Shown here in pieces: positions 1 through 64,000 of a stretch of 64,000 bases of DNA. Each line of letters starts with the position of its first letter. Position 1 is the first letter of the stretch. The position numbers were made by a program, and so were the translations under genes. The notes under the pieces were generated by a model, which ran no database searches, had not been told where the DNA came from, and saw nothing but the letters and a program-made list of their open reading frames with translations. Source of the DNA: Isoetes taiwanensis (taxonomy: Eukaryota; Streptophyta; Lycopodiopsida; Isoetales; Isoetaceae); NCBI GenBank assembly GCA_021234155.1, contig JAJEKV010000169.1:162000-225999 (forward strand). The letters are read 5' to 3'.

Positions 1-1735
1 ACCTCCACTATCAGCAACCCAGCTCTTCAACTGATTAATTATAGCCCAAACAATGATGGAGAGAGAGGGCATCCCTAGCGGACCTTGATACTGCTATTGA
101 ATGGTTGGTTTGTTGGCTGCAACTGGCCTAAATATATCTCATATAGTTGTACACTGCATTCTGTAGATCTGCAGGGACCCCCAGCTGTTGCAATCTTGCT
201 CAAAGCTTTTCCCGAGTCATTGTGCCAAGGGCCTTAACAAAGTCTATGAAGCAACAATACATGTCCTGCCGACGGGTCCTATTGTCTTCAACCGGAGTCC
301 GCAACATAAAGATGCGATCAATAGTTGAGTGTCGGGTTCTGAATCCCATCTAAGTGAGGGCGCACACCTCTGCTGTCTCTGCACAGCCCGTCAACTACTC
401 TCCTTGAGAATCATGGCTAGCAGTTTTACAAATACCGAATTGACCATGATTGTTCGGTAATTGGCTAGGTAGTGCGAGTCACCTGCCTTGTAGATGGGAA
501 CAACTCTGCCAGTGGTCCACTAGGGAGAGGGGAACCTACCTGTGATGCTCTATTGAACAAAGCGGTTAGTACCGATACTATGGAAGACCCTGCACACTTG
601 AACAACTCTGCCTGCATACCATCTAGATCTGGCGCTTTCCTAATGGCAAGATGTTGTAAGCCCTGGACAACGTCTGCATCGTGATTTTAGCGTCGGGCCT
701 TCTTGTGGGGGTAATGCTACTTGTGCACCCTGAGGATCGTATAGCTGCTGCAAGTATTACCCCCACTGCCCAGGAGTTCTCTGTAGGTTGCACTGGCATT
801 CTGAGCACCCTTCGCTAGAAGGTCCTGGGATGACGGTCTAGGAGGTTGAACATTTCCCTTCGATGCGCTGCAATGCACCTCGCTTTCTTAGCCTTAAGTT
901 GTCTGAACACGTGTGGGCGTAGAGCAGGATCTATGACCTGGCAGAGCGAGCATTTGCGTCCTTTGCACAACATCAAACCATGGTTACGTGGAAAAGTTGT
1001 GGTCCCCGAGGTCCATCGAGGGCGGCTTCTCCTGAAGCACCTTTCTGCAATAATCCCAAGCACGCCAACCAGGTAGCCTCTGTATTGCTTTAGCGTAGGG
1101 TACTGTAAAATTCTTGTCAAGTCATCTGTGAGCATCCCGGCATAAGGCTCTGCTTATTCATATGCCAGGAGCTACGGCACAGGGGGTTCGAATAGCCTGT
1201 CAAGCTAGCTGCAAGTAAAGTGGTAGATGGTCTGAGTCGACCTCTTGATCCCTACTATTTGTCTTACATGTTCATAATCCAATCGCAGCTGAGGCATGCG
1301 AGGAGCTGCTACACAGAAGGTTCGAACAGTCTGTCAAGCAAGCTACAAGTAAAGTGGTAGGTGGTCTGAGTCGACCTCCTCATCCCTACTATCTGTCCCC
1401 GAAGTGCTTGACCACATGCATATCATGCTCAAGCACCAACACATAGTCCATCGCACTAGATCGCCCCCTAGTTTTCCAGCCTGCAAGTGTGCTTGCGTGG
1501 AGGACAACCACTGTGCCAATCCATTGCAAATTACCAGGTCAAAGATACTGCAGAGCAAAAGCAACTGCCGACCATAGCGCTTGACTTGATTGTCATCTAA
1601 TGCTTATGGCCAAGCTCCTTCTGCATGGCACAGCTGCAACACATCATCATTCAAGGGATCTTCTATCCTTATGTGTGCACTGAAGTCTCTAAGCAGTATG
1701 GCACTGCCCAACTGATTGTGTTGTTGTATGTAGAG
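1..1735 (-). mobile_element. Partial, decayed LINE (non-LTR retrotransposon) copy
   Basis: The segment aligns through its length with 3336-4900, at roughly 75-80 percent by eye, in the same orientation, so it is a second copy of the same LINE. On the minus strand it runs from the end of an endonuclease-like part (remnant of the GDFN motif, here RDFS, near 1680) through a linker into the start of a reverse transcriptase near 1-350. It has many stops and frameshifts and no usable ORF. Its 5' end is cut at about 1735, where a SINE-like sequence begins, and the rest of the RT lies off the left edge. Confidence 0.65.
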
Positions 1736-1736
1736 A

Positions 1737-1940
1737 GAGAGAGAGAGATGTATTTTTTACGTCGTAGCACAAGCCAGCATCCCTTAGGACATACGACGCT
1801 CCCTCTTCAAGGAGCACCACCCCCTACAAGGATACCAGAGGCCAAAGGTCCTAGGATGCCAAGATCCTAGTGAGGTTCGAACACGAGACCTCAATGTGTG
1901 CCTGAGTTAACACCCAAGACCAATACAATGATCACTTTGA
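1737..1940 (-). mobile_element. tRNA-derived SINE-like element
   Basis: On the minus strand there is a pol III B-box-like sequence, GTTCGAACCTC, near 1873-1885. About 40 bases upstream is a weaker A-box-like TGGTCTTGGGT, the spacing found in tRNA genes and tRNA-derived SINEs. The distal end is a GA/CT microsatellite at about 1735-1750 next to an A/T run. The block has no counterpart in the other LINE copy at 3336-4900. No target duplication was recognised, so the borders are approximate. Confidence 0.45.
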
Positions 1941-4900
1941 GAAAAATAGGGTTGATCCACCATCGATATCTGCCTCCTACAACAGGATTTGATATGGGAC
2001 CTTGAGCTTCACGACCAATGCCCATACCAAGAAGGCTTTCTGCATCTGCTCCAAGTCAGGTCGCAAAGGATACTATCAGGCCCCAGACTTCGATCCCATA
2101 TAGAAGGAAGAGTTCCACCAAGACTTTAAACAGTTGGGACTGATGGGCCCAATCATATAGTTCGGTCTGTGGCTGTTGTTTTGCATTGCATATAGTGCCT
2201 TCTAGACCATTGTCGCTCTTAACTAGATGGAAGTATTCCAGCACATTATAGAAGGAAACTCCACATTCAAATACTTTGTAGGTGGATGTCATTTCCACAT
2301 TTAGCTCCCAGTAATTGAAGAAGGGAGGCCTTGGCTGGCATGAGGATGATACGAGGACCACTTTAGTCTTCGCCAGATTGACATGCATATCAATGGCCTG
2401 GCAGAATTTGTCCAGGGCATCGAGCTGGCACTGTGTGTCATCCAGAGTGTAAGCTAGGAGGTCCACATCATCAATATATTAGCTGCCTGGTGATCTAGGG
2501 CAGAAGCCATTGCCCCCATCATGGAAAAAATTAGTAGCTATTAATAGCCAAATGGCGATTTTTTAGGGGGTCGACAATTTTTGTGGCGAATTTTATGAAC
2601 GAAGATTTCTTTTAAAAAAATAAAAAAATAGCCATACTTAAAACAAGTACTCCATTATTTTTTAGGATTAGCCAAACTATTTTCACCATTTTCCTTAAAG
2701 AAAAAGGGATTAGCCTTTTTTTATATTACAATATTTATATATTAAATCGTTAATAGCCAAACAAAAATGAACTCGTATTATAGATTTTTACACATCCTCA
2801 CCTACCATCATAAGTAATAGTAGTTTTTCAAACTATGAGTTTTTAATACATATACTTATGCATCTTCAAAAATGAATTGTAAGAGATGGCCAACATCCCT
2901 GTAGATGCCCGAGTTGATTGCATAATATCTTCCTTCAAGGGTTAGAGATAAATGCAATTTGATCACCATATCTAGAAGCTGTCATTGCATTGAATGTAGT
3001 TCAAACTATGGATGTTATAAGCTATGTTGTCCGCTTTTTGTTTAAAGTTTTTTAATATTATTGTATGTTCCTTGATTGTTGATTATTATTTATAATTATA
3101 GTACAATATATCTAAAGCTAGAGAATTTAATTTACATTTTCTCCTTTTTTCAGTTAGAAAGAATAGCCAAGTGAAAGTTTATAGTACTTAATTCAAGTCC
3201 AAATATATAAGAATGTATAATAATATAACTTTAGCCAAATGTATACCATAAATACTCTAAAATTTTGAAAAATAGCCAAACCATTTTTTATAAAAAAAAA
3301 TATATAGTATGCTTAATTTTTTCCCTGGCCCCCATTGTCAGTAAGCTAGCTCTCCAACTGATCAATATAGAGTTCAAACAATATTGGAGAGAGAGGATAT
3401 CCCTGGAGAACTCTGATACTGCTGTTGAATGGTTGGCTTGTAGGTTGCAATTGGCCGAAGCATGTCTCATATAGTTTGTACACCCTATTTTGCAGATTTG
3501 CAAGGATCCTCCGTTGTCACAATCTTGCCCACAGCTTTTTCCAAGGCATAATATCAAAAGCCTTGGCAAAGTCAACGAAGCAACAATACAGATCTAAAGC
3601 CATGGCAAAGTCAAGGAAGCAACAATACAGATCTTGGCGATAGTTGTTGTTGTCTTCAACCATAGTCCGCAGCATAAAGATGTGGTCAATGATTGAGCCA
3701 GGAGCCTAAATCCCGCCCATGTGAGGGATCATACTTCTGTTACCTCTACCCAACCCATCAATTGTTGCTCTAGAATCCTGGCTAGCAATTTTGCAAACAC
3801 CGAACCTATCATGTAACGCCTTATTGAACAAGGCATTTAGGACTGGTACTATGGATGGCCCTGCTCACTTGAGCAACTCTGCCTGCATACCATCCAAGTC
3901 TGCCGCTTTTTCCATTGGCAAGATGTTGTAAGCCCTGGTCAACCTCTGCCTTTGTGATTCCAGTGCCAGACCTTCCTGCTGGGATATTGATTTGTGCACC
4001 TTGAGGATTGTAGAGTTGCTGCAAGTATTGCCTCCACTGCTCGGAGATGATGTTCCCTATAGGCTGTACTGGCTTTCTGAGCACCCTTCTCTGGAAGGTC
4101 CTGGGGTGATGGCCCAGGAGGTAGAATTTTCATTTGATGCCTCACGATGTACCCGGCTTTCTTAGCCTTGAGGAAAGGATGATACTATCTAGCTGCATGC
4201 GAGCGTAGAGCGGGATATGTGACCCGCGAAGCCCGCATTTGAGTTTCTTGCATTCAGCATCAAACCATTAATTACGTGGAAAGGTTATGGTCCCCGAGGT
4301 TCCCCCAAAACACATTTTTGCAGCCGTCCTGAGCATATCAATCAACTAGCCCGTCTGCTTCTCCAGCGTGGAATAATACTGCAGAACTCCTGCCATGTCA
4401 TCTGGAGCATCTGGGCATGTGCATTTGCATGTTCATAATCCAATTGCAGCTGAGGCGTGTGAGAATTGCTGCACAGGGTTCGAACGGCCTGTCGGGCTAG
4501 CTGCAGGTAAAGTGGCAGGTTGTCTGAGTCGACCACTTCATCCCTACTGTCTGTACCCACCCGGAGGTGTTTGACCACATGCATGCCCTACTCAGCCACC
4601 AACACATAGTCCACCACACTGGATCCATCCCCTGATTGTCCTGCTTGCAAGTGCACTTGCCACTGTGCCAGCCCATTGCAAGTTACCAAGCCAAAGATAC
4701 GGCAGAGCAGAAGCAACTACCTGCCATGTCTTGACAGTCATCTGATGCCCGTGGCCAAGCCCTTTCTAAAGGGCACAATGGAAACACATCGTCAGTCAAG
4801 GGGTCAAATCTTATGGGTTGTTCACCCCTGTGCGTACATTGAAGTCTCCAAGGAGTATGACACTACCCAACTGCTTGTGATGTTGTCTGTCGTCATATAG

Positions 4901-5371
4901 ATCGATAGCCTATCCACATCCAAATGGGTACGATAGAAGTGGCTTTTCGCATGTGAAAAATAGCAGACCACCAGGAAAATAAGGTTGCTATTGCAGTTTT
5001 GCACCCATACCCACAAGTAACTGCTGTGCCTATCTGTCTTGTGCAGGGAGTTTGATTGCGCCAAGGCTGTCTGGTAATAGTAGTCCCCCATCCCCTCGGT
5101 CCCTATTGAAGACTGAGAAGTCAGGTAGCCTGTGCCCTGCATGCTCCCATGTCTCCATAAGGAAGAGATATCCATATCCATAGCAATGGATTTGAAACTG
5201 TCTCCTTTTTGCTATGGAAAACCCTGACAATTCTAGGAGACCACACGAAGGCACAATCCAATTTGCTGGCCGTAGGTGGAAATGTAGATTCAATTGTGGC
5301 GGCGGGGCGAGAGGCGAGAGCAACGGAAGTAGCATGCAGAGCACAGGCACTGGCATGCGAGATGGATACAC
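1941..5371 (-). mobile_element. LINE (non-LTR retrotransposon), decayed, split by a MITE
   Basis: Read on the minus strand from about 5370 downward, this is an endonuclease/reverse transcriptase element. An endonuclease motif ILLGDFN appears near 4840. RT motifs FVDFAKAFD (near 3560) and QGYPLSPILF (near 3390) follow. After the insertion at 2520-3327 the protein resumes with the catalytic YIDDVDLLAY at about 2450-2480 and a thumb region to about 1950. There are many frameshifts and stops. The DD motif is intact in sequence but the element cannot encode a full protein. Confidence 0.7.
2520..3327. mobile_element. hAT-like MITE, 808 bp, inserted in the LINE
   Basis: The ends are inverted: CATGGAAAAAATTA on the left and, reverse-complemented, CAGGGAAAAAATTA on the right (13 of 14 identical). 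The insert is flanked by a perfect 8-bp duplication, GCCCCCAT, at 2512-2519 and 3328-3335. Removing it rejoins the two halves of the LINE reverse transcriptase just before the YIDD motif. The interior is very AT-rich, with no transposase, and has many copies of a TAGCCAA(A) motif on the plus strand. An 8-bp duplication with CAGGG-type ends is characteristic of the hAT superfamily. Confidence 0.8.
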
Positions 5372-6262
5372 ATGAATAGGTTAGAAATTCAAGAAAATTG
5401 ATGAACTAAAACCTGCTTAAAAAAAGGGCACAGCATATCCATGAGGACCCCAGCGGGACATGGGACGAGCACAAAGCAAAGGGCCGAAGCCCGAAATAGA
5501 GAACTAGAGGCGGGAAAGGAAAAGAATAACAAAATAGCAAAGAAGAGGGTACCACAAAAATTCCAAGTCAACTGTTTAAACAAAGAACTAAGGCTTGCAA
5601 AATCTTGGGGAGAATGAAAATGATATACCAGCATTTCCCGTTGTTCCTAGCTTAAGGTTCTATAATTGTGACGGAGTGGCATGGCCAGGCTAGGACAACT
5701 AGTTACAAGAAACTTGAGAGAACGTTGGTTGGTTGAACATAGATTCGAAAGCTTTGGAGCACATGTAGCAAAAATTATGAGAACTGGGCATGTCCAGTAC
5801 CTATCATTCAGAAAACTAAAAGATCTCGAAGTATCATCCTCTAGAACGCCCAACATTCTGAGTTCAAAATGGCGTGCATAACTTAACTTGGTATTCCTAA
5901 GCTATAAGCCAATTCTTTTGTGCAATTCCAGCGCTTTTATTTTAAATCAAGTATGTATATGCCAGCATCTATTCCTAAATAACCATAAAGCTAAAAGTAC
6001 TCTTAAAATTACAAAACGTAGCAATGGAAAGCCATTCTGGATGCAATGTGGGCAGCACACATTAGGTAGGCATCCGCAGGTTAGCTATGTGAGAGGCTAT
6101 GCGTTCTCTACTATGGTGTATTTTATTTCTACCTATGTGCGCCACAACTAACGAACACTAAAATACAATAAACATTTTGAGGATGATTACAGGACAGCAG
6201 AGGGAATCCTCAAGAGTTGCATATGAAACCTAACCCAAGTAATGGGTACAAATGTACATGAA
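5372..6262. other. Intergenic; 3' flank of TOP6A
   Basis: No gene or recognisable repeat was seen. Open frames here are short and do not resemble known proteins. The part nearest 6262 is expected to hold the TOP6A 3' UTR. Confidence 0.5.
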
Positions 6263-7566
6263 CTAGATCCAGTCTTTTTCTTGTAATTTCAAAGGGAGAT
6301 AGACTTCAGACAGATACTGAAAACCAAAGCTGCTAAGCGCTTGAATTTCAGCCTTTTCTTTTGTCTTCACCATCAATTCAAGTTCCTTGTGCCAATTTGG
6401 ATCTTTCTTGATAAAATCCTCTTCCAACAGGTCTTTTCCAGTTTTAATATCCTGATCAGTCATGGGAAGCCGACACTGTTCTGGAATCTTATATTTATCA
6501 AGATCAGATGGACGTACACCTAACCACTTGATATCTGGAGTTGTCAAATTTGAACTATCATATGACATGTTTTTAGAACCGCTCATATAAACAGAAAGAA
6601 TCTTCAAGCCATAAGGATCACTGTCAACAAGACCAAGCACTGGCAGCTTCAAATCTGTCTTCATCTTCTTCAGAAACAACCTAGTAGCAACATCTGGTTG
6701 CCCTTTTGCTGTTACTATCACGCAAGGAAATCTGTTATAGAACCTATCTTCTGCAAGTCTCATAAATGCAGCATCTTTTTCAACCAGCAAAATAAAAGGG
6801 CATCACTCTCCATGCCTCCAACCTTATCAATATTTGGAGGAATGGCCTTACCCCCAACTCCCATCTTGGTGCAGTCAATTCTATCACCATCTTCCACAAA
6901 AACAAGTCTTCCTACCACAACACCCTTCTCAGAAGCCACCACATTCAGACTTGACCTAGTGCAACCTAGCATACATGAGACATCATCCAGGACACTGTCA
7001 GACTGCCCCTGCTCCTGAAAAAGCTTCACATCTGTATAGAACAGATCACGTTTTGTAACATGAATTTGTTTAATACAGAGCTGATGTACAAGCTGAAGGA
7101 TCCTTGTGGTGATTGCAGTTTTTCTTACACTAGACATATTGGCAAATTGCCTAAAGGACGCCTTGTCCTTAAGCACAATCCTGTCCAACTCAGGAACATA
7201 CAGCTGATTTGCACCACTTCTTGATGGCACATTGTACCCTAATCCATTGCCACTGAGAATCGATTTTGCAACAGTTAAAATTGTTTTTTCAATTTCAGAA
7301 ACTACTGAATCTGAGCTCAAATCTACCACTTCTTTGCAAACGTCCGGAAGATTGAGATCACTCAAGGATCTACTGTCAGTATGAATATTTTTAGAAGATT
7401 CGCAGAAATTTCTTACAACTGAAAGAATGGCCGCATCAGATTTGAGGCGTTTTTTGAAACCTAAGGCGGCCTTAGCCTGTGCCTTGGGCGCTTCGGCAGG
7501 AGCGGACTCGTCGGCTTCAATATCCATATCGCCATCCCCGTGTTTCCGACGGCGCTTCTCTGCCAT
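6263..7566 (-). CDS. TOP6A: DNA topoisomerase VI subunit A (plant TOP6A / SPO11-3 type), one frameshift
   Basis: Subunit A of plant topoisomerase VI, a nuclear type IIB enzyme needed for endoreduplication (Arabidopsis SPO11-3/RHL2/BIN5). It cuts both DNA strands through a catalytic tyrosine and works with TOP6B. About 434 residues, close to the roughly 427 of Arabidopsis. A charged low-complexity N-terminus is followed by the winged-helix/5Y-CAP domain with [11 protein letters not shown], whose tyrosine is catalytic. The Toprim domain has LVEKDAAF (metal-binding Glu) and LVDSDPYG (DxD). The coding region has no introns. Near 6790-6800 the frame breaks: after ESDAL the sequence reads CTTTTATTTTG, where one more T would restore the conserved LLVEKDAAF. 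All else is intact to the TAG at 6263, so a sequencing or assembly homopolymer error or a very recent mutation is likely. A pyrimidine tract and AG at 7582-7583, just upstream of the ATG, could be the acceptor of a 5' UTR intron. Confidence 0.93.
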
Positions 7567-10500
7567 AGCTGGTTTTCCCTCCTAAAACAAACAGCAAGTT
7601 ACTTGAGGTGGCCGATATAATGCCCCGTGATCACCCAGCTGATCCAAAATTTTCAGAGGTAGGAACTAGACGGTTTTGGTACTAGATCCGCTTATACTTT
7701 ACATATTTTCCCTTTGGACATTATTTTTCCTTTTTTTTAATTAAATTGTGGCCATTGATTTTCAAAATATTCTTACATATATTCTCTCTCCTAAAGTGTC
7801 GTTCACAAATTTGTGATGGGGTCAAACACCATTTCCCACGTTATCATATGATTCTCAAACCATTGCATCAAGTCAATATGCTAGTCAACTCATATATTCT
7901 CTTCTCCAAACATACAAATGAAAATATTCAGTGAAACACAAGCATGACATATGAATAAAATATTCACTATAGCTGCAAAGGCAACGGCTATTTCCAACTT
8001 TGGCAAACCAAGTTTGCATGAGCTTCGGTTCTCCTTCAGCTGTATAAATCTGCTAGCCGAAATGGCTATATATGTCGTTGGATCCCACTATCATAGTATC
8101 CATCCGAAATCATAAATCCCAGCATGATTATGGTCATATCTACACCAAGTTGGAACACATGCGACCTCTTAATATAGATTTTCATTATGCCTTCATCCAA
8201 TACGATTGCTTAGAGAAACCGTTGCTTGAAATACATACATGGCACGAATATCCTTGACTCACACTTGAAGCAAAGAGCAACATCTTCTCTACGTGCTCCA
8301 AGCACATTATCTGTGACAAGCAAGCAGAAGAAATGCACCTGTGCACAAAGGCTTGCAACTACCATATGGCACATGCATGCTTTTAAAGGACAATGTTTGT
8401 TTTGCTATGTGCTTTACTCCTTCACGTGGAATCAAAGGGCCAATTCTACCATGTCTCTGTCATCATTAACTCACCCAACAGAAAAATCATGATTGCAAAT
8501 GTGTCTTTTGTTCTAAAGTCAATCTCACGTAGCAACCTTCGCTTAATGAGTGCTGAAGTTAAGCCAACATAGCTGCTTTCCAAAAGCATAGTACATACTA
8601 ATAAAACCTCAGCTATAATCAAGCAATCATATATTCTAATGTCATGTAAAATGTCATGAACTTCCTCTTTCTTGTGAATGCTACTACTGCAAACACAATA
8701 TAAGATCATTCTGGATATGTTGCAAAAGGCATATGATAATTAGAAGTAATGTGGTTAAAAACATAAAATTGTACTTATAAGACATCTCATAGACGACATG
8801 ATAAACTCTACATTTTATGTGCTTACCACGTGTGTTGTCAGCACACTCCAACTATCTGCATACAGCCACATAAACTCATGAGTCATATGAGACCAAAGCA
8901 TGGAGAGTTGAACCTCTCGGCAAAGCGGATCCTTCGTTGCTCCACCACAGCCAAGGCCGGGGATATTTCCATGCAATTATGCTCAAACAAACATATGCAA
9001 ATGTCTTTCTTCTTTTTATTTTTCTCATTTTTTATGCACAATTGATATGCTCAATTACTCTATGAGATGTTACATTAATTGTACCTCAAATTTAGAGCAC
9101 TTGTATGCCTTCATTGCAAGATTTCGATCCCGCAATGCTCTCATATAAGAACTTCTTTGGATAGATTCATACGGGCTCTCAATGCCCGTCTTTCTTCCAC
9201 ATATATATTTACTTCCAATGTACTTTTCACGGGCATGAAACAATCTGTTTAATTGAACTCTCAACACTTTCACTGCAACTGCCACGCTTTTTCGTTATTG
9301 TGTTTATGCTCATGATGTTTGTGAGCAATTCAGCAGCTACTTGCACTTGCTCTTCTTCTGCTGCAGCAATTGTAGAAAAGGGTTTGTACGATGGGTATGT
9401 CCTTTGTAAACCTAGATCTTTGTATATCAAGTTGATAATATTTGATTCTTTGAATTGGATATTGACAATTGAGGCAAGGGTTTTGATGCTAACGGAATAC
9501 AAGATACGGAGATTTCTCTTTTTTTGGACGTCGTACTGCCATACCCAAGGTCAGGGGTTCAACGCTTCGTTGTGAAAGTAATCATGATAATTGTAAAATT
9601 AGTGGGGAAAGGGCCCATTTCATCCATGTACAATGAAAGGAGATTCTTTAGTATAAGCAGAAAGGAGGTGTGTTGAAATGCTGATCAAGATTCTGCTTAA
9701 ATGCACCTGTATGTTGTTAAAAACAGATAAAGACTAGTTGAGCCTTTATTAATTCTTCCTGTACATATCCTATGTATGGGGGGCTCTCATTAATGAGTGC
9801 TCCAGAATTTTCTCATGACTCAATTTGTTTCACCGGCATAATTATGCCCTCTAAAATTTTCAGTTTTCTTATTAGATGGGGAACTCAACTTGAAAATCTC
9901 AGATCACGTTTGCTATTTTTGAATTCAAGGTGCTGGCAGATACTTCCATTGCCCATATATTGATGTAGACTTGTTGCCTTGGCACTTCCGCAAAAGATAC
10001 CAATGATCCTTTGCTTTAAGTACTCCGTCGTTATTATGGATGAAGCCTATGTAAGGACAATACCAGTGTTGGGCAAACTTTTTGAGTCCCATCAGAAAAT
10101 TTCCTATGCTTACTTTGGCCCGTCAAATATCTTGTGTTTAGGGCCGGAACTTTCCATTGACTTAAAGACCTACCACAAAAATTCCTATGATACACTAACT
10201 TAACCGAAGAATTTTCAATTTCAATTAGTTGGTTTATAGCGTTCTCCAAACTTGGTTGATTTATGGTGTTACCCGAACTTTGCCCAACATTGGACAATAC
10301 ACACTGATATACTTCTTGGTCTCAACCAGTTGATTTAGTGCCCGAACTTGGTTGATTTATGGTGTTCCCCAAACTTTGCCCAACACTGGACATTACACAC
10401 TGATATACTTCTTAGGCTCCCAACACTGGACAATACACATTGATACACTTCTTGGGCTTCTAAAGGATATACAAGCAAGAAGGCAAGAAGTGTCTAATCA

Positions 10501-11192
10501 TGTGAATGTACTTGGTAAAACACATGTTGACACAGCCACAATATGATTAGCAATGATACTAGCTATTTAAAATTGTTGGTCATATCATCTACTTTAGATG
10601 CAAAAAAGTTCTCTAGTTTCTCAAATGATGCAGAGGTTGTGTACATTAAGGGGCGCCAATTTCCAGTAGAGGTATTTTATTTTATATGTATAAAAAACCT
10701 GAACAAGCTATTCTTGATGCAACATTAAGCACTACTTTTCACGAGTGGATCTACATAATGATAATTACCTAGTTTTTCCTTGCAAATAAATGCTTCAAGA
10801 TATATAGAACTTTAATCGAACTGCCACGTTTTTAAATAAGTTCTAAATATCCATTCTAAATCTCAATGAAACCCACTAGAGAGAAAGCAGACTCCAAATT
10901 ATTAGTTACCTGAATGACTATTCTAAATTTCAACATCATGTAACCATCTCTCTATGCCTGTTTTGCTATATAATACTGCAAATCTTGATCTATTTTTGTT
11001 TCAGAAAATATTTTCACTAACAAATCATCCAAAGCATGCAATGGCAACTTACAGCTTCTAATAGCATCTGAAAATAGGCCTACTAATTATGAAGAATTTG
11101 TGGATCTAGATATCACTTAAAAAGCTGTACATGTGTAGAGAGATCAAGAAAAAAATGAAATAATGGAAGATTAAATAAAACAGAGATGTTCC
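7567..11192. other. Intergenic region between TOP6A and TIM22
   Basis: AT-rich and without convincing genes. It holds the upstream region of TOP6A, next to 7567, and the 3' flank of the TIM22-like gene. The only structure noticed is the 96-bp tandem repeat at 10249-10460. Confidence 0.5.
10249..10460. repeat. Tandem repeat, period about 96 bp
   Basis: A unit beginning AACTTGGTTGATTTATGG occurs at 10249 and again at 10345. A shorter third piece (CCAACACTGGACAATACACA) begins near 10420. Units differ by a few substitutions. No coding potential was seen. Confidence 0.75.
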
Positions 11193-12300
11193 TCAAGTAT
11201 GGCGATCAAAAATTTTCTCAATTGCAGCTGAGAACGCTGCAAATCCAGCGCAGCCCAAACAGGCAGCTTGTGGTCCCGCTGTAAGTACCAAATAAGCAGT
11301 TAATTTTTTGGAATCCAATAATAACATTCCCTCACTAGTTCCCAATATGTAAAATTTCCAACCCCAGCCAGCAGCATACCTCTTGCTGATAGTGCACCCC
11401 CAGTCACACAGCCTGCAACTAATGAGTTTGTCATATCATGCTTTGCCCTGGCCTGCACTCCCAAATGCATTGTCAAAATGACCCTTTAAACAAGAATGTG
11501 AAAATCCTGCAAAATGACAACAGATTCTTATCATGCAGCTTTAACCTATCTTGACCAGGCAACTAATAACTTTGTTGCATTGTGATTAGATCCCCTGGGC
11601 CTTAAAAGCATCCAGAAAGATACACAGAAAACACAACAACGCACGTATAAGATGATAACCAGACACAATAAGCTGATTGTGCAATAATAAGATGATTCCA
11701 GAGCTTAGTTTGTGAGCTACCTTCTCAACGGCACATTCTGCTCCAGAGAATATAAATCCCATAATAGCAAATGCCTTGGCCATCTGCATGCTCTTCCCGC
11801 CCATTTGTTTGGCAGCATAGACAAAATGCTGCCTTGCATTCATCTGCTCAGGATTCAGTGGGTTGTCCAAGGCTCCAAAAAGCATACCCATAAAAACACC
11901 CATACCACCACCTGCATTTAACATAACGCTGAAACTAATTGAACAGATAATACCACATGACAGACAGTTCAATAAATACAGACTTTTTTTAGTAACCAGT
12001 ATGAAAACATCTGAATCAAATAAAGTATCATCTTTGTCTTTTTAAGTATAAGTAAATTTCCTCACGCACAAAAATTGAACCCAGGTTCAAAAACTTAAAT
12101 TATTGGAAACAAAATGAAAAGAGGCATTTCATAAAGTGCATATGTAAATAATGGAACTTACCCATGACTCCGCTGATGACGCTCCTAACGGCACAATTAT
12201 TGAACATATCTTGCGCTTTAATTTCATCGAAGGTTGGAATTCTAAGCGGTTCCGCATCTGCTGCTCCAGTAGCCACCGACGGAGGGGGCTCGGTCGCCAT
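11193..12300 (-). CDS. Tim17/Tim22/Tim23 (PRAT) family translocase, TIM22-3/HP20-like, four exons
   Basis: A small membrane protein of the preprotein and amino-acid transporter family. Plant relatives such as Arabidopsis At4g26670 and At5g55510 are annotated as TIM22-like and have been placed in mitochondria or the chloroplast inner envelope. Exons on the minus strand: 12300-12162, 11911-11721, 11452-11380 and 11278-11193, joining to 162 codons plus TGA. Introns of 250, 268 and 101 bases have GT-AG ends (for example GTAAGT at 12161). The N-terminus is acidic and soluble (RIPTFDEIKAQDMFNNCAVR). The PRAT core is built of glycine-rich membrane segments: GVMGGGMGVFMG, FGALDNP, FAIMGFIFSGAEC, then AKHDMTNSLVAGCVTGGALS and AGFAAFSAAIEK. 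The ATG at 12300 is in good context (GCCATGG). Splicing is predicted from sequence, but the reading frame and family match agree at every junction. Confidence 0.9.
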
Positions 12301-15300
12301 GGCTTCTCCCTGTTGAAAGACCTAGAATGGAGTTTTTGAAATTTAGGGCTCCAGTCCAGTTTAATAGCTTTCTTTCGCGTCCCTTTTCGCGCAAGGACCT
12401 TTACCGCCCCCACCCCCTTGCCCGTTGAATAAAAAAATCAATGGATAAGATTTGTTTGCACTATATCATGCCCGGTTGGGGAAACCTTTTTTCTACTATC
12501 GGAAAATTTCCTGTATTTTTCTCGCCCAATCGGAATTTATGAAATTGAATCAGATCGTTCCTGTGTATAAAATTTGCAACCGGATCCATTTCTCAGAGGC
12601 AAAAGAATTCACATTTTATCACAACCAATTCATTATCATTTTTTAACCAGCTATAATATTATAATTTTACCAAATCAAAATGCTAATAGAAACATGGATT
12701 GAAACGGTGGGTAAGCTTGGAATGGGCTTTTTGGCGACCCAGGGACCCAGGGGACAACATTTGGACATCGCAAGTTTGGATGGATGACTTGGAAGCATGG
12801 CAATAGTGGGTTAAAACTTCGAATAGTGCAGTAACAGTGCTTTAACAACACCTTGATCTTGCCAAGAAAGAACAAGCTGGATCATAAATTAAAGGACATC
12901 TTGATCTTGCCAAGAAAGAACAAGCTGGATTTCTACAAATAATGGTAGAGAAGAGAGTGGGATTATATGTTTACCTTTCAGAGCTAAGCTCATACAGCAA
13001 TAGGACGAAAATGGTATCGCAAAGCACTTTCTGGCTTTGCAAATGGTATCGAAAATGGTATCGCAAAGCACTTTCCGTCACTTTGCCCCGCCAGATGGTG
13101 AGTTGGCAGTTCAAAACGGAAAATATGCCTTTGCCCCAGAGTTTTCCCAACGTTGAATGCCTAACTACCACTATTAAATGGGTGCAAGTGCGCGATGAGT
13201 GGGTCCGAAATAACAGTGTTATAACTTCTCTTTCCCATCTCTATTTGGGACATAGACACCTGCATGTGAAAGCTATTTGAAAGGGCTTTTTGGAGATGTA
13301 AAGATTTGCCACATTTGTTTCTTAAATTTCCTTTAAAAGCTTTGAAGAAGAGGATAGAGACCCCCTACGCGATAAAAGGAGACCCTCCCTCACGAAGGGG
13401 GCCATCAGACCCCTCCTCTTACGCCTACTCTAGTTTTTCGCAAGTATGTCGGAATCAGACGGTTTTGGGATCATGTGAAAATCAAACAGATTAAGAATCC
13501 AAAAAATCAATTTTTAAACAATTTTGAGTTTGACTGTGTCTCCATTTTTATGATCTGTTCTTAACTGTGCGAAACAATTCCATTAACAAAATGGAAAGTG
13601 GGTCGTCTGCTGTTCCAGGAAGATAGCGTGGATGACGCCATCTAACAGTTGCCAACACTTCGGAATGGAAGTTGGATGAGCAATTCTGCTCATTTGGTGA
13701 CAGAAGTCGAGCATCCAGTGATAGAAGCGAAGCAAGAGGTAAATACTTGGATTCTTTTGGCTCCCCCTTTTCATTTCGTAGGGGAAGGGAAGTAGGGGCT
13801 CTCTTTTTGCAACAATGCAAACCCCCTTGCAGCTGCCACCGGTCGCGATGCTGCTATTGTGAAAAGGAAGCATGCCTTTTTGTATACAAAGCGTTGTTAT
13901 CCTTGTTATGGGGGATGGAATTGGGTCGCCCATTCCCAAAAAGGGGACCTGCTCTGGCCATTGTCGATCAAGACCCCTCATTGTTAGGGAATGGGCTTTC
14001 CAACTCCACTCCCTCATACTTAAAGTTAGGTTAGGTGCAGTTTTGCATGCCCAACTAGTTGTATCTTGACACATGGCACCATTCCTTTTGCAGAATCTTT
14101 GAAGACTTTATTTCACGTCACATTCTTGAATTTACTTGACATCCTTCGTTTTTAAGGTGACCTTCTGCTCAAAATTTACCATAAAACTTCACCATAATCT
14201 ATCTTTTAAGTATTTTTCTTGCATGTCATTGTGTGTCGTTGCAACTGGTTGGCACATTTTTCATGCTAAAAAAATGCTTAAAAAGTAAGAAAGAAACTAG
14301 CAAACTATGTGCAACAAAAGGGGATGGAGAGTAATATACCTTTTTGAAGAAGCATGTTTTTAAATTAAAATTTTGGTGCAATAAAGATTTGGATTAAGGT
14401 TGTTGTTAAATGTAAAAATACAAACACTATACGAAATATTAAACTCGATCAATTAGAATTTAAAAATATTAAGTTACTGCTCTTTCTTTTTAAGAACCTG
14501 TACTTTTTTACTTGCATGATTCACATCACGGTTGTTGTATGATTTGATGAGTTCTCAAGTTTATTTGTTTTTTCTTTTGTTGCATATTTCACCCTGCACT
14601 GCTTTGGGTTTTTTGTTATTTTGCTACATATTTCACATGAGATGCACCCTTTACTATCTCGGAATTTAAATTGACTCCACATTCACTGCACAATATACAA
14701 ATCTTGGTCAAAGAATTCAAATGATCATTTAAGGTACTTCCCCAAGTGATCTTAAAAAAACAAGGTGCTGCGCACGGAGGGTTGCCCTCCATGGCTGGAG
14801 GGTGAAGTGGCTTAAGTCATAGTTGAAGACAATAGAGTACTTGATACTTGATAACATACTAAACAGTAAATCGAAATTGCTATTTTAAAACATTGACATT
14901 TTGTGAAGGTGATGGTACCCATTTGCATCACTAATAGCGACCTGCTAAGAATCATTGGAAAGAAAAGATTGCAAATAAAGAATTTTGTCATTTAAATTAC
15001 TTGGTTAAATGCTTTTGGCATCACGTACTTAAATATATAGTGATCTTAAGTATACCAACATGATGTAGGTCATTGGTCAGAAGGAAAAAGTTACATTCAG
15101 ATTCAACAGGTGGCATGCACAGTTTCAAGTGGCATTACCTCCAAGGTTCTGTTTGAGTGGGATAGATAAATTTGGTTCGAGATGATCCTGTGATGGAAAG
15201 CCTCCTGCAATATGCCTGTGTTCTAAAGCAGTTAGTGGTTTCAATTATATGCGTAAAGTATATTTCTTCGCAGACACTCCATGTGCACATTTAAGATCCA

Positions 15301-15811
15301 CTTACTATATTTTCGGTTGGCGCAGCTTTTCTCCAAAGATGATGAAGCTAAAGATGGTCTCGAGCAAGGGGTATACACTAGACCAACAACAGAACTAAAG
15401 AAAATGGTATCAGCCACAAGTCCTTCTCCACCCCAGAATAATAATTTGAGAATGCAATATGAATCGGATCATCCGCTATCATACGATTTTCGCTTTCCTT
15501 TTCCAAATGCCCTTAAGTCCTTCATAGAAAATTAATTAAAAAATAAAAAGCACTTACCATTGACTAACCCGTCATATCATTGTAGACCCAAAATGGTGCG
15601 AAAGTAATGATAAGCGTTAAAAAGTCAATTGATAGCGCATTACCAATACTCAAGCCACGCCCCTCGTTTCTAGGAAAATAGTGTTACTTGGCTAAGACAA
15701 TCGCTCCAATAGTCACCGCCGTATCGGCCATATAATCACAAAGCTAAAATATCATGCCGAGTAGAGGTCTTATTGACATCGATAATGCATGTGCTTTTAC
15801 TTAACAACCTA
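12301..15811. other. Intergenic, with small duplications
   Basis: Mostly AT-rich non-coding DNA. Small tandem duplications lie at 12853-13070. A stretch at about 13360-14070 is more GC-balanced than its surroundings and has overlapping short ORFs on both strands. A short G/C-rich hairpin lies near 14775-14810. No gene is supported. Confidence 0.4.
12853..13070. repeat. Two short tandem duplications (48 bp and 44 bp periods)
   Basis: TTGATCTTGCCAAGAAAGAA occurs at 12853 and 12901. GAAAATGGTATCGCAAAGCA occurs at about 13007 and 13051. Both look like recent local slippage or fill-in duplications. Confidence 0.7.
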
Positions 15812-16100
15812 CCACGTAAAGGAGCTTTGATTCCAACAAATTAAGAGGCCATTTATGTATCTCATCTCTCCCAATCTTAGGTGGTGGAGGCCATAGCCCA
15901 AAAATATGGTAACAATGCAAAGCTCCAAAGAGCAAACAAATTTGCCAACCTTCTTCCCCCAGAATGAGAAGCATGGTGTAGATTAGTGCCCATATCCCCA
16001 TGGCATACCAGACATTTACTAGTAGTTTTTTTACTTCAAAACCATCCCCGGCTCTTAACTCTAGTAACTTCTCCACAAAATATTGATCTCTATACTGCAA
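15812..16100 (-). pseudogene. Exon-like fragment of a plant membrane protein
   Basis: An open frame of about 95 codons has two hydrophobic stretches and the motifs KLLVNVWYAMGIW, LWPPPP and WPLNLLESKL. It recalls a family of plant/cyanobacterial chloroplast membrane proteins (DUF2834-like) that I know only approximately. The frame ends in a plausible splice donor (GTAGGT) at about 15811-15806. No convincing flanking exons were found, so this is either part of a decayed gene or a fragment carried by a repeat. The family name is a guess; the protein-like character is clear. Confidence 0.4.
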
Positions 16101-16907
16101 TTAGAAAAAAAACTTGGTGTGAATAGGATCTAAATTAATAGAGGGGTGAAGAATTATGGAAAATAATACATTATACCTAAATGCAGGTGTGGCAACTTGC
16201 TCTTCAACTTGTTTAACATCCAGCACCTCATCTTTCTCAACTTGTTGCTCCAATCTTCTTGATGGTTAGGCACTTTTGCTTTTTCTTTTGTTCTGTAATC
16301 TGCTCCATGTCAATATCCATGTTGCTAATGTATGTTAAGCATCTCTTTTCTAGAATTTTACATCCCTCTTTCTTCTTCTTTCTTGTTCTTTTGAAAACTC
16401 GTTTCCAAATATTTGAGTTGCAACCCTACCATGGCATGGTTGCACCTGAAGCGAATTTGTTACTTGGGACTCATGCACTACTTGGCAAAGTGGAGAAGTG
16501 CTTATGCTAGAGACTACTAAGTATCTAATAGTAAAGCCCAAAATACATAAACTTTTGTAGCTTATTTGTATCTTGCACCATCTCTCGGCAAAAGTTAAAA
16601 GAAGCATGCTTCATAAGACCCATCAAGTCAAAACGGAACCTATCCACCTGCACAGCAGCGAAAAGTATGGGTCCACAAAGAAATGGAAAATAAAGGATAC
16701 AGAGAAAGAATTCTAACTCAGATCAAGAGTACATTATTCACCGGTTTTGGAGAAAGCTTTATGGATGAATACAAAGTAAGTGTCGTTGCTTTCAACATAA
16801 ACCTAATTCAAAAGCAAGAGTAAGTTTACCTACCACACGAAGAGCGAGCAGTCGATGTCTCAATGCTTCAATGCTTTCGTAGATTGCTTAGGAGGAGCAA
16901 GAACAGG

Positions 16908-17078
16908 TTAGCCGGTTTTCAAAGTGGATGCCCAACAACAACGGCCACCGCCAATTTACACCTGATAGCAGCTTTGGAGTAGTCATTGGCATATTCCTGA
17001 CATATACTGGCATATACTTAGAATATGCCATAAACCCAAATCAATGAGGGCTTGCCCCCTAGGGGCAACCCAAAAATG
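16908..17078. repeat. Palindrome-rich repeat segment, copy A
   Basis: About 70 percent identical by eye to 21707-21880. It contains a CATAT-rich inverted repeat and ends in the perfect palindrome TTGCCCCCTAGGGGCAA (17052-17068) followed by CCCAAAAATG. It may be the end of a non-autonomous transposable element, but no partner end was identified. Confidence 0.6.
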
Positions 17079-20000
17079 AATTGAATTGATTTAATTTTAA
17101 TGTCCATAGAGACCATGCTTATGTCCAATTGCAATCTATATTTATGTCCTATGTAATAACCTTTTTAATGGTCATAAATTTCCATTATAGTTTTTGTGTT
17201 TGTAACGATTTATGCAAAAGGGTTGTGTCCAATATCTCTTTGATCCTTGCCCTTAAGCAATAAGCACCTAAGCTAATTATATTTCACATTCGGCAATCTT
17301 AAAAGTTAAGTTCATTCAAAATAGATACGTTCTTGTGCAAAGATTGACATTTTCGACTTTAAACATGGTGGAAGATGTATTTGTTTCCCATATGCTTAGA
17401 AATATTTTCATCTATATTGTGATTTTCTAGATTTGTTGATATCAATACATTCCATGCTGCAACATCTTTCTAAACAAAAGAGAGAAGTGCGACCATTGTC
17501 CAAGATGGCCTTCCACAAATGTTTATGAAGAATCACAATTGCGCTACAGCCATTTATCAACTTTCAACAAGGTAAATGATCCATCAATTTAACACCAATC
17601 AAACTAGGAGCCCTAATAAAAGAAATAGAGCAGAACTTTATTGTGGTGACAATCATGTCATTCATAGCTTTGCTACATTCTCTAATAGTATTATAATTCA
17701 AATTATGTTGCTTATTGCCTGGAAGACTTCTTCTTGATACCTTCCTCTAATATTGCGGCTTATTTTCTGGAAGACTCCTCTTGATCTTCTACTTGCCACA
17801 AAAGTGAACTGTAACATTTACCTCCTTAGGTTAGCAAACAAAACAAAACATTCTGACCCAGAATTCTAAAAAATGATGCAACAAATATATTGCGCCATAA
17901 CATGCATTCATTAAAAGAACGCAAATTTTGAAAACATCAAAAATCATTAGTCACTATAGGAAGTTCCACTATGCTAGCACCATATAACAACTTAGCATCA
18001 GTGTCAGCGAAATGACTGTTCCGTATAATTTCTTTGCACAGAATTGGAACTTTCTTGCTGGATCCTTGTTATATCATCTGCCCTTCTCCTTCTTGCCCTC
18101 AAAACTATTTGGGCTCTTGCATCTAGCTAAAAGTTATCATGATGTTTTAGGCATTTTGGGTTGCATATTGCAGATAGAATGGCTTATCTGCTTTTTCCGT
18201 GTCTATTCTTGCTCATGTATTCTAGTTAGATACGTTTTTTAGGCAATATAAGACAAATAACCTTCAACATATGCACATATTCAGCCTATTAATGAAAATC
18301 ATTTGCATTATGAAAACTATATAGGAAAGCATACCTGAAAGCTACTGTGCAGCTAAAACTACTTGTGTTCACCTGCTTAACTCTTGACAGGTTTCTATTA
18401 ATAGTCCTCCACAACAATGACAAAACTTCCACCTGGTTTATCCTCGTGCAAAAGATATATTTGACATTCCTGTGACGTTCTTGCTCTAAGGAGTAAAGCA
18501 CAAGACCTGAAACCGAAAATGCTCACAGAGATTATTATCCCAAGATAATGCATATTCAAGTTTTGCTAAAACTGAAACACTGCTAGGACATGCGAAAGTT
18601 GAGCCCACGTGTTATTGCAAGCATATATGCATGGCCGCATATATGCCAATATTGTCCATACATTTCTGACATATCAGGCTCCATTATGAAAGAACCGCAA
18701 CATATCAACAACAAGTTTCTGCAAGATAAGTAAAGCAACAAAACAGTAAAAGCAATGAGAATCGCATACCTTCTAGTTAGTTAATCGCCAAGTGCCCATA
18801 CATTGACATCATGAGCAGCACTGTTACCAACCTGCTCATCCATTAGTTGTCTTCAAGCTTTCACCTGCTCAGAAGATTGCAGATCAGAAACCTAAAAAAC
18901 ATATTCAGTACTTGGATCAACGGTGTGTTACAAAGAAATCCTAGTAACTTAATGCAGACATCTTCTTAAGCAACTTTTATGACATATGCCTGCACAGTAA
19001 AGCAGAGTCAGGCCGAGAACTCTGGGACAAAAGAGCATGTATGCTTTCTATCAATATGCTGACAAATGTCAAAATCTACATTCTTTAACCGCGTCTACAA
19101 GAGTTTTATGTTGTTTCATATTTAAACCAATGATCTTGACTGGACATTTTCATGAAAATATACAAGTCGCCTTGCAGTTCCCACAACAATCTCAAATCTG
19201 TGTATCCATTTTAAAGGAGGTTTGTTCCTGACAGCCATACTGTTTGTCATTTACTCATAACAAGAAAGCTCAACTTGGCACTGGTTCATAATCCTAATAA
19301 ATTCACCAGATCTTGGCGTTGGCTTCTCTCTAATAGTATTAAAATCCCTGTGTAGAATTTCTTATGATGGTGCTCCGATTTCTAATTTCTCCACTGCAAC
19401 TTGTATACCTTCTAGAAAAGTTAAAAACCTCCAGCACCAAAAGATTGTGAGAAGTTATATTTAACCACTTGCTATGCTTCATAGAAAATCTATATTCTTT
19501 TAGAGAGCTTTCTATTAATACATCATCATTATCACCATGCAAGTTGTGGTTTTTCTTGTTCAAATCTACGTATCAGAAGGGTTTATAGCATGTTTGCATT
19601 AAGGCTTGCTAAAACTGCTCCGACAATGATATTTCTATTCATGGAAGAAGTATTTGAACCTAAAGTAACCGTAACCTTCTATTTTCTTAACTGCATATTG
19701 TAGCTACTACCAGCTGGCTTGCATCCCTTGTACAAAATACCATTGCTAACACATCCTGCATTGACCATTTTTGCACACACCATAATCACAATTTCTATGC
19801 AAAGAATGTGAGTTATCACCAAATAAAATATACAGCTCGATCCGGCATCTATGATTCCATGAGCATAAGTGGAGTTCCCCATGAGGAAAAAGGCTTCAGA
19901 AAAGTGGCATAAGATTGAACCTTGGCTAGATCAATTCTTGAATCAGACGCACGAATATTTCCAAAGTATTCATCTCCAAAGTATTTTACATTGCAAGGAA

Positions 20001-21706
20001 GAAAATTATCAAGTTTGAATTCCACGGTCAGGTTAGGTTTTTCTTGTCTTCAAAGTGTGAGGTCATCGAAGCTTTGCCATAACGCAACCCACTCTTTAGT
20101 CCGGATACCGATCGAGGAGGCCCACTTTGTGGAGAAGACGAAAGGTTGAATTGTTCCATGATTTCAGATTTTGCTGAATGCGGTGCCAGAATTAACAAGC
20201 AGAGCAGATCTATCTGCATGCAAGCTTACAAGGTGAGAGAACTAGGAATACGAAAGTTTTAGTGCTTGGTTATGGCCATCTTGGAGATGGAAATTTGCAG
20301 CTTTATCTCTCTGGCATGTCTGTCACCAGGGAGACACCTTCTTATCAAAATCACAGGATTGATAGCAGAAATATTTACATGTCACTGGCATTAGGTGCAC
20401 TTGCAGAATATGATGAACATGGTGAAGCCCACATATAGAAGCTTGCATCTATATCGAAATGCATGACATGGTGGAGCTCACATATAGAAGTTTGCAACAT
20501 ATCGAAATAATAAACAGATATGCTTAGGAATAGATACATTTCTATAAGATATATTTCTATATGCCATCACAAAAATAGGTGCAAGAAATAGCCAAAAGCA
20601 AGAATTGTTATAATAAATACCTCTTGTTCTTGGAAACAAGCGTACACCAGCCTTCAAAATTTCTGATATAATTACATCACTGCCAAGTGAGGAAATGTTT
20701 TAATCCACAAAGACACTACGCTTAACTTAAGCATATACCTTGTTGCCGACTTCGCAAACTCAAAAAAGAAGCTCTCATAAATCGGAGCCACAATCAAGGC
20801 TGAAAACTCCACAAAGGCATCATTGTTGTCTTATTTGATGCAAAGATTTCGATACCCAAGTAAACCTTAGTTGCAACTAAAATGACCTAGTTTGTAGGCT
20901 CTTCCTTCGCTTTTTGATATGCTTCCTCGGCCAAGACCAAATTTCCAGCCATGGGCAATCAGAGGATCTAAAATGGGAGGCCTCCCTAAAAAAAAGTGGA
21001 ATGTAACATAGAATCAATCGCCTAGGAATGTCTTACCCCGGTCGAAATCACTCGGCTACCTCTAGCGTATATGACATAACATGCAAGAAAGGGCAAAGGC
21101 ATGTTATGGTTCCTCAAATCCCCACCACAATAGAAGACAATACAGTCTTTTGCAATGTAGCTTATGTGTGTAGAGCAAAAATCCTTGAATTTATGTCAAC
21201 TCCACCAAAGCAACAAAGAAATGAGGGAATAAAGCGTGCCAAGGTACCATGTACAAAAAGCATGCCAAGATACTCGATACCAACATAAGCATATAACTTA
21301 TCATATCTTAAAGCTTTTCAAATTCTTAAGAAATTTAAAAAGGACGGATTGCACCTGTTACCCCGCCTCGGACACATCTAGTTCCACATATCCATAACTT
21401 TCAAGATTTCCCGCACACTCATATTCTCAAGATTGGCAAATAAATTTGGCAATGACGAAATGGAATCCCTCCTTCAAAAGAAGCTTGAGCACTTATAAAA
21501 TCGGCAATGCAATGAGCCCTGGCCTCTCCTAAGATCCTAAATCCGATGTACCAAAATGAAGCGAAATATAGAAAATGGAATGACCCAACTAAATTGACCG
21601 GAATCCTAGAGTTACCTGAGAGCCATTCGAACCCAGCCCTAGATCAATCTAGCCCGATCCCCTCCGGAGTTAGCCTCGGATGCGCACAGATTATAGATTT
21701 CAGCCG
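17079..21706. other. Intergenic, no supported gene
   Basis: AT-rich sequence with only short, unconvincing ORFs. Around 20740-20960 on the minus strand a few short exon-like frames (for example MAGNLVLAEEAYQKAKEEP and APIYESFFFEFAKSAT) sit near splice-like sites. They could be remnants of a host gene, but the family was not recognised. Confidence 0.35.
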
Positions 21707-21880
21707 GTTAGCAGGTTTGCACAGCATCCGCCTAACATCGATGGTGACCGCCAGTTTACAGGAAATAGGAAGTTTTTAGCAGTCACCAGCATATCCTAGG
21801 GATATTCTAGCATATACCTAGGATATGCCAAAAGCCCACATAAACAAGGGTTTGCCCCCCTAGGGGCAACCCAAAAATGT
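21707..21880. repeat. Palindrome-rich repeat segment, copy B
   Basis: Second copy of the segment at 16908-17078, same orientation. It contains perfect inverted 12-mers GCATATCCTAGG and CCTAGGATATGC, and ends in the same GCCCC/GGGGC palindrome followed by AACCCAAAAATG. Conservation of both palindromes between the copies suggests they matter to the element. Confidence 0.6.
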
Positions 21881-22083
21881 AAATGATGATGAAGGAATGC
21901 TCAAATATCATATTCATTGCCTTTTGAAATGTAGATGGTGCATTCATAAGACCAAAAGGCATTCTCTCCATGGCATAAGTTCCCCGAAATGCGATAAATG
22001 ATACCTTTGGTTAATTCATATTTGATGAAGATTTATATGAGACCTGAGAGACCATTCAAAAAAGAGAGCATATCTTTACCTAC

Positions 22084-22405
22084 TGTCATAAAGCTACGCA
22101 GAAAACATAGAAAATACGTAAAAAAATACAGAAGAAATACGCCAAGATTGGTAAAGAATCTGATATACAATGAAGAATCAAGAATACAATGGCCCGAAGG
22201 CAAGCAGGAACACAAGACAAGCGCCTAGAAGGCTCAAGACCGGCATTGAACCGGAATGGTTCGACAAGAATGAGGTTCCCCTATTTATATCTAGACCAGT
22301 GGTCTAGAATGCGCCACTTCTATGGACGAAATCGCATCAAGTGTCGCATATTTCGGTAACCCGTGTGATGACTATATTGTACATATGAGTATAATAGTCA
22401 TCACA
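22084..22405 (-). repeat. 3' LTR of the 22-27 kb gypsy element
   Basis: Aligns with 26949-27244, sharing for example ATACAATGGCCCGAAGG and CATATGAGTATAAT. A TATA-like TATAAATA lies about 130 bases from the LTR start in sense orientation. The chromodomain ORF's TGA overlaps the LTR start. Confidence 0.8.
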
Positions 22406-24960
22406 CCATCCCCCTCCTACAACTACGGCGAATCGACCGAACTGGAGCCGGAGTACTGAAATTGGGCTTATCGGGGTAATGCATGTGGAATTCCGTAATT
22501 TTATCAAAAGCATTAGACAGATTCTCGATAGGTTTGCATGTTCTATCACTTGGAGAGTATCCTTCCCAATTGACCAGGTAATAAAGGCGACGTCACAAGA
22601 ACTTGGAGTCCAAGATTTTTTGAACTTGAAATTCTTCGTGATCATCAATCTCGACTGGTGGTGGAGGTGGAGATACTCGATTGGGAAATTCACATAGGGT
22701 TCCAACAAAGAGACATGGAACATTGGCTGAAGCCGAATTGAAGGAAAAAGTTCCAGACGAAAAGCAACATTCCCAACTTGGTCAATGATTGGTATGGCCC
22801 CAAGCGCTGGTAGTCGAGCTTGTTAGAAGGGCGAGCTATTGGCAAGTCCTGGCATAAGAGTCAAACAAGGTCATCAACTCCAAAACACGGGGCATTTTGG
22901 CGATGCGGATCAGCATGATGATGATAACATTATTTGGGCCTGGAGAAGATGTTGTTAAAGATCATCTTGAAGCATACGGAGCTTCTCGAGTCGGGCCTCG
23001 ACACTGGGATTGATGACATTATATCCTAGGGCAATGAAGGACCATCGAGGATGGATACCAGAATTCACAAAAAATGGTGTCTAGCCTATAGATATATGGA
23101 CATAATTATTGTACTGATAATTGATGAAGCATGGCAGATTCTACTCAAGAGTTTGATTAGTGCATTCCACTTGCCCATTGGTCTTTGGATGGTGTCCAGA
23201 AGAAAGTGAACATTTTACATGCAAGAGTTGTAGAAGATGCTTGCAGTAACTGGAAACAAACTGGGAACCACGATCAATGACAATGGTATCTGGCAAGCCA
23301 TGGAGTCGAACTACTTCACGAAGCAAAAGATATGATGTGGCTTCGCTGGAGATGGAGATGCTGCAAAGTGCAATGTGTCACCTTCGAAAAGCTATTGACA
23401 AAAACAAGGATAGCATCATGACCCTGAGAAGATGGAAGCTTGACATGAAATCCACTGAAATGCTTTTTCAAGAACCAACTGGAACTGACAAAGACTAATG
23501 TCATAAGAGTGTACAAAAGTTTCGACAATACGCAGAGACCTGGCCACCAATAATCTTGAGCAATGAGCTCCAAGGTCTTTGTAATCTCAAAGCGGTTGGC
23601 GAAGGAGAATCATGACAAGACTATAAAATTTGAAGTCGAGGAGCACCATGTAGAACATACAGAAGTCCATCGCAAAATAGGAATTCGTCTTGAATCTCAA
23701 AACGATCATAGTCTGACAGGATTTGTCGAGAAGATGATGTTGAGCTAAAATGTGAAAATATATCTTGAGCCAATGCGGAGAGCTGCCTGAATAGACTCCA
23801 ACAAAGCTAAATCATGAGGTCTCTCGAACAAGGTGATGGCCATAAACTGGAATCAGTCAGGTCCTAGGATCACCTGTGCTTGCTGATCAAATGCGCGATC
23901 ACCTGGCATAGGCTCAAGATAGGAGCGTCGAGACAAGGCATCAGGTTTTCCGTGCCGTGATCCAGGATAATACTTGATCACGAAATCAATATGGGATAAT
24001 ACTTGAGGTGGGTTTGGCAATGGTTGAGTATACTCAAATAGATTGAAAATATTCCAGATTTCGATGATTCGTATAGGCTGTGACCTTATGAGGGGATCAT
24101 TTCAAGAAACGTCTCCACTCCTCGAAAGAATCAACTCTCACCAATAGCTCCTTGTCATAAATCGGATAGTTAATTTTAGTAGCCTGTCAAAACTAATAGT
24201 GATCGGATGCAATTCATGATCATCCTCCTCCTATTGCAACAGGATGCCGTCAAGAGCAACATTAGAAGCATGGGCGCGAAGGTACTCCATGGGCAAGAAC
24301 TGGTGCTGTGGTAAAAGCATACTTCGGAGTCACGAAAGTGGTTTCTGCTTCTACATTCCATTCAAATACCGCATCCTTTGATGTGAAGCATATTAAAGAA
24401 AAGGCAATCTTTAAATAATCCTGAATAAGACGTCGATAGAAGTTGGCAAACCCAAGGAAACACTGAATATCTCGGATGGAAGAAGGTGTTTGCCACTCCA
24501 AAACAATGCGGACTTTTTCAGGATCTATAGGGACTCCATGAGGAGGCTTCTGGAGGACTTGTCGAACATGCTTCTCGTGTTCTTCGAGAGTCTTTGAATA
24601 AAGGATGATAACAAAAATATCTAAGAACTCCCGAAAGACATCACTAGCCATATGCTGGAACCTGCCGGAATATTGGGTGAACCCAAACGGCATAATTATG
24701 TACTCAAAATGGTCACACCATGTACAAAATGATGTCTTCCACTCATCACCTTCATGAATCTGGATAAGATTGTAGGTACCCGAAGATATTTGTAAAATAG
24801 TGCGCACTTTGGAGCCGTTCCAACAATTCTGGGATCAGAAGAAGCGGATACCGATTCGGTACTATGATTTTGTTAAGGCCGCAGTAATCAACAACTAGAC
24901 GCAAGAAATCATCCTTCTTTTTAACGAAAAAGATAGGTGCTCCAGTAGGGGACTGAGAAT
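22401..24960 (-). pseudogene. Broken gypsy pol (RT, RNase H, integrase) with chromodomain
   Basis: In sense order: reverse transcriptase at about 24960-24260 (IIMPFGFTQ; the catalytic box is degraded to IILYS), the RT-RNase H connection with CFLGFANFYRRL, the integrase core near 23320-23140 (GLPDTIVIDRGSQFVS and HPKTNGQVE), and a chromodomain at about 22660-22470 (EEFQVQKILDSKF, YYLVNWEGY). Many stops and frameshifts separate the pieces. The chromodomain places it among chromoviruses. Confidence 0.75.
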
Positions 24961-25599
24961 GTTAAATGAAGCTCGTAGCTAGATTTTCTTCAATATACTC
25001 CCGCAAAATCTTCAACTATGCAGGAGAGAGATCACATATAGGTCCATATGGCAGCATCATCTCGGGTCGCAGATCAAATGGACATTGCTCTGGGAGCTTG
25101 ATAGCCTTGACTTTGTCAAAAACATCAAAAAAAATGGTTATATTTATCTGCAAGCATTGGAATATAGTTTATTGAAGCAGGGCTACTCGAGAATGAATTT
25201 GGATTGCATGTATTGAGCTTGGATCTTGTCTTCCAGATTTAATAAACTTGTGACATTTTCGAGATGCGGAACTGAGGACGTGGAGAAGACTTCACCGAAA
25301 CAGGGGACTGGACAGGAGCAAGAGCAGGAAAGGAGCTGGGACAGGGGTAAGAGCTGAGACATTATCTAGAACATAGACTGAAGCAGTGGCAAGAATTGGA
25401 TCAGGACACGGACCAAGAAACAGGATATGGAGCATGAACAAGAGCGGAATCGGAAGCCCACAATACTTTAGGTATTGGATTAGATGTGGACATGGAAGCA
25501 AGAATTGCAAATGAATCATGACTAAGGCAAGAGCCAGTAAATCGAAATGACTAGAGTGTCAAACAATCCATGGGCTAGCAACTTGAGCCAAGGAAGAAC

Positions 25600-26883
25600 T
25601 TACCTCTCTGGGAGGCAATCAAGTGGGTCTCTAATCCCAATTCTGCCCCAAATCAATTTGGGAGGATTTGATTAAGGAGGAGTTGCTTGATCATTCCTAA
25701 CCAGACCCAGCTACATGGAAACCTTGAGAGATAATGGCTCTAGCCAAGATACAGGTTAGTAGGTAGATAACTTGAACTTCTAGCTAACCCTTGTATGTGT
25801 AGTTATCTGATTAATCTTTATTTCATGCTCTATTTGAGGTTATAGATATATGTATGATGATTGTTCTCTTTTTGCTCCTCTCCCCCGTTGTGGGGATTGG
25901 AGGGGAGGGGGGGAAAGGGGGACCTAAAGGCCATCTAGTGGTAGAGATGTTCCTAGTTAAAATCCCTTAAATCCCATTAAATGTGGTCTGTGCACAAGAG
26001 CCCACATGGCTGTGGATGTTATGCGAAGAATGAGCACCAGATAACGATTACAATTGTGAAGTCGAGGTGGAGCCGTGCTGAGCGCGGCTACTGGGGGTTC
26101 TAGAGTGTGCTAGGCTTATAGTCGGTTATTGTGTGCGGGCCAGGTATTGGCCTGACACCTCCTCGGTCGCAGGTCAGGTCCCGAAAGGACGGCTTAGGCC
26201 CGATAGGTGCGGTGATCCCACCTATAAATTTTGGAGGGTAAGACGTGTACGGATACATGGGGGCCGGTGGTGCCACAATCCTCTAGCACACCCACAGAAC
26301 CATTGTGCCCCAAAAAGCGACCCATCCCTGACCTGCCTCATCAGAACGGGAAGACATAACCTGGAGTAGTCTCATAGCGTGAATCAATTAGATTACGTCT
26401 CCTGAAGGCTACATTCACATCATAGCATGTTCTAGCCTATTTGCAAAGTGTGCAAAAGAGATGCGGATGGAGTGGACTACCCTAGCCATTGTTCTATTCC
26501 AGCCAATGCCATCGTCATGACTGTGTCTGTTGATATCCAGAGGCCCTGACCATCAATTGACCCCTTTGAGTCTGAGACCGCGTTAGAATGTATATTGGTC
26601 TTATGTGATGCCGTCTTGTTGATGGACGGGTCACCCCTCGTGGTGGTCTATTATTATGTATATTGTTGCTTGGTACTAACATGTATGTATGCTTTTGCTC
26701 TATACGATTTTCCATGGAAGGCGTGGGACCAATGACACCTTCGTGCCCTTCTCCCGGACACTTGCCCATCACAAGTGATCCGAGTCAGACGGATGGCCTT
26801 TCCATGGTGATTGAGTAGCCGTAGAAGGGGAATTTCCCGTAATTATATGATGGGAGCATCGTATAGGTTCGGGGAGCATCACA
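25600..26883 (+). repeat. LTR fragment of the giant-LTR gypsy family
   Basis: Matches the reverse complement of about 44222-45500, the 3' part of the 3.5-kb LTR. Shared blocks include GCTGAGCG(C/T)GGCTACTGGG, GGATGGAGTGG, CCTAGCCATTGT and the end GGGAGC(A/G)TCACA. It is on the opposite strand, inside the 22-27 kb element. The left border is uncertain, and no second LTR of this copy is visible here. Confidence 0.65.
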
Positions 26884-26948
26884 AGGGATAAAGGAATACT
26901 TAGGCTCTGAGCAGACATGAACCGATAAGGATTCCGGTTCAAACTATA

Positions 26949-27244
26949 ATGAATCTACTCGAAAAACACAGAAAGTACGTAAGAAAATATGAAAGAATCT
27001 GATATACGATGGAGAATGAAGAATACAATGGCCCGAAGGTAAGCAGGAACACAAGACAGGCGCCTAGAAGGCTCAAGGCTGGCATTAAACTAGAATGGTT
27101 CGATAAGAATGAGGCTCCTCTATTTATATCGAGACCAATGGTCTGGATTGCACCATTCTCATAGATGAGATCGCGCCAAATGTCGCATATTCAGGCAACC
27201 CTTGTGCTGACCATATTGTACATATGAGTATAATGGTCGTCACA
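26949..27244 (-). repeat. 5' LTR of the 22-27 kb gypsy element
   Basis: Matches the 3' LTR with about 15 percent difference by eye, implying an old insertion. The left border is blurred by substitutions and is placed by alignment. Confidence 0.75.
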
Positions 27245-27983
27245 TCTACAACCATGTGTAAGATTTCTTTCAATAATGGCAAAGGATATTAGTCTTGAAG
27301 TGTGGCTTTGTTAAGGTTCATGTAATCAAAATTAGATCATCAAAACACCATTTTTTGTCTCCATAGGGACAATACAAGACACCTAAAATGGCCAATTTTT
27401 TCAATGCCATCTTGCATTTCATCAAATTCAACTTTAATTAGCTCAAGCTAAGATGCATTAGTTCTTATTTGCTTTTTGTGAATTCTTCTTTATGGCATGC
27501 ACAACTGGTATCTGTTGCAAAAATGGCATGATCCTTTATGGTTGTCCCTCTTAGGCATATATAAAAGCTTGTAACTCTTTAATCTGCTATGCAATCTCTC
27601 TTCCCATCCTCAATATATTGCATTCTGCTTTAACTGCAACGACTCAGATTGATAGCACATCCACTTCACATCACCGCTAGAGCCATAGCCATGACTCATC
27701 ACAAACACCCTGCCCCATCAAATCAGTAACCATTCAACGGTTAATCCCGTACTTGATATGCAGATTATATCCTCATCATAGACACTTGATATCTACATTA
27801 TTTAGTACATTTGGAATAGAATAATTGGCGAATGAGATGGTCTCTCAAAGATACACGTCGTTTCGGACCGTAGTCCTTTACACAACGAAAACAAGAACAT
27901 GGGTCTTAAGTGACCCCTAAGAAGTTGCCGGCACCCAGATAATTGCTACTGGCCTGCGGGTTCAGAGTACATCAGTATTTACA

Positions 27984-28413
27984 TGGAAAAATTCCAAATA
28001 TACCCCTCAAGTTTACAAATATTCCAAAAATATCCCTCGAAATAGGGTATTTAGTTCAAATGGTTTGTGATCAACCAACTAAAAATATGCTCTTCATGAA
28101 ACTTGTAGATATGAGTGAATGCTATCCAATAGCAGTAGAATCGGCTAAAATGGAGTTGGAATCTTCAAGTTATAGTGTTTTAAGTAAGTGCTATAAAAAA
28201 TGACATAAATGAGCATACTTGTGAATTTGAACTCCAATTTCGATGAATTTGACGTTGACCGGAAGATTTTCTCCTAATCTACAATGTTTATGAAGGCAAC
28301 TTTTGCATTTGAGGAGCAACAAAAACTCTATTACCAATTTCCAAAAATGCTCTTCATTTGAAGGGTATTTTTGGAATTTTCGCAAACTTGAGGGGTATAA
28401 TTGGAATTTCCCC
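27984..28413. mobile_element. Foldback MITE, 430 bp, 8-bp target duplication
   Basis: Long imperfect terminal inverted repeats: the left end reads TGGAAAAATTCCAAATATAC, and the right end reverse-complemented reads GGGGAAATTCCAATTATAC. Both continue CCCTCAAGTTT and pair for at least 50 bases. A perfect 8-bp duplication, TATTTACA, flanks the element (27976-27983, 28414-28421). No coding capacity. The 8-bp duplication suggests a hAT-mobilised element. Confidence 0.8.
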
Positions 28414-28708
28414 TATTTACAATTATAATGTAAAGGTTGTGGTGAAGGGACCACTCCTTTTAAAATAAAGAAAGAAGAAAACAAAGAAAAAGGGAATCCT
28501 ATCATGCTTAAGACCTGCGATTCGTCTCAGCGTAAGGAATGACATCATTCCCATTATAGCCGTAGGCAAACGTGACTTATCATGCCTAAATGCTCAATCC
28601 CATTCCTAGGATGTATCTAGCTCCAAACCCTTGCATGATCCCTATCGGATCTAGCATCCACTGCTTACCGTCAGAGTTGGAGTCGATGGCATCGTGGATG
28701 GTTCGAAC

Positions 28709-31700
28709 CTAGCACTGTCGCATGAAGTCTGTGTAAGCCTTATCAAGATCTGCCTTAAGAACCCAAGTAGCATCTTCTATTGGTAGGTGCTTCCTCTTAA
28801 CTAAGTATTGTAGGATTTGAGTTCTTCTGATTTGCTTATATGCTCGGTAAAGAATAGCTTCTGGGACGATCTCCAATTGTTCGTCAATCATTTCCAGAAG
28901 TGTGGGTGTATCAAGTATCTCATCTGGATCTGGCATATGCTTCTTGAAAATGCTGACATGGAAAACTTTATAGACTTTCAGATGCAGGGGCAAATTCAAC
29001 TTATAGGCTTGAGGGCCTATTCGTTGGGTGATCTCAAAGGATCTCTGCTCATCGTGGTGCCGGTTTCTTATAGTTATCAATCTTGAGCTTAGCCTATTTG
29101 ACTTTAATCTTCAACCAGACGAATTCGCCAACTTGGAACTTGTGTGGCATGCGATGCTTGTCAGCAATAGTCTTGTGCCTACTTCTAACTGGCGATTAAT
29201 ATCCACGGACTTCGTCTATCAAGGCTTGCGTATCTAGCAACTGTTGGGACACTTCCATCTTGGAAACCGGATTATGCCACGTGTCTGGAGTGAGGCATTG
29301 GTACCTATAGTTGATCATAAATGGAGACATTCTGGAGGACTCCTGTTTGGTACTATTATAGGCAAGCTCCACCAAATAACTATAATATGCCCATTGTGAC
29401 TACTTTTCCAGACATAATTACGTAGCATATCCTCAATAATTCGATTAGCGAACTCAGTCTGACCATCAGTTTGAGGATAATATGCTGTGCTCATGGCGAG
29501 CTTGGTTTATATAGTGCGAAAGAAATCCTTCCAGAATGCACTAACAAACTTAGGATCAACGATCCAAAATGATAGTATGTGGCATACCATGAGAGCGAAT
29601 TATTTCTCTGGAGAACAACAATGCATTGTCTAAGGCGGTATCAATGGTGCGACATGGCAAGAAATATGCCATCTTAGAGAGCTTGTCCACCACTACCATT
29701 AAGGTATCAAATCCCCTAAGAGCTCGTGGAAGACCTACAATGAAATCCATGGTGATGACTTCCCATTTTGCATTGGGAACTTCCAATGGCTCCAATTCCC
29801 CCGGAATCCGTAATTGTTCTGCTTTGGTTTGTTGATATAGCTGGCATTGCTAAATATGGCTAGTAATATGCTTCTTCATTCTAGGCCAAAAATAGCTAGA
29901 TCTGATCTTGAAACAGGTTTTCATGAACCCTGCATGTCCAGATATTGAACTATTATATGTGTCATGTCGAGCCCATGATGTTTCTGGCACACATAATTTA
30001 TTCTTATAATGAAGAAGGTTACCTTCTTTCTTAAAATGATGAAAGGCTTCGCGCTCCTTATTTGTGCTAGCCTCCTTAGACAAACTTTGCGAAACTTCCA
30101 AAAATTCAGGATCTGTTTAGCAGAACCTCTCAATTATCTTTCCAAACTCACTGGTGAGAATAGAGATGGCATTACAATGTGTGGGGGTCACTAAAGGATG
30201 TCTAGAAAGGGCATCGGCAAGAATATTATGCTTGCCTGGTTTGTAGACAACCTCAAAGTCATACTCTTCTAAGAATTCCATCCATCGCTATTGTCGAAGA
30301 TTAAGATAGGGTTGCGTGAAAATATATTGGAGGCTCTAATGATCAGTGTCCAACTGGAACCTCCTCCCATGGAGATAATGCCTCCAAATTTGCAAAACGC
30401 GCACAGCTGCTAGTAATTTCTTGTCATGTATTGGGTATCGCTACTTTGCATCATTCGTTTTCTTAGAGTCATAGGCAATAACCCGTCCTTCTTGCATTAA
30501 CACACCTCCAGTAGCTATCTTGCTCGCATCAGTGGCACCCACTTATCCTTCTGAGGATCTGGGAGTGTAAGAGCTGGAGCAGTGGTAAATGCGTCCTTCA
30601 ATTGCTGGAACCATGCACTTTCTCCTTCCAATGTATTATCCAATCTCTTACTTTCTCATGCTTTGCGAGGTCAATGAGGGGGGCTGCTATCTTAGCGAAA
30701 TTCTTAACAAATTTTTGATAGTATCCGGCCAAACCCAAAAAACTCCTGACCTCAGACATGTTCATAAGAGCGGGCCATTTTTTCACTGCTTCAATCTTGG
30801 CTAGATCTCAATTCCATCAACAGAGACAATGTGTCTTAAATAATCCATCTTGGTGATTGCAAACTTGCATATAACTTAGCGAAAAGTTGATGGTGGCAAA
30901 ACTTCTGTACGGCCAGTCGAAAATGGCGTTCATGATCCTCCAAGGTTTTATTGTAAATAAGGATGTCATCGAAGAAGATGATGACAAATTCATCCAGATA
31001 TTCGCGTAAAACATCACTCATTAGTCTCATAAATGTGGCAAGGGTATTTGTTAGCCCAAATGGCATAACAATGAATTCATAATGCCCATATTCCAAAAGG
31101 CTGATTTATGGATGTCTTCCTTGATTCTTATCTGGTGATAGCTTGATCGAAGATCATAGCTCCTTGCAATTGGTCCATAAGCTCATCGGCCCATGGGAAA
31201 GCATACCGGTTTTGATGGTATGCTTATTTATTGCCGGCAAATAATACACATCCTTAAGGTGCCATCTTTTTTCTTGATAAATAGAATAGGAGCTCCAAAG
31301 TGTGAGACATTTGGGCGAATGAAGCCCAGCTTGAGAAGTTCATGTAATTGCTTCTTAAGTTCTACCAATTCCAGGGTGCTCATACGACACCATGCTTTCC
31401 ACTTTGTAGGGCCTCTCCCAATCCACTTTAGCTAGGGCTGCTTGAGCTACCTGCGTCACGTAAGGACATTCCTACATATGGTGCCCAGGTCGAAAACAGC
31501 GAAAACATGCTCTATCCTTCTTTAATTGTTCTTGAGCTTCCCTATGTATGGAGCGGAGCATCTATTGTAGGGTACCTATTGTGTTTGGCAGTTTGTCTGC
31601 CACGTTAAAGGTCACTTTCTTATCTGGCTTCTGGTAGACAGGATGTTGGGGAGGCGCAGGGCTAGGAGAGCGCCTTATAAGGGGCATAAGGCTTAGCTTG

Positions 31701-32474
31701 GCCAAAGGTAGAGGGACGCTGATAGGAATACTTGGGGATGTCCTCTTCTACGCTAAGTGCTTTGGCCTCTGATTCTGCCACTATCTTAGGGTCAATGGCG
31801 CGGACCATCTTCCGAAGGGTTGGGGATAACCCCTCAATGTATCCTTCGACCGCTTGACGCTCCGTAATGCCTGGGACATATAGGTGTAGACATATAAATT
31901 CGTCCTTGTAGGCTTGCACGGACATGTTTCTCTATTCTAGGCGATAGAAGGTCTGTATCTGCTGATAGCGATGCGCTCTTGGAACATAGTGAGCCTTAAA
32001 TGCCTTTGTAAAAAGTTTGAACTTGCATCTACCCCTAGTTAGGCTATGAGACCTAGCATACCCCTTCCATCAAATCCTTGCAGATCCTGTAAGATTGGTG
32101 GTCGCTACCTTGTCAATATCCTTCTCAGTCATACCATATGACTTGCCAAATTCGTGCATCTTATTGACCCATGACTCGGCATCAACACCAGACTTAGTCT
32201 TGCTCGAGAATTGCGCAAGCTTGCAATTCTTCCAAATACTGGTAATTGCAGAGTCAACTGTCTTCTGATAGTCATCCTTACGTGATTTAGCATAATCGTC
32301 ACGTGAGCTTGAGGAATCCATGGAATCAAAGGAATCCAAACTAGTGTCAGATGAAGAGGGGGTTCTGGCACGCTTAGGACATGTTGGTGTAGCGGCAGGA
32401 TGGCCCGGAGTAGGTGGGGCCCGCCTTTGATTAACCTCGACTGTCAGCACCTCGGATCCATATTCTTGAACCAT
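28709..32474 (-). pseudogene. gag-pol with chromodomain, copy 1 (broken, partial deletion)
   Basis: gag starts at the ATG at 32474 and includes ITERQAVEGYIEGL. A CCHC knuckle (CFRCFRPGHHM, then a stop and EC) lies at about 31460-31500. The next recognisable part is RT at about 31410, so protease and some of the RT start are missing compared with copy 2. RT retains MPFGLTN and the catalytic FFDDILIYN (near 30980). RNase H follows, then integrase (MDFIVGLPR, VVDKLSKMAYFLPC, HHCC remnant near 29940). The C-terminal chromodomain at 28850-28709 has LQYLVKRKHLP and ATWVLKADL. Multiple stops and frameshifts. Confidence 0.8.
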
Positions 32475-34479
32475 GGGTGTCTTGCTCAGGAGTTAGTCGC
32501 CCCTGTTCCACTGGGGTAGCCCAGGGAGGGTTCCGTATGCCATCTATATAAAAAGGAAAATAGATAATGTGGATATGAATCAATAAGAAATGATTTAACA
32601 TACACAAAAAACATCAATAGAAGAGTAGTCTAGCAACCCACGAGACATCAAAATTTGTACCTAAAAGAATGCCAATTATGGCTATACAGAGATTAATGGC
32701 TGAAGGCCACTACAATTCTTTCTTAGGGATAATCTCAGGAGCTGGGTTCTGCGTCTTACTCCATGGGGGTTGGAGGCTCAGGTGGCCTTCGATGCTTGAG
32801 CAAAGTGATGCCTGGGCTGATGGGACAACCGCAGATGCAATCTCTGGGGGAAAGCAGTGGCCAAAGGTGCTGCTACAAGCAATTTCATGCACATCCAGGC
32901 TATTATATCTTGGCCCAAGACAGTGATGGCAAGGTCTCGGCATACCAGCACAAGATTAGATGTGCGGTAGTTGATCTTCTTGTGATGTGCCAAATTCGAT
33001 AAGGCAGGAAGTGCTCACCAGGATGCCTTGGCCTCAGGAGCAAGGTCCCGTGCAACAAAGAGTACTTGCCCTTCTTTAAATGCTAATGGGAAGAAGCACG
33101 GGATGTGGTTGCCCGGGGCCTTTGCTTCTCTTGATGTGGATGTAGCCACTTCCTTATCAATGTCCACAGACATTTCCTCTTCCTTGGCTTCCTGTTTCTC
33201 TTCTTGGGCATGATTCTTGTTTTCCAACAAGTCCTCCCCCCCTCATCGGGTTCCATGGTAACATCAACATCATTGATATTAGGGGTATGGGGTGCCATGG
33301 CGGCAAAAGCTTCCGCAAGTGGTTCCGATGGGGCGCCTTGCAACATCAGGTGTCGCAGCCTTAAAAGGGTGTCCACGGGCTCGATATCCTCTGACTGGAA
33401 ACTTAGCAACTGCTGAACTTGTGGCGAGAACTCAGCGGAGGAGAAGTCAACGGCAGTCGCCCATGCAATACTCAGCAAGCTCGTAAATGAACTAGTGTTG
33501 TTTACGTACCCGTACACTACGATTTTATACGTATAGTACTTTGGGTAATGTACAATACGTCTTGCACCTCTAAAGTATAGGGTCATTTTTTTTAATGGGT
33601 TTAAATCATACCCTCATGTCAATTTTGTGCCCCCTAGTATCTAATGTCAATTTTTGGACTAAAAAAGCTCTAATTGTATGTTTCTAACTCTTGTACTATT
33701 TGACAAAGAGCAAATCAAATTTTTGTACTTATATTTCTTTGCTTTCTAACATATATAACTCTCCTATGAAAATTCCTTTAGAATATTTTTTTAAGATGCT
33801 TATTTCTAAAGCCGCCACGTACCGTTCTGAGGAAAAAATAGCCCTTTAATAAAAAATATGAGAAAAAGAAAAAAAAAGGAACGGATTTGGCTAGGCACCC
33901 TGTTCTTGCCATTCCGCCGGATTTGGTGAAGTCGTATCCACAATCCCCTGCTCTATTTTCCGGTGATGTCTTGCTGGCTATGGCGTCTTGCATTGCCATT
34001 GCCGGAGTTGTCAATTTTGGTGTTGTAGGGTTTTTCGGCCAGGGAGCTGTCTGTCACTCACTGGACTCCATAGACGGCTATGGCATCGGATCCTATAGGG
34101 AGATATGGTGAAGGAACTTGAAGAGGTAAGCTTCTTCTTACATTATAACAACCATTTATAGGCTGTTCGAGAGAGAATTATACTCTTTCTGATGGCGATG
34201 GTCGTTGCAACTAAGACAAGGTAAACTATTTATCATACAGGTTTGCAGCATCTGATGGAAGGAGCGAGTATGGCGGGCTATGGCAGTATGTAGAAAAAAG
34301 GTACATGGATTCGCTAACTGATTGCAATCCAGCATGATCCGGTTCAAATCTGACTGATTTTTCCCCTCTAATCCTCTGTTTTCTTCTAATATGCAGAAGA
34401 AAAAGAAATTATCTGCGGTATCTCGGGACATTTAAGTCCAGAAGAATCAAAGGTTGAAGCACGCAGACAGAATTGAAGA

Positions 34480-34665
34480 AACAGGGGCATTTTTGCGGGG
34501 CAAAAGATTGGGCACATGAAGTCCGGTGGGCACTATATATTTGAGAGCAAGGCTCTGTTTACAAGAATGATCAAGACTCTGCCATTTTACAGCTGGGAGC
34601 ATTATGTTATCATACAGGAAAATGCAGTTGCCAGGCTAAAACCTCACAGATTCTTCCACAGGTTA
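34480..34665 (+). pseudogene. Exon-like fragment inside the hAT-like element, family unknown
   Basis: One open frame with KALFTRMIKTLPFYSWEHY and ENAVARLKPHRFFHR, ending near a donor-like AG/GTTATAAC at about 34664. It reads as a real protein exon but I do not recognise the family. A second short exon-like stretch, ending MVKELEE before GTAAGC, lies at about 34107-34128. Confidence 0.4.
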
Positions 34666-35060
34666 TAACTTACCGGATCTTTTTTTTGCATCAATTTAAC
34701 AAAATGTGTTGTTCTACATTAACCCCTCCAATAATTTCTAGCCTTACTACAGATCTTCTTCTTCCTTGCATATGCTGTAGTGGTGGCCCATAGAATAGAG
34801 TCGTCATATAGTACATGCAGCCCTTTAGAGATTACAAAATTTAATCTGCCTGAGAGAACAACATGTGAATTGAGCTTATGTCTTTTTTGTAAAGATCACG
34901 CAACAGCTAGTGCTCTCATTTTTCTTAATTTAAGGGAAAGAATTCTAAACTTAGAGGCACAAAAGTTTTATATGGAATCTCTTCAATAGATTACCTTCGA
35001 GTTGATGATCTAACTTTGAAGCAGGACCATACTTGCCCAAGCACATCTGTAAGGTATAGA

Positions 35061-35240
35061 TCTTCGTGTTTTCAGCCTTTCTGAGCTGAAAGTTGCAACA
35101 GAAAACTTCCACCACTCCAATAAAATAGGAGAAGGGGGTTTTGGCTCTGTATATAAAGGATGGCGTAAAACTAAAAGGTTCTGCAGGGGATGCGAAGATT
35201 CAAGTTGCAGTTAAGCAATTGAATGGGAAAGGGATGCAGG
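35061..35240 (+). pseudogene. Receptor-like/cytoplasmic protein kinase exon fragment
   Basis: After a pyrimidine-rich tract ending TTTTCAG (near 35073) the frame reads [11 protein letters not shown] and [13 protein letters not shown]. This is the start of a plant receptor-like kinase domain with its glycine-rich loop. A one-base frame change follows, then [17 protein letters not shown] with the ATP-binding lysine, ending at a GTAC donor-like site. The frame change and absence of the rest of the kinase make it a fragment. Confidence 0.65.
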
Positions 35241-37653
35241 TACAACGTATCACTTACTATCCATGTTTTAAAGCTTTCCCATAAATATGATAAGTAGACA
35301 GATAAAAGATGCAGATCCGATAACTTCGGTTTGGGATAACTAACATCATGTCCGATTTGGTTCAAGTCGCTTAATTTGCATCAAAAAAATTAGAATTAGC
35401 ATGTCGTTTTGCCCCCTTTTCTTTTCAATGATGTACTTGACATATCCATGTTTTACTTGACATCATGACACAGTCTTCTTTGACATTGTACTTCTTTATC
35501 ATTGTAACGAACACTTTGTCTTCTTGCAGAGGTGCCAGGGTTCTTGGTTTTATTGTCGTCATACTGATGTCTTGTAGTAAATTGGGTTGCGGGGTTTAGT
35601 TGTTTGCTTCGTGAGAAATTTTTTAGCCCTCACCATCATGTTTCTGTTCGTTCTAAATCTATCCAACAAGCTCCAATACAAAGGCCTCCATCCCTATTAT
35701 TTCAAAATTGTACAACGAAATTTGAAGTCCATTTGGTAGGTTATAAGACTTCCAGGGAACTTCCCGAACCAAGGTTATTTGGTTTCTGCATCGCATGAGG
35801 TGTACCACCTCAACATAAACTGATATGAGATTCAATACAAAAGGAATTCCTCCAGGTATTAGAATCTCACAGAATGAATTCCTCCAGGTAGTATAGCTTG
35901 AAGCTTCTAATTCCACTAGATATAAAACATCTTTATTGCAAATTTCAGTCCTCCTTAACCAGGATCAAAGTGGCTAAATCTTAAAGTGGCCAATTCGTTC
36001 AATTAGTATTCGGCTACCTTTGCTAATTTTTGACAACTGCCAAGGCTTGATATAAAATTGTAGGTGGTAGGGGCTATGGCGAAGGGGGATGGGAATAATC
36101 AAAGCTATGACGACACATGAACGGAGGTAGAATATTAAAAAATTGCAAGCATGGATCATTTTGATGAGCACGGGAGAAAAAAAGTTGGAGGGGTATGGGG
36201 GCTAGCAAGAAAGAGAGTTTATATTCGATTAGAGTTTTCACACTGCTTCTGAATATTGTGGCAAATATGGAAGTTCGAATTGCAAGATTGAACATTTTTA
36301 GTTACTTTTATCGTGTCGAGAGTTGAGATTCTCTAGAATTAACATAAAACATCTTTTGCAGCAAGTTGAACGAAAGAAATGTTCGCGGCGGCCTTGGCCG
36401 CCGCGATAAATTTCTTGTAGTACTAATTTCAATCCATTTACATGAACGTTTTATTGCAGGTTCGTATTTGACCAGCCATACCTCTTAACCAACTCCTTAT
36501 AGTTCAGATCTTATAGGAACTCCTCAAAAAAGTCTAACCTCAAGTGCGAAATTGCAAAATTTACATAGAACTTTATATTTTTTCGGTACGTAACATACTG
36601 TACGTACTGTACATAAAACATAACAGCACATGGAAAACGTATACAACATACAAAAAAACTCTAAAGTACATAAAAGGTACAGTACCTTAGAAGACGTATT
36701 GTACAAGTACTGTACACTAAGTACGTAACAACACTGAAAGGAACTCAATCTCCCTTTTGTGCTTGAGATTAGCGATGACACGATATGTCCATAAACTGTC
36801 TTTGGGCAAAAGATACTCTGCCAGTATAGTATCCAGGCCAGTAAGCTTGGATCCCTGACTCCTGGGTATTGGCACCTCTTCCGCCAATTGTTTCCATCGT
36901 GCAAGTCATTCTGACTGATCCGCTCATCCTCCTCTAAAGGCGAGGGAATCTGCATCTTTCCCTTCGCTGCGGGGATGTTCTCGTCTTCCATATACTGGTC
37001 CAATAAGATGGTTAAGGCAAAGTGGGCCTCAAAATAGGTCTGATCATCCCGGTATATGGTGGAAGGATGCTTAGCCCAACGAATAATGCCCCCGAGGACA
37101 TTGGAGGCATGTCGGTCGTCCCCCATCATCTGTAACAAGATTTCTTAGCTAACATATAACTGCGGGGGATCTCCATGTTGGATGCACTGGGCAACCATAT
37201 CTTGGATATAGAACTTGAAAAATCTGGCGTCATCGCGATGTGCCTGCATGTTGCTGATAAAATCGATATCCTGGAGCAGATAGGGATGGAGACGCTCAAA
37301 TGGAACCTAAGGATCCAAATGTTCTCCATCCAGATACCACTGTTGGTGCTCAGAGAAATCCATCAGGCAAGACGAAAGAGCAAAAGGAGAGAAAGTGCTT
37401 GCGGAAGAAGAGAAGAAGATAGAGAACCCAAAAGTGAGTCTAAATACACTAACTTTCAGTCAACTCATTGTTATTTATTTATTTTACTTTATTAATTATT
37501 TTATTTACTTATTTCTCCGGGTTTTTTTTTTTAATAGAATAGAACATAAAATTTACACAAACACCCATGCATCAAGACTGAAAGATCTACATTTATATCA
37601 AAAAAAGAATATACAATAAGATCTTGGTACAAAACAAAGGTTAATAGCACGCG

Positions 37654-37960
37654 CTATCGATGATCCCCTCGAATCCTCCGCGCGAGGTGTAAATCCTTTG
37701 GCATTATCATAATGTGCTTCGCGTGAATGGCACAAAGGTTTGCATCATGAAAAAGAGCCACCAAGTAGTCCTTTGTAGCTTCCTACAAAGCGAGAATGGC
37801 ATGGGTATGGAACCTAAGGTCGGTCTTAAATTCCTGGATAGCTTGCATAACAAGAGCTCAGTGGACTTCTGATATTTCCGAATCTCCCCCAAGGCTACCA
37901 TGCCCGTTTTCCATCTATGAGCCTTCTTCTTGGCAGCTAGTCCATGGGTCGTGTTCTCTC
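37654..37960 (-). pseudogene. Histone H3-like domain of the pre-gag module, copy 1 (broken)
   Basis: The minus strand encodes AAKKKAHRWKTGMVALGEIR then KYQKSTELL, close to the canonical H3 stretch of VKKPHR, TVALREIR and KYQKSTELL. A deletion of about 34 bases and a frame change remove the end of helix 1. The sequence resumes as QAIQEFKTDLRF, AILAL, a stop, [37 protein letters not shown]. The TAG lies at 37654. This is nearer to ordinary H3 than copy 2. It lies about 290 bases upstream of the unknown pre-gag ORF. Confidence 0.75.
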
Positions 37961-39028
37961 CATTTGTCAGTTCACTTAATTTGACATGCTAGTTCTTTTT
38001 TTGTTCAGTGCTCCATCCGGTTCGTACTTACTCTTTCACATGGCTGCTTTTTCAAGCTCAGGAGTGACATCAAGCGTGACATAACTCTGGGTTTGCATGG
38101 TACGAACCATGGCTTGTGGAGGAAAAAGAGGCAGGCTAGCAGATAAAAGGTTGGGTGTCTAGCTATGGAAGTAGATTGAAGCAGTCAACTCTGGTGGCTA
38201 GCCAAGCTCAGCTATGGCAGAAACAGCTTAAATCTGGTGGCTAGGGCAATTGGAGGAGGTGAGAAAAGACACAAGGAAAAGGTCAGAAGAAAAAGTTATC
38301 CTTAAAAAAAAAAAAAAATCATAAATCCCTACTATTCCTAGGAGCATATAAAAAAAAATTATTTTTATATGATGAAACTTTTATACGGTGGCCATACTGC
38401 AGCCGCATTAGCGGCGGAGCAGCCTATTGGGATTATTTTCATCTACATTAAATGAAAACTAATCCCAATAGATGCCTCCCACTAATGCGGGTTGCCAAAC
38501 CTACTAGAGTGCCATTCCACAACATAATATTTGGAGAAAGGGAAGACAATGGACTATGACACGGTTTGCTTTGTTGAATAAATGGAAATTGAGTTTCAAT
38601 TGCTTTTGATAAATAAAAGGAGCAATTGAACTTATATGCAAATGTTCAATCTTATCAATCTCATCTCTCTGCTCATCATGTACCTATTGAAGGACATTGT
38701 ATAGACATGCTAATAATAGCAAGGGTCCAAAAGTTATTAACAAAGCAAAAGAGTGAGCATCAGCTGCCTGGCTGTGGCTGCAGTAGAATTGTCAAAAAGT
38801 AGAATTGTCAAAAAGTGGACGCATGATAGCTCATACTATTGAATTCAGTGACAGGGTATAATAATGAAAACAGTGATATTGCAAGAAAAGGAACACAAGT
38901 GGAGAACAAATTTCAACGGAAATTAACAGCTTACACTGGCGGCTAGATATGGAACACGACAAATTACAAAGGAATTAAAGAAACAAAGTAAACTGTATCA
39001 GAAAAGATTTAAGAAGAAGATATGGATC
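37961..39028. other. Intergenic; upstream region of the GH25 gene
   Basis: No gene recognised. It may hold the start of the copy 1 retroelement and the promoter of the GH25 gene. A duplicated short motif, TCTGGTGGCTAG, occurs near 38190 and 38235. Confidence 0.4.
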
Positions 39029-39036
39029 TATATAAA
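39029..39036 (+). promoter_or_regulatory. TATA box of the GH25 gene
   Basis: TATATAAA, 39 bases before the first in-frame ATG (39075). It predicts transcription from about 39060, leaving a very short leader ahead of the repeated ATGs. Confidence 0.5.
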
Positions 39037-39074
39037 GAGTTGAAATGGAGCAAATCCGCCATACCTAATCAGCG

Positions 39075-39182
39075 ATGGAGTTTCTGAAATGCGGCAAGAA
39101 AAGCAAGATCTGCCAGACCTATTCGGCGATGGAGTTTCTAAAATGCGGCAAGAAAAGCAAGATCTGCCATACCTATTCGGCG
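39075..39182 (+). repeat. Two in-frame 54-bp tandem repeats ahead of the GH25 signal peptide
   Basis: Two nearly identical 54-bp units (39075-39128 and 39129-39182) each start with ATG and encode MEFLKCGKKSKIC followed by TYSA. They read in frame into the GH25 start at 39183, itself ATGGAGCTTCTG. A shorter ancestral-looking unit at 39045-39074 begins ATGGAGCAAATC and gives a 7-codon ORF ending TAA at 39068. The repeats would add 36 basic, non-hydrophobic residues before the signal peptide if translated. Confidence 0.9.
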
Positions 39183-39896
39183 ATGGAGCTTCTGGTAATT
39201 GCTGTGATAGCTAGCGCGCTTCTTTCGGGGGCATACGCCATAGCGGGCGGCGTTCCGGGCATGGACGTGAGCTCTCACCAGGGCGCCGTTAACTGGAAAA
39301 CGGCGTATGCGAATGGGGCTCGGTTTGCCTATGTTAAGGCCACCGAGGGCGCCTCTTACACCAACCCCTACTTTGCCCAACAATATGTTGGTTCTTATAA
39401 CGTTGGTATGATCCGTGGTGCCTACCACTTTGCCCGCCCCGACACCTCTGGCGGTGCCTCCCAGGCTTCATTCTTCCTCGCCCACGGTGGTCGCTGGTCC
39501 TCTGATGGTCTCACCCTCCCTGGCGCCCTTGATATCGAATATAACCCCTCATGCGGCTCCTCCTGCACTCGTGCCCAAAAGTGCTATAACCTCTCCCAAG
39601 CCTCCATGGCTGCCTGGATCCGCGCATTTGTTGATACTTACAAGAGCTCTACTGGAGTGTATCCTGTTATCTATACTACTACTGATTGGTATACCACGTG
39701 TGTTGGCACGTATGGCGACTTCAGTGCTACTTGCCCCCTCTGGATTGCTGCATACCGTTCCAATGTTGGTAGCTTTCCGTATAAGTGGAGTTACTATACC
39801 TTCTGGCAATATGCAGATAGTGGCAAGTTTCCTGGTGATCAAAATGTTTTTAACGGTCCCTACACGCAACTGCAAAAGCTTGCCAAAGGTCCTTAG
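39183..39896 (+). CDS. GH25 lysozyme (Chalaropsis-type muramidase), secreted, intronless
   Basis: Hydrolyses the beta-1,4 bond between N-acetylmuramic acid and N-acetylglucosamine in bacterial peptidoglycan. Single exon, 237 codons. A signal peptide (LLVIAVIASALLSGAYA) is followed directly by the GH25 barrel: GMDVSSHQG with the first catalytic-site Asp, FAYVKATEG, GAYHFARP, the DxE signature ALDIEYNP, PVIYTTTDWY, CPLWIAAY and FWQYADSG. Length and motifs match single-domain fungal and actinobacterial GH25 enzymes. Start 39183 is chosen because the signal peptide begins there. An in-frame ATG at 39075 would give 273 codons with an extension that hides the signal. The gene stands alone, with a TATA box at 39029 and a poly(A) signal at 39980. 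It is probably an antibacterial enzyme acquired by horizontal transfer; this origin is inference. Confidence 0.92.
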   Translation: MELLVIAVIASALLSGAYAIAGGVPGMDVSSHQGAVNWKTAYANGARFAYVKATEGASYTNPYFAQQYVGSYNVGMIRGAYHFARPDTSGGASQASFFLAHGGRWSSDGLTLPGALDIEYNPSCGSSCTRAQKCYNLSQASMAAWIRAFVDTYKSSTGVYPVIYTTTDWYTTCVGTYGDFSATCPLWIAAYRSNVGSFPYKWSYYTFWQYADSGKFPGDQNVFNGPYTQLQKLAKGP

Positions 39897-40192
39897 GATT
39901 TCGAGTTTGAGGAAATATCAATCATGTGCATTTGTTGTGAGTTTGTTGTGAATGCCTAGAGAATATGAATAAGAATAAGAATAAAGTTTTTATCGTCCAC
40001 AGGCATATTCAAAAGCATACTAATCAATGATTGGCAAACGACAAGCGTTAATTATTATCTAAATGTAACCTACATCACCCCCCGATTACTTAAGGTTATC
40101 TGGGAGGGGAGGAAGGAAGGAAGGTATTTTATCGTCCCACCTGAGACCAATGGAGGGGTTATTAGGTAATTTTGGGCTCCCTCTTTGGCGGA
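39792..40192 (+). repeat. Duplicated block A: GH25 3' end and 3' flank
   Basis: Covers the last 35 codons of the GH25 gene, its 3' UTR and flank, and matches 42466-42840 at about 90 percent through the UTR. The two blocks bracket the LINE ORF1 fragment. Confidence 0.9.
39980..39985 (+). terminator. Poly(A) signal of the GH25 gene
   Basis: AATAAA, 84 bases after the stop codon, within a GAATAA-rich stretch. Confidence 0.55.
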
Positions 40193-42465
40193 CGATCAAG
40201 GCCACCTAGCCTAGCCTTTCCTTGTAATTATAACCTTTCCTGTCCCCCTTGTTGCTTTCTCCTGTGCTTTCTCCAATCATTAATGGCTCCGGCTGAAAAT
40301 TCAAAAAAGGAAAAAATATCGCTGCAAAAGCCCTAAAAATTAGTTTCATCTCCTTTCTGCATCAGTTTATGCTCCTGCCTCCCAGTGATCGAGCCGATCT
40401 TCTATCTCAGTTAAGTAAATTCCATAATCAACCCTCCTCCTTTATAAAATTTGGAGATTTCTCTAATCTTGATCTCAATAAAAAAGGGATGTATCATCTT
40501 GATCGATCCACTCCGATTTGGATAACCTATGCAAAGATCCTAGCTACAATGGTGACCCAGTGCTTGATGCAAATGGAGTGCCTATTCAAAATGGACCACA
40601 GAGGCCTGTTGTGGAAATCTTCACAGACCAAGAGCTCGCCAACAATTTAGATCAACTGAAAGCTTTGGCACCTCCCTCTGTTCACCTGTTCAAAGGTATC
40701 AAGCTACACTCTCTTGTGATTGCCACTAGAATTCAAACTTTACAAAATACTGCTGTATTGGTTAGGGTTGATAAGGTGGGGCTTAAGATTGAAAGGATGT
40801 GGGATAAACTTCTAAAACTCCACAAAGGAGTGGTTATAAATTCAATCTTTTGGTTAAACTTCCCATATATTATGATCGAATGTCTAGAACTGCCAATTTT
40901 TTTCTCAAAACGGCTCGCCTTTCTGTGACACTTTCCAACTTTATTTCTTAAAATGGTGTCCCAACCTCCCTCTGCAAGATTTTGAGAAATTATGCATTGC
41001 CTCAGTTCCAATGAGTGATCTCAGCCCAATTGACTGGCATGAGGAATGTTTCTCAAGCATATTTAATTCCATTGTATCATGCATTGCAACTGAATATTCT
41101 CCATACAAACCTCCTAAATGTGACTTTTCTAAGCCAATCCCAACCTCCCTTCCTTTCATTGACTTCTTTGGATCTAAAGCTACTTTATATTTAAGATGGA
41201 TTGGTCTACCAATTTTTTGCCATAAATGCAATTCAAGGCATTTTTCTTGCTTTAACTGCTTGACCACTCCAGCTACATCTGAAATTCAAGGAATGGAAAA
41301 GGAAGTTAATTCTGATGATCTTCATCAAAAGAATTCAAATCAGCATGCTAAAAAATACAGTGCTTAAAGAGAATCAGAATATGCAAAAAAGAGAATCTTG
41401 GGATAATAATGGCAGTTACAGAAGAATTCAAAAGAAGAAGAAGATGGCTACAGAGAAAAATGATATAAAGGATGGCCTACCACTCCTGCAAAGTCAACCC
41501 TCAGAATGTTCTTTCCTGGTAGAGCCTACTGTCATAGTAATTGTTTTGAACAAAGGCAACGTGGCTACAGTCAACAAAATTACAGCAAATAAGGAGAAAA
41601 TCCAACTGCAAGCAGGCAATCAACTGAATGTAGATTCTCAAAGGCCTTGCAGAATGGATCAGAATAGAAAACTATTAAAAGGGAAAGCACCAATAGCTCT
41701 CAATACCATTGATGTACACAAAACCCTCAATAGTATTCTAAACACCAGTAAAGATAATTATTTGTAGAATATGGCAGGTATGAAGCATAACAAACGAATT
41801 GTTATACACACAGTTCATAAACCTCCTGCAGAAGACACATTGAAGCAAAATGGAAAATATGACTTCAATGACAAGAATTTATCCAAAACAACAGCTTCAA
41901 GGATTGAGATTCCATTAATTAATGATTTGAAAAGTTCAGAAGGAAGCATGGATACTGATATGCCAGCTGCCTTACAAATGTATAAGTCTTCTGGAGTTCT
42001 CACTCCTCTAGAAAAAGTTCTACCTTCAGCACCAAATCAAGATATTCACATCAGCACGTCCACAAACAGTCTCCCAAAGGTTATCTGTTCTAATAGTTTT
42101 AATATTCTCACTGACTTATCTAAGGAATTTTGTGCAGACACAATGGAGCCAACTGCCTCTATCCCCGCTTCCCTTATTTCTCCTAAAACAATTATCAATC
42201 ATACCTCTGACCTCATTGACCTTTCCCCTGAATTTAATAGCCAACCACCAATCCCAGATAAATTTGGTGGCTTATCCCCAGGCATTGCAATTCAGATTGC
42301 TGAGCTTCAAAAAGAGCTTAATCTAACAGATATGGCCATCCAAGTTTCAGAGGACAGATTTGATAATATGGATCTTATTAACTCAGGGCAGAAGGATCTT
42401 TCAAAAGAAAAAGATGATATCAACAAAGGAAAAATAAATAATCCAGTAATAGTTAAAGGCTCAGC
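40193..42465 (+). mobile_element. LINE ORF1 fragment (DUF4283/zinc-knuckle type), no ORF2
   Basis: A chain of plus-strand frames with stops and shifts looks like ORF1 of a plant LINE. A 5' UTR-like region (40193-40380) precedes an RNA-binding-like part with VLVRVDKVGLKIERMWDKL (about 40755-40815) and WIGLPIFCHKC. A Cys-rich knuckle (CHKCNSRHFSCFNC, near 41216-41260) follows, then a long Ser/Thr/Asn-rich tail to about 42460. No endonuclease or reverse transcriptase follows: the sequence changes abruptly into the duplicated GH25 3' end at about 42466. Confidence 0.6.
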
Positions 42466-42840
42466 TACTATACCTTCTGGCAATATGCATATAGTGGCAA
42501 GTTTCCTGGTGATCAAAATGTTTTTAACGGTGCCTACACGCAACTACAAAAACTTGCCAAAGGTCCTTAGGAATTCGAGTTTGAGGAAATATCAATCATG
42601 TGCATTTGTTGTGAATGCCTAGAGAATATGAATAAGAATAAGAATAAGAATAAAGTTTTTATCGTCCACAGACATATTCAAAAGCATACTAATCAATGAT
42701 TGGCAAACGACAAGAGTTAATTATTATCTAGACGTAATTGCATCACCCCCCGATTACTTAAGATTATTTGGGGGGGGAGGGTGGGGAGATGGGTGTTTCA
42801 TTACGTAATTTTTGGGCTCCACTCTTTGGCAGCGATCTGG
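42466..42840 (+). repeat. Duplicated block B: GH25 3'-end copy (pseudogene fragment)
   Basis: Repeats the GH25 C-terminal codons from ACTATACCTTCTGGCAATA through the stop, AATAAA signal and 3' flank to about 42840. It carries only the final part of the gene. The frame open through the junction from the LINE side is not the GH25 frame, so no fusion protein with a GH25 tail is encoded. A GAATAA microsatellite here is one unit longer. Confidence 0.9.
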
Positions 42841-44221
42841 CGGCGCCGCCAACAAATTTTTTTCTCTGTTCTACGATTTGGGGCAGCCCTCAACAGAGTA
42901 GTTTCTCTGTTCTATAACACGATTTAGAGCAGCGATGGCGGGCTCGCCCCATTGCACTATTTCTTGTGCCCTCGGAAGAATCACCAACAGGTGAAGAGCC
43001 AACAGGTGAGGAGCGATGGCATAAGGATTTCTCAAATATATTTGATAGCCAGAAACGGCTCTGCATAAGGAGCTTCTTAGATGCCAGAGCCATAGGATCT
43101 TCGAGTTTTCTAGACGCCATAGCCACAGGAAACCCTTTCCATTTGCTTTTCACAAGAAAAACATAGATTTAGCCATATAAAATCTTTCTGGTTGGATTTT
43201 TCGTAAGAAAAACACAGATTTGCAGCGGCTTCAATGGATTTTCAGGCTGGAGCGACGGGTTTGCAGAGATTTGAGGTAATCGGGATGTGATGAAGGCCAC
43301 ATATGGAAACCTATGCCAGTATAAGTTTTTTGGAGGAAACCTGGGGGCGCTGCTGCCAGGTTTCTTCCAGAAACCTTCTGTTGGTATGGGTTCCCTTATA
43401 CATTTATAATTGATTTTGTTATTTTTGTCTTCCTTTTTCATACAACTACATGCACCTCCCCTCCACCCCCCCAAAACATCCTTTTGGAAGGTCTGTTCTG
43501 ACCTCTGTAGGTAGTGGCATGAGCTTGGCAATGCCAAGGTTTTTTCAAAATAAGTTTTTAGTTTTTTCCCCTCTTTTTTTAAATTACATATTGAGGATGA
43601 CTGTGATAATGAATTCACATCAATGGTAGAGCTAATATGAGTGGGGTAAAATAGGTTCATGAATGATATTTTTAAATTCTTTCTTGTGGCCAATAAAACC
43701 AAAAGGCCGATAAAGCCAGAAAGACTTTATTCTTTATTTTTTTTATGTGGACCTTGATTTCAAGGTCCGTTTTTTGCAAGCGCATGGGACAAGTTTTTCT
43801 AGCCCGGCATTTGGACATGCGTGTGTCGCATGCGCTTTCAACACAACGCATGCACATGCAACACATTGAGCGATATGTTTCTTTGGCAAAACTTAGCATA
43901 AACGTGTTTGTTTTGACACGCTTATGATATTGGATTTCCATAGTGCTTGGGCCTTCGCTCTAGTTGTAGTAGACTAGTATTAGAACATCTATATCTGGAG
44001 TTCAATATTATCTAGAGTCGCACTATGTGTAGTTCTATGTCATAGTATCTATTTGTTTAAATTTGGGCATAAGCATGTTACAGTGTACCTTAAAAAGTAT
44101 AATTTATAGACTATAAAACTAACCTAAAAAAGGTTACCTAATACTAGGCACTGGGCACTTATATGATGCCTCAATAACTGATGAGTGTTAAATTAGATTC
44201 GTTCATTTTCAAAGTACTATC
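42841..44221. other. Intergenic, contains a long hairpin
   Basis: No gene supported. It includes a near-repeat (TTTCTCTGTTCTA at about 42860 and 42901), the palindrome TGGCGGCGCCGCCA near 42838-42851, and the 99-base hairpin at 43301-43399. Confidence 0.4.
43301..43399 (+). ncRNA. Candidate long RNA hairpin (miRNA-precursor-like or foldback)
   Basis: Arms 43301-43344 and 43356-43399 pair around an 11-base loop. In the inner 35 pairs the plus-strand RNA has only two true mismatches; six other differences are G:U wobbles. Pairing continues outward with a few mismatches. Excess G:U on one strand hints that plus-strand RNA pairing may have been kept, but an old inverted repeat that accumulated C-to-T changes would look the same. 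No known miRNA was recognised. Confidence 0.35.
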
Positions 44222-47200
44222 TGTGACGCTCCCTGCTAAATATACGGCGCCCGGCCCTACACTCCGCAAGAAATCCCCCATCCGGTCACTCGACCGCACG
44301 GGCCCTCCGTCTATCCCGCACTTTGAGATGACTCTAGTGCGGGAAGGGGACACTGAAGGTGTCTTGCGTGCCCTTCCCCTATGGGCTCCTATCACAGCGG
44401 AAGCATAAACAACGTCAGAACTAGCAATAATAATACATCATACTATCTCGAAGGGTAGCTCATCCACATATCCATATCTGCAAAGAAGATAATCATATGC
44501 CATAAAACATAAGAGCTCCTACCCGTGGCTCCGACTCATAGGGAGGTTGACTGACTGGATAGGTCTCAAGATAGAGCATACCGAGTCATAACAATGGCGG
44601 GGCTGGCTATAGACAATGGCTAGGGTTGACCACTCCATCCGCCCCTCCTGTGCATACTTTGCAGAATGAGCTAGATCGGGCTCTGGCGTGACTCTAGCCT
44701 TCCGGATACGCAATTCCATGGCATCACCCATCCGGACTACTCCAGGTTGCATCTCCCCGGTCCGATGAGGCAGGAAGGGTTGCATCTCCCCTTTCCAGGG
44801 TCTAGAGGTCCCACGGGCGGTTAGAGAATCATGGCGACACACGATTCATACCCGACTTAACCCCCCAAAACAGGAGCCAAGCCGGCACTTGCAACTCCTG
44901 AGAGGCAGGGCGACACCATTGCCCCAGGAGGGGTCGGACCCATGCCCGGCCCACACAAAGTGACCAGCCATAAGCCTAGCCCACTATGGGATCCCCAGTA
45001 GCCACGCTCAGCAGGGATCCCCCATCCGTATTGCCTCTAGCCCCGTTATGTAGTGCTGAGTCACATCATAGCCCCAATAGCCCAGTGGGCTTTTATGCAC
45101 AGGCCGCAACTAATAGGAACTAAGGGGTCTAAACTAGGAGCATACTACATATGGCCCTAGGTCTCTACCCCCCCTTCCCAATACAAGAGGAGCAAACATG
45201 ATCAACCAACATCACATAACATCATATCATGATAATCATAATAAGAACATCTTAACCTAATCATACATATCTAACTTACAGTTAGGGTTCCTTGATTAGG
45301 GTTCAAGATGTTGAATAAGGGTTCTAGGATGGCTCTACTCTAGATACGAAATACTAACCAATCTGGAGTGCTAACTTCCAGATGATCTACCAAGAACACT
45401 ACTCTACATACCTGCTCCAGAAGCACTCCCTCCCAATCCTGGCGTCTCCATGGTCTTCGAATTGGTCGAAGCTGCACTTGCTCCAAGATCGAATCCACAC
45501 TCCGAGGGCTGCTGCACTAGCCTATGCCTGTTGCCTTTCACAGAATCCTTGCAAAAACTGTGATGCACAAATCTCTAAATTGTGGGATTTCCTAAAAGAT
45601 ACTTGCCAAATTCTGTGTTTAGGGGGCAGAGAGCCAAAGGTGTGGTGAGGGGATGAGAAAAGATGAGAAAAGAGGTGCAAATGTGAGGAAATAAGGTGAT
45701 ATGTGAATGCAGGTGTATGACTGGGATGTTTTCTGTAACAGAGTAGTGGAAATGATTGAAGAAAAAACTTTGGGATGTAGCCAAACTTCCTTTGAATGCA
45801 AATGAAATATTTGAGCAAATTCTGGCAGAATAGCTATTTGTTTAGCTAAATCTAGATAATATCAGATAACTTGAATTGATTTCAACTCATTTGTTGATCA
45901 AGATTGATGGGAAATTCGTGGCAAAGTTCGCCAGAAGTGGACTGGCACATAAAAAATGGGAAAACCCTAATTTTTTGAAAAAAACTCAGAAATCGATTGA
46001 AGAAAGGGGAAACACCTATGAATTGCTCAAGAAAACTTTTCTCAGATTATCTTAGGAACATAATACACTGTCAGGTAATCCATTTGATCACTCTGAAATA
46101 GAATTTGTATCAGAACTTCAGAAATCTTGGCTTTCAAAAACAAGGGCGGGTTTCTGATCAAAAATCTCCTCTCCTGCTATGGAATACGGCTCGGATCATC
46201 TTTATAGACCTGTGTCAGGGTAGTTAGAGCTCCAATTTGTCTGCATATGGCCACGAACTCTTCTTTCCCAAAAATAGGCAATATTCTGTTCTTGGCATGG
46301 TCTCCATTAATTCGGCATCCTCTTCATGATTCGATTGGTTCCAGAGGTCGATTATGATCAGGCAAAGCTTTCTCGCATCACTCAAAGTCTTGTGGGAAGC
46401 CGAGAATCATAGAACCCTAATGGATCTTGGCGGATTTTCTTCGATGGATATATCCCACAGGCCTAAATCAAAAAAAGTCACTTCGTATATATAGCTCGAT
46501 CCACGAAACTCTTAAATTGACGTGTTTTGCCCACGGGATTCGGTACCTCCACCGCCCCGCCCCACACGTGAGCCACGTGGAGGGGGGTGATTGGCTGAAA
46601 AGGAATCTAGGTCAGGGGGGGTGGTAGAATAGGACAATTTTATTGGAATTCAAGGGTCTATATAAGGTCTTTTTTGGAAATTTTTTGTGCCAGGTGGCAT
46701 ATTTTCATTGGGGCAACCTGGTGAGGTGGTCAAATTTTGGAAAATGGCACTTTGATTTTTTGGCTAAAAAAGGTGAATCAATGGTGACTGGACATGATGA
46801 AATGATGACTTGGCATAATGAAGGATGGCTTTTGCCTAAGTGGATTTTCGAAAATTTTAAATGCCCCTTGATATTTTTGATGAGGTGGCATGATTTTGAC
46901 CCAAGTGGCAAAGATATAACCAAAGTTGGATGACAAAGCATTTTTGTGAGCAAGGTGGCCATCCTAGGTGGCATTTTGACTCTTGATGACGTGGCAAGGG
47001 TATTTTTTGGAAAGTGTGCCTTTTGACTTTCTATTTTGACTTTCACTTGACTTTTTGACATCTTTGGCACTTTTGGATGATGACTAGGATGCCACTTGGC
47101 AAAGGTATAGATTTTTTGGCATTTTGGGATTTTTAGGCATCTTTAGAAGCATATTTGGCTAGCGATAGGGGAAATTCAAGGAGAAATGGGAGATAGGCTC

Positions 47201-47720
47201 AAAAATTTTGGGAAAAATCAAGGATGGCTAATTTTGGCTAAAGGATTTGGCAGGGGTACTCACCTGGCCTAGATTCTCTTTCAGCCTGATACCTTTCCTT
47301 AATAGCTCCTCCAATACTTAGAATTTTCTTCATATCTTCATTTCTTCTTCATGTTGCCACTTCAAGGGGCAACAATGCCACAACAAACAGTGCTCGAAAC
47401 GGAGTTTCGAGTGCGTAGATGAGTCTCAGTGTGCTAGGGTCAGGAAAAGAGGTCTAGGGTTAGGGGTTGTGCTAATATAAGATAGGGTCCACATGGGATT
47501 CCACGTGGCACCAATGGGGTGGGGCCGTGTGGCGGTTGCCCAATAGGATAAGGCCATGTGGAAATGGGCCTTATCCTAAGGTTATCTAAGTTAAGCATTT
47601 AACTTAGATGTGCACCCATTGCCACTTCCTAAGGTATACAAGGCCTACAAGGGTAGACTTGTATAGTGACGGGTCCAGGAATGTACGTATTTATGGCGTA
47701 TATTCCCTTGGAATGTCACA
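44222..47720 (-). repeat. 3' LTR, about 3.5 kb
   Basis: Sense start TGTGACATTCC at 47720, next to a polypurine tract, and sense end GGGAGCGTCACA at 44222, giving TGTGAC/GTCACA inverted ends. A fragment of the same sequence on the opposite strand at 25600-26883 ends at the matching point (GGGAGCATCACA), supporting that border. No ORF of note inside. The 5' LTR needed for full proof is outside the window. Confidence 0.6.
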
Positions 47721-47734
47721 TTCTTCCCCCCTTA
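47721..47734 (-). promoter_or_regulatory. Polypurine tract of copy 2
   Basis: Sense TAAGGGGGGAAGAA immediately before the LTR start TGTGACATTCC, the position of the plus-strand primer in LTR retrotransposons. Confidence 0.7.
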
Positions 47735-48578
47735 GGATAATGCTGTCCTCAGCATTACGCTAAGGTAACTACACTACACGCTCCTGCAAAAACAAGATAC
47801 ATGCAACTTATATTATTGATTCAACACATAGTATAGGCTATATTTATACCTATACAAAATTATATAGCCTTAACAATAGTAATGCTATAGTAAGTCAAAA
47901 CATTATCACATAACATTAGGGTTCATAATTTTTAAGTCTAAATTATGCTTCCCTGCCTCCATGAAATGCGCTCCCGTCGGTGCTCCCCTATGCTTGCCCT
48001 GCACGAGTAGCACATTACGTTAGTTAAATTAATAAATTGTGGTTTTAGGGGACCACCCCCCTTACCTACATCCTTGAGCCAAACTACCAGCTCAAGGTTC
48101 CCCTATTACCTTGCACCCGATCATGGCCCATACGGATTTGAGCTTAAGGAACATTTAAGATGCTCCTATCATCGCCCATGATCAAGTGCTACCTTGTACT
48201 CGGTTACCCGTTGCCGAGTACTCCCAGTGCATCATGCCCCAAGGGTTTTAGGCTAGGGAACGTCTCACGATCCCATCATCGCACATGATCACTTTAACCT
48301 TCACCATGACCCCCCTATGGTCAGGTGCGTGAGCCCCGCATCGTGGCATAGAGAGCATCCGACAGATGTCCCATCATCGCCCACCAGGCTCACTTCCTCT
48401 CTCGCATGACCCTATTGGTCATGCGCACCTCTTGGTGCGTGTTGGCCTAGAGAATGCCTTAAAGGCGTATCTCATCATCGCTTACACGTTCCAAGATTCT
48501 GGCATATACACTCTACTAACTAGAATACATATGCCAGAGCTAAGGCTAACTAAGAAACATACTAAGCTAACCTCCTGG
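47735..48578 (-). other. Untranslated region between integrase and 3' LTR of copy 2
   Basis: About 840 bases without coding capacity, lying between the end of the chromodomain and the polypurine tract. Repeated short motifs of the type ATCATCGC(C/T/A)CA occur between 48160 and 48490. Confidence 0.5.
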
Positions 48579-51500
48579 CTAGTCGGCGTCGACGAGCTCG
48601 GAGACGACTCGCCCATCAAACTCCTTCATGAAATCTGGGTATTGTTTCTCCAAATCCTGCTTCAATACCCATGTCGCGTCTGCCACGGGCAAGTGTTTCC
48701 ACTTGACCAAATACTGGAGGAACTGAGACCTCCTAGTCTTCTTGAATGACTTATCAAGAAGCAATTCAGGCACAATTTCAACTTGCTCTTCTATCATTTC
48801 CAACAAAGTTGGAGTATCCAAAACCTCCTCAGGGTTTGGGTTGTGCCTTTTCAATAAGCTCACATGGAAGACCTTGTGGACCTTAAGGTGCGCCGGAAGA
48901 TCCAACTTGTAGGCCTGAGAGCCCACTTTCTCCAAGATCTTGAACGGACCGCCCCATCTACGGGCGAGCTTCTTACAATTCCCAATACGAAGCTTAGCTT
49001 GCTTCACCTTGATCTTCAACCATACCTTATCGCCCACCGTGAGCTCCCTTACGGTCCTGTGCCTGTCGGCTACATCTTCTGCCGACTTCTTGCTGCTAGA
49101 AGGTACCACCTTACTTCTTCAACCAACTGCTGCATCTCTCCTAGCATTTGCTGGGATACTTCGACCTTTGACACAGGATTGTGCCAAGTATCCGGGGTGA
49201 GGCACTGGTACCCGTAGTTGATCATGAAGGGAGACATCTGCGATGACTCCTGCTTCGTACTGTTGAAGGCGAATTCTACCAAGTGGATGAAATCATCCCA
49301 CTTGGATTGCTTATTCCATACATAACTTCTGAGCATATCTTCGATGATGCGATTCGTCCGCTCCGTCTGGCCATCCGTCTGAGGATGGTAAGCCGTGCTC
49401 ATCGAGAGCTTGGTCTGGATCATGGCGAAAAGATCCTGCCAGAATGCACTCATGAATTTAGAATCGCTATCTGAGATTATCTCTCGAGGCATGCCGTGGA
49501 ATCTAAAAATCTCCTTTACAAATAGAACGGCAGTATCTAAGGCTGTGTCCGTAGTTTTGCAAGGCACGAAGTGTGCCATCTTAGATAATTTATCTACGAC
49601 CACCATTATTGCATCTTTGCATCGAAGAGTTCTAGGAAGCCCTGTAATAAAATCCATGCTTCTTACTTCCCACTTTGCACTGCCAAAGGTTCCAAGGCTC
49701 CCGGAATTCGAAGTTGCTCTGTCTTGGTCTGCTGGCACAACTGCATTCCCGAATATATCTGGCTATCTGTTTCTTCATTCCTGGCCAAAAATAGCTACTT
49801 CGAATCTTAAAATACGTCTTCATAAATCCTGCGTGCCCGGCTATTGGGCTGTTGTGTGTGTCATGAAGAATTAACTTCCTTACTGCTGACGATTCGGGCA
49901 CACACAACTTATCTTTATGGTACAACAGGTTGCCTTCCTTCTTATAATGTTTGAAGGCTTCCCGCTCCTTATCTGTTCTAGCCTCCTTAGAGAGGCTTGC
50001 CCATACCTCCTTGAAATCACCATCAGACGGCAATGTCTCCTCAATCTTCTTACCAAACTCACTCGAAAGAGTTGATACAGCATTACAATGCATTTTCGTC
50101 TCGAATGGTCTTCTAAAGAGGGCATCTGCAATCACATTAAACTTGCTGGGCTTATACACTATGTCAAAATCATATTCCTCAAGGAATTCCATCCACCTCC
50201 TTTGCCTTAGGTTGAGGAGTGGTTGGGCGAAAAGATATTGAAGGTTCTGGTGATCAGTATCTAACTGAAACTTCCTCCCCAGCAAATAATGCCTCCAAAT
50301 CCTTAGTGCCCTGACAATGGCTAACAACTCATGCATCGCTCATCTTCTTCAAGTCGTAGGTGACTACCCTTCCTTCTTGCATCAAAACTGCACCTGTTGC
50401 TATCTTGCTCGCATCCGTGGCCACTAGCTTATCTTTGCTCGGATCTGGAAGGACGAGGACTGGAACTGTCGTTAGAGCCTCTTTGAGCTTTTCAAAGGAG
50501 GCTTGGACATTCTCAAGCCAAAACTTTGCCCAATCCTTTATCTTATTGCTCTTGGTGAGGTCCGATAAGGGGGACGCCCACTTAGCGAAGTCCTTTACAA
50601 ACTTCCTATAGTATCCTGCCAGATCGAGAAAACTTCTCACTTTTGCCACGTTCCTTGGAGCTGGTCAATCAACTATTACCTCAATCTTTGACGGATCTGT
50701 AGAAATCCCTTCAGCTGTTACCACGTGCCCTAAATACTCCACTCGATCTGTTGCAAAGTGGCATTTGGAGAGCTTCCCATACAACCGATGCCGTCTCAAC
50801 TTCTCCAACACTCTTCTCAAATGCTGACAATGCTCTTCAATGGATTTGTTGTAGATTAAGATGTCACCAAAGAACACAATGACAAACTCGTCCAAGAACT
50901 CCCTGAAGATGTCGTTCATGAGACGCATGAAAGTTGCCGGGGCCATTCGATAAGCCAAAAGGCATTACTGTAAACTCAAAATGCCCGTACCGCGTTCTGA
51001 AGGCGGTCTTATGGATATCTTCTTCCTTTATTCTTATTTGGTGGTAACCTGACCTTAAGTCAATCTTAGAGAAAACTTTCGCTCCTTGGAGCTGATCCAT
51101 CAAATCATCTGCCCTTGGCAGAGCATACGTATTCTTTATCGTCTGCTTGTTGAGCTTGCGATAGTTTATACACATTCTTAGGCTCCCGTCTTTCTTCTTG
51201 ACGAAGAGTATGGGTGCCCCAAAGGGAGACACACTTGCTCTTATAAATCCAAGGTCAAGCAATTCCTGCAACTGCTGCTTGAGCTCTATCAACTCTGGGG
51301 TGCTCATTCTGTAGGGTGCATCTAGAGCTAATGTAATTTCGCACTCTACACCTCTATAAGGTGGTAGCTGACGAATTTCATCCGGAAATACATCATTGAA
51401 CTCCCTAATGAGCCTTGCTACTGGCTTGGGCAACTGATTTCCACTTAGGTCACTTCCCTTCTCTTTACTTGGTTCAATTGCATCTAACTCAGGATATAAT

Positions 51501-52132
51501 CCACCTTATTTCTTTCTATACTCTTTCTTAGTTGCTTCATAGAAATGCACTGCATAGGAAAGCTACCTTCTTACCTTTTACTATGAATCTGTTGCCATCC
51601 GGCGCCGTCATGGAGATCTTGTTGCGCTCACAATCAATCATCACTTTAGCTGGCTTGAGGAACTCCATTCCTACTATCAGATCATACTTTCCAATATCCA
51701 TGACTTCTGCCCCATCGGCCACTTGCTTCCACTAAGGTCTATGTCGAACGTGATCCTCCTCCCCTTAGTGTGCCGAATGGCACCACTTGCCATGCTAACT
51801 GGTCTTGGCTTTGACTTCAAGACCTTGCTCTTCATTAGGGTAGGAGAGGCAAAGTTATAAGAGCTACATGTATCTATCAAGACTAGGTATGGACTGCTAT
51901 CTATAATTCCCTCGGTCGAGATGACTGTGAACTGATTTTCAACATCACCTGACTCAATAGCTGCGCAGATTTTGCACTCACCTTCTATAAAATCTTTGCC
52001 CTCCTGCTGGTCGTCATCTTCATCATCACCTTCGGTTGGAGATTCCCAATCTGCAAGTTCTGCCAAGGCTGCCTGCATGACGAATGGACAGTTGTGTGTT
52101 CTGTGCCCTGGCTGGAAGCACCTAAAGCACAA
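48579..52132 (-). pseudogene. pol with C-terminal chromodomain, copy 2 (broken)
   Basis: In sense order: gag zinc knuckle CFRCFQPGHRTHNC (near 52120) leading into an aspartic protease whose active site reads DTCSS instead of DTGSS (near 51870). Reverse transcriptase spans 51433-50665 ([26 protein letters not shown]; the catalytic box reads FFGDILIYN, so one of the two essential Asp is lost). RNase H spans about 50640-50100 (TDASKIATGAVL, DHQNLQYLF, IADAL). Integrase has an HHCC remnant near 49870-49760, then MDFITGLPR and HPQTDGQTERTNR (49680-49340). The chromodomain spans about 48870-48600 (LQYLVKWKHLP, ATWVLKQDL). Frame breaks near 50335, 49700 and 49090. Confidence 0.88.
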
Positions 52133-52960
52133 CTTCTTCTCAATGCACTCATGTCTCTTCTCCTTAGGGATGTTGTCTAAAAGACGCTTGAGCGAACTGC
52201 CCCCTGATCCATCCTGTGGCCTACGGTCTCCAAAGTGCTTTCCCTGAGCTTTCCCTTGTTGTTGCCTCCAGCTGGCGTGTTTGCTGCTTGCTTATTCTGG
52301 TACTGCCCTGTTGCTTTACCCTTGAACGGTAACTGCTTCTGCCCTGGAGTTACTGGGGCGTCTTCCAAACTTAAGGCCTTGTCTTCGGCCTCCCCGACTG
52401 TTCTTGGGTTAATTGCTCGAACTAACCTTTTGATGTTACTGTTGAGCCCTTCAATATAACCTTCGACCGCTTGCCTCTCTGTGATCCTGGGCACATTGAG
52501 CCTTAGCCTCATAAATTCCTATGTGTACTTGGCTACTGATAGGTTCCCCTGGTCTAGCCTGTAGAATTGCTGAATCTGCCTGCTAGTGTGCGATCTGGGT
52601 ACGTAATGTTTGCGGAAAGCCTTACTGAAAGTCTTGAATCTGCAGTTGTTCCATCTCAACTTATTAGACTTAGCATACCCTTTCCACCATATCCTGGCTG
52701 CCCCTATTAGATTGGCTGTTGCAACCTTGCCTATGTCCTTGTCTTTCATGCCATAGGAATTGCCAAATTCCTCCATCTCATCAAGCCAAGCCTCCACTTT
52801 CTTCCATGCATCGACTGTCTTTTACATGCATCGAAACTCATCCAAGCTTCTTCGCCTTCCAAACATTACTCATCTTTGCTCCTCTTTCTCTTCTTGTCCG
52901 TCCACTTTCTTCTGATAATCATCAACACCTTGCTTTCTTGTTCTTTTTCCTACCACATGT
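52133..52960 (-). pseudogene. gag, copy 2 (broken)
   Basis: Capsid-like gag with GNSYGMKDKDIGKVATANL, ARIWWKGYAK, FRKHYVPRSH and ITERQAVEGYIEGL, parallel to copy 1 (GKSYGMTEKDIDKVATTNL). It leads into the CCHC knuckle. The start codon is not clear; the region upstream is T/A-rich and shifted. Frame breaks near 52515 and 52180. Confidence 0.75.
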
Positions 52961-53648
52961 GATCATCGACTCATCCTTGATCTGGCACTCACTACCAAAA
53001 AAAAATTTAAGGTTCCGATTTTTTAAACTCGCCGAGGTGTCTACGATACACTAGAGTCGGATGGTGTTGGACTTTTTTTTTTTTTTTTAGTTTAAGTGCT
53101 TCTCCTTTTTTTCTCTTCCTCGTCCCCGACATTTCCTTGATTCTCTTCCCTTCCGGCTTTCCTTGCGGGCGGAGCCTCATCAACACCTTTTTCGGTGAAG
53201 GTGGAGGTGGTGGTGGAGGTCCGTATTCACCTATCCCTCGAGCATTAGTGGAGGTCAATGGGGTTTCCCATCCAAGCGGGTTTGCATCTGGTTTCTCATC
53301 TGCACGAGCCTTGCATTCACTGTCTCCACCGTCATTTCATCGTTGTTGTCGTCTTGTTCTCGCCCAAACAAGTTTCTAGGTACCCAATGGTGCTGGCGGC
53401 CCTGGCCTTGAGAACCTGAGCCGATATTCCTTGCTGCAAGTATTGGTCACCAATGCTTGTTATTTAAGTTATGCATTATTCATCCTTATTTACAAGTAAA
53501 TTATTGTTGAGCATAAAAGAAATCATGTCAAATTTGCACTTATAAGTTAAGGACAATATATATATCAATTAATATATAAAAGTTACACATTAATATAAAA
53601 TACATGATAGCTCATAGAACTGAAGACATTCAATACAATTTTAGAATA

Positions 53649-55196
53649 TCAGTAAAAATTGAAAATGTTCATCTTCGATGCCCCTTCATCGATTTGAAGA
53701 AGTTCTTGACATCCCTGAGGCGTAGTCCTTTGCCGACGTTCCGCAAGATATTCCTGGAAGATCCCCCTTCGAGTGCTCGAGCCATTTGGGGTGCAGGGAG
53801 TTCTGGTGCCGTTGCCGCTACTACCGTTAAATGTTGCATCCCTGAGGTGGCCCCTGGTGAAGTCGAGGCAGTGAAGTGCCACGGATCTCTTAAAGAGGAT
53901 GATATGATCCATTCCGTGGTCTAGTCTGGCGTGCTGCCCGAAGCCAGAGAGTGCTATGAGGAGCGCCACCGACTCTTCTCCTCGTGGACTGAACTCCTTG
54001 TGAAAAAACTATCATCTGCCCTTGGCTGAGGACTGGAGATAGTACCGGAGTGCCTTACCCTTCCCTATGACTTTCGAACCTGTGCCCCTTCTGTTAGCTG
54101 CTTCGCCATAGGCATCTAATGCCAAGAGGTCTTCATGGTCCCTCCACATGGTAGTTGCGCTCTCCAGGTTGATGCTACTGGATGCCTCCCGCATACTCCT
54201 GGAACGAACTGTTCAGCTAGAGCTTGGGCCTCTTCCTGGTTTGTACAATCTGCTTTGTATTTGTTGAAACTCCTCCTCTGGGATGATTGATTCCTGTTGT
54301 CGATAGATCTCCCTTATCTGCTCATAGGCTGCTATATCTGACATTGTCTCCCCAGTGTAAGAGTGTCGCTCTGCTAGCTCCCTTGGGATTTCCTGATAGG
54401 AATAGTCAATGAAGTCGTTGTGCTGCTCCTTTGCCATCAAGCCTAAGAGCTTGTCGATTCTCAGCCCTTCTTCTTGGCAGTAAGGAAGGTTGAGGATGTC
54501 GTTTGCCAAGATGTACTCCTCTCCATCGATGACTATTGGTGATAGTGCTGTGATGCCAATTGGTGGCTCGTAGGCTCGCCTGATTTCATCATCATGCCTG
54601 GCTATGTGCCTCTCGATCCTCATCGCCCCTCTGCTTTCCCAACCTGGGTTTTCTTCCCCTAGTTGCTCGTAGTCTTGCTCAATTTGTAGTGTTGGTGTCC
54701 CTGATGTCATGCCATGGAACATGTTCTCCGAGGACTCGATCTCGTGAATGGGGCTCTGCTCCCTTCGAGTGTCGAGTGGCGCTAAGTCCAAAGGCTGAAT
54801 TGAGGGCTCCCCCACCTTGTTGATTGCCTTATACTGCATGAATAGAGCGAGGGTTGCATGGGCTGAGAGATATCTATGCCTATTATGCTTGCAGGTCATG
54901 TAGTCGGGCATGGTTCTAGTCCTATCCCACAGCTTGTTCTTGCCCTTGGCTCCTCCCCCTATGGCTTGGCTAAGCAAATCTAGGGATACCCATTTCCCTC
55001 CCCTAGGCGGCAAGCTAACTTCCCAGGGTAGGATCTGCTGATCATATTGGCAAATGATGTCAGTGTAGAAGGGGGTTCTGGTCAATGTTGCATGAAGATC
55101 AAACAGATGGTCGAATACATGGAAGGCCTGTTCAGCAGGAAAATCATGGATGTGGTTGGCAGCATCATACCATCTAACAAAGCTACTGGGCGCCAT
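53649..55196 (-). pseudogene. Unknown pre-gag ORF, about 500 codons, copy 2
   Basis: Open from the ATG at 55196 for 327 codons to a TGA at 54213. The same frame continues with MREASSSINLE to a stop near 54012, after which a shifted frame runs to 53649. Copy 1 aligns straight across the TGA, with a sense codon there, so the original protein was probably about 500 residues. It is rich in charged and aromatic residues, with no signal peptide or membrane segment. Landmarks: RWYDAANHI near the start, WVSLDLLSQAIG, HRYLSAHATLALFMQY and EEYILANDILNLPY. I recognise no known domain. An RNA- or chromatin-binding role would be speculation. Confidence 0.6.
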
Positions 55197-55984
55197 TGAG
55201 CAGAGGTAGGTGTAGAAAATGGCTTGGAAAGATTGATGAGAGGTTGGAAAATTGCCTAAAATGACAAGAGCAGTTTTGGTAAAAGAAAAATGAAAATGAG
55301 ACCCCTTTTATAGACTATGGTCTGCCTCGGGTTTTGTGAACAAGGGTTCTTGATGGAAGAGACTTTTGTTCTAAGGCTATGGATATCCAATTGAGCTACC
55401 ATGAAGTGCAAATCTAAGCAAAACAAAGTAAGAAATAGTACATGGCAGTTTGTTGGGTCAAATTTGGTCAATCCAGGCCAAAAAGGGTCAACCCGGGTCG
55501 GTTCGCGCAAATAGGCTCTGCGTTGCGAACGCAAGGCGATTTTGCGCGGACCCACCCGGTTTGACTGATTTGGGAGATGATTAGTCATTTCTAGGGGTTA
55601 TAAGATGCTAACATGCCTATTTGGGTGGATTCTAATCTAGCTAGCAACTTGTTTCAAGCAAAATTGATATCTAGAGGTGTCAAATTGGGCTAATCGGATG
55701 GGTTTTGCAAATAGGCCCTGCGTCGCGAACGCAGACGCATTTTGCGCGGACTGACCCGGTTTCACCCCTTTTTGAGCCAAAATCGATTTCTTTGTGCTGG
55801 GACCTATGGCATTTAATCTATTACAAGCATTTTTAAGCTTTATACAAAACATTATACTACAATCTAACTTACTTAATTACATTTTCATATTATGACACGA
55901 TCAAATTACAGAGAAAAGAACTTATATATATAAAAGAAAGTCAAGTACATGGAAATTTTTTATCTAATTACAAAATTTGAGGCC
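55197..55984 (-). other. Spacer between H3-like ORF and unknown ORF, with a duplicated stem-loop motif
   Basis: Non-coding spacer of about 790 bases; copy 1 has only about 290. It contains two related segments, near 55485-55575 and 55690-55780. Each has CAAATAGGC(C/T)CTGCGT and TTTTGCGCGGAC around a small inverted repeat (TGCGTT-GCG-AACGCA in the first, CTGCGT-CGCGA-ACGCAG in the second). Confidence 0.5.
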
Positions 55985-56790
55985 TCAGGGTCTCTCTTTG
56001 CGGATCCTCCATGCCAAATGCAGGTCTTTGGGCATAACAGTTACCCGCTTGGCGTGAATTGCACAAAGATTCCCCTCCTCGAAGAGCTGAATCAGCTCCG
56101 CCTCTGCTGCCTCCTGCAGGGCCCGGGTGGTTAGGAGCATGACCCTATAGTTCGTCCGGAACTCCTGCATTACTTCACGAAGAAGGCGTTCGAATGGCGC
56201 CTTCCTTATTAGGAGATTAGTACACTGTTGAAAGTGCCTAATCTCCCTAAATACCCAAGCATGCCGGGAGTTAGGCCCGTGGTGGGTCTTCTTCGGCTTC
56301 TCCGGCCTGGGTGGCGCCCTGGTTCTTCGGCCGCCCTCCCTTCACAAACTTCTCCACGTTCTGCTTGCAGTACCAATCATTATACCCCGTCCAGCGACGG
56401 AGGTACTCCTGGTACACCTTCATTCTGCGCTTGAACTCCCGATCCGGGCGGAGGGCGAATGCGCGCTCGCCCACCTTCTATTTCTTCACTACCTTAGGTG
56501 GTTTGGGCCACTTGGGGTAGGGTGGGCATGCATTGGGGTCTGAAGGTTCCCCATCTTCCACTTCCTCTTCCTCCTTCTGGCTCTCCTCCTCCTCGAGTTG
56601 GCGAGGTTCTTCGATAGTCACGGTTCCCCGTGGCTTGTCCCTCCTCGCCTTCTTCCTCCTCTCCTTCTCCTTTTGCTCCCTTTCCCTTTTCTTTCTGGCT
56701 GCCGTCTCGTCCGGCCACTTCGTCACCTTCTCCTTCCCCTTCTTCTTTTTGCTTGAAGAAGGGCTGCTACTAGTCTAGCTGCTGGCGAGT
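55985..56790 (-). pseudogene. Pre-gag protein with C-terminal histone H3-like domain, copy 2
   Basis: About 268 codons remain. N-terminal part: lysine-rich KKKKGKEKVTKWPDETAARK, a long basic/acidic region (QKEKERRKKARR, EEEE runs), then PPYPKWPKPPK. One TAG at 56490-56488 and one frameshift near 56270 interrupt it. The last roughly 100 codons form a histone fold. Helix 1 has [20 protein letters not shown] then [10 protein letters not shown], helix 2 [20 protein letters not shown] then AIHAKR, and helix 3 [19 protein letters not shown], ending at TGA 55985. Histone H3 has the same order ([50 protein letters not shown]). The canonical ARTKQTARKS tail is absent and loop 1 lacks the CENH3-type insertion. 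The true N-terminus is lost to the insertion at 56791. Confidence 0.8.
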
Positions 56791-57375
56791 CTGTTGTTCT
56801 TTGTGTTTGGGGTGCGGGTTGGGAACTCTGGAAGACAGACCCTCTGTGAGACCACTGATCTAACAGGAGAGTCAGGGGGACTATGTCCTTGTGGATTTGC
56901 AAGAAGAAAGAAAAGCAGAACAAATGAGAGAAGAATGATAAGCTTCCTTGATATCAATAATGAACATACATGAGCTCTGTAATAGAGAAAAGCGAAAAGG
57001 AGACAAGACTCAAAACTCATCTAAAACTCATGTGCTAGCTCTACTCATATATATAGTACAATGGCCTTGGGCCCCAATATACACACTTCCGATCTAGGTC
57101 TTGTGCCGACTCTCGGAAGGAGGCTGATTCGAGGAATGTTGGCGGTGCCTCTTGAAGTGCCTAGAATCCTGCTGGTGGCCTTGTGAGGCGATGTGGTCGT
57201 CACTTGTCCGGCGGCGCCTCTTGTTCATTCCGCGAGGCTTTTGATCGTGATGGTCTTGCTTGGTCTTCTTCCCGGAGCCTTTGATGGCTGACCCGTGGCT
57301 GCCGGGATCCTTGAGCTTGACCAGTGCATGGGTTATGCATGAATAGTCCTGTACCGGGAGGCCACGGGACTAACA
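56791..57375 (-). repeat. 3' LTR of the Tat/Athila-like element (585 bp)
   Basis: Sense start TGTTAGTCCC at 57375, directly after the polypurine tract TTTGGTGGGGAG, and sense end AAAGAACAACA at 56791. A TATATATA promoter-like stretch lies near 57046-57056. The right border is well supported by the purine tract; the left is inferred from the TGTT/AACA ends. Confidence 0.65.
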
Positions 57376-57387
57376 CTCCCCACCAAA

Positions 57388-60300
57388 CGACACTCAGAGT
57401 GAAGAAAGGAGGAAGTGTTTACGGAGGGCGGGAAGCCATCTGGAAAGTGATCCTCACGGGGAGTGAGGGCACCATTATGGTATGTCTGGCTAATGAGATC
57501 TGGCGTGTTTGAAGAAGCGGGGAGGAGTGTTTTGGCCAGGGGCGGATCGGCATCAATAAAGCGAGGCGTACCATGTCTTCAAAGGGCGGCATGGGGCCTT
57601 GAAGAAATGTCTTGACATTCCATGAGGAGCGGTCACGGAGGCCAAAGGCGACAGCATTGCGTTGGGATTGAAAAATGGGGACGGCTGCCGATTTAAGGAG
57701 CTTAGCAAAATGCATTTGAGAGCAACACAAAATCACAGCTTGAAGATGGGTGAAGGATCCGGTGAGGTGGTGGCATTCAGAAAGGTGTCAAGACCATGAA
57801 AGCGCATCCGCCCGGCCGTTGCCAACCACGCCATTAGCAATGTAGATCCAATTCGTGGTGGTGTCGAGTGGCACCTTCTTCCCAATGTGGCCCGAACAAA
57901 GCGTGGATCCCAGGAGATCCATCCGAGATCCGAGGTGGAGTCCATCCGGCATGACCATCCATGACCTTGGTCCAAAAAGGAAGGTGCCAATCGGAAGTCA
58001 GGAACCCACGGGGCGTGGAGATGCGCCCGGCATAAGCATAGGAGAAGGAACCATGCCCGTGGGTGGGTTCTTGGCGGTCTCCACGAATTGGTGACAAGAT
58101 CCGGATCAAAGAGCTTGACACCAGCGATCCCAAAGAAAGCGAGAGTTGAGAGTTGGCGGAGGGCTATCCCCATCCCGGTGGTACCGTCTTGCTATCCAGC
58201 GAGCTTCGTAATTGATTGTATCCCGTATCGAGGTCTTTGCATATAAATTTGTGCATAGGGAAGATCCTCGGGGATGTCTAGATACTTCCTTATCATTCGC
58301 GGCGCTAAAACACTTGCGAGAGAGATAAATGATTGGCAAGCTTCGGGCATGTACTCGATGAAGAGTTTGGGTCGGCGGGATCCAAAAGATATGGATTGTT
58401 ATCCCGAAGCACCCATTGCCGCGGTGGGGTCACCACGAAAAAAGCTGGCGTGGCCCATTTCGAAGTGTTCACCCGTGTATCACCCGGATAGAAATCATGA
58501 AATATGTAAGCCATGGGCTGAACAACTCTGAAGGTGATAAAGTCCGGATCAACCACGGTGTATGAGATCAAAGACCACAAGGGCACAGCACAACCCTTTG
58601 TCTTCAATGGAGAGTTACGGCCAAATCCAAGAAAATCACCTTTGCTTTCGAGGGGAATATCCACGAGGTCCATCGCCGCCATGCCACCGAAAAGGAAGAG
58701 GTGGCGGCGAGCAACCACATAATCGTGATAGCGGGGAAGGAAGGCGGGAAGTCAAAAGGCATTCGTGAAGAAGAATGGCGGTATGGCCGTCAAGTTTGGC
58801 AAAGCCTCATCGCCAGGCCCGAATAACTTCTTTAGGCGTTGTTCAAGATCCGTATCCGGTTGTCCCGTTCTAGCGGCGTGGCCCAGTCCGGTCACCCGTT
58901 CCGCGAGAAGTGTTGACACGGGAGGAGGATTTCCCCGGAGTATTGAAGGCGAAACCGCGGCAATCTCCGCGTCATCCGGTATCTTCTCTTTACGCACCTC
59001 GTAGGCGATCTTGAAGAGAGGTGATCGAGAGGTTTGTGTAGAAAGGCGAAGGCCGTCAAGGAGGCAACTTAGCGTCCGTCTTGAAGGTTTTGAACTTGAG
59101 TGCTGAAATTTTCACAAAGTTCGGTACAAAGGCGTTGAGCTTAGCAATATCTGCGTCATTGGTACTTTCGGGGAAGCGGCTTTGGACTTGTTGTGCTCCA
59201 ATAAATTCTGAATTTCGATTGGGCTGAGCTGTTGATCTACCAAGTTGGTGACTTGAGCTTGTGCACTTTTGAGATCTGCATGAGCACAGTAAGAGAGCCG
59301 TGCTTGTCTTGAAGTTTGGCCTCAAAGTTGCAACTTGGGCGATTTGCGACTTGAAAGGTCTGGTGTCTGCCATCGAGAGCCTCTAGTGCAGTTGAACCCG
59401 CTCATAAGAGCGTCTTGGGATTCTTCTAACTTGAGAGCAGCGGCTTGAGCATCCTGGCGATTGATACAACAAGCCCGGCGAGGGTGTTGTGGTGGTGGAA
59501 GCATTTGTTGCACGGTTTGTGATGTTTGGGAAAGATGGTGTGGCCCCGGATGGTGTAGCGGAGGAGGAGGCAATGACATAGGTGTCAGGACTTTGGACAT
59601 GACCCGGGGGAGGCGGGCGTGAAGTGCCGGCTTGGTGAGTTATGGAAGGGCCGAGGTGGAATTATATGAGAATTTTGAGGTGTGGGAGGAAGTAATGTGG
59701 ATGAGGGGCTTGAAAGTGGCCTCCCCCACGAAACTTCAGAATGGAAGTGGCACCCCAGAAGGCGGTCCATTTCTTGGAGAAACGATAGAACATCATTTGG
59801 GGCCAATCTATGTGGTGGTTGGAGTGTGTACTTGGGTGAGGACCAGGTTATAGAAAGGCTTATTGATATGGGTGTTCTTGATAGAATACCCAAGGAACTT
59901 TGCCACATAAATTTAACAAAAGGTTTACGTGAGGCTTGTCGATATTGGTCGGGCGATGGACATTGGCATGATAGCGAGTGCACAAACTCGCGTGACATCG
60001 AGATCTGTATGGCGACCATGATAAACAAGGGGTGTGTAAGGGAATATGAAATACCTCAGAAATCAAATGTTGAGTCGTGGCGAAATGGTGATGCCATATC
60101 GACCCTACGATGGTGTAGCCTTACTTGCCGTTAACGATATTGGCGATGAACCGCTGCGTCAACCGGGTCGATTTGGGCCGGAAAGTTCCATTTGAGAGAA
60201 CTAAAGCTTGTGCCGTTCAGCGACTTCTTTTATTTGGGCCAACAAGGGCTTCCGGGAAAGTGAAGTAAGAAGGATCTGGTCAAAAAGAGCGGATCCTTGG

Positions 60301-61300
60301 GAAGAGTAGCTTGAAGTGTAGAAAAATCTTGGGGCAGTTTTGGTAGCGATTTGCGAGAATGAAGGAGTGATTCAAAAAGCCGAGGGATCTAAAAAGTCGA
60401 GCCATTGGAGGACAAAGGCGCTATAAGAACGAAAGGTTTTTTTAGGGCGCATTAACCGAGGGCGAAGAGGTATGAAGAGGGCTAAACCATGTCGTTGATG
60501 GTGCAGTGTCGCAAAGATGCCAAGAAGTGTATTGAGAGGCAAAATTTGGCTAAGTCCCAAAAAGCGTAAAGGAGAAGCAATGAGCGGTGAGGATGGGACG
60601 CGTGAAAAAGAAGGATCGGAGGTGACGGTTGGGCAAAGGACACACATTAATGTTCGGCCAGTGAAAAGAAGAATTGCATTCAATGCGCAACTTCGAGAGT
60701 GGGATATCTATTCGGAATGTGGCCGAAAGGTACCATGGGCTAGATATCTTGCGGGAGAAAATTCTCATTTAAGAAAAACTTGTTGCATTGCAAAACACGT
60801 TGGCAATTTGTGCGGGATTGGTCCACGTCGACAAGAGTTCCCTCGATTGGCTATATAAAAGGCACCGGGAGTAACGGCATCCGATGGCGCGGCATAGTTT
60901 CTTTATGGTTTGAGCGAGGACTATGCCCTATGCCCGTCAGGAGTGGATTACCGGCAAGATGAATTATGCGGATCTACGCCGCCACAACCCGTGGCATTCA
61001 ATGGATGGTGTGTGCGGGGATGGCTGAACATCCCGGCGAAGACCAACAGGATGGAGGTGGTTTCTTCCTTCCTTTGGGATCTGGCCAGAACCTCTACCAT
61101 CTCCTCGCATCACCTCTGCTCCGAACCCGGGGTAGAGGGTTTTCTTAGGACTTAGTAGATAGGGCTCTCGGCCGTTTTTGTATAGAAGGGCAGTGCCCAT
61201 AGCGGAAATAATTTGGAGTTGCGCCCACATTTTGTAAAAAATATGCGCCTTTCTAGTCACTTTTACTGGGTGTTTGCGTCTTGAGCTGTATACGTTTGTT
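57388..61300 (-). pseudogene. Region downstream of integrase with a decayed extra ORF
   Basis: About 3.9 kb between integrase and LTR. On the minus strand, broken frames at about 59100-58300 form a protein-like stretch (LAERVTGLGHAARTGQPDTD, VARRHLFLFGGMAAMDLVDI, FRVVQPMAYIFHDFYPGD). A Pro/Ser/His-rich and coiled-coil-like part lies at 60030-59060 (LPPPPLHHPGPHHL, QDAQAAALKLEESQDAL). Athila-type elements carry an extra ORF after pol, so an element-encoded protein is plausible. I cannot assign a family. The plus-strand frames here look like shadows. Confidence 0.4.
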
Positions 61301-62670
61301 GATTTTCCCATTTATGCGTGTGATGAAATGTTTTGAGGCGAAAACCATTAACCAATGTAGGTAATGGAGTGCCATCTAACTCACTGCCGGTTGGAAGCAG
61401 CTTGGTCTAACCACTTGAACAATTTGATAAGGGCCAAATAGCGAAACTTGAGAGTTTACGGGAAAATTTTTGTACACGGAATCATAAAGAAGAACCGTCG
61501 CCTTCTTTGAATGTTTTTTGTCTTGGGGCGTTTGTCATGTAAAGATTTTTGCAAGCTGTTGTCCATGAAGAAGAACACGAATATAAGCATCCCTTCGAAG
61601 TTCATCAAACTGTTCTAATTGATAGACCCTTTCTTTGAGTCGCGGCCGGGTGGATTATGAAGCGTGCCGATTTAAGCCAGTGTTGGAAGGATGTATTCAA
61701 GCGGCATGAGAGCTTCCCGACCATAAACCAATTTAAAAGTGTGACCGGTAGCAATCTTGAAACAAGTATTGTAGGCCCAAAGAGCGGTAGGAAGTTTTGT
61801 ACGCCAATAAATGCGGGGGCGTCACAAATTTTCTTGAGAATGGTGACCCGAGTTTTGTTGGTGCTTTTCACATGAAACCATTACCTTGAGGATAGTAAGG
61901 TGTGCTCTTGTGATGATGTATCGGGGAGATAATCCGTCCCGGCTCCTTGATAGTATGAAGGATGAAATGAACACCACGGTCCTTTGACCAGCTCTCATTA
62001 GAGGCGGCCGAATCAGCGTGATAATTTGTTGATAGAGGACTCTAGGCGTACTTGCTTTGCGGTGTTATGCGGAAGTGCACAAGCTTCCGCCCATTTGGTG
62101 GCGTGGTCGGTGAAACCGGTATGTATCGAACGCGGGTGTGCGGCGGGAGAGATCTATAGGTCCCACAAAGTCCATTCCCCATTTGTGAAGGGAAGTGGCG
62201 TGGCGGCCGGCGTCAAAGGAAAGAGCGTCCGCGGGCGTGGGAGCCCCAATCCCGTGGCAAAGCGTCCACGCGTCTTGGCGTGATGGCGTGAGCATCTTTG
62301 AAGAGCGTGGCCAATAATACCCGCGAGAAGGATTTTGCGTCGTGGTGGTGTCACCATGAAAATGACCACCACCTAGCCCTTGATGAGCTTCTCGAACAAT
62401 ATCACGGAACTTCATGAGGGTAGAACCACGGCGTCGAAGGATGGTGTCCTTACCTTTTGTAGGGATGTCCCCGCAACCATGGTGTAGTCCGCGGACCTCT
62501 CTGGAGAAATTGATAAGCGGCAGGATTATGTAAGGAAGGCGTCGTCTTACGGGGAAGAGCACACGTGAGGAGAATGCTGGCTGAAAATCATGGAACCAAT
62601 GTGGTGTTGCCGTTACTAAAAAGAGCTGAGCATCGGGGAAAGGCGTCACGAGACTCCGGTTGAGGATCAT
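61301..62670 (-). pseudogene. Integrase of the Tat/Athila-like element (broken)
   Basis: In sense order: zinc-binding remnant with GGGHFHGD, GYYWP and a broken Cys pair (near 62370-62270), the core start WGMDFVGPIDL (near 62165), then C-terminal motifs LVYGREAIMPLEY (61730-61690), ELRRDAYIRVLLHGQQLAK (61610-61540) and a GPYQIVQVV-type end near 61430. Frameshifts throughout. Confidence 0.65.
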
Positions 62671-64000
62671 GTGTGGATGCGTGAAAAGATAATCCAGGAC
62701 TACATGAGATTTGCGGCCTTATGAGCGATTTCAAAAAAACAGCAATTCTTGAAGAAGAAAAGGACCCAACGAGCAATGCGGCCCGTGGTGGACTTGTTGA
62801 TCAAATAGAGGAGTGCTTGGTGGTCCACAAAGAACTTGATTTGGCTGCCCAAAAGGTAATGGCGAGGCGTTGGACCGCGATGAAAATGAGACCCAAAGCT
62901 TCCGCGCTCGTCTTGAGGAAATAGTTCGCTTCAGCCGGTGAGTTTTACCGGTGGCGTAGCGATTTGGTGTGTCGGTTAGTCGCATCATATTCTTGAGAAA
63001 AACGGCTCAATAGCAAGCGCAAAGAGACATCTACATGAACATGAAAGGGCTTGTCCCATTGAGGAGGAACAAGAACCGGTGCACGAGTAAAGCAAAAGCT
63101 TCATTTGTTGGAAAGCAAAGCACCGGGAATTCCAAGCCGGGTGGATTAAGTCACCGTGAGTTTATGAATGGGATGCGCAATGGCCGCTAGTCCAGGTATG
63201 AAGGTGGGAGTAATAATTGACCTTACCCAGGGAAAGAAGCGTGTCTCCTTGATATTGGGGGGTGCTTGAGCCTTGAGCACCTGGCGATTTTGGCCGGGAT
63301 GCAGCTTTGATACGCGACAACATGGCCCCTGACGAGAACACGGGGGTGGCCTTAAAGGTGCATTTCGGAGGATTGAGACTAATCTGGGACTCATCACATT
63401 TACGGAAGGCGAGTTCCAATTTATCCAAATGGTCAGCCATGGGCTGTAGGCCGAGTCATCTTGAAAAATTTGCAGAAGGGATTTTCCTTCATGAAATCAT
63501 GAAAAACGAGAGCATGATGCGTTGAAGCGTGGATGGAGAGTTTGATAATCCAAAAGGAACCACCTTGTAGGCAAAAGTGCCCCCCGGTGGTGAAAGTAGT
63601 CTTGAGTTGATCGATTCTTTTGATTGAGATCTGATTGTAGCCCGAAAAACCATCCATGAAGGAGTACATCTCATGTCCGGCCACCTCTTCGAACCCGGTG
63701 CGTGAAGGGAAGTGGAAAAAATGATCACGCTTCAAGTAGCTTTGAGAGTTTCGATAGTCCACCTGAGGAGGCGGATCTTACCATTGTGTTTAAGGACCAA
63801 TGGCGATGGGGCTCACCCATTGAATGTTTGACCTCATAGATCAAACTGCGGCAAGGTTTGTCAATTTCGCCTTGGCGATCCGCGGTGGAGTAGGGTTGAG
63901 CACATGCTTGTCGTTGCTACAGCGGTGTGCATTTGATTTGGTAGGAATGGTGGTTCCCCAAGCTTTGTTGATTCCCGAAGGTCTTTGTAACTCGGTGAAA
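62671..64000 (-). pseudogene. Reverse transcriptase / RNase H of the Tat/Athila-like element (broken, runs off the edge)
   Basis: RT motifs in sense order: WVSPIAIGP near 63820, VDYRNSQSYLKRDHF (63765-63720), EMYSFMDGFSGYNQISI (63675-63625), FAYKVVPFGLSNSPSTLQR (63580-63525), then KLELAFRKC and SLNPPKCTF in the connection region (63425-63350). RNase H follows to about 62700 in badly shifted frames. Motif wording is that of non-chromovirus Tat/Athila elements. Confidence 0.75.

Follow-up and report, generated by a model that had tools for sequence, protein, structure and literature searches.

Does a retrotransposon of Isoetes taiwanensis encode a histone of its own, or does a stray histone sequence merely lie next to a mobile element? 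Histone-based silencing is normally directed against retrotransposons, some of which read chromatin via chromodomains. The question was raised by a stretch of 64,000 nucleotides of the I. taiwanensis genome (in the following referred to as the window), for which the original prediction had proposed a histone H3 fold on the same strand as, and upstream of, a Ty3/gypsy gag-pol with a chromodomain. In the reading direction of the element, the following features were identified:

56803 to 57375, minus strand: LTR-like piece of another element, with a TGTTAG start and a PPT-like GGTGGGGAG before it
56274 to 56774, minus strand: insert region of the element's ORF1, K/E-rich and followed by the conserved block PPYPKWP..WTGYNDWYC, read in a frame different from that of the fold
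55985 to 56341, minus strand: histone H3 fold, the C-terminal part of ORF1, 118 open codons plus stop
55507 to 55765, minus strand: pair of short direct repeats in the spacer that separates ORF1 from ORF B
54213 to 55196, minus strand: ORF B, an orphan of 327 aa in this copy
52519 to 52821, minus strand: gag capsid core (Retrotrans_gag, 9.4e-11)
48582 to 51505, minus strand: pol remnants comprising RT, RNase H, integrase, SH3_Tf2-1 and chromodomain (PF00385, 6.7e-11)
44221 to 47731, minus strand: 3' LTR of this copy, interrupted at about 45528-47374

The presence of an H3 fold was clearly confirmed. The open frame (56341-55988, stop at 55987-55985, minus strand) matched the Pfam family Histone (PF00125; E 5.1e-28) and histone H3 in a PDB search (E 3.7e-31); H3 was the best match of the histone fold, which is complete at the C-terminal end of the 118 residues. 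Its predicted position also held, with gag at 52797-52519 and the integrase and chromodomain at 49762-48582 downstream on the same strand. The proposal that fold and N-terminal region form a single ORF did not hold: the insert region is split by an in-frame stop at 56480 into 56774-56481 and 56477-56274 (minus strand), and a frameshift near 56.3 kb lies between its frame and that of the fold. With the upstream basic/acidic part in another frame and the in-frame stop, the H3 copy of the window is thus a pseudogene. Homology to the element stops at about 56763, and a relative of the adjoining LTR-like piece (79% identical) opens an insertion between ORF1 and ORF B at another locus of the genome, L031. 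The window copy therefore lacks an H3 tail, as its 5' end is cut at this foreign piece. By eye, 58000-64000 (minus strand) holds another gypsy-like element with an RNase H match (3.3e-4), which is perhaps the source of the piece. Owing to the piece, we also considered that H3 may be a downstream ORF of that element, a reading rejected since the piece is foreign and other copies have LTRs of their own.

Neither an LTR pair, a PBS nor a 5' LTR of the H3-bearing element was seen within the 64-kb window. The 3' LTR is 84-92% identical to the LTRs of other copies. The element is a repeated Ty3/gypsy chromovirus, present here as a broken copy, the rest of which may sit beyond the window. Elsewhere in the window, a gene for a GH25 lysozyme, which is unusual in plants, is located at 39261-39836 (plus strand; Pfam 2e-50); a stretch of 324 bases from its 3' end onward (39789-40112) is repeated 2.7 kb away at 42463-42780 with 90% identity.

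The published assembly of I. taiwanensis is described as 1658.30 Mb in 204 scaffolds and 909 contigs, with Gypsy elements accounting for 10.7% (PMC8566536). The whole genome (1,658,258,908 bases in 1110 contigs) was searched with the H3 domain and the gag core of the window copy, which yielded 9310 and 9931 first-look candidates, respectively, numbers that do not represent verified copy numbers. The best 150 of each, ranked by similarity to the window copy, were scored. The H3 matches among them showed 80-100% identity (100% for the window copy, 80-93% for the rest) at E values of 4.6e-56 or below, and many were located in open frames of 350-430 aa. The H3 sequence of the window is not a chance match, given the thousands of first-look candidates and 150 scored copies in the same genome.

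Ten of the 150 H3 loci, picked for their long open frames, were fetched. ORF B followed H3 on the same strand in all ten (in L031 in the next piece, past an insertion), and the pair of repeats between ORF1 and ORF B occurred in eight, the exceptions being L038 and L040. A gag match was present downstream in the same piece in six loci and in the next piece in L031 and, at 62%, in L038; the fetched pieces of L034 and L040 had none. LTR pairs enclosed the H3 ORF in five of the ten, with H3 positioned after the 5' LTR and before gag-pol or what remains of it (pair identities 97.9% in L039, 97.3% in L036, 92.1% in L037, 88-91% in the split pair of L033 and 83.9% in L040); no LTR pair was found in the pieces compared for the other five. 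In the three pairs examined, the LTRs start with TGTGACG and finish with CGTCACA. The PBS TGGTATCAGAGC after the 5' LTR and the PPT AAGGGGGGGAGAA before the 3' LTR were found in all three elements examined, and exact 5-bp target duplications (GCCTG, ACCCG and TCTTG) in three of three. LTRs, PBS, PPT and 5-bp duplications, together with the order gag, PR, RT, RH and INT with a C-terminal chromodomain (Pfam and tblastn), identify the carrier as a Ty3/gypsy chromovirus.

Crossing the two lists of the best 150 matches resulted in 23 H3/gag pairs within 15 kb, compared to 0.4 expected by random placement. H3 was upstream of gag on the same strand in 22 of these, one pair being on opposite strands, and 19 of the 22, the window copy included, were spaced by 2.2-3.8 kb. 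The other 127 gag matches had no partner within 15 kb among the best 150 H3 matches; as the H3 list ends there, they count neither for nor against a neighbouring H3. The LTR pairs, the target duplications and the near-constant spacing to gag rule out a processed H3 pseudogene that arose independently next to a gypsy element. The H3 gene is the first ORF of complete elements, located between 5' LTR/PBS and gag-pol, so that the original proposal of a histone carried inside the element is sustained by the LTR pairs in five of ten fetched loci and the exact duplications in all three examined.

The product of ORF B is 327 aa long in the window and about 507 aa in L036. It showed no Pfam family above the cut-off, no NCBIfam relative, no credible PDB match and no relative in viral_contigs, and the fold prediction reached a pLDDT of 35. 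A protein search with ORF B and the ORF1 insert returned 1150 candidates, none at E <= 1.

The window contains a second H3-like element, represented by the following features:

37654 to 38045, minus strand: second, degenerate H3-like sequence, frameshifted and with one stop
36895 to 37354, minus strand: possible remnant of ORF B, following the second H3, found by pairwise comparison and weak when taken alone
28712 to 32492, minus strand: gag-pol of the second element, in the same order and on the same strand, with a decayed chromodomain

The second H3-like sequence was recognized in two frames by Pfam (5e-15 and 0.01) and by a local HMM (1.4e-31 and 6.7e-12). The possible ORF B remnant reached a pairwise score of 53 against 36+-5 for shuffled sequences, a weak signal, the best of 200 shuffles scoring 57. 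Further downstream, 25902-26545 is 66-74% identical to the lineage-1 LTR and is perhaps the 3' LTR region of this element. Another locus of the genome, L049, holds an element of a second lineage, which combines H3 in a 257-aa frame (Pfam 4e-39) with a 508-aa ORF and a gag that is 65% identical to that of lineage 1. The gag-pol of the second window copy shows 67-72% identity to that of L049 and 66-69% to that of lineage 1; the H3 of this copy shares 86% identity with that of L049, over 57 bases only. The ORF Bs of L049 and of lineage 1 are homologous (BLASTP 4e-9, 26% over 108 aa). Given this homology and the shared gene order, the arrangement H3, ORF B, gag-pol probably predates the split of the two lineages.

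Seven uninterrupted ORF1s of 372-384 aa revealed the organization of the intact protein. It starts with MARTKQTARK or a variant thereof (MARTKCTMKN in L040), followed by an S/E/K-rich insert, a conserved block (PPYPKWPKPPKVVKKQKVGER...WTRYNDWYC) and the H3 fold, which is joined at about the equivalent of K36-K37; thus, 260-270 other residues are placed between tail start and fold. The original prediction had a new region standing instead of the H3 tail. This has to be revised: at a cut-off score of at least 25 of 48 (the best of 190 shuffles scored 26), 33 of 38 copies have a recognizable tail start, 30 of them scoring 37 or more and three 27-29, and the new region separates tail from fold. 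The other five copies, in which no such start was recognized, are L001 (the window copy), L011, L027, L030 and L034. Residues 1-6, 8 and 9 are retained in most of the 33 tail-bearing copies, with R2 and T6 present in all, K4 in 32 and R8 and K9 in 31 each. A7 is changed in 25 of the 33, S10 is lost, and H3 residues 10-35 are replaced by the insert. In L035 and L037, the MARTK tail is in a different frame from the long open rest of ORF1, which may reflect a frameshift common to both, or else a site of recoding or splicing.

Within the fold, as exemplified by copy L009, all seven H3-H3' residues and all eleven DNA contacts are kept, their roles presumably being those described in nucleosome work. 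Only one of eight positions is kept in residues 84-91, which we take to be loop 1 and the start of helix 2 as read by H3 chaperones; a K56Q change is also present. This pattern suggests that the nucleosome-building parts have been kept and the chaperone-identifying part rewritten. CENH3 has a longer loop 1 than H3. As the element H3 aligns with canonical H3 at 87 positions without a gap, it does not look like CENH3, an identity ruled out by loop-1 length. In three copies compared, the fold is 60-67% identical to rice H3, and in a tree of 35 folds, in which no CENH3 was included, the lineage-1 H3s formed one group apart (100/100). The H3 of L049 is 78% identical to rice H3, and the tree did not separate it from the canonical H3s; thus, one or two captures are possible. 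An AlphaFold model displayed four helices in H3 order at a weak pLDDT of 59.8; its only PDB match below 0.001 was an H3 chain at a TM of 0.21, which offers no independent support.

Some metagenomic proteins (P0005, P0008, P0018, P0051, P0080 and P0024) likewise carry an H3 fold that is preceded by an unusual N-terminal region. P0051 begins with MARTKQTARK and P0024 with MARTK ahead of a long insert, and P0005, P0008, P0018, P0051 and P0080 cluster in the tree (85/88). No contigs bearing these insert-type H3 proteins were found in viral_contigs and genome_contigs.

Purifying selection on the fold was indicated by dN/dS between copies, a check named along with the original prediction. Across 38 copies, four of which have a stop in the fold, the median pairwise dN/dS was 0.045 (dS 1.11, dN 0.042), with 481 of the 561 pairs of the 34 stop-free copies usable and the others saturated or too close; as the H3 loci were ordered by how closely their proteins resemble that of the window copy, and the ten fetched ones were chosen for long frames, dN is biased downwards. 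In the seven uninterrupted ORF1s, pooled pN/pS was 0.25 for the tail (12 codons), 0.37 for the insert, 0.18 for the pre-fold block and 0.066 for the fold. The corresponding values were 0.117 for the gag core (six loci) and 0.20 for ORF B (five loci), the H3 fold being the most constrained segment measured. Between the two copies of the window, pN/pS was 0.39 over 65 codons (bootstrap 0.27-0.57), and shifted-frame controls gave 0.91 and 1.28. When evolution from canonical H3 to the window fold was simulated neutrally, no stop occurred at a frequency of 0.17, equally conservative changes at 0.04 and both at 0.006, which lends modest support. The same element pairs had LTRs 80-92% identical and a fold pS of 0.59-0.83; with LTR divergence as the yardstick, the selection ratio becomes about 0.2-0.5. 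By both ratios, which are below 1, the fold is under purifying selection of uncertain strength. Among L031-L040, synonymous sites of the fold are near saturation at LTR identities of 80-92% and leader identities of 77-89%, a mismatch that may be due to homogenization of LTRs and leaders, to constraint, or to unusually fast synonymous change.

The chromovirus includes the H3-derived gene as an integral component that is under selection. What its product does is best explained, and in our view probably so, by the capture of a cellular H3 gene by a Ty3/gypsy chromovirus as its first ORF, the product of which would be an element-made variant pairing with host H4 and acting in chromatin. H4 pairing and action in chromatin are inferred from residue conservation. 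In this scenario, the ORF1 protein would enter nucleosomes as an H3 variant that is delivered by another chaperone route, in keeping with the rewritten residues 84-90. It could then change chromatin for the element, either by marking DNA near where the chromodomain integrase works or by altering silencing marks on new copies. That the H3 gene has been kept suggests that the element may tamper with the packaging of host DNA.

Alternatively, ORF1 may yield a soluble protein whose ARTKQT.RK tail occupies the writers and readers of host H3K4 and H3K9 and so relieves silencing, with the fold serving mainly for stability. The retention of K4 (32/33) and K9 (31/33) in spite of the loss of H3 residues 10-35 speaks for such a role. 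However, the fold rather than the tail is the most constrained part, the conserved DNA and H3-H3' residues would be needless for a mimic, S10 is lost, A7 is changed in 25 of 33 copies, and five of 38 copies, one being the cut window copy, are tailless. We regard this explanation as unlikely.

A more specific extension of nucleosomal incorporation involves the chromodomain of the element itself. By eye, it is group II-like, with the cage reduced to W45 and two of three cage aromatics missing (cage positions after PMC3350952), so that classical reading of H3K9me is unlikely. According to PMC3350952 (2012) and PMC6317226 (2019), no partner of group II chromodomains is known, which makes an element-made H3 a natural candidate. 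The element might thus be self-addressed: its H3 variant would be placed in chromatin, the group II chromodomain integrase would read the tail, insert or fold, and new copies would land in, or be protected by, the chromatin so marked. H3 and chromodomain, of which both elements of the window contain decayed versions, would then co-evolve as a pair. The idea is a rather doubtful one.

Instead of ever entering host nucleosomes, the protein may serve to condense the RNA or cDNA of the element, within the particle or the pre-integration complex. A K/R-rich insert, the conserved DNA-contact residues and the location of H3 beside gag as part of the element would suit such a packaging role. However, gag itself matches a zinc knuckle, if weakly, and the H3 fold requires H4, for which no H4-like Pfam match was obtained in ORF B or the scanned gag-pol parts (pol in part). 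Such packaging is also improbable, slightly more so than the tail mimic. Clearly less plausible still, and in fact very unlikely, is that a transduced H3 fragment was multiplied with the element as a functionless passenger. There is a potential precedent in Pseudocercospora fijiensis, for which H3 capture by a hAT element with hundreds of RIP-inactivated copies is described (PMC6710886); for the Isoetes element, this reading is disfavoured by purifying selection on the fold, the LTR yardstick included, and by the same arrangement in two divergent lineages. A host H3 gene or pseudogene merely beside a gypsy element could be suspected from the window alone, with neither LTR pair nor 5' LTR, but is hardly conceivable with LTR pairs and target duplications enclosing H3 elsewhere and a near-constant spacing to gag in 19 pairs.

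Virus-encoded histones occur in bracoviruses and giant viruses. Our literature search recognized no retrotransposon-encoded histone in its range of coverage, outside of which most subscription literature lies. The Isoetes element resembles plant Ty3/gypsy chromoviruses with a group II chromodomain (Tekay, Reina, Galadriel and relatives) in its TG..CA LTRs, tRNA-Met-type PBS, PPT and 5-bp target duplications as well as in gag, PR, RT, RH, INT and a chromodomain with one cage residue left, but differs in carrying two additional sense ORFs, led by H3, in the stretch from 5' LTR to gag. It shares the H3 fold and a variable N-terminal part with host H3 variants and CENH3, from which it differs by being encoded by a retrotransposon, by the lack of a loop-1 insertion and by its separation from canonical H3s (100/100). 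Extra sense ORFs at the 5' end of the element, upstream of gag, are also represented by ORF0 of Retrosat2 and ORF1 of Ogre. The abstract of the description of the rice Retrosat2 ORF0 assigns it no function (PMC3485330); the extra ORFs described for Retand elements are antisense (PMC11963269). Retention of a captured host domain among copies is likewise described for an orchid Ty3/gypsy element carrying a 2-ODD m6A demethylase, its cargo being an RNA demethylase and that of the Isoetes element a histone (PMC9289625). The hAT elements of Dothideomycete fungi also captured and multiplied histone H3, and tens of potentially active hAT-H3 copies are given for Pyrenophora tritici-repentis, in contrast to the RIP-inactivated copies of P. 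fijiensis (PMC6710886). However, the fungal carrier is a DNA transposon with TIRs (PMC6710886), whereas that of Isoetes is an LTR retrotransposon with maintained selection and a long insert. A hAT capture was rejected for the Isoetes sequences, as no transposase Pfam match occurred on either strand of the 10-kb stretches around each window copy and the carrier has LTRs. The word histone was not found in the main texts of a review on extra ORFs (PMC7264820), a review on plant gene capture (PMC13317346) and the papers on I. taiwanensis (PMC8566536) and I. sinensis (PMC10541799).

Thus, a retrotransposon of Isoetes itself supplies a histone, in which the tail start with K4 and K9 is kept and the loop presumably read by chaperones is changed; first-look candidates of its family number in the thousands. 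The element provides a natural example of an H3 variant interrupted by a very long insert as well as a testable candidate partner for group II chromodomains, and it points to a way in which new histone variants could originate from mobile elements.
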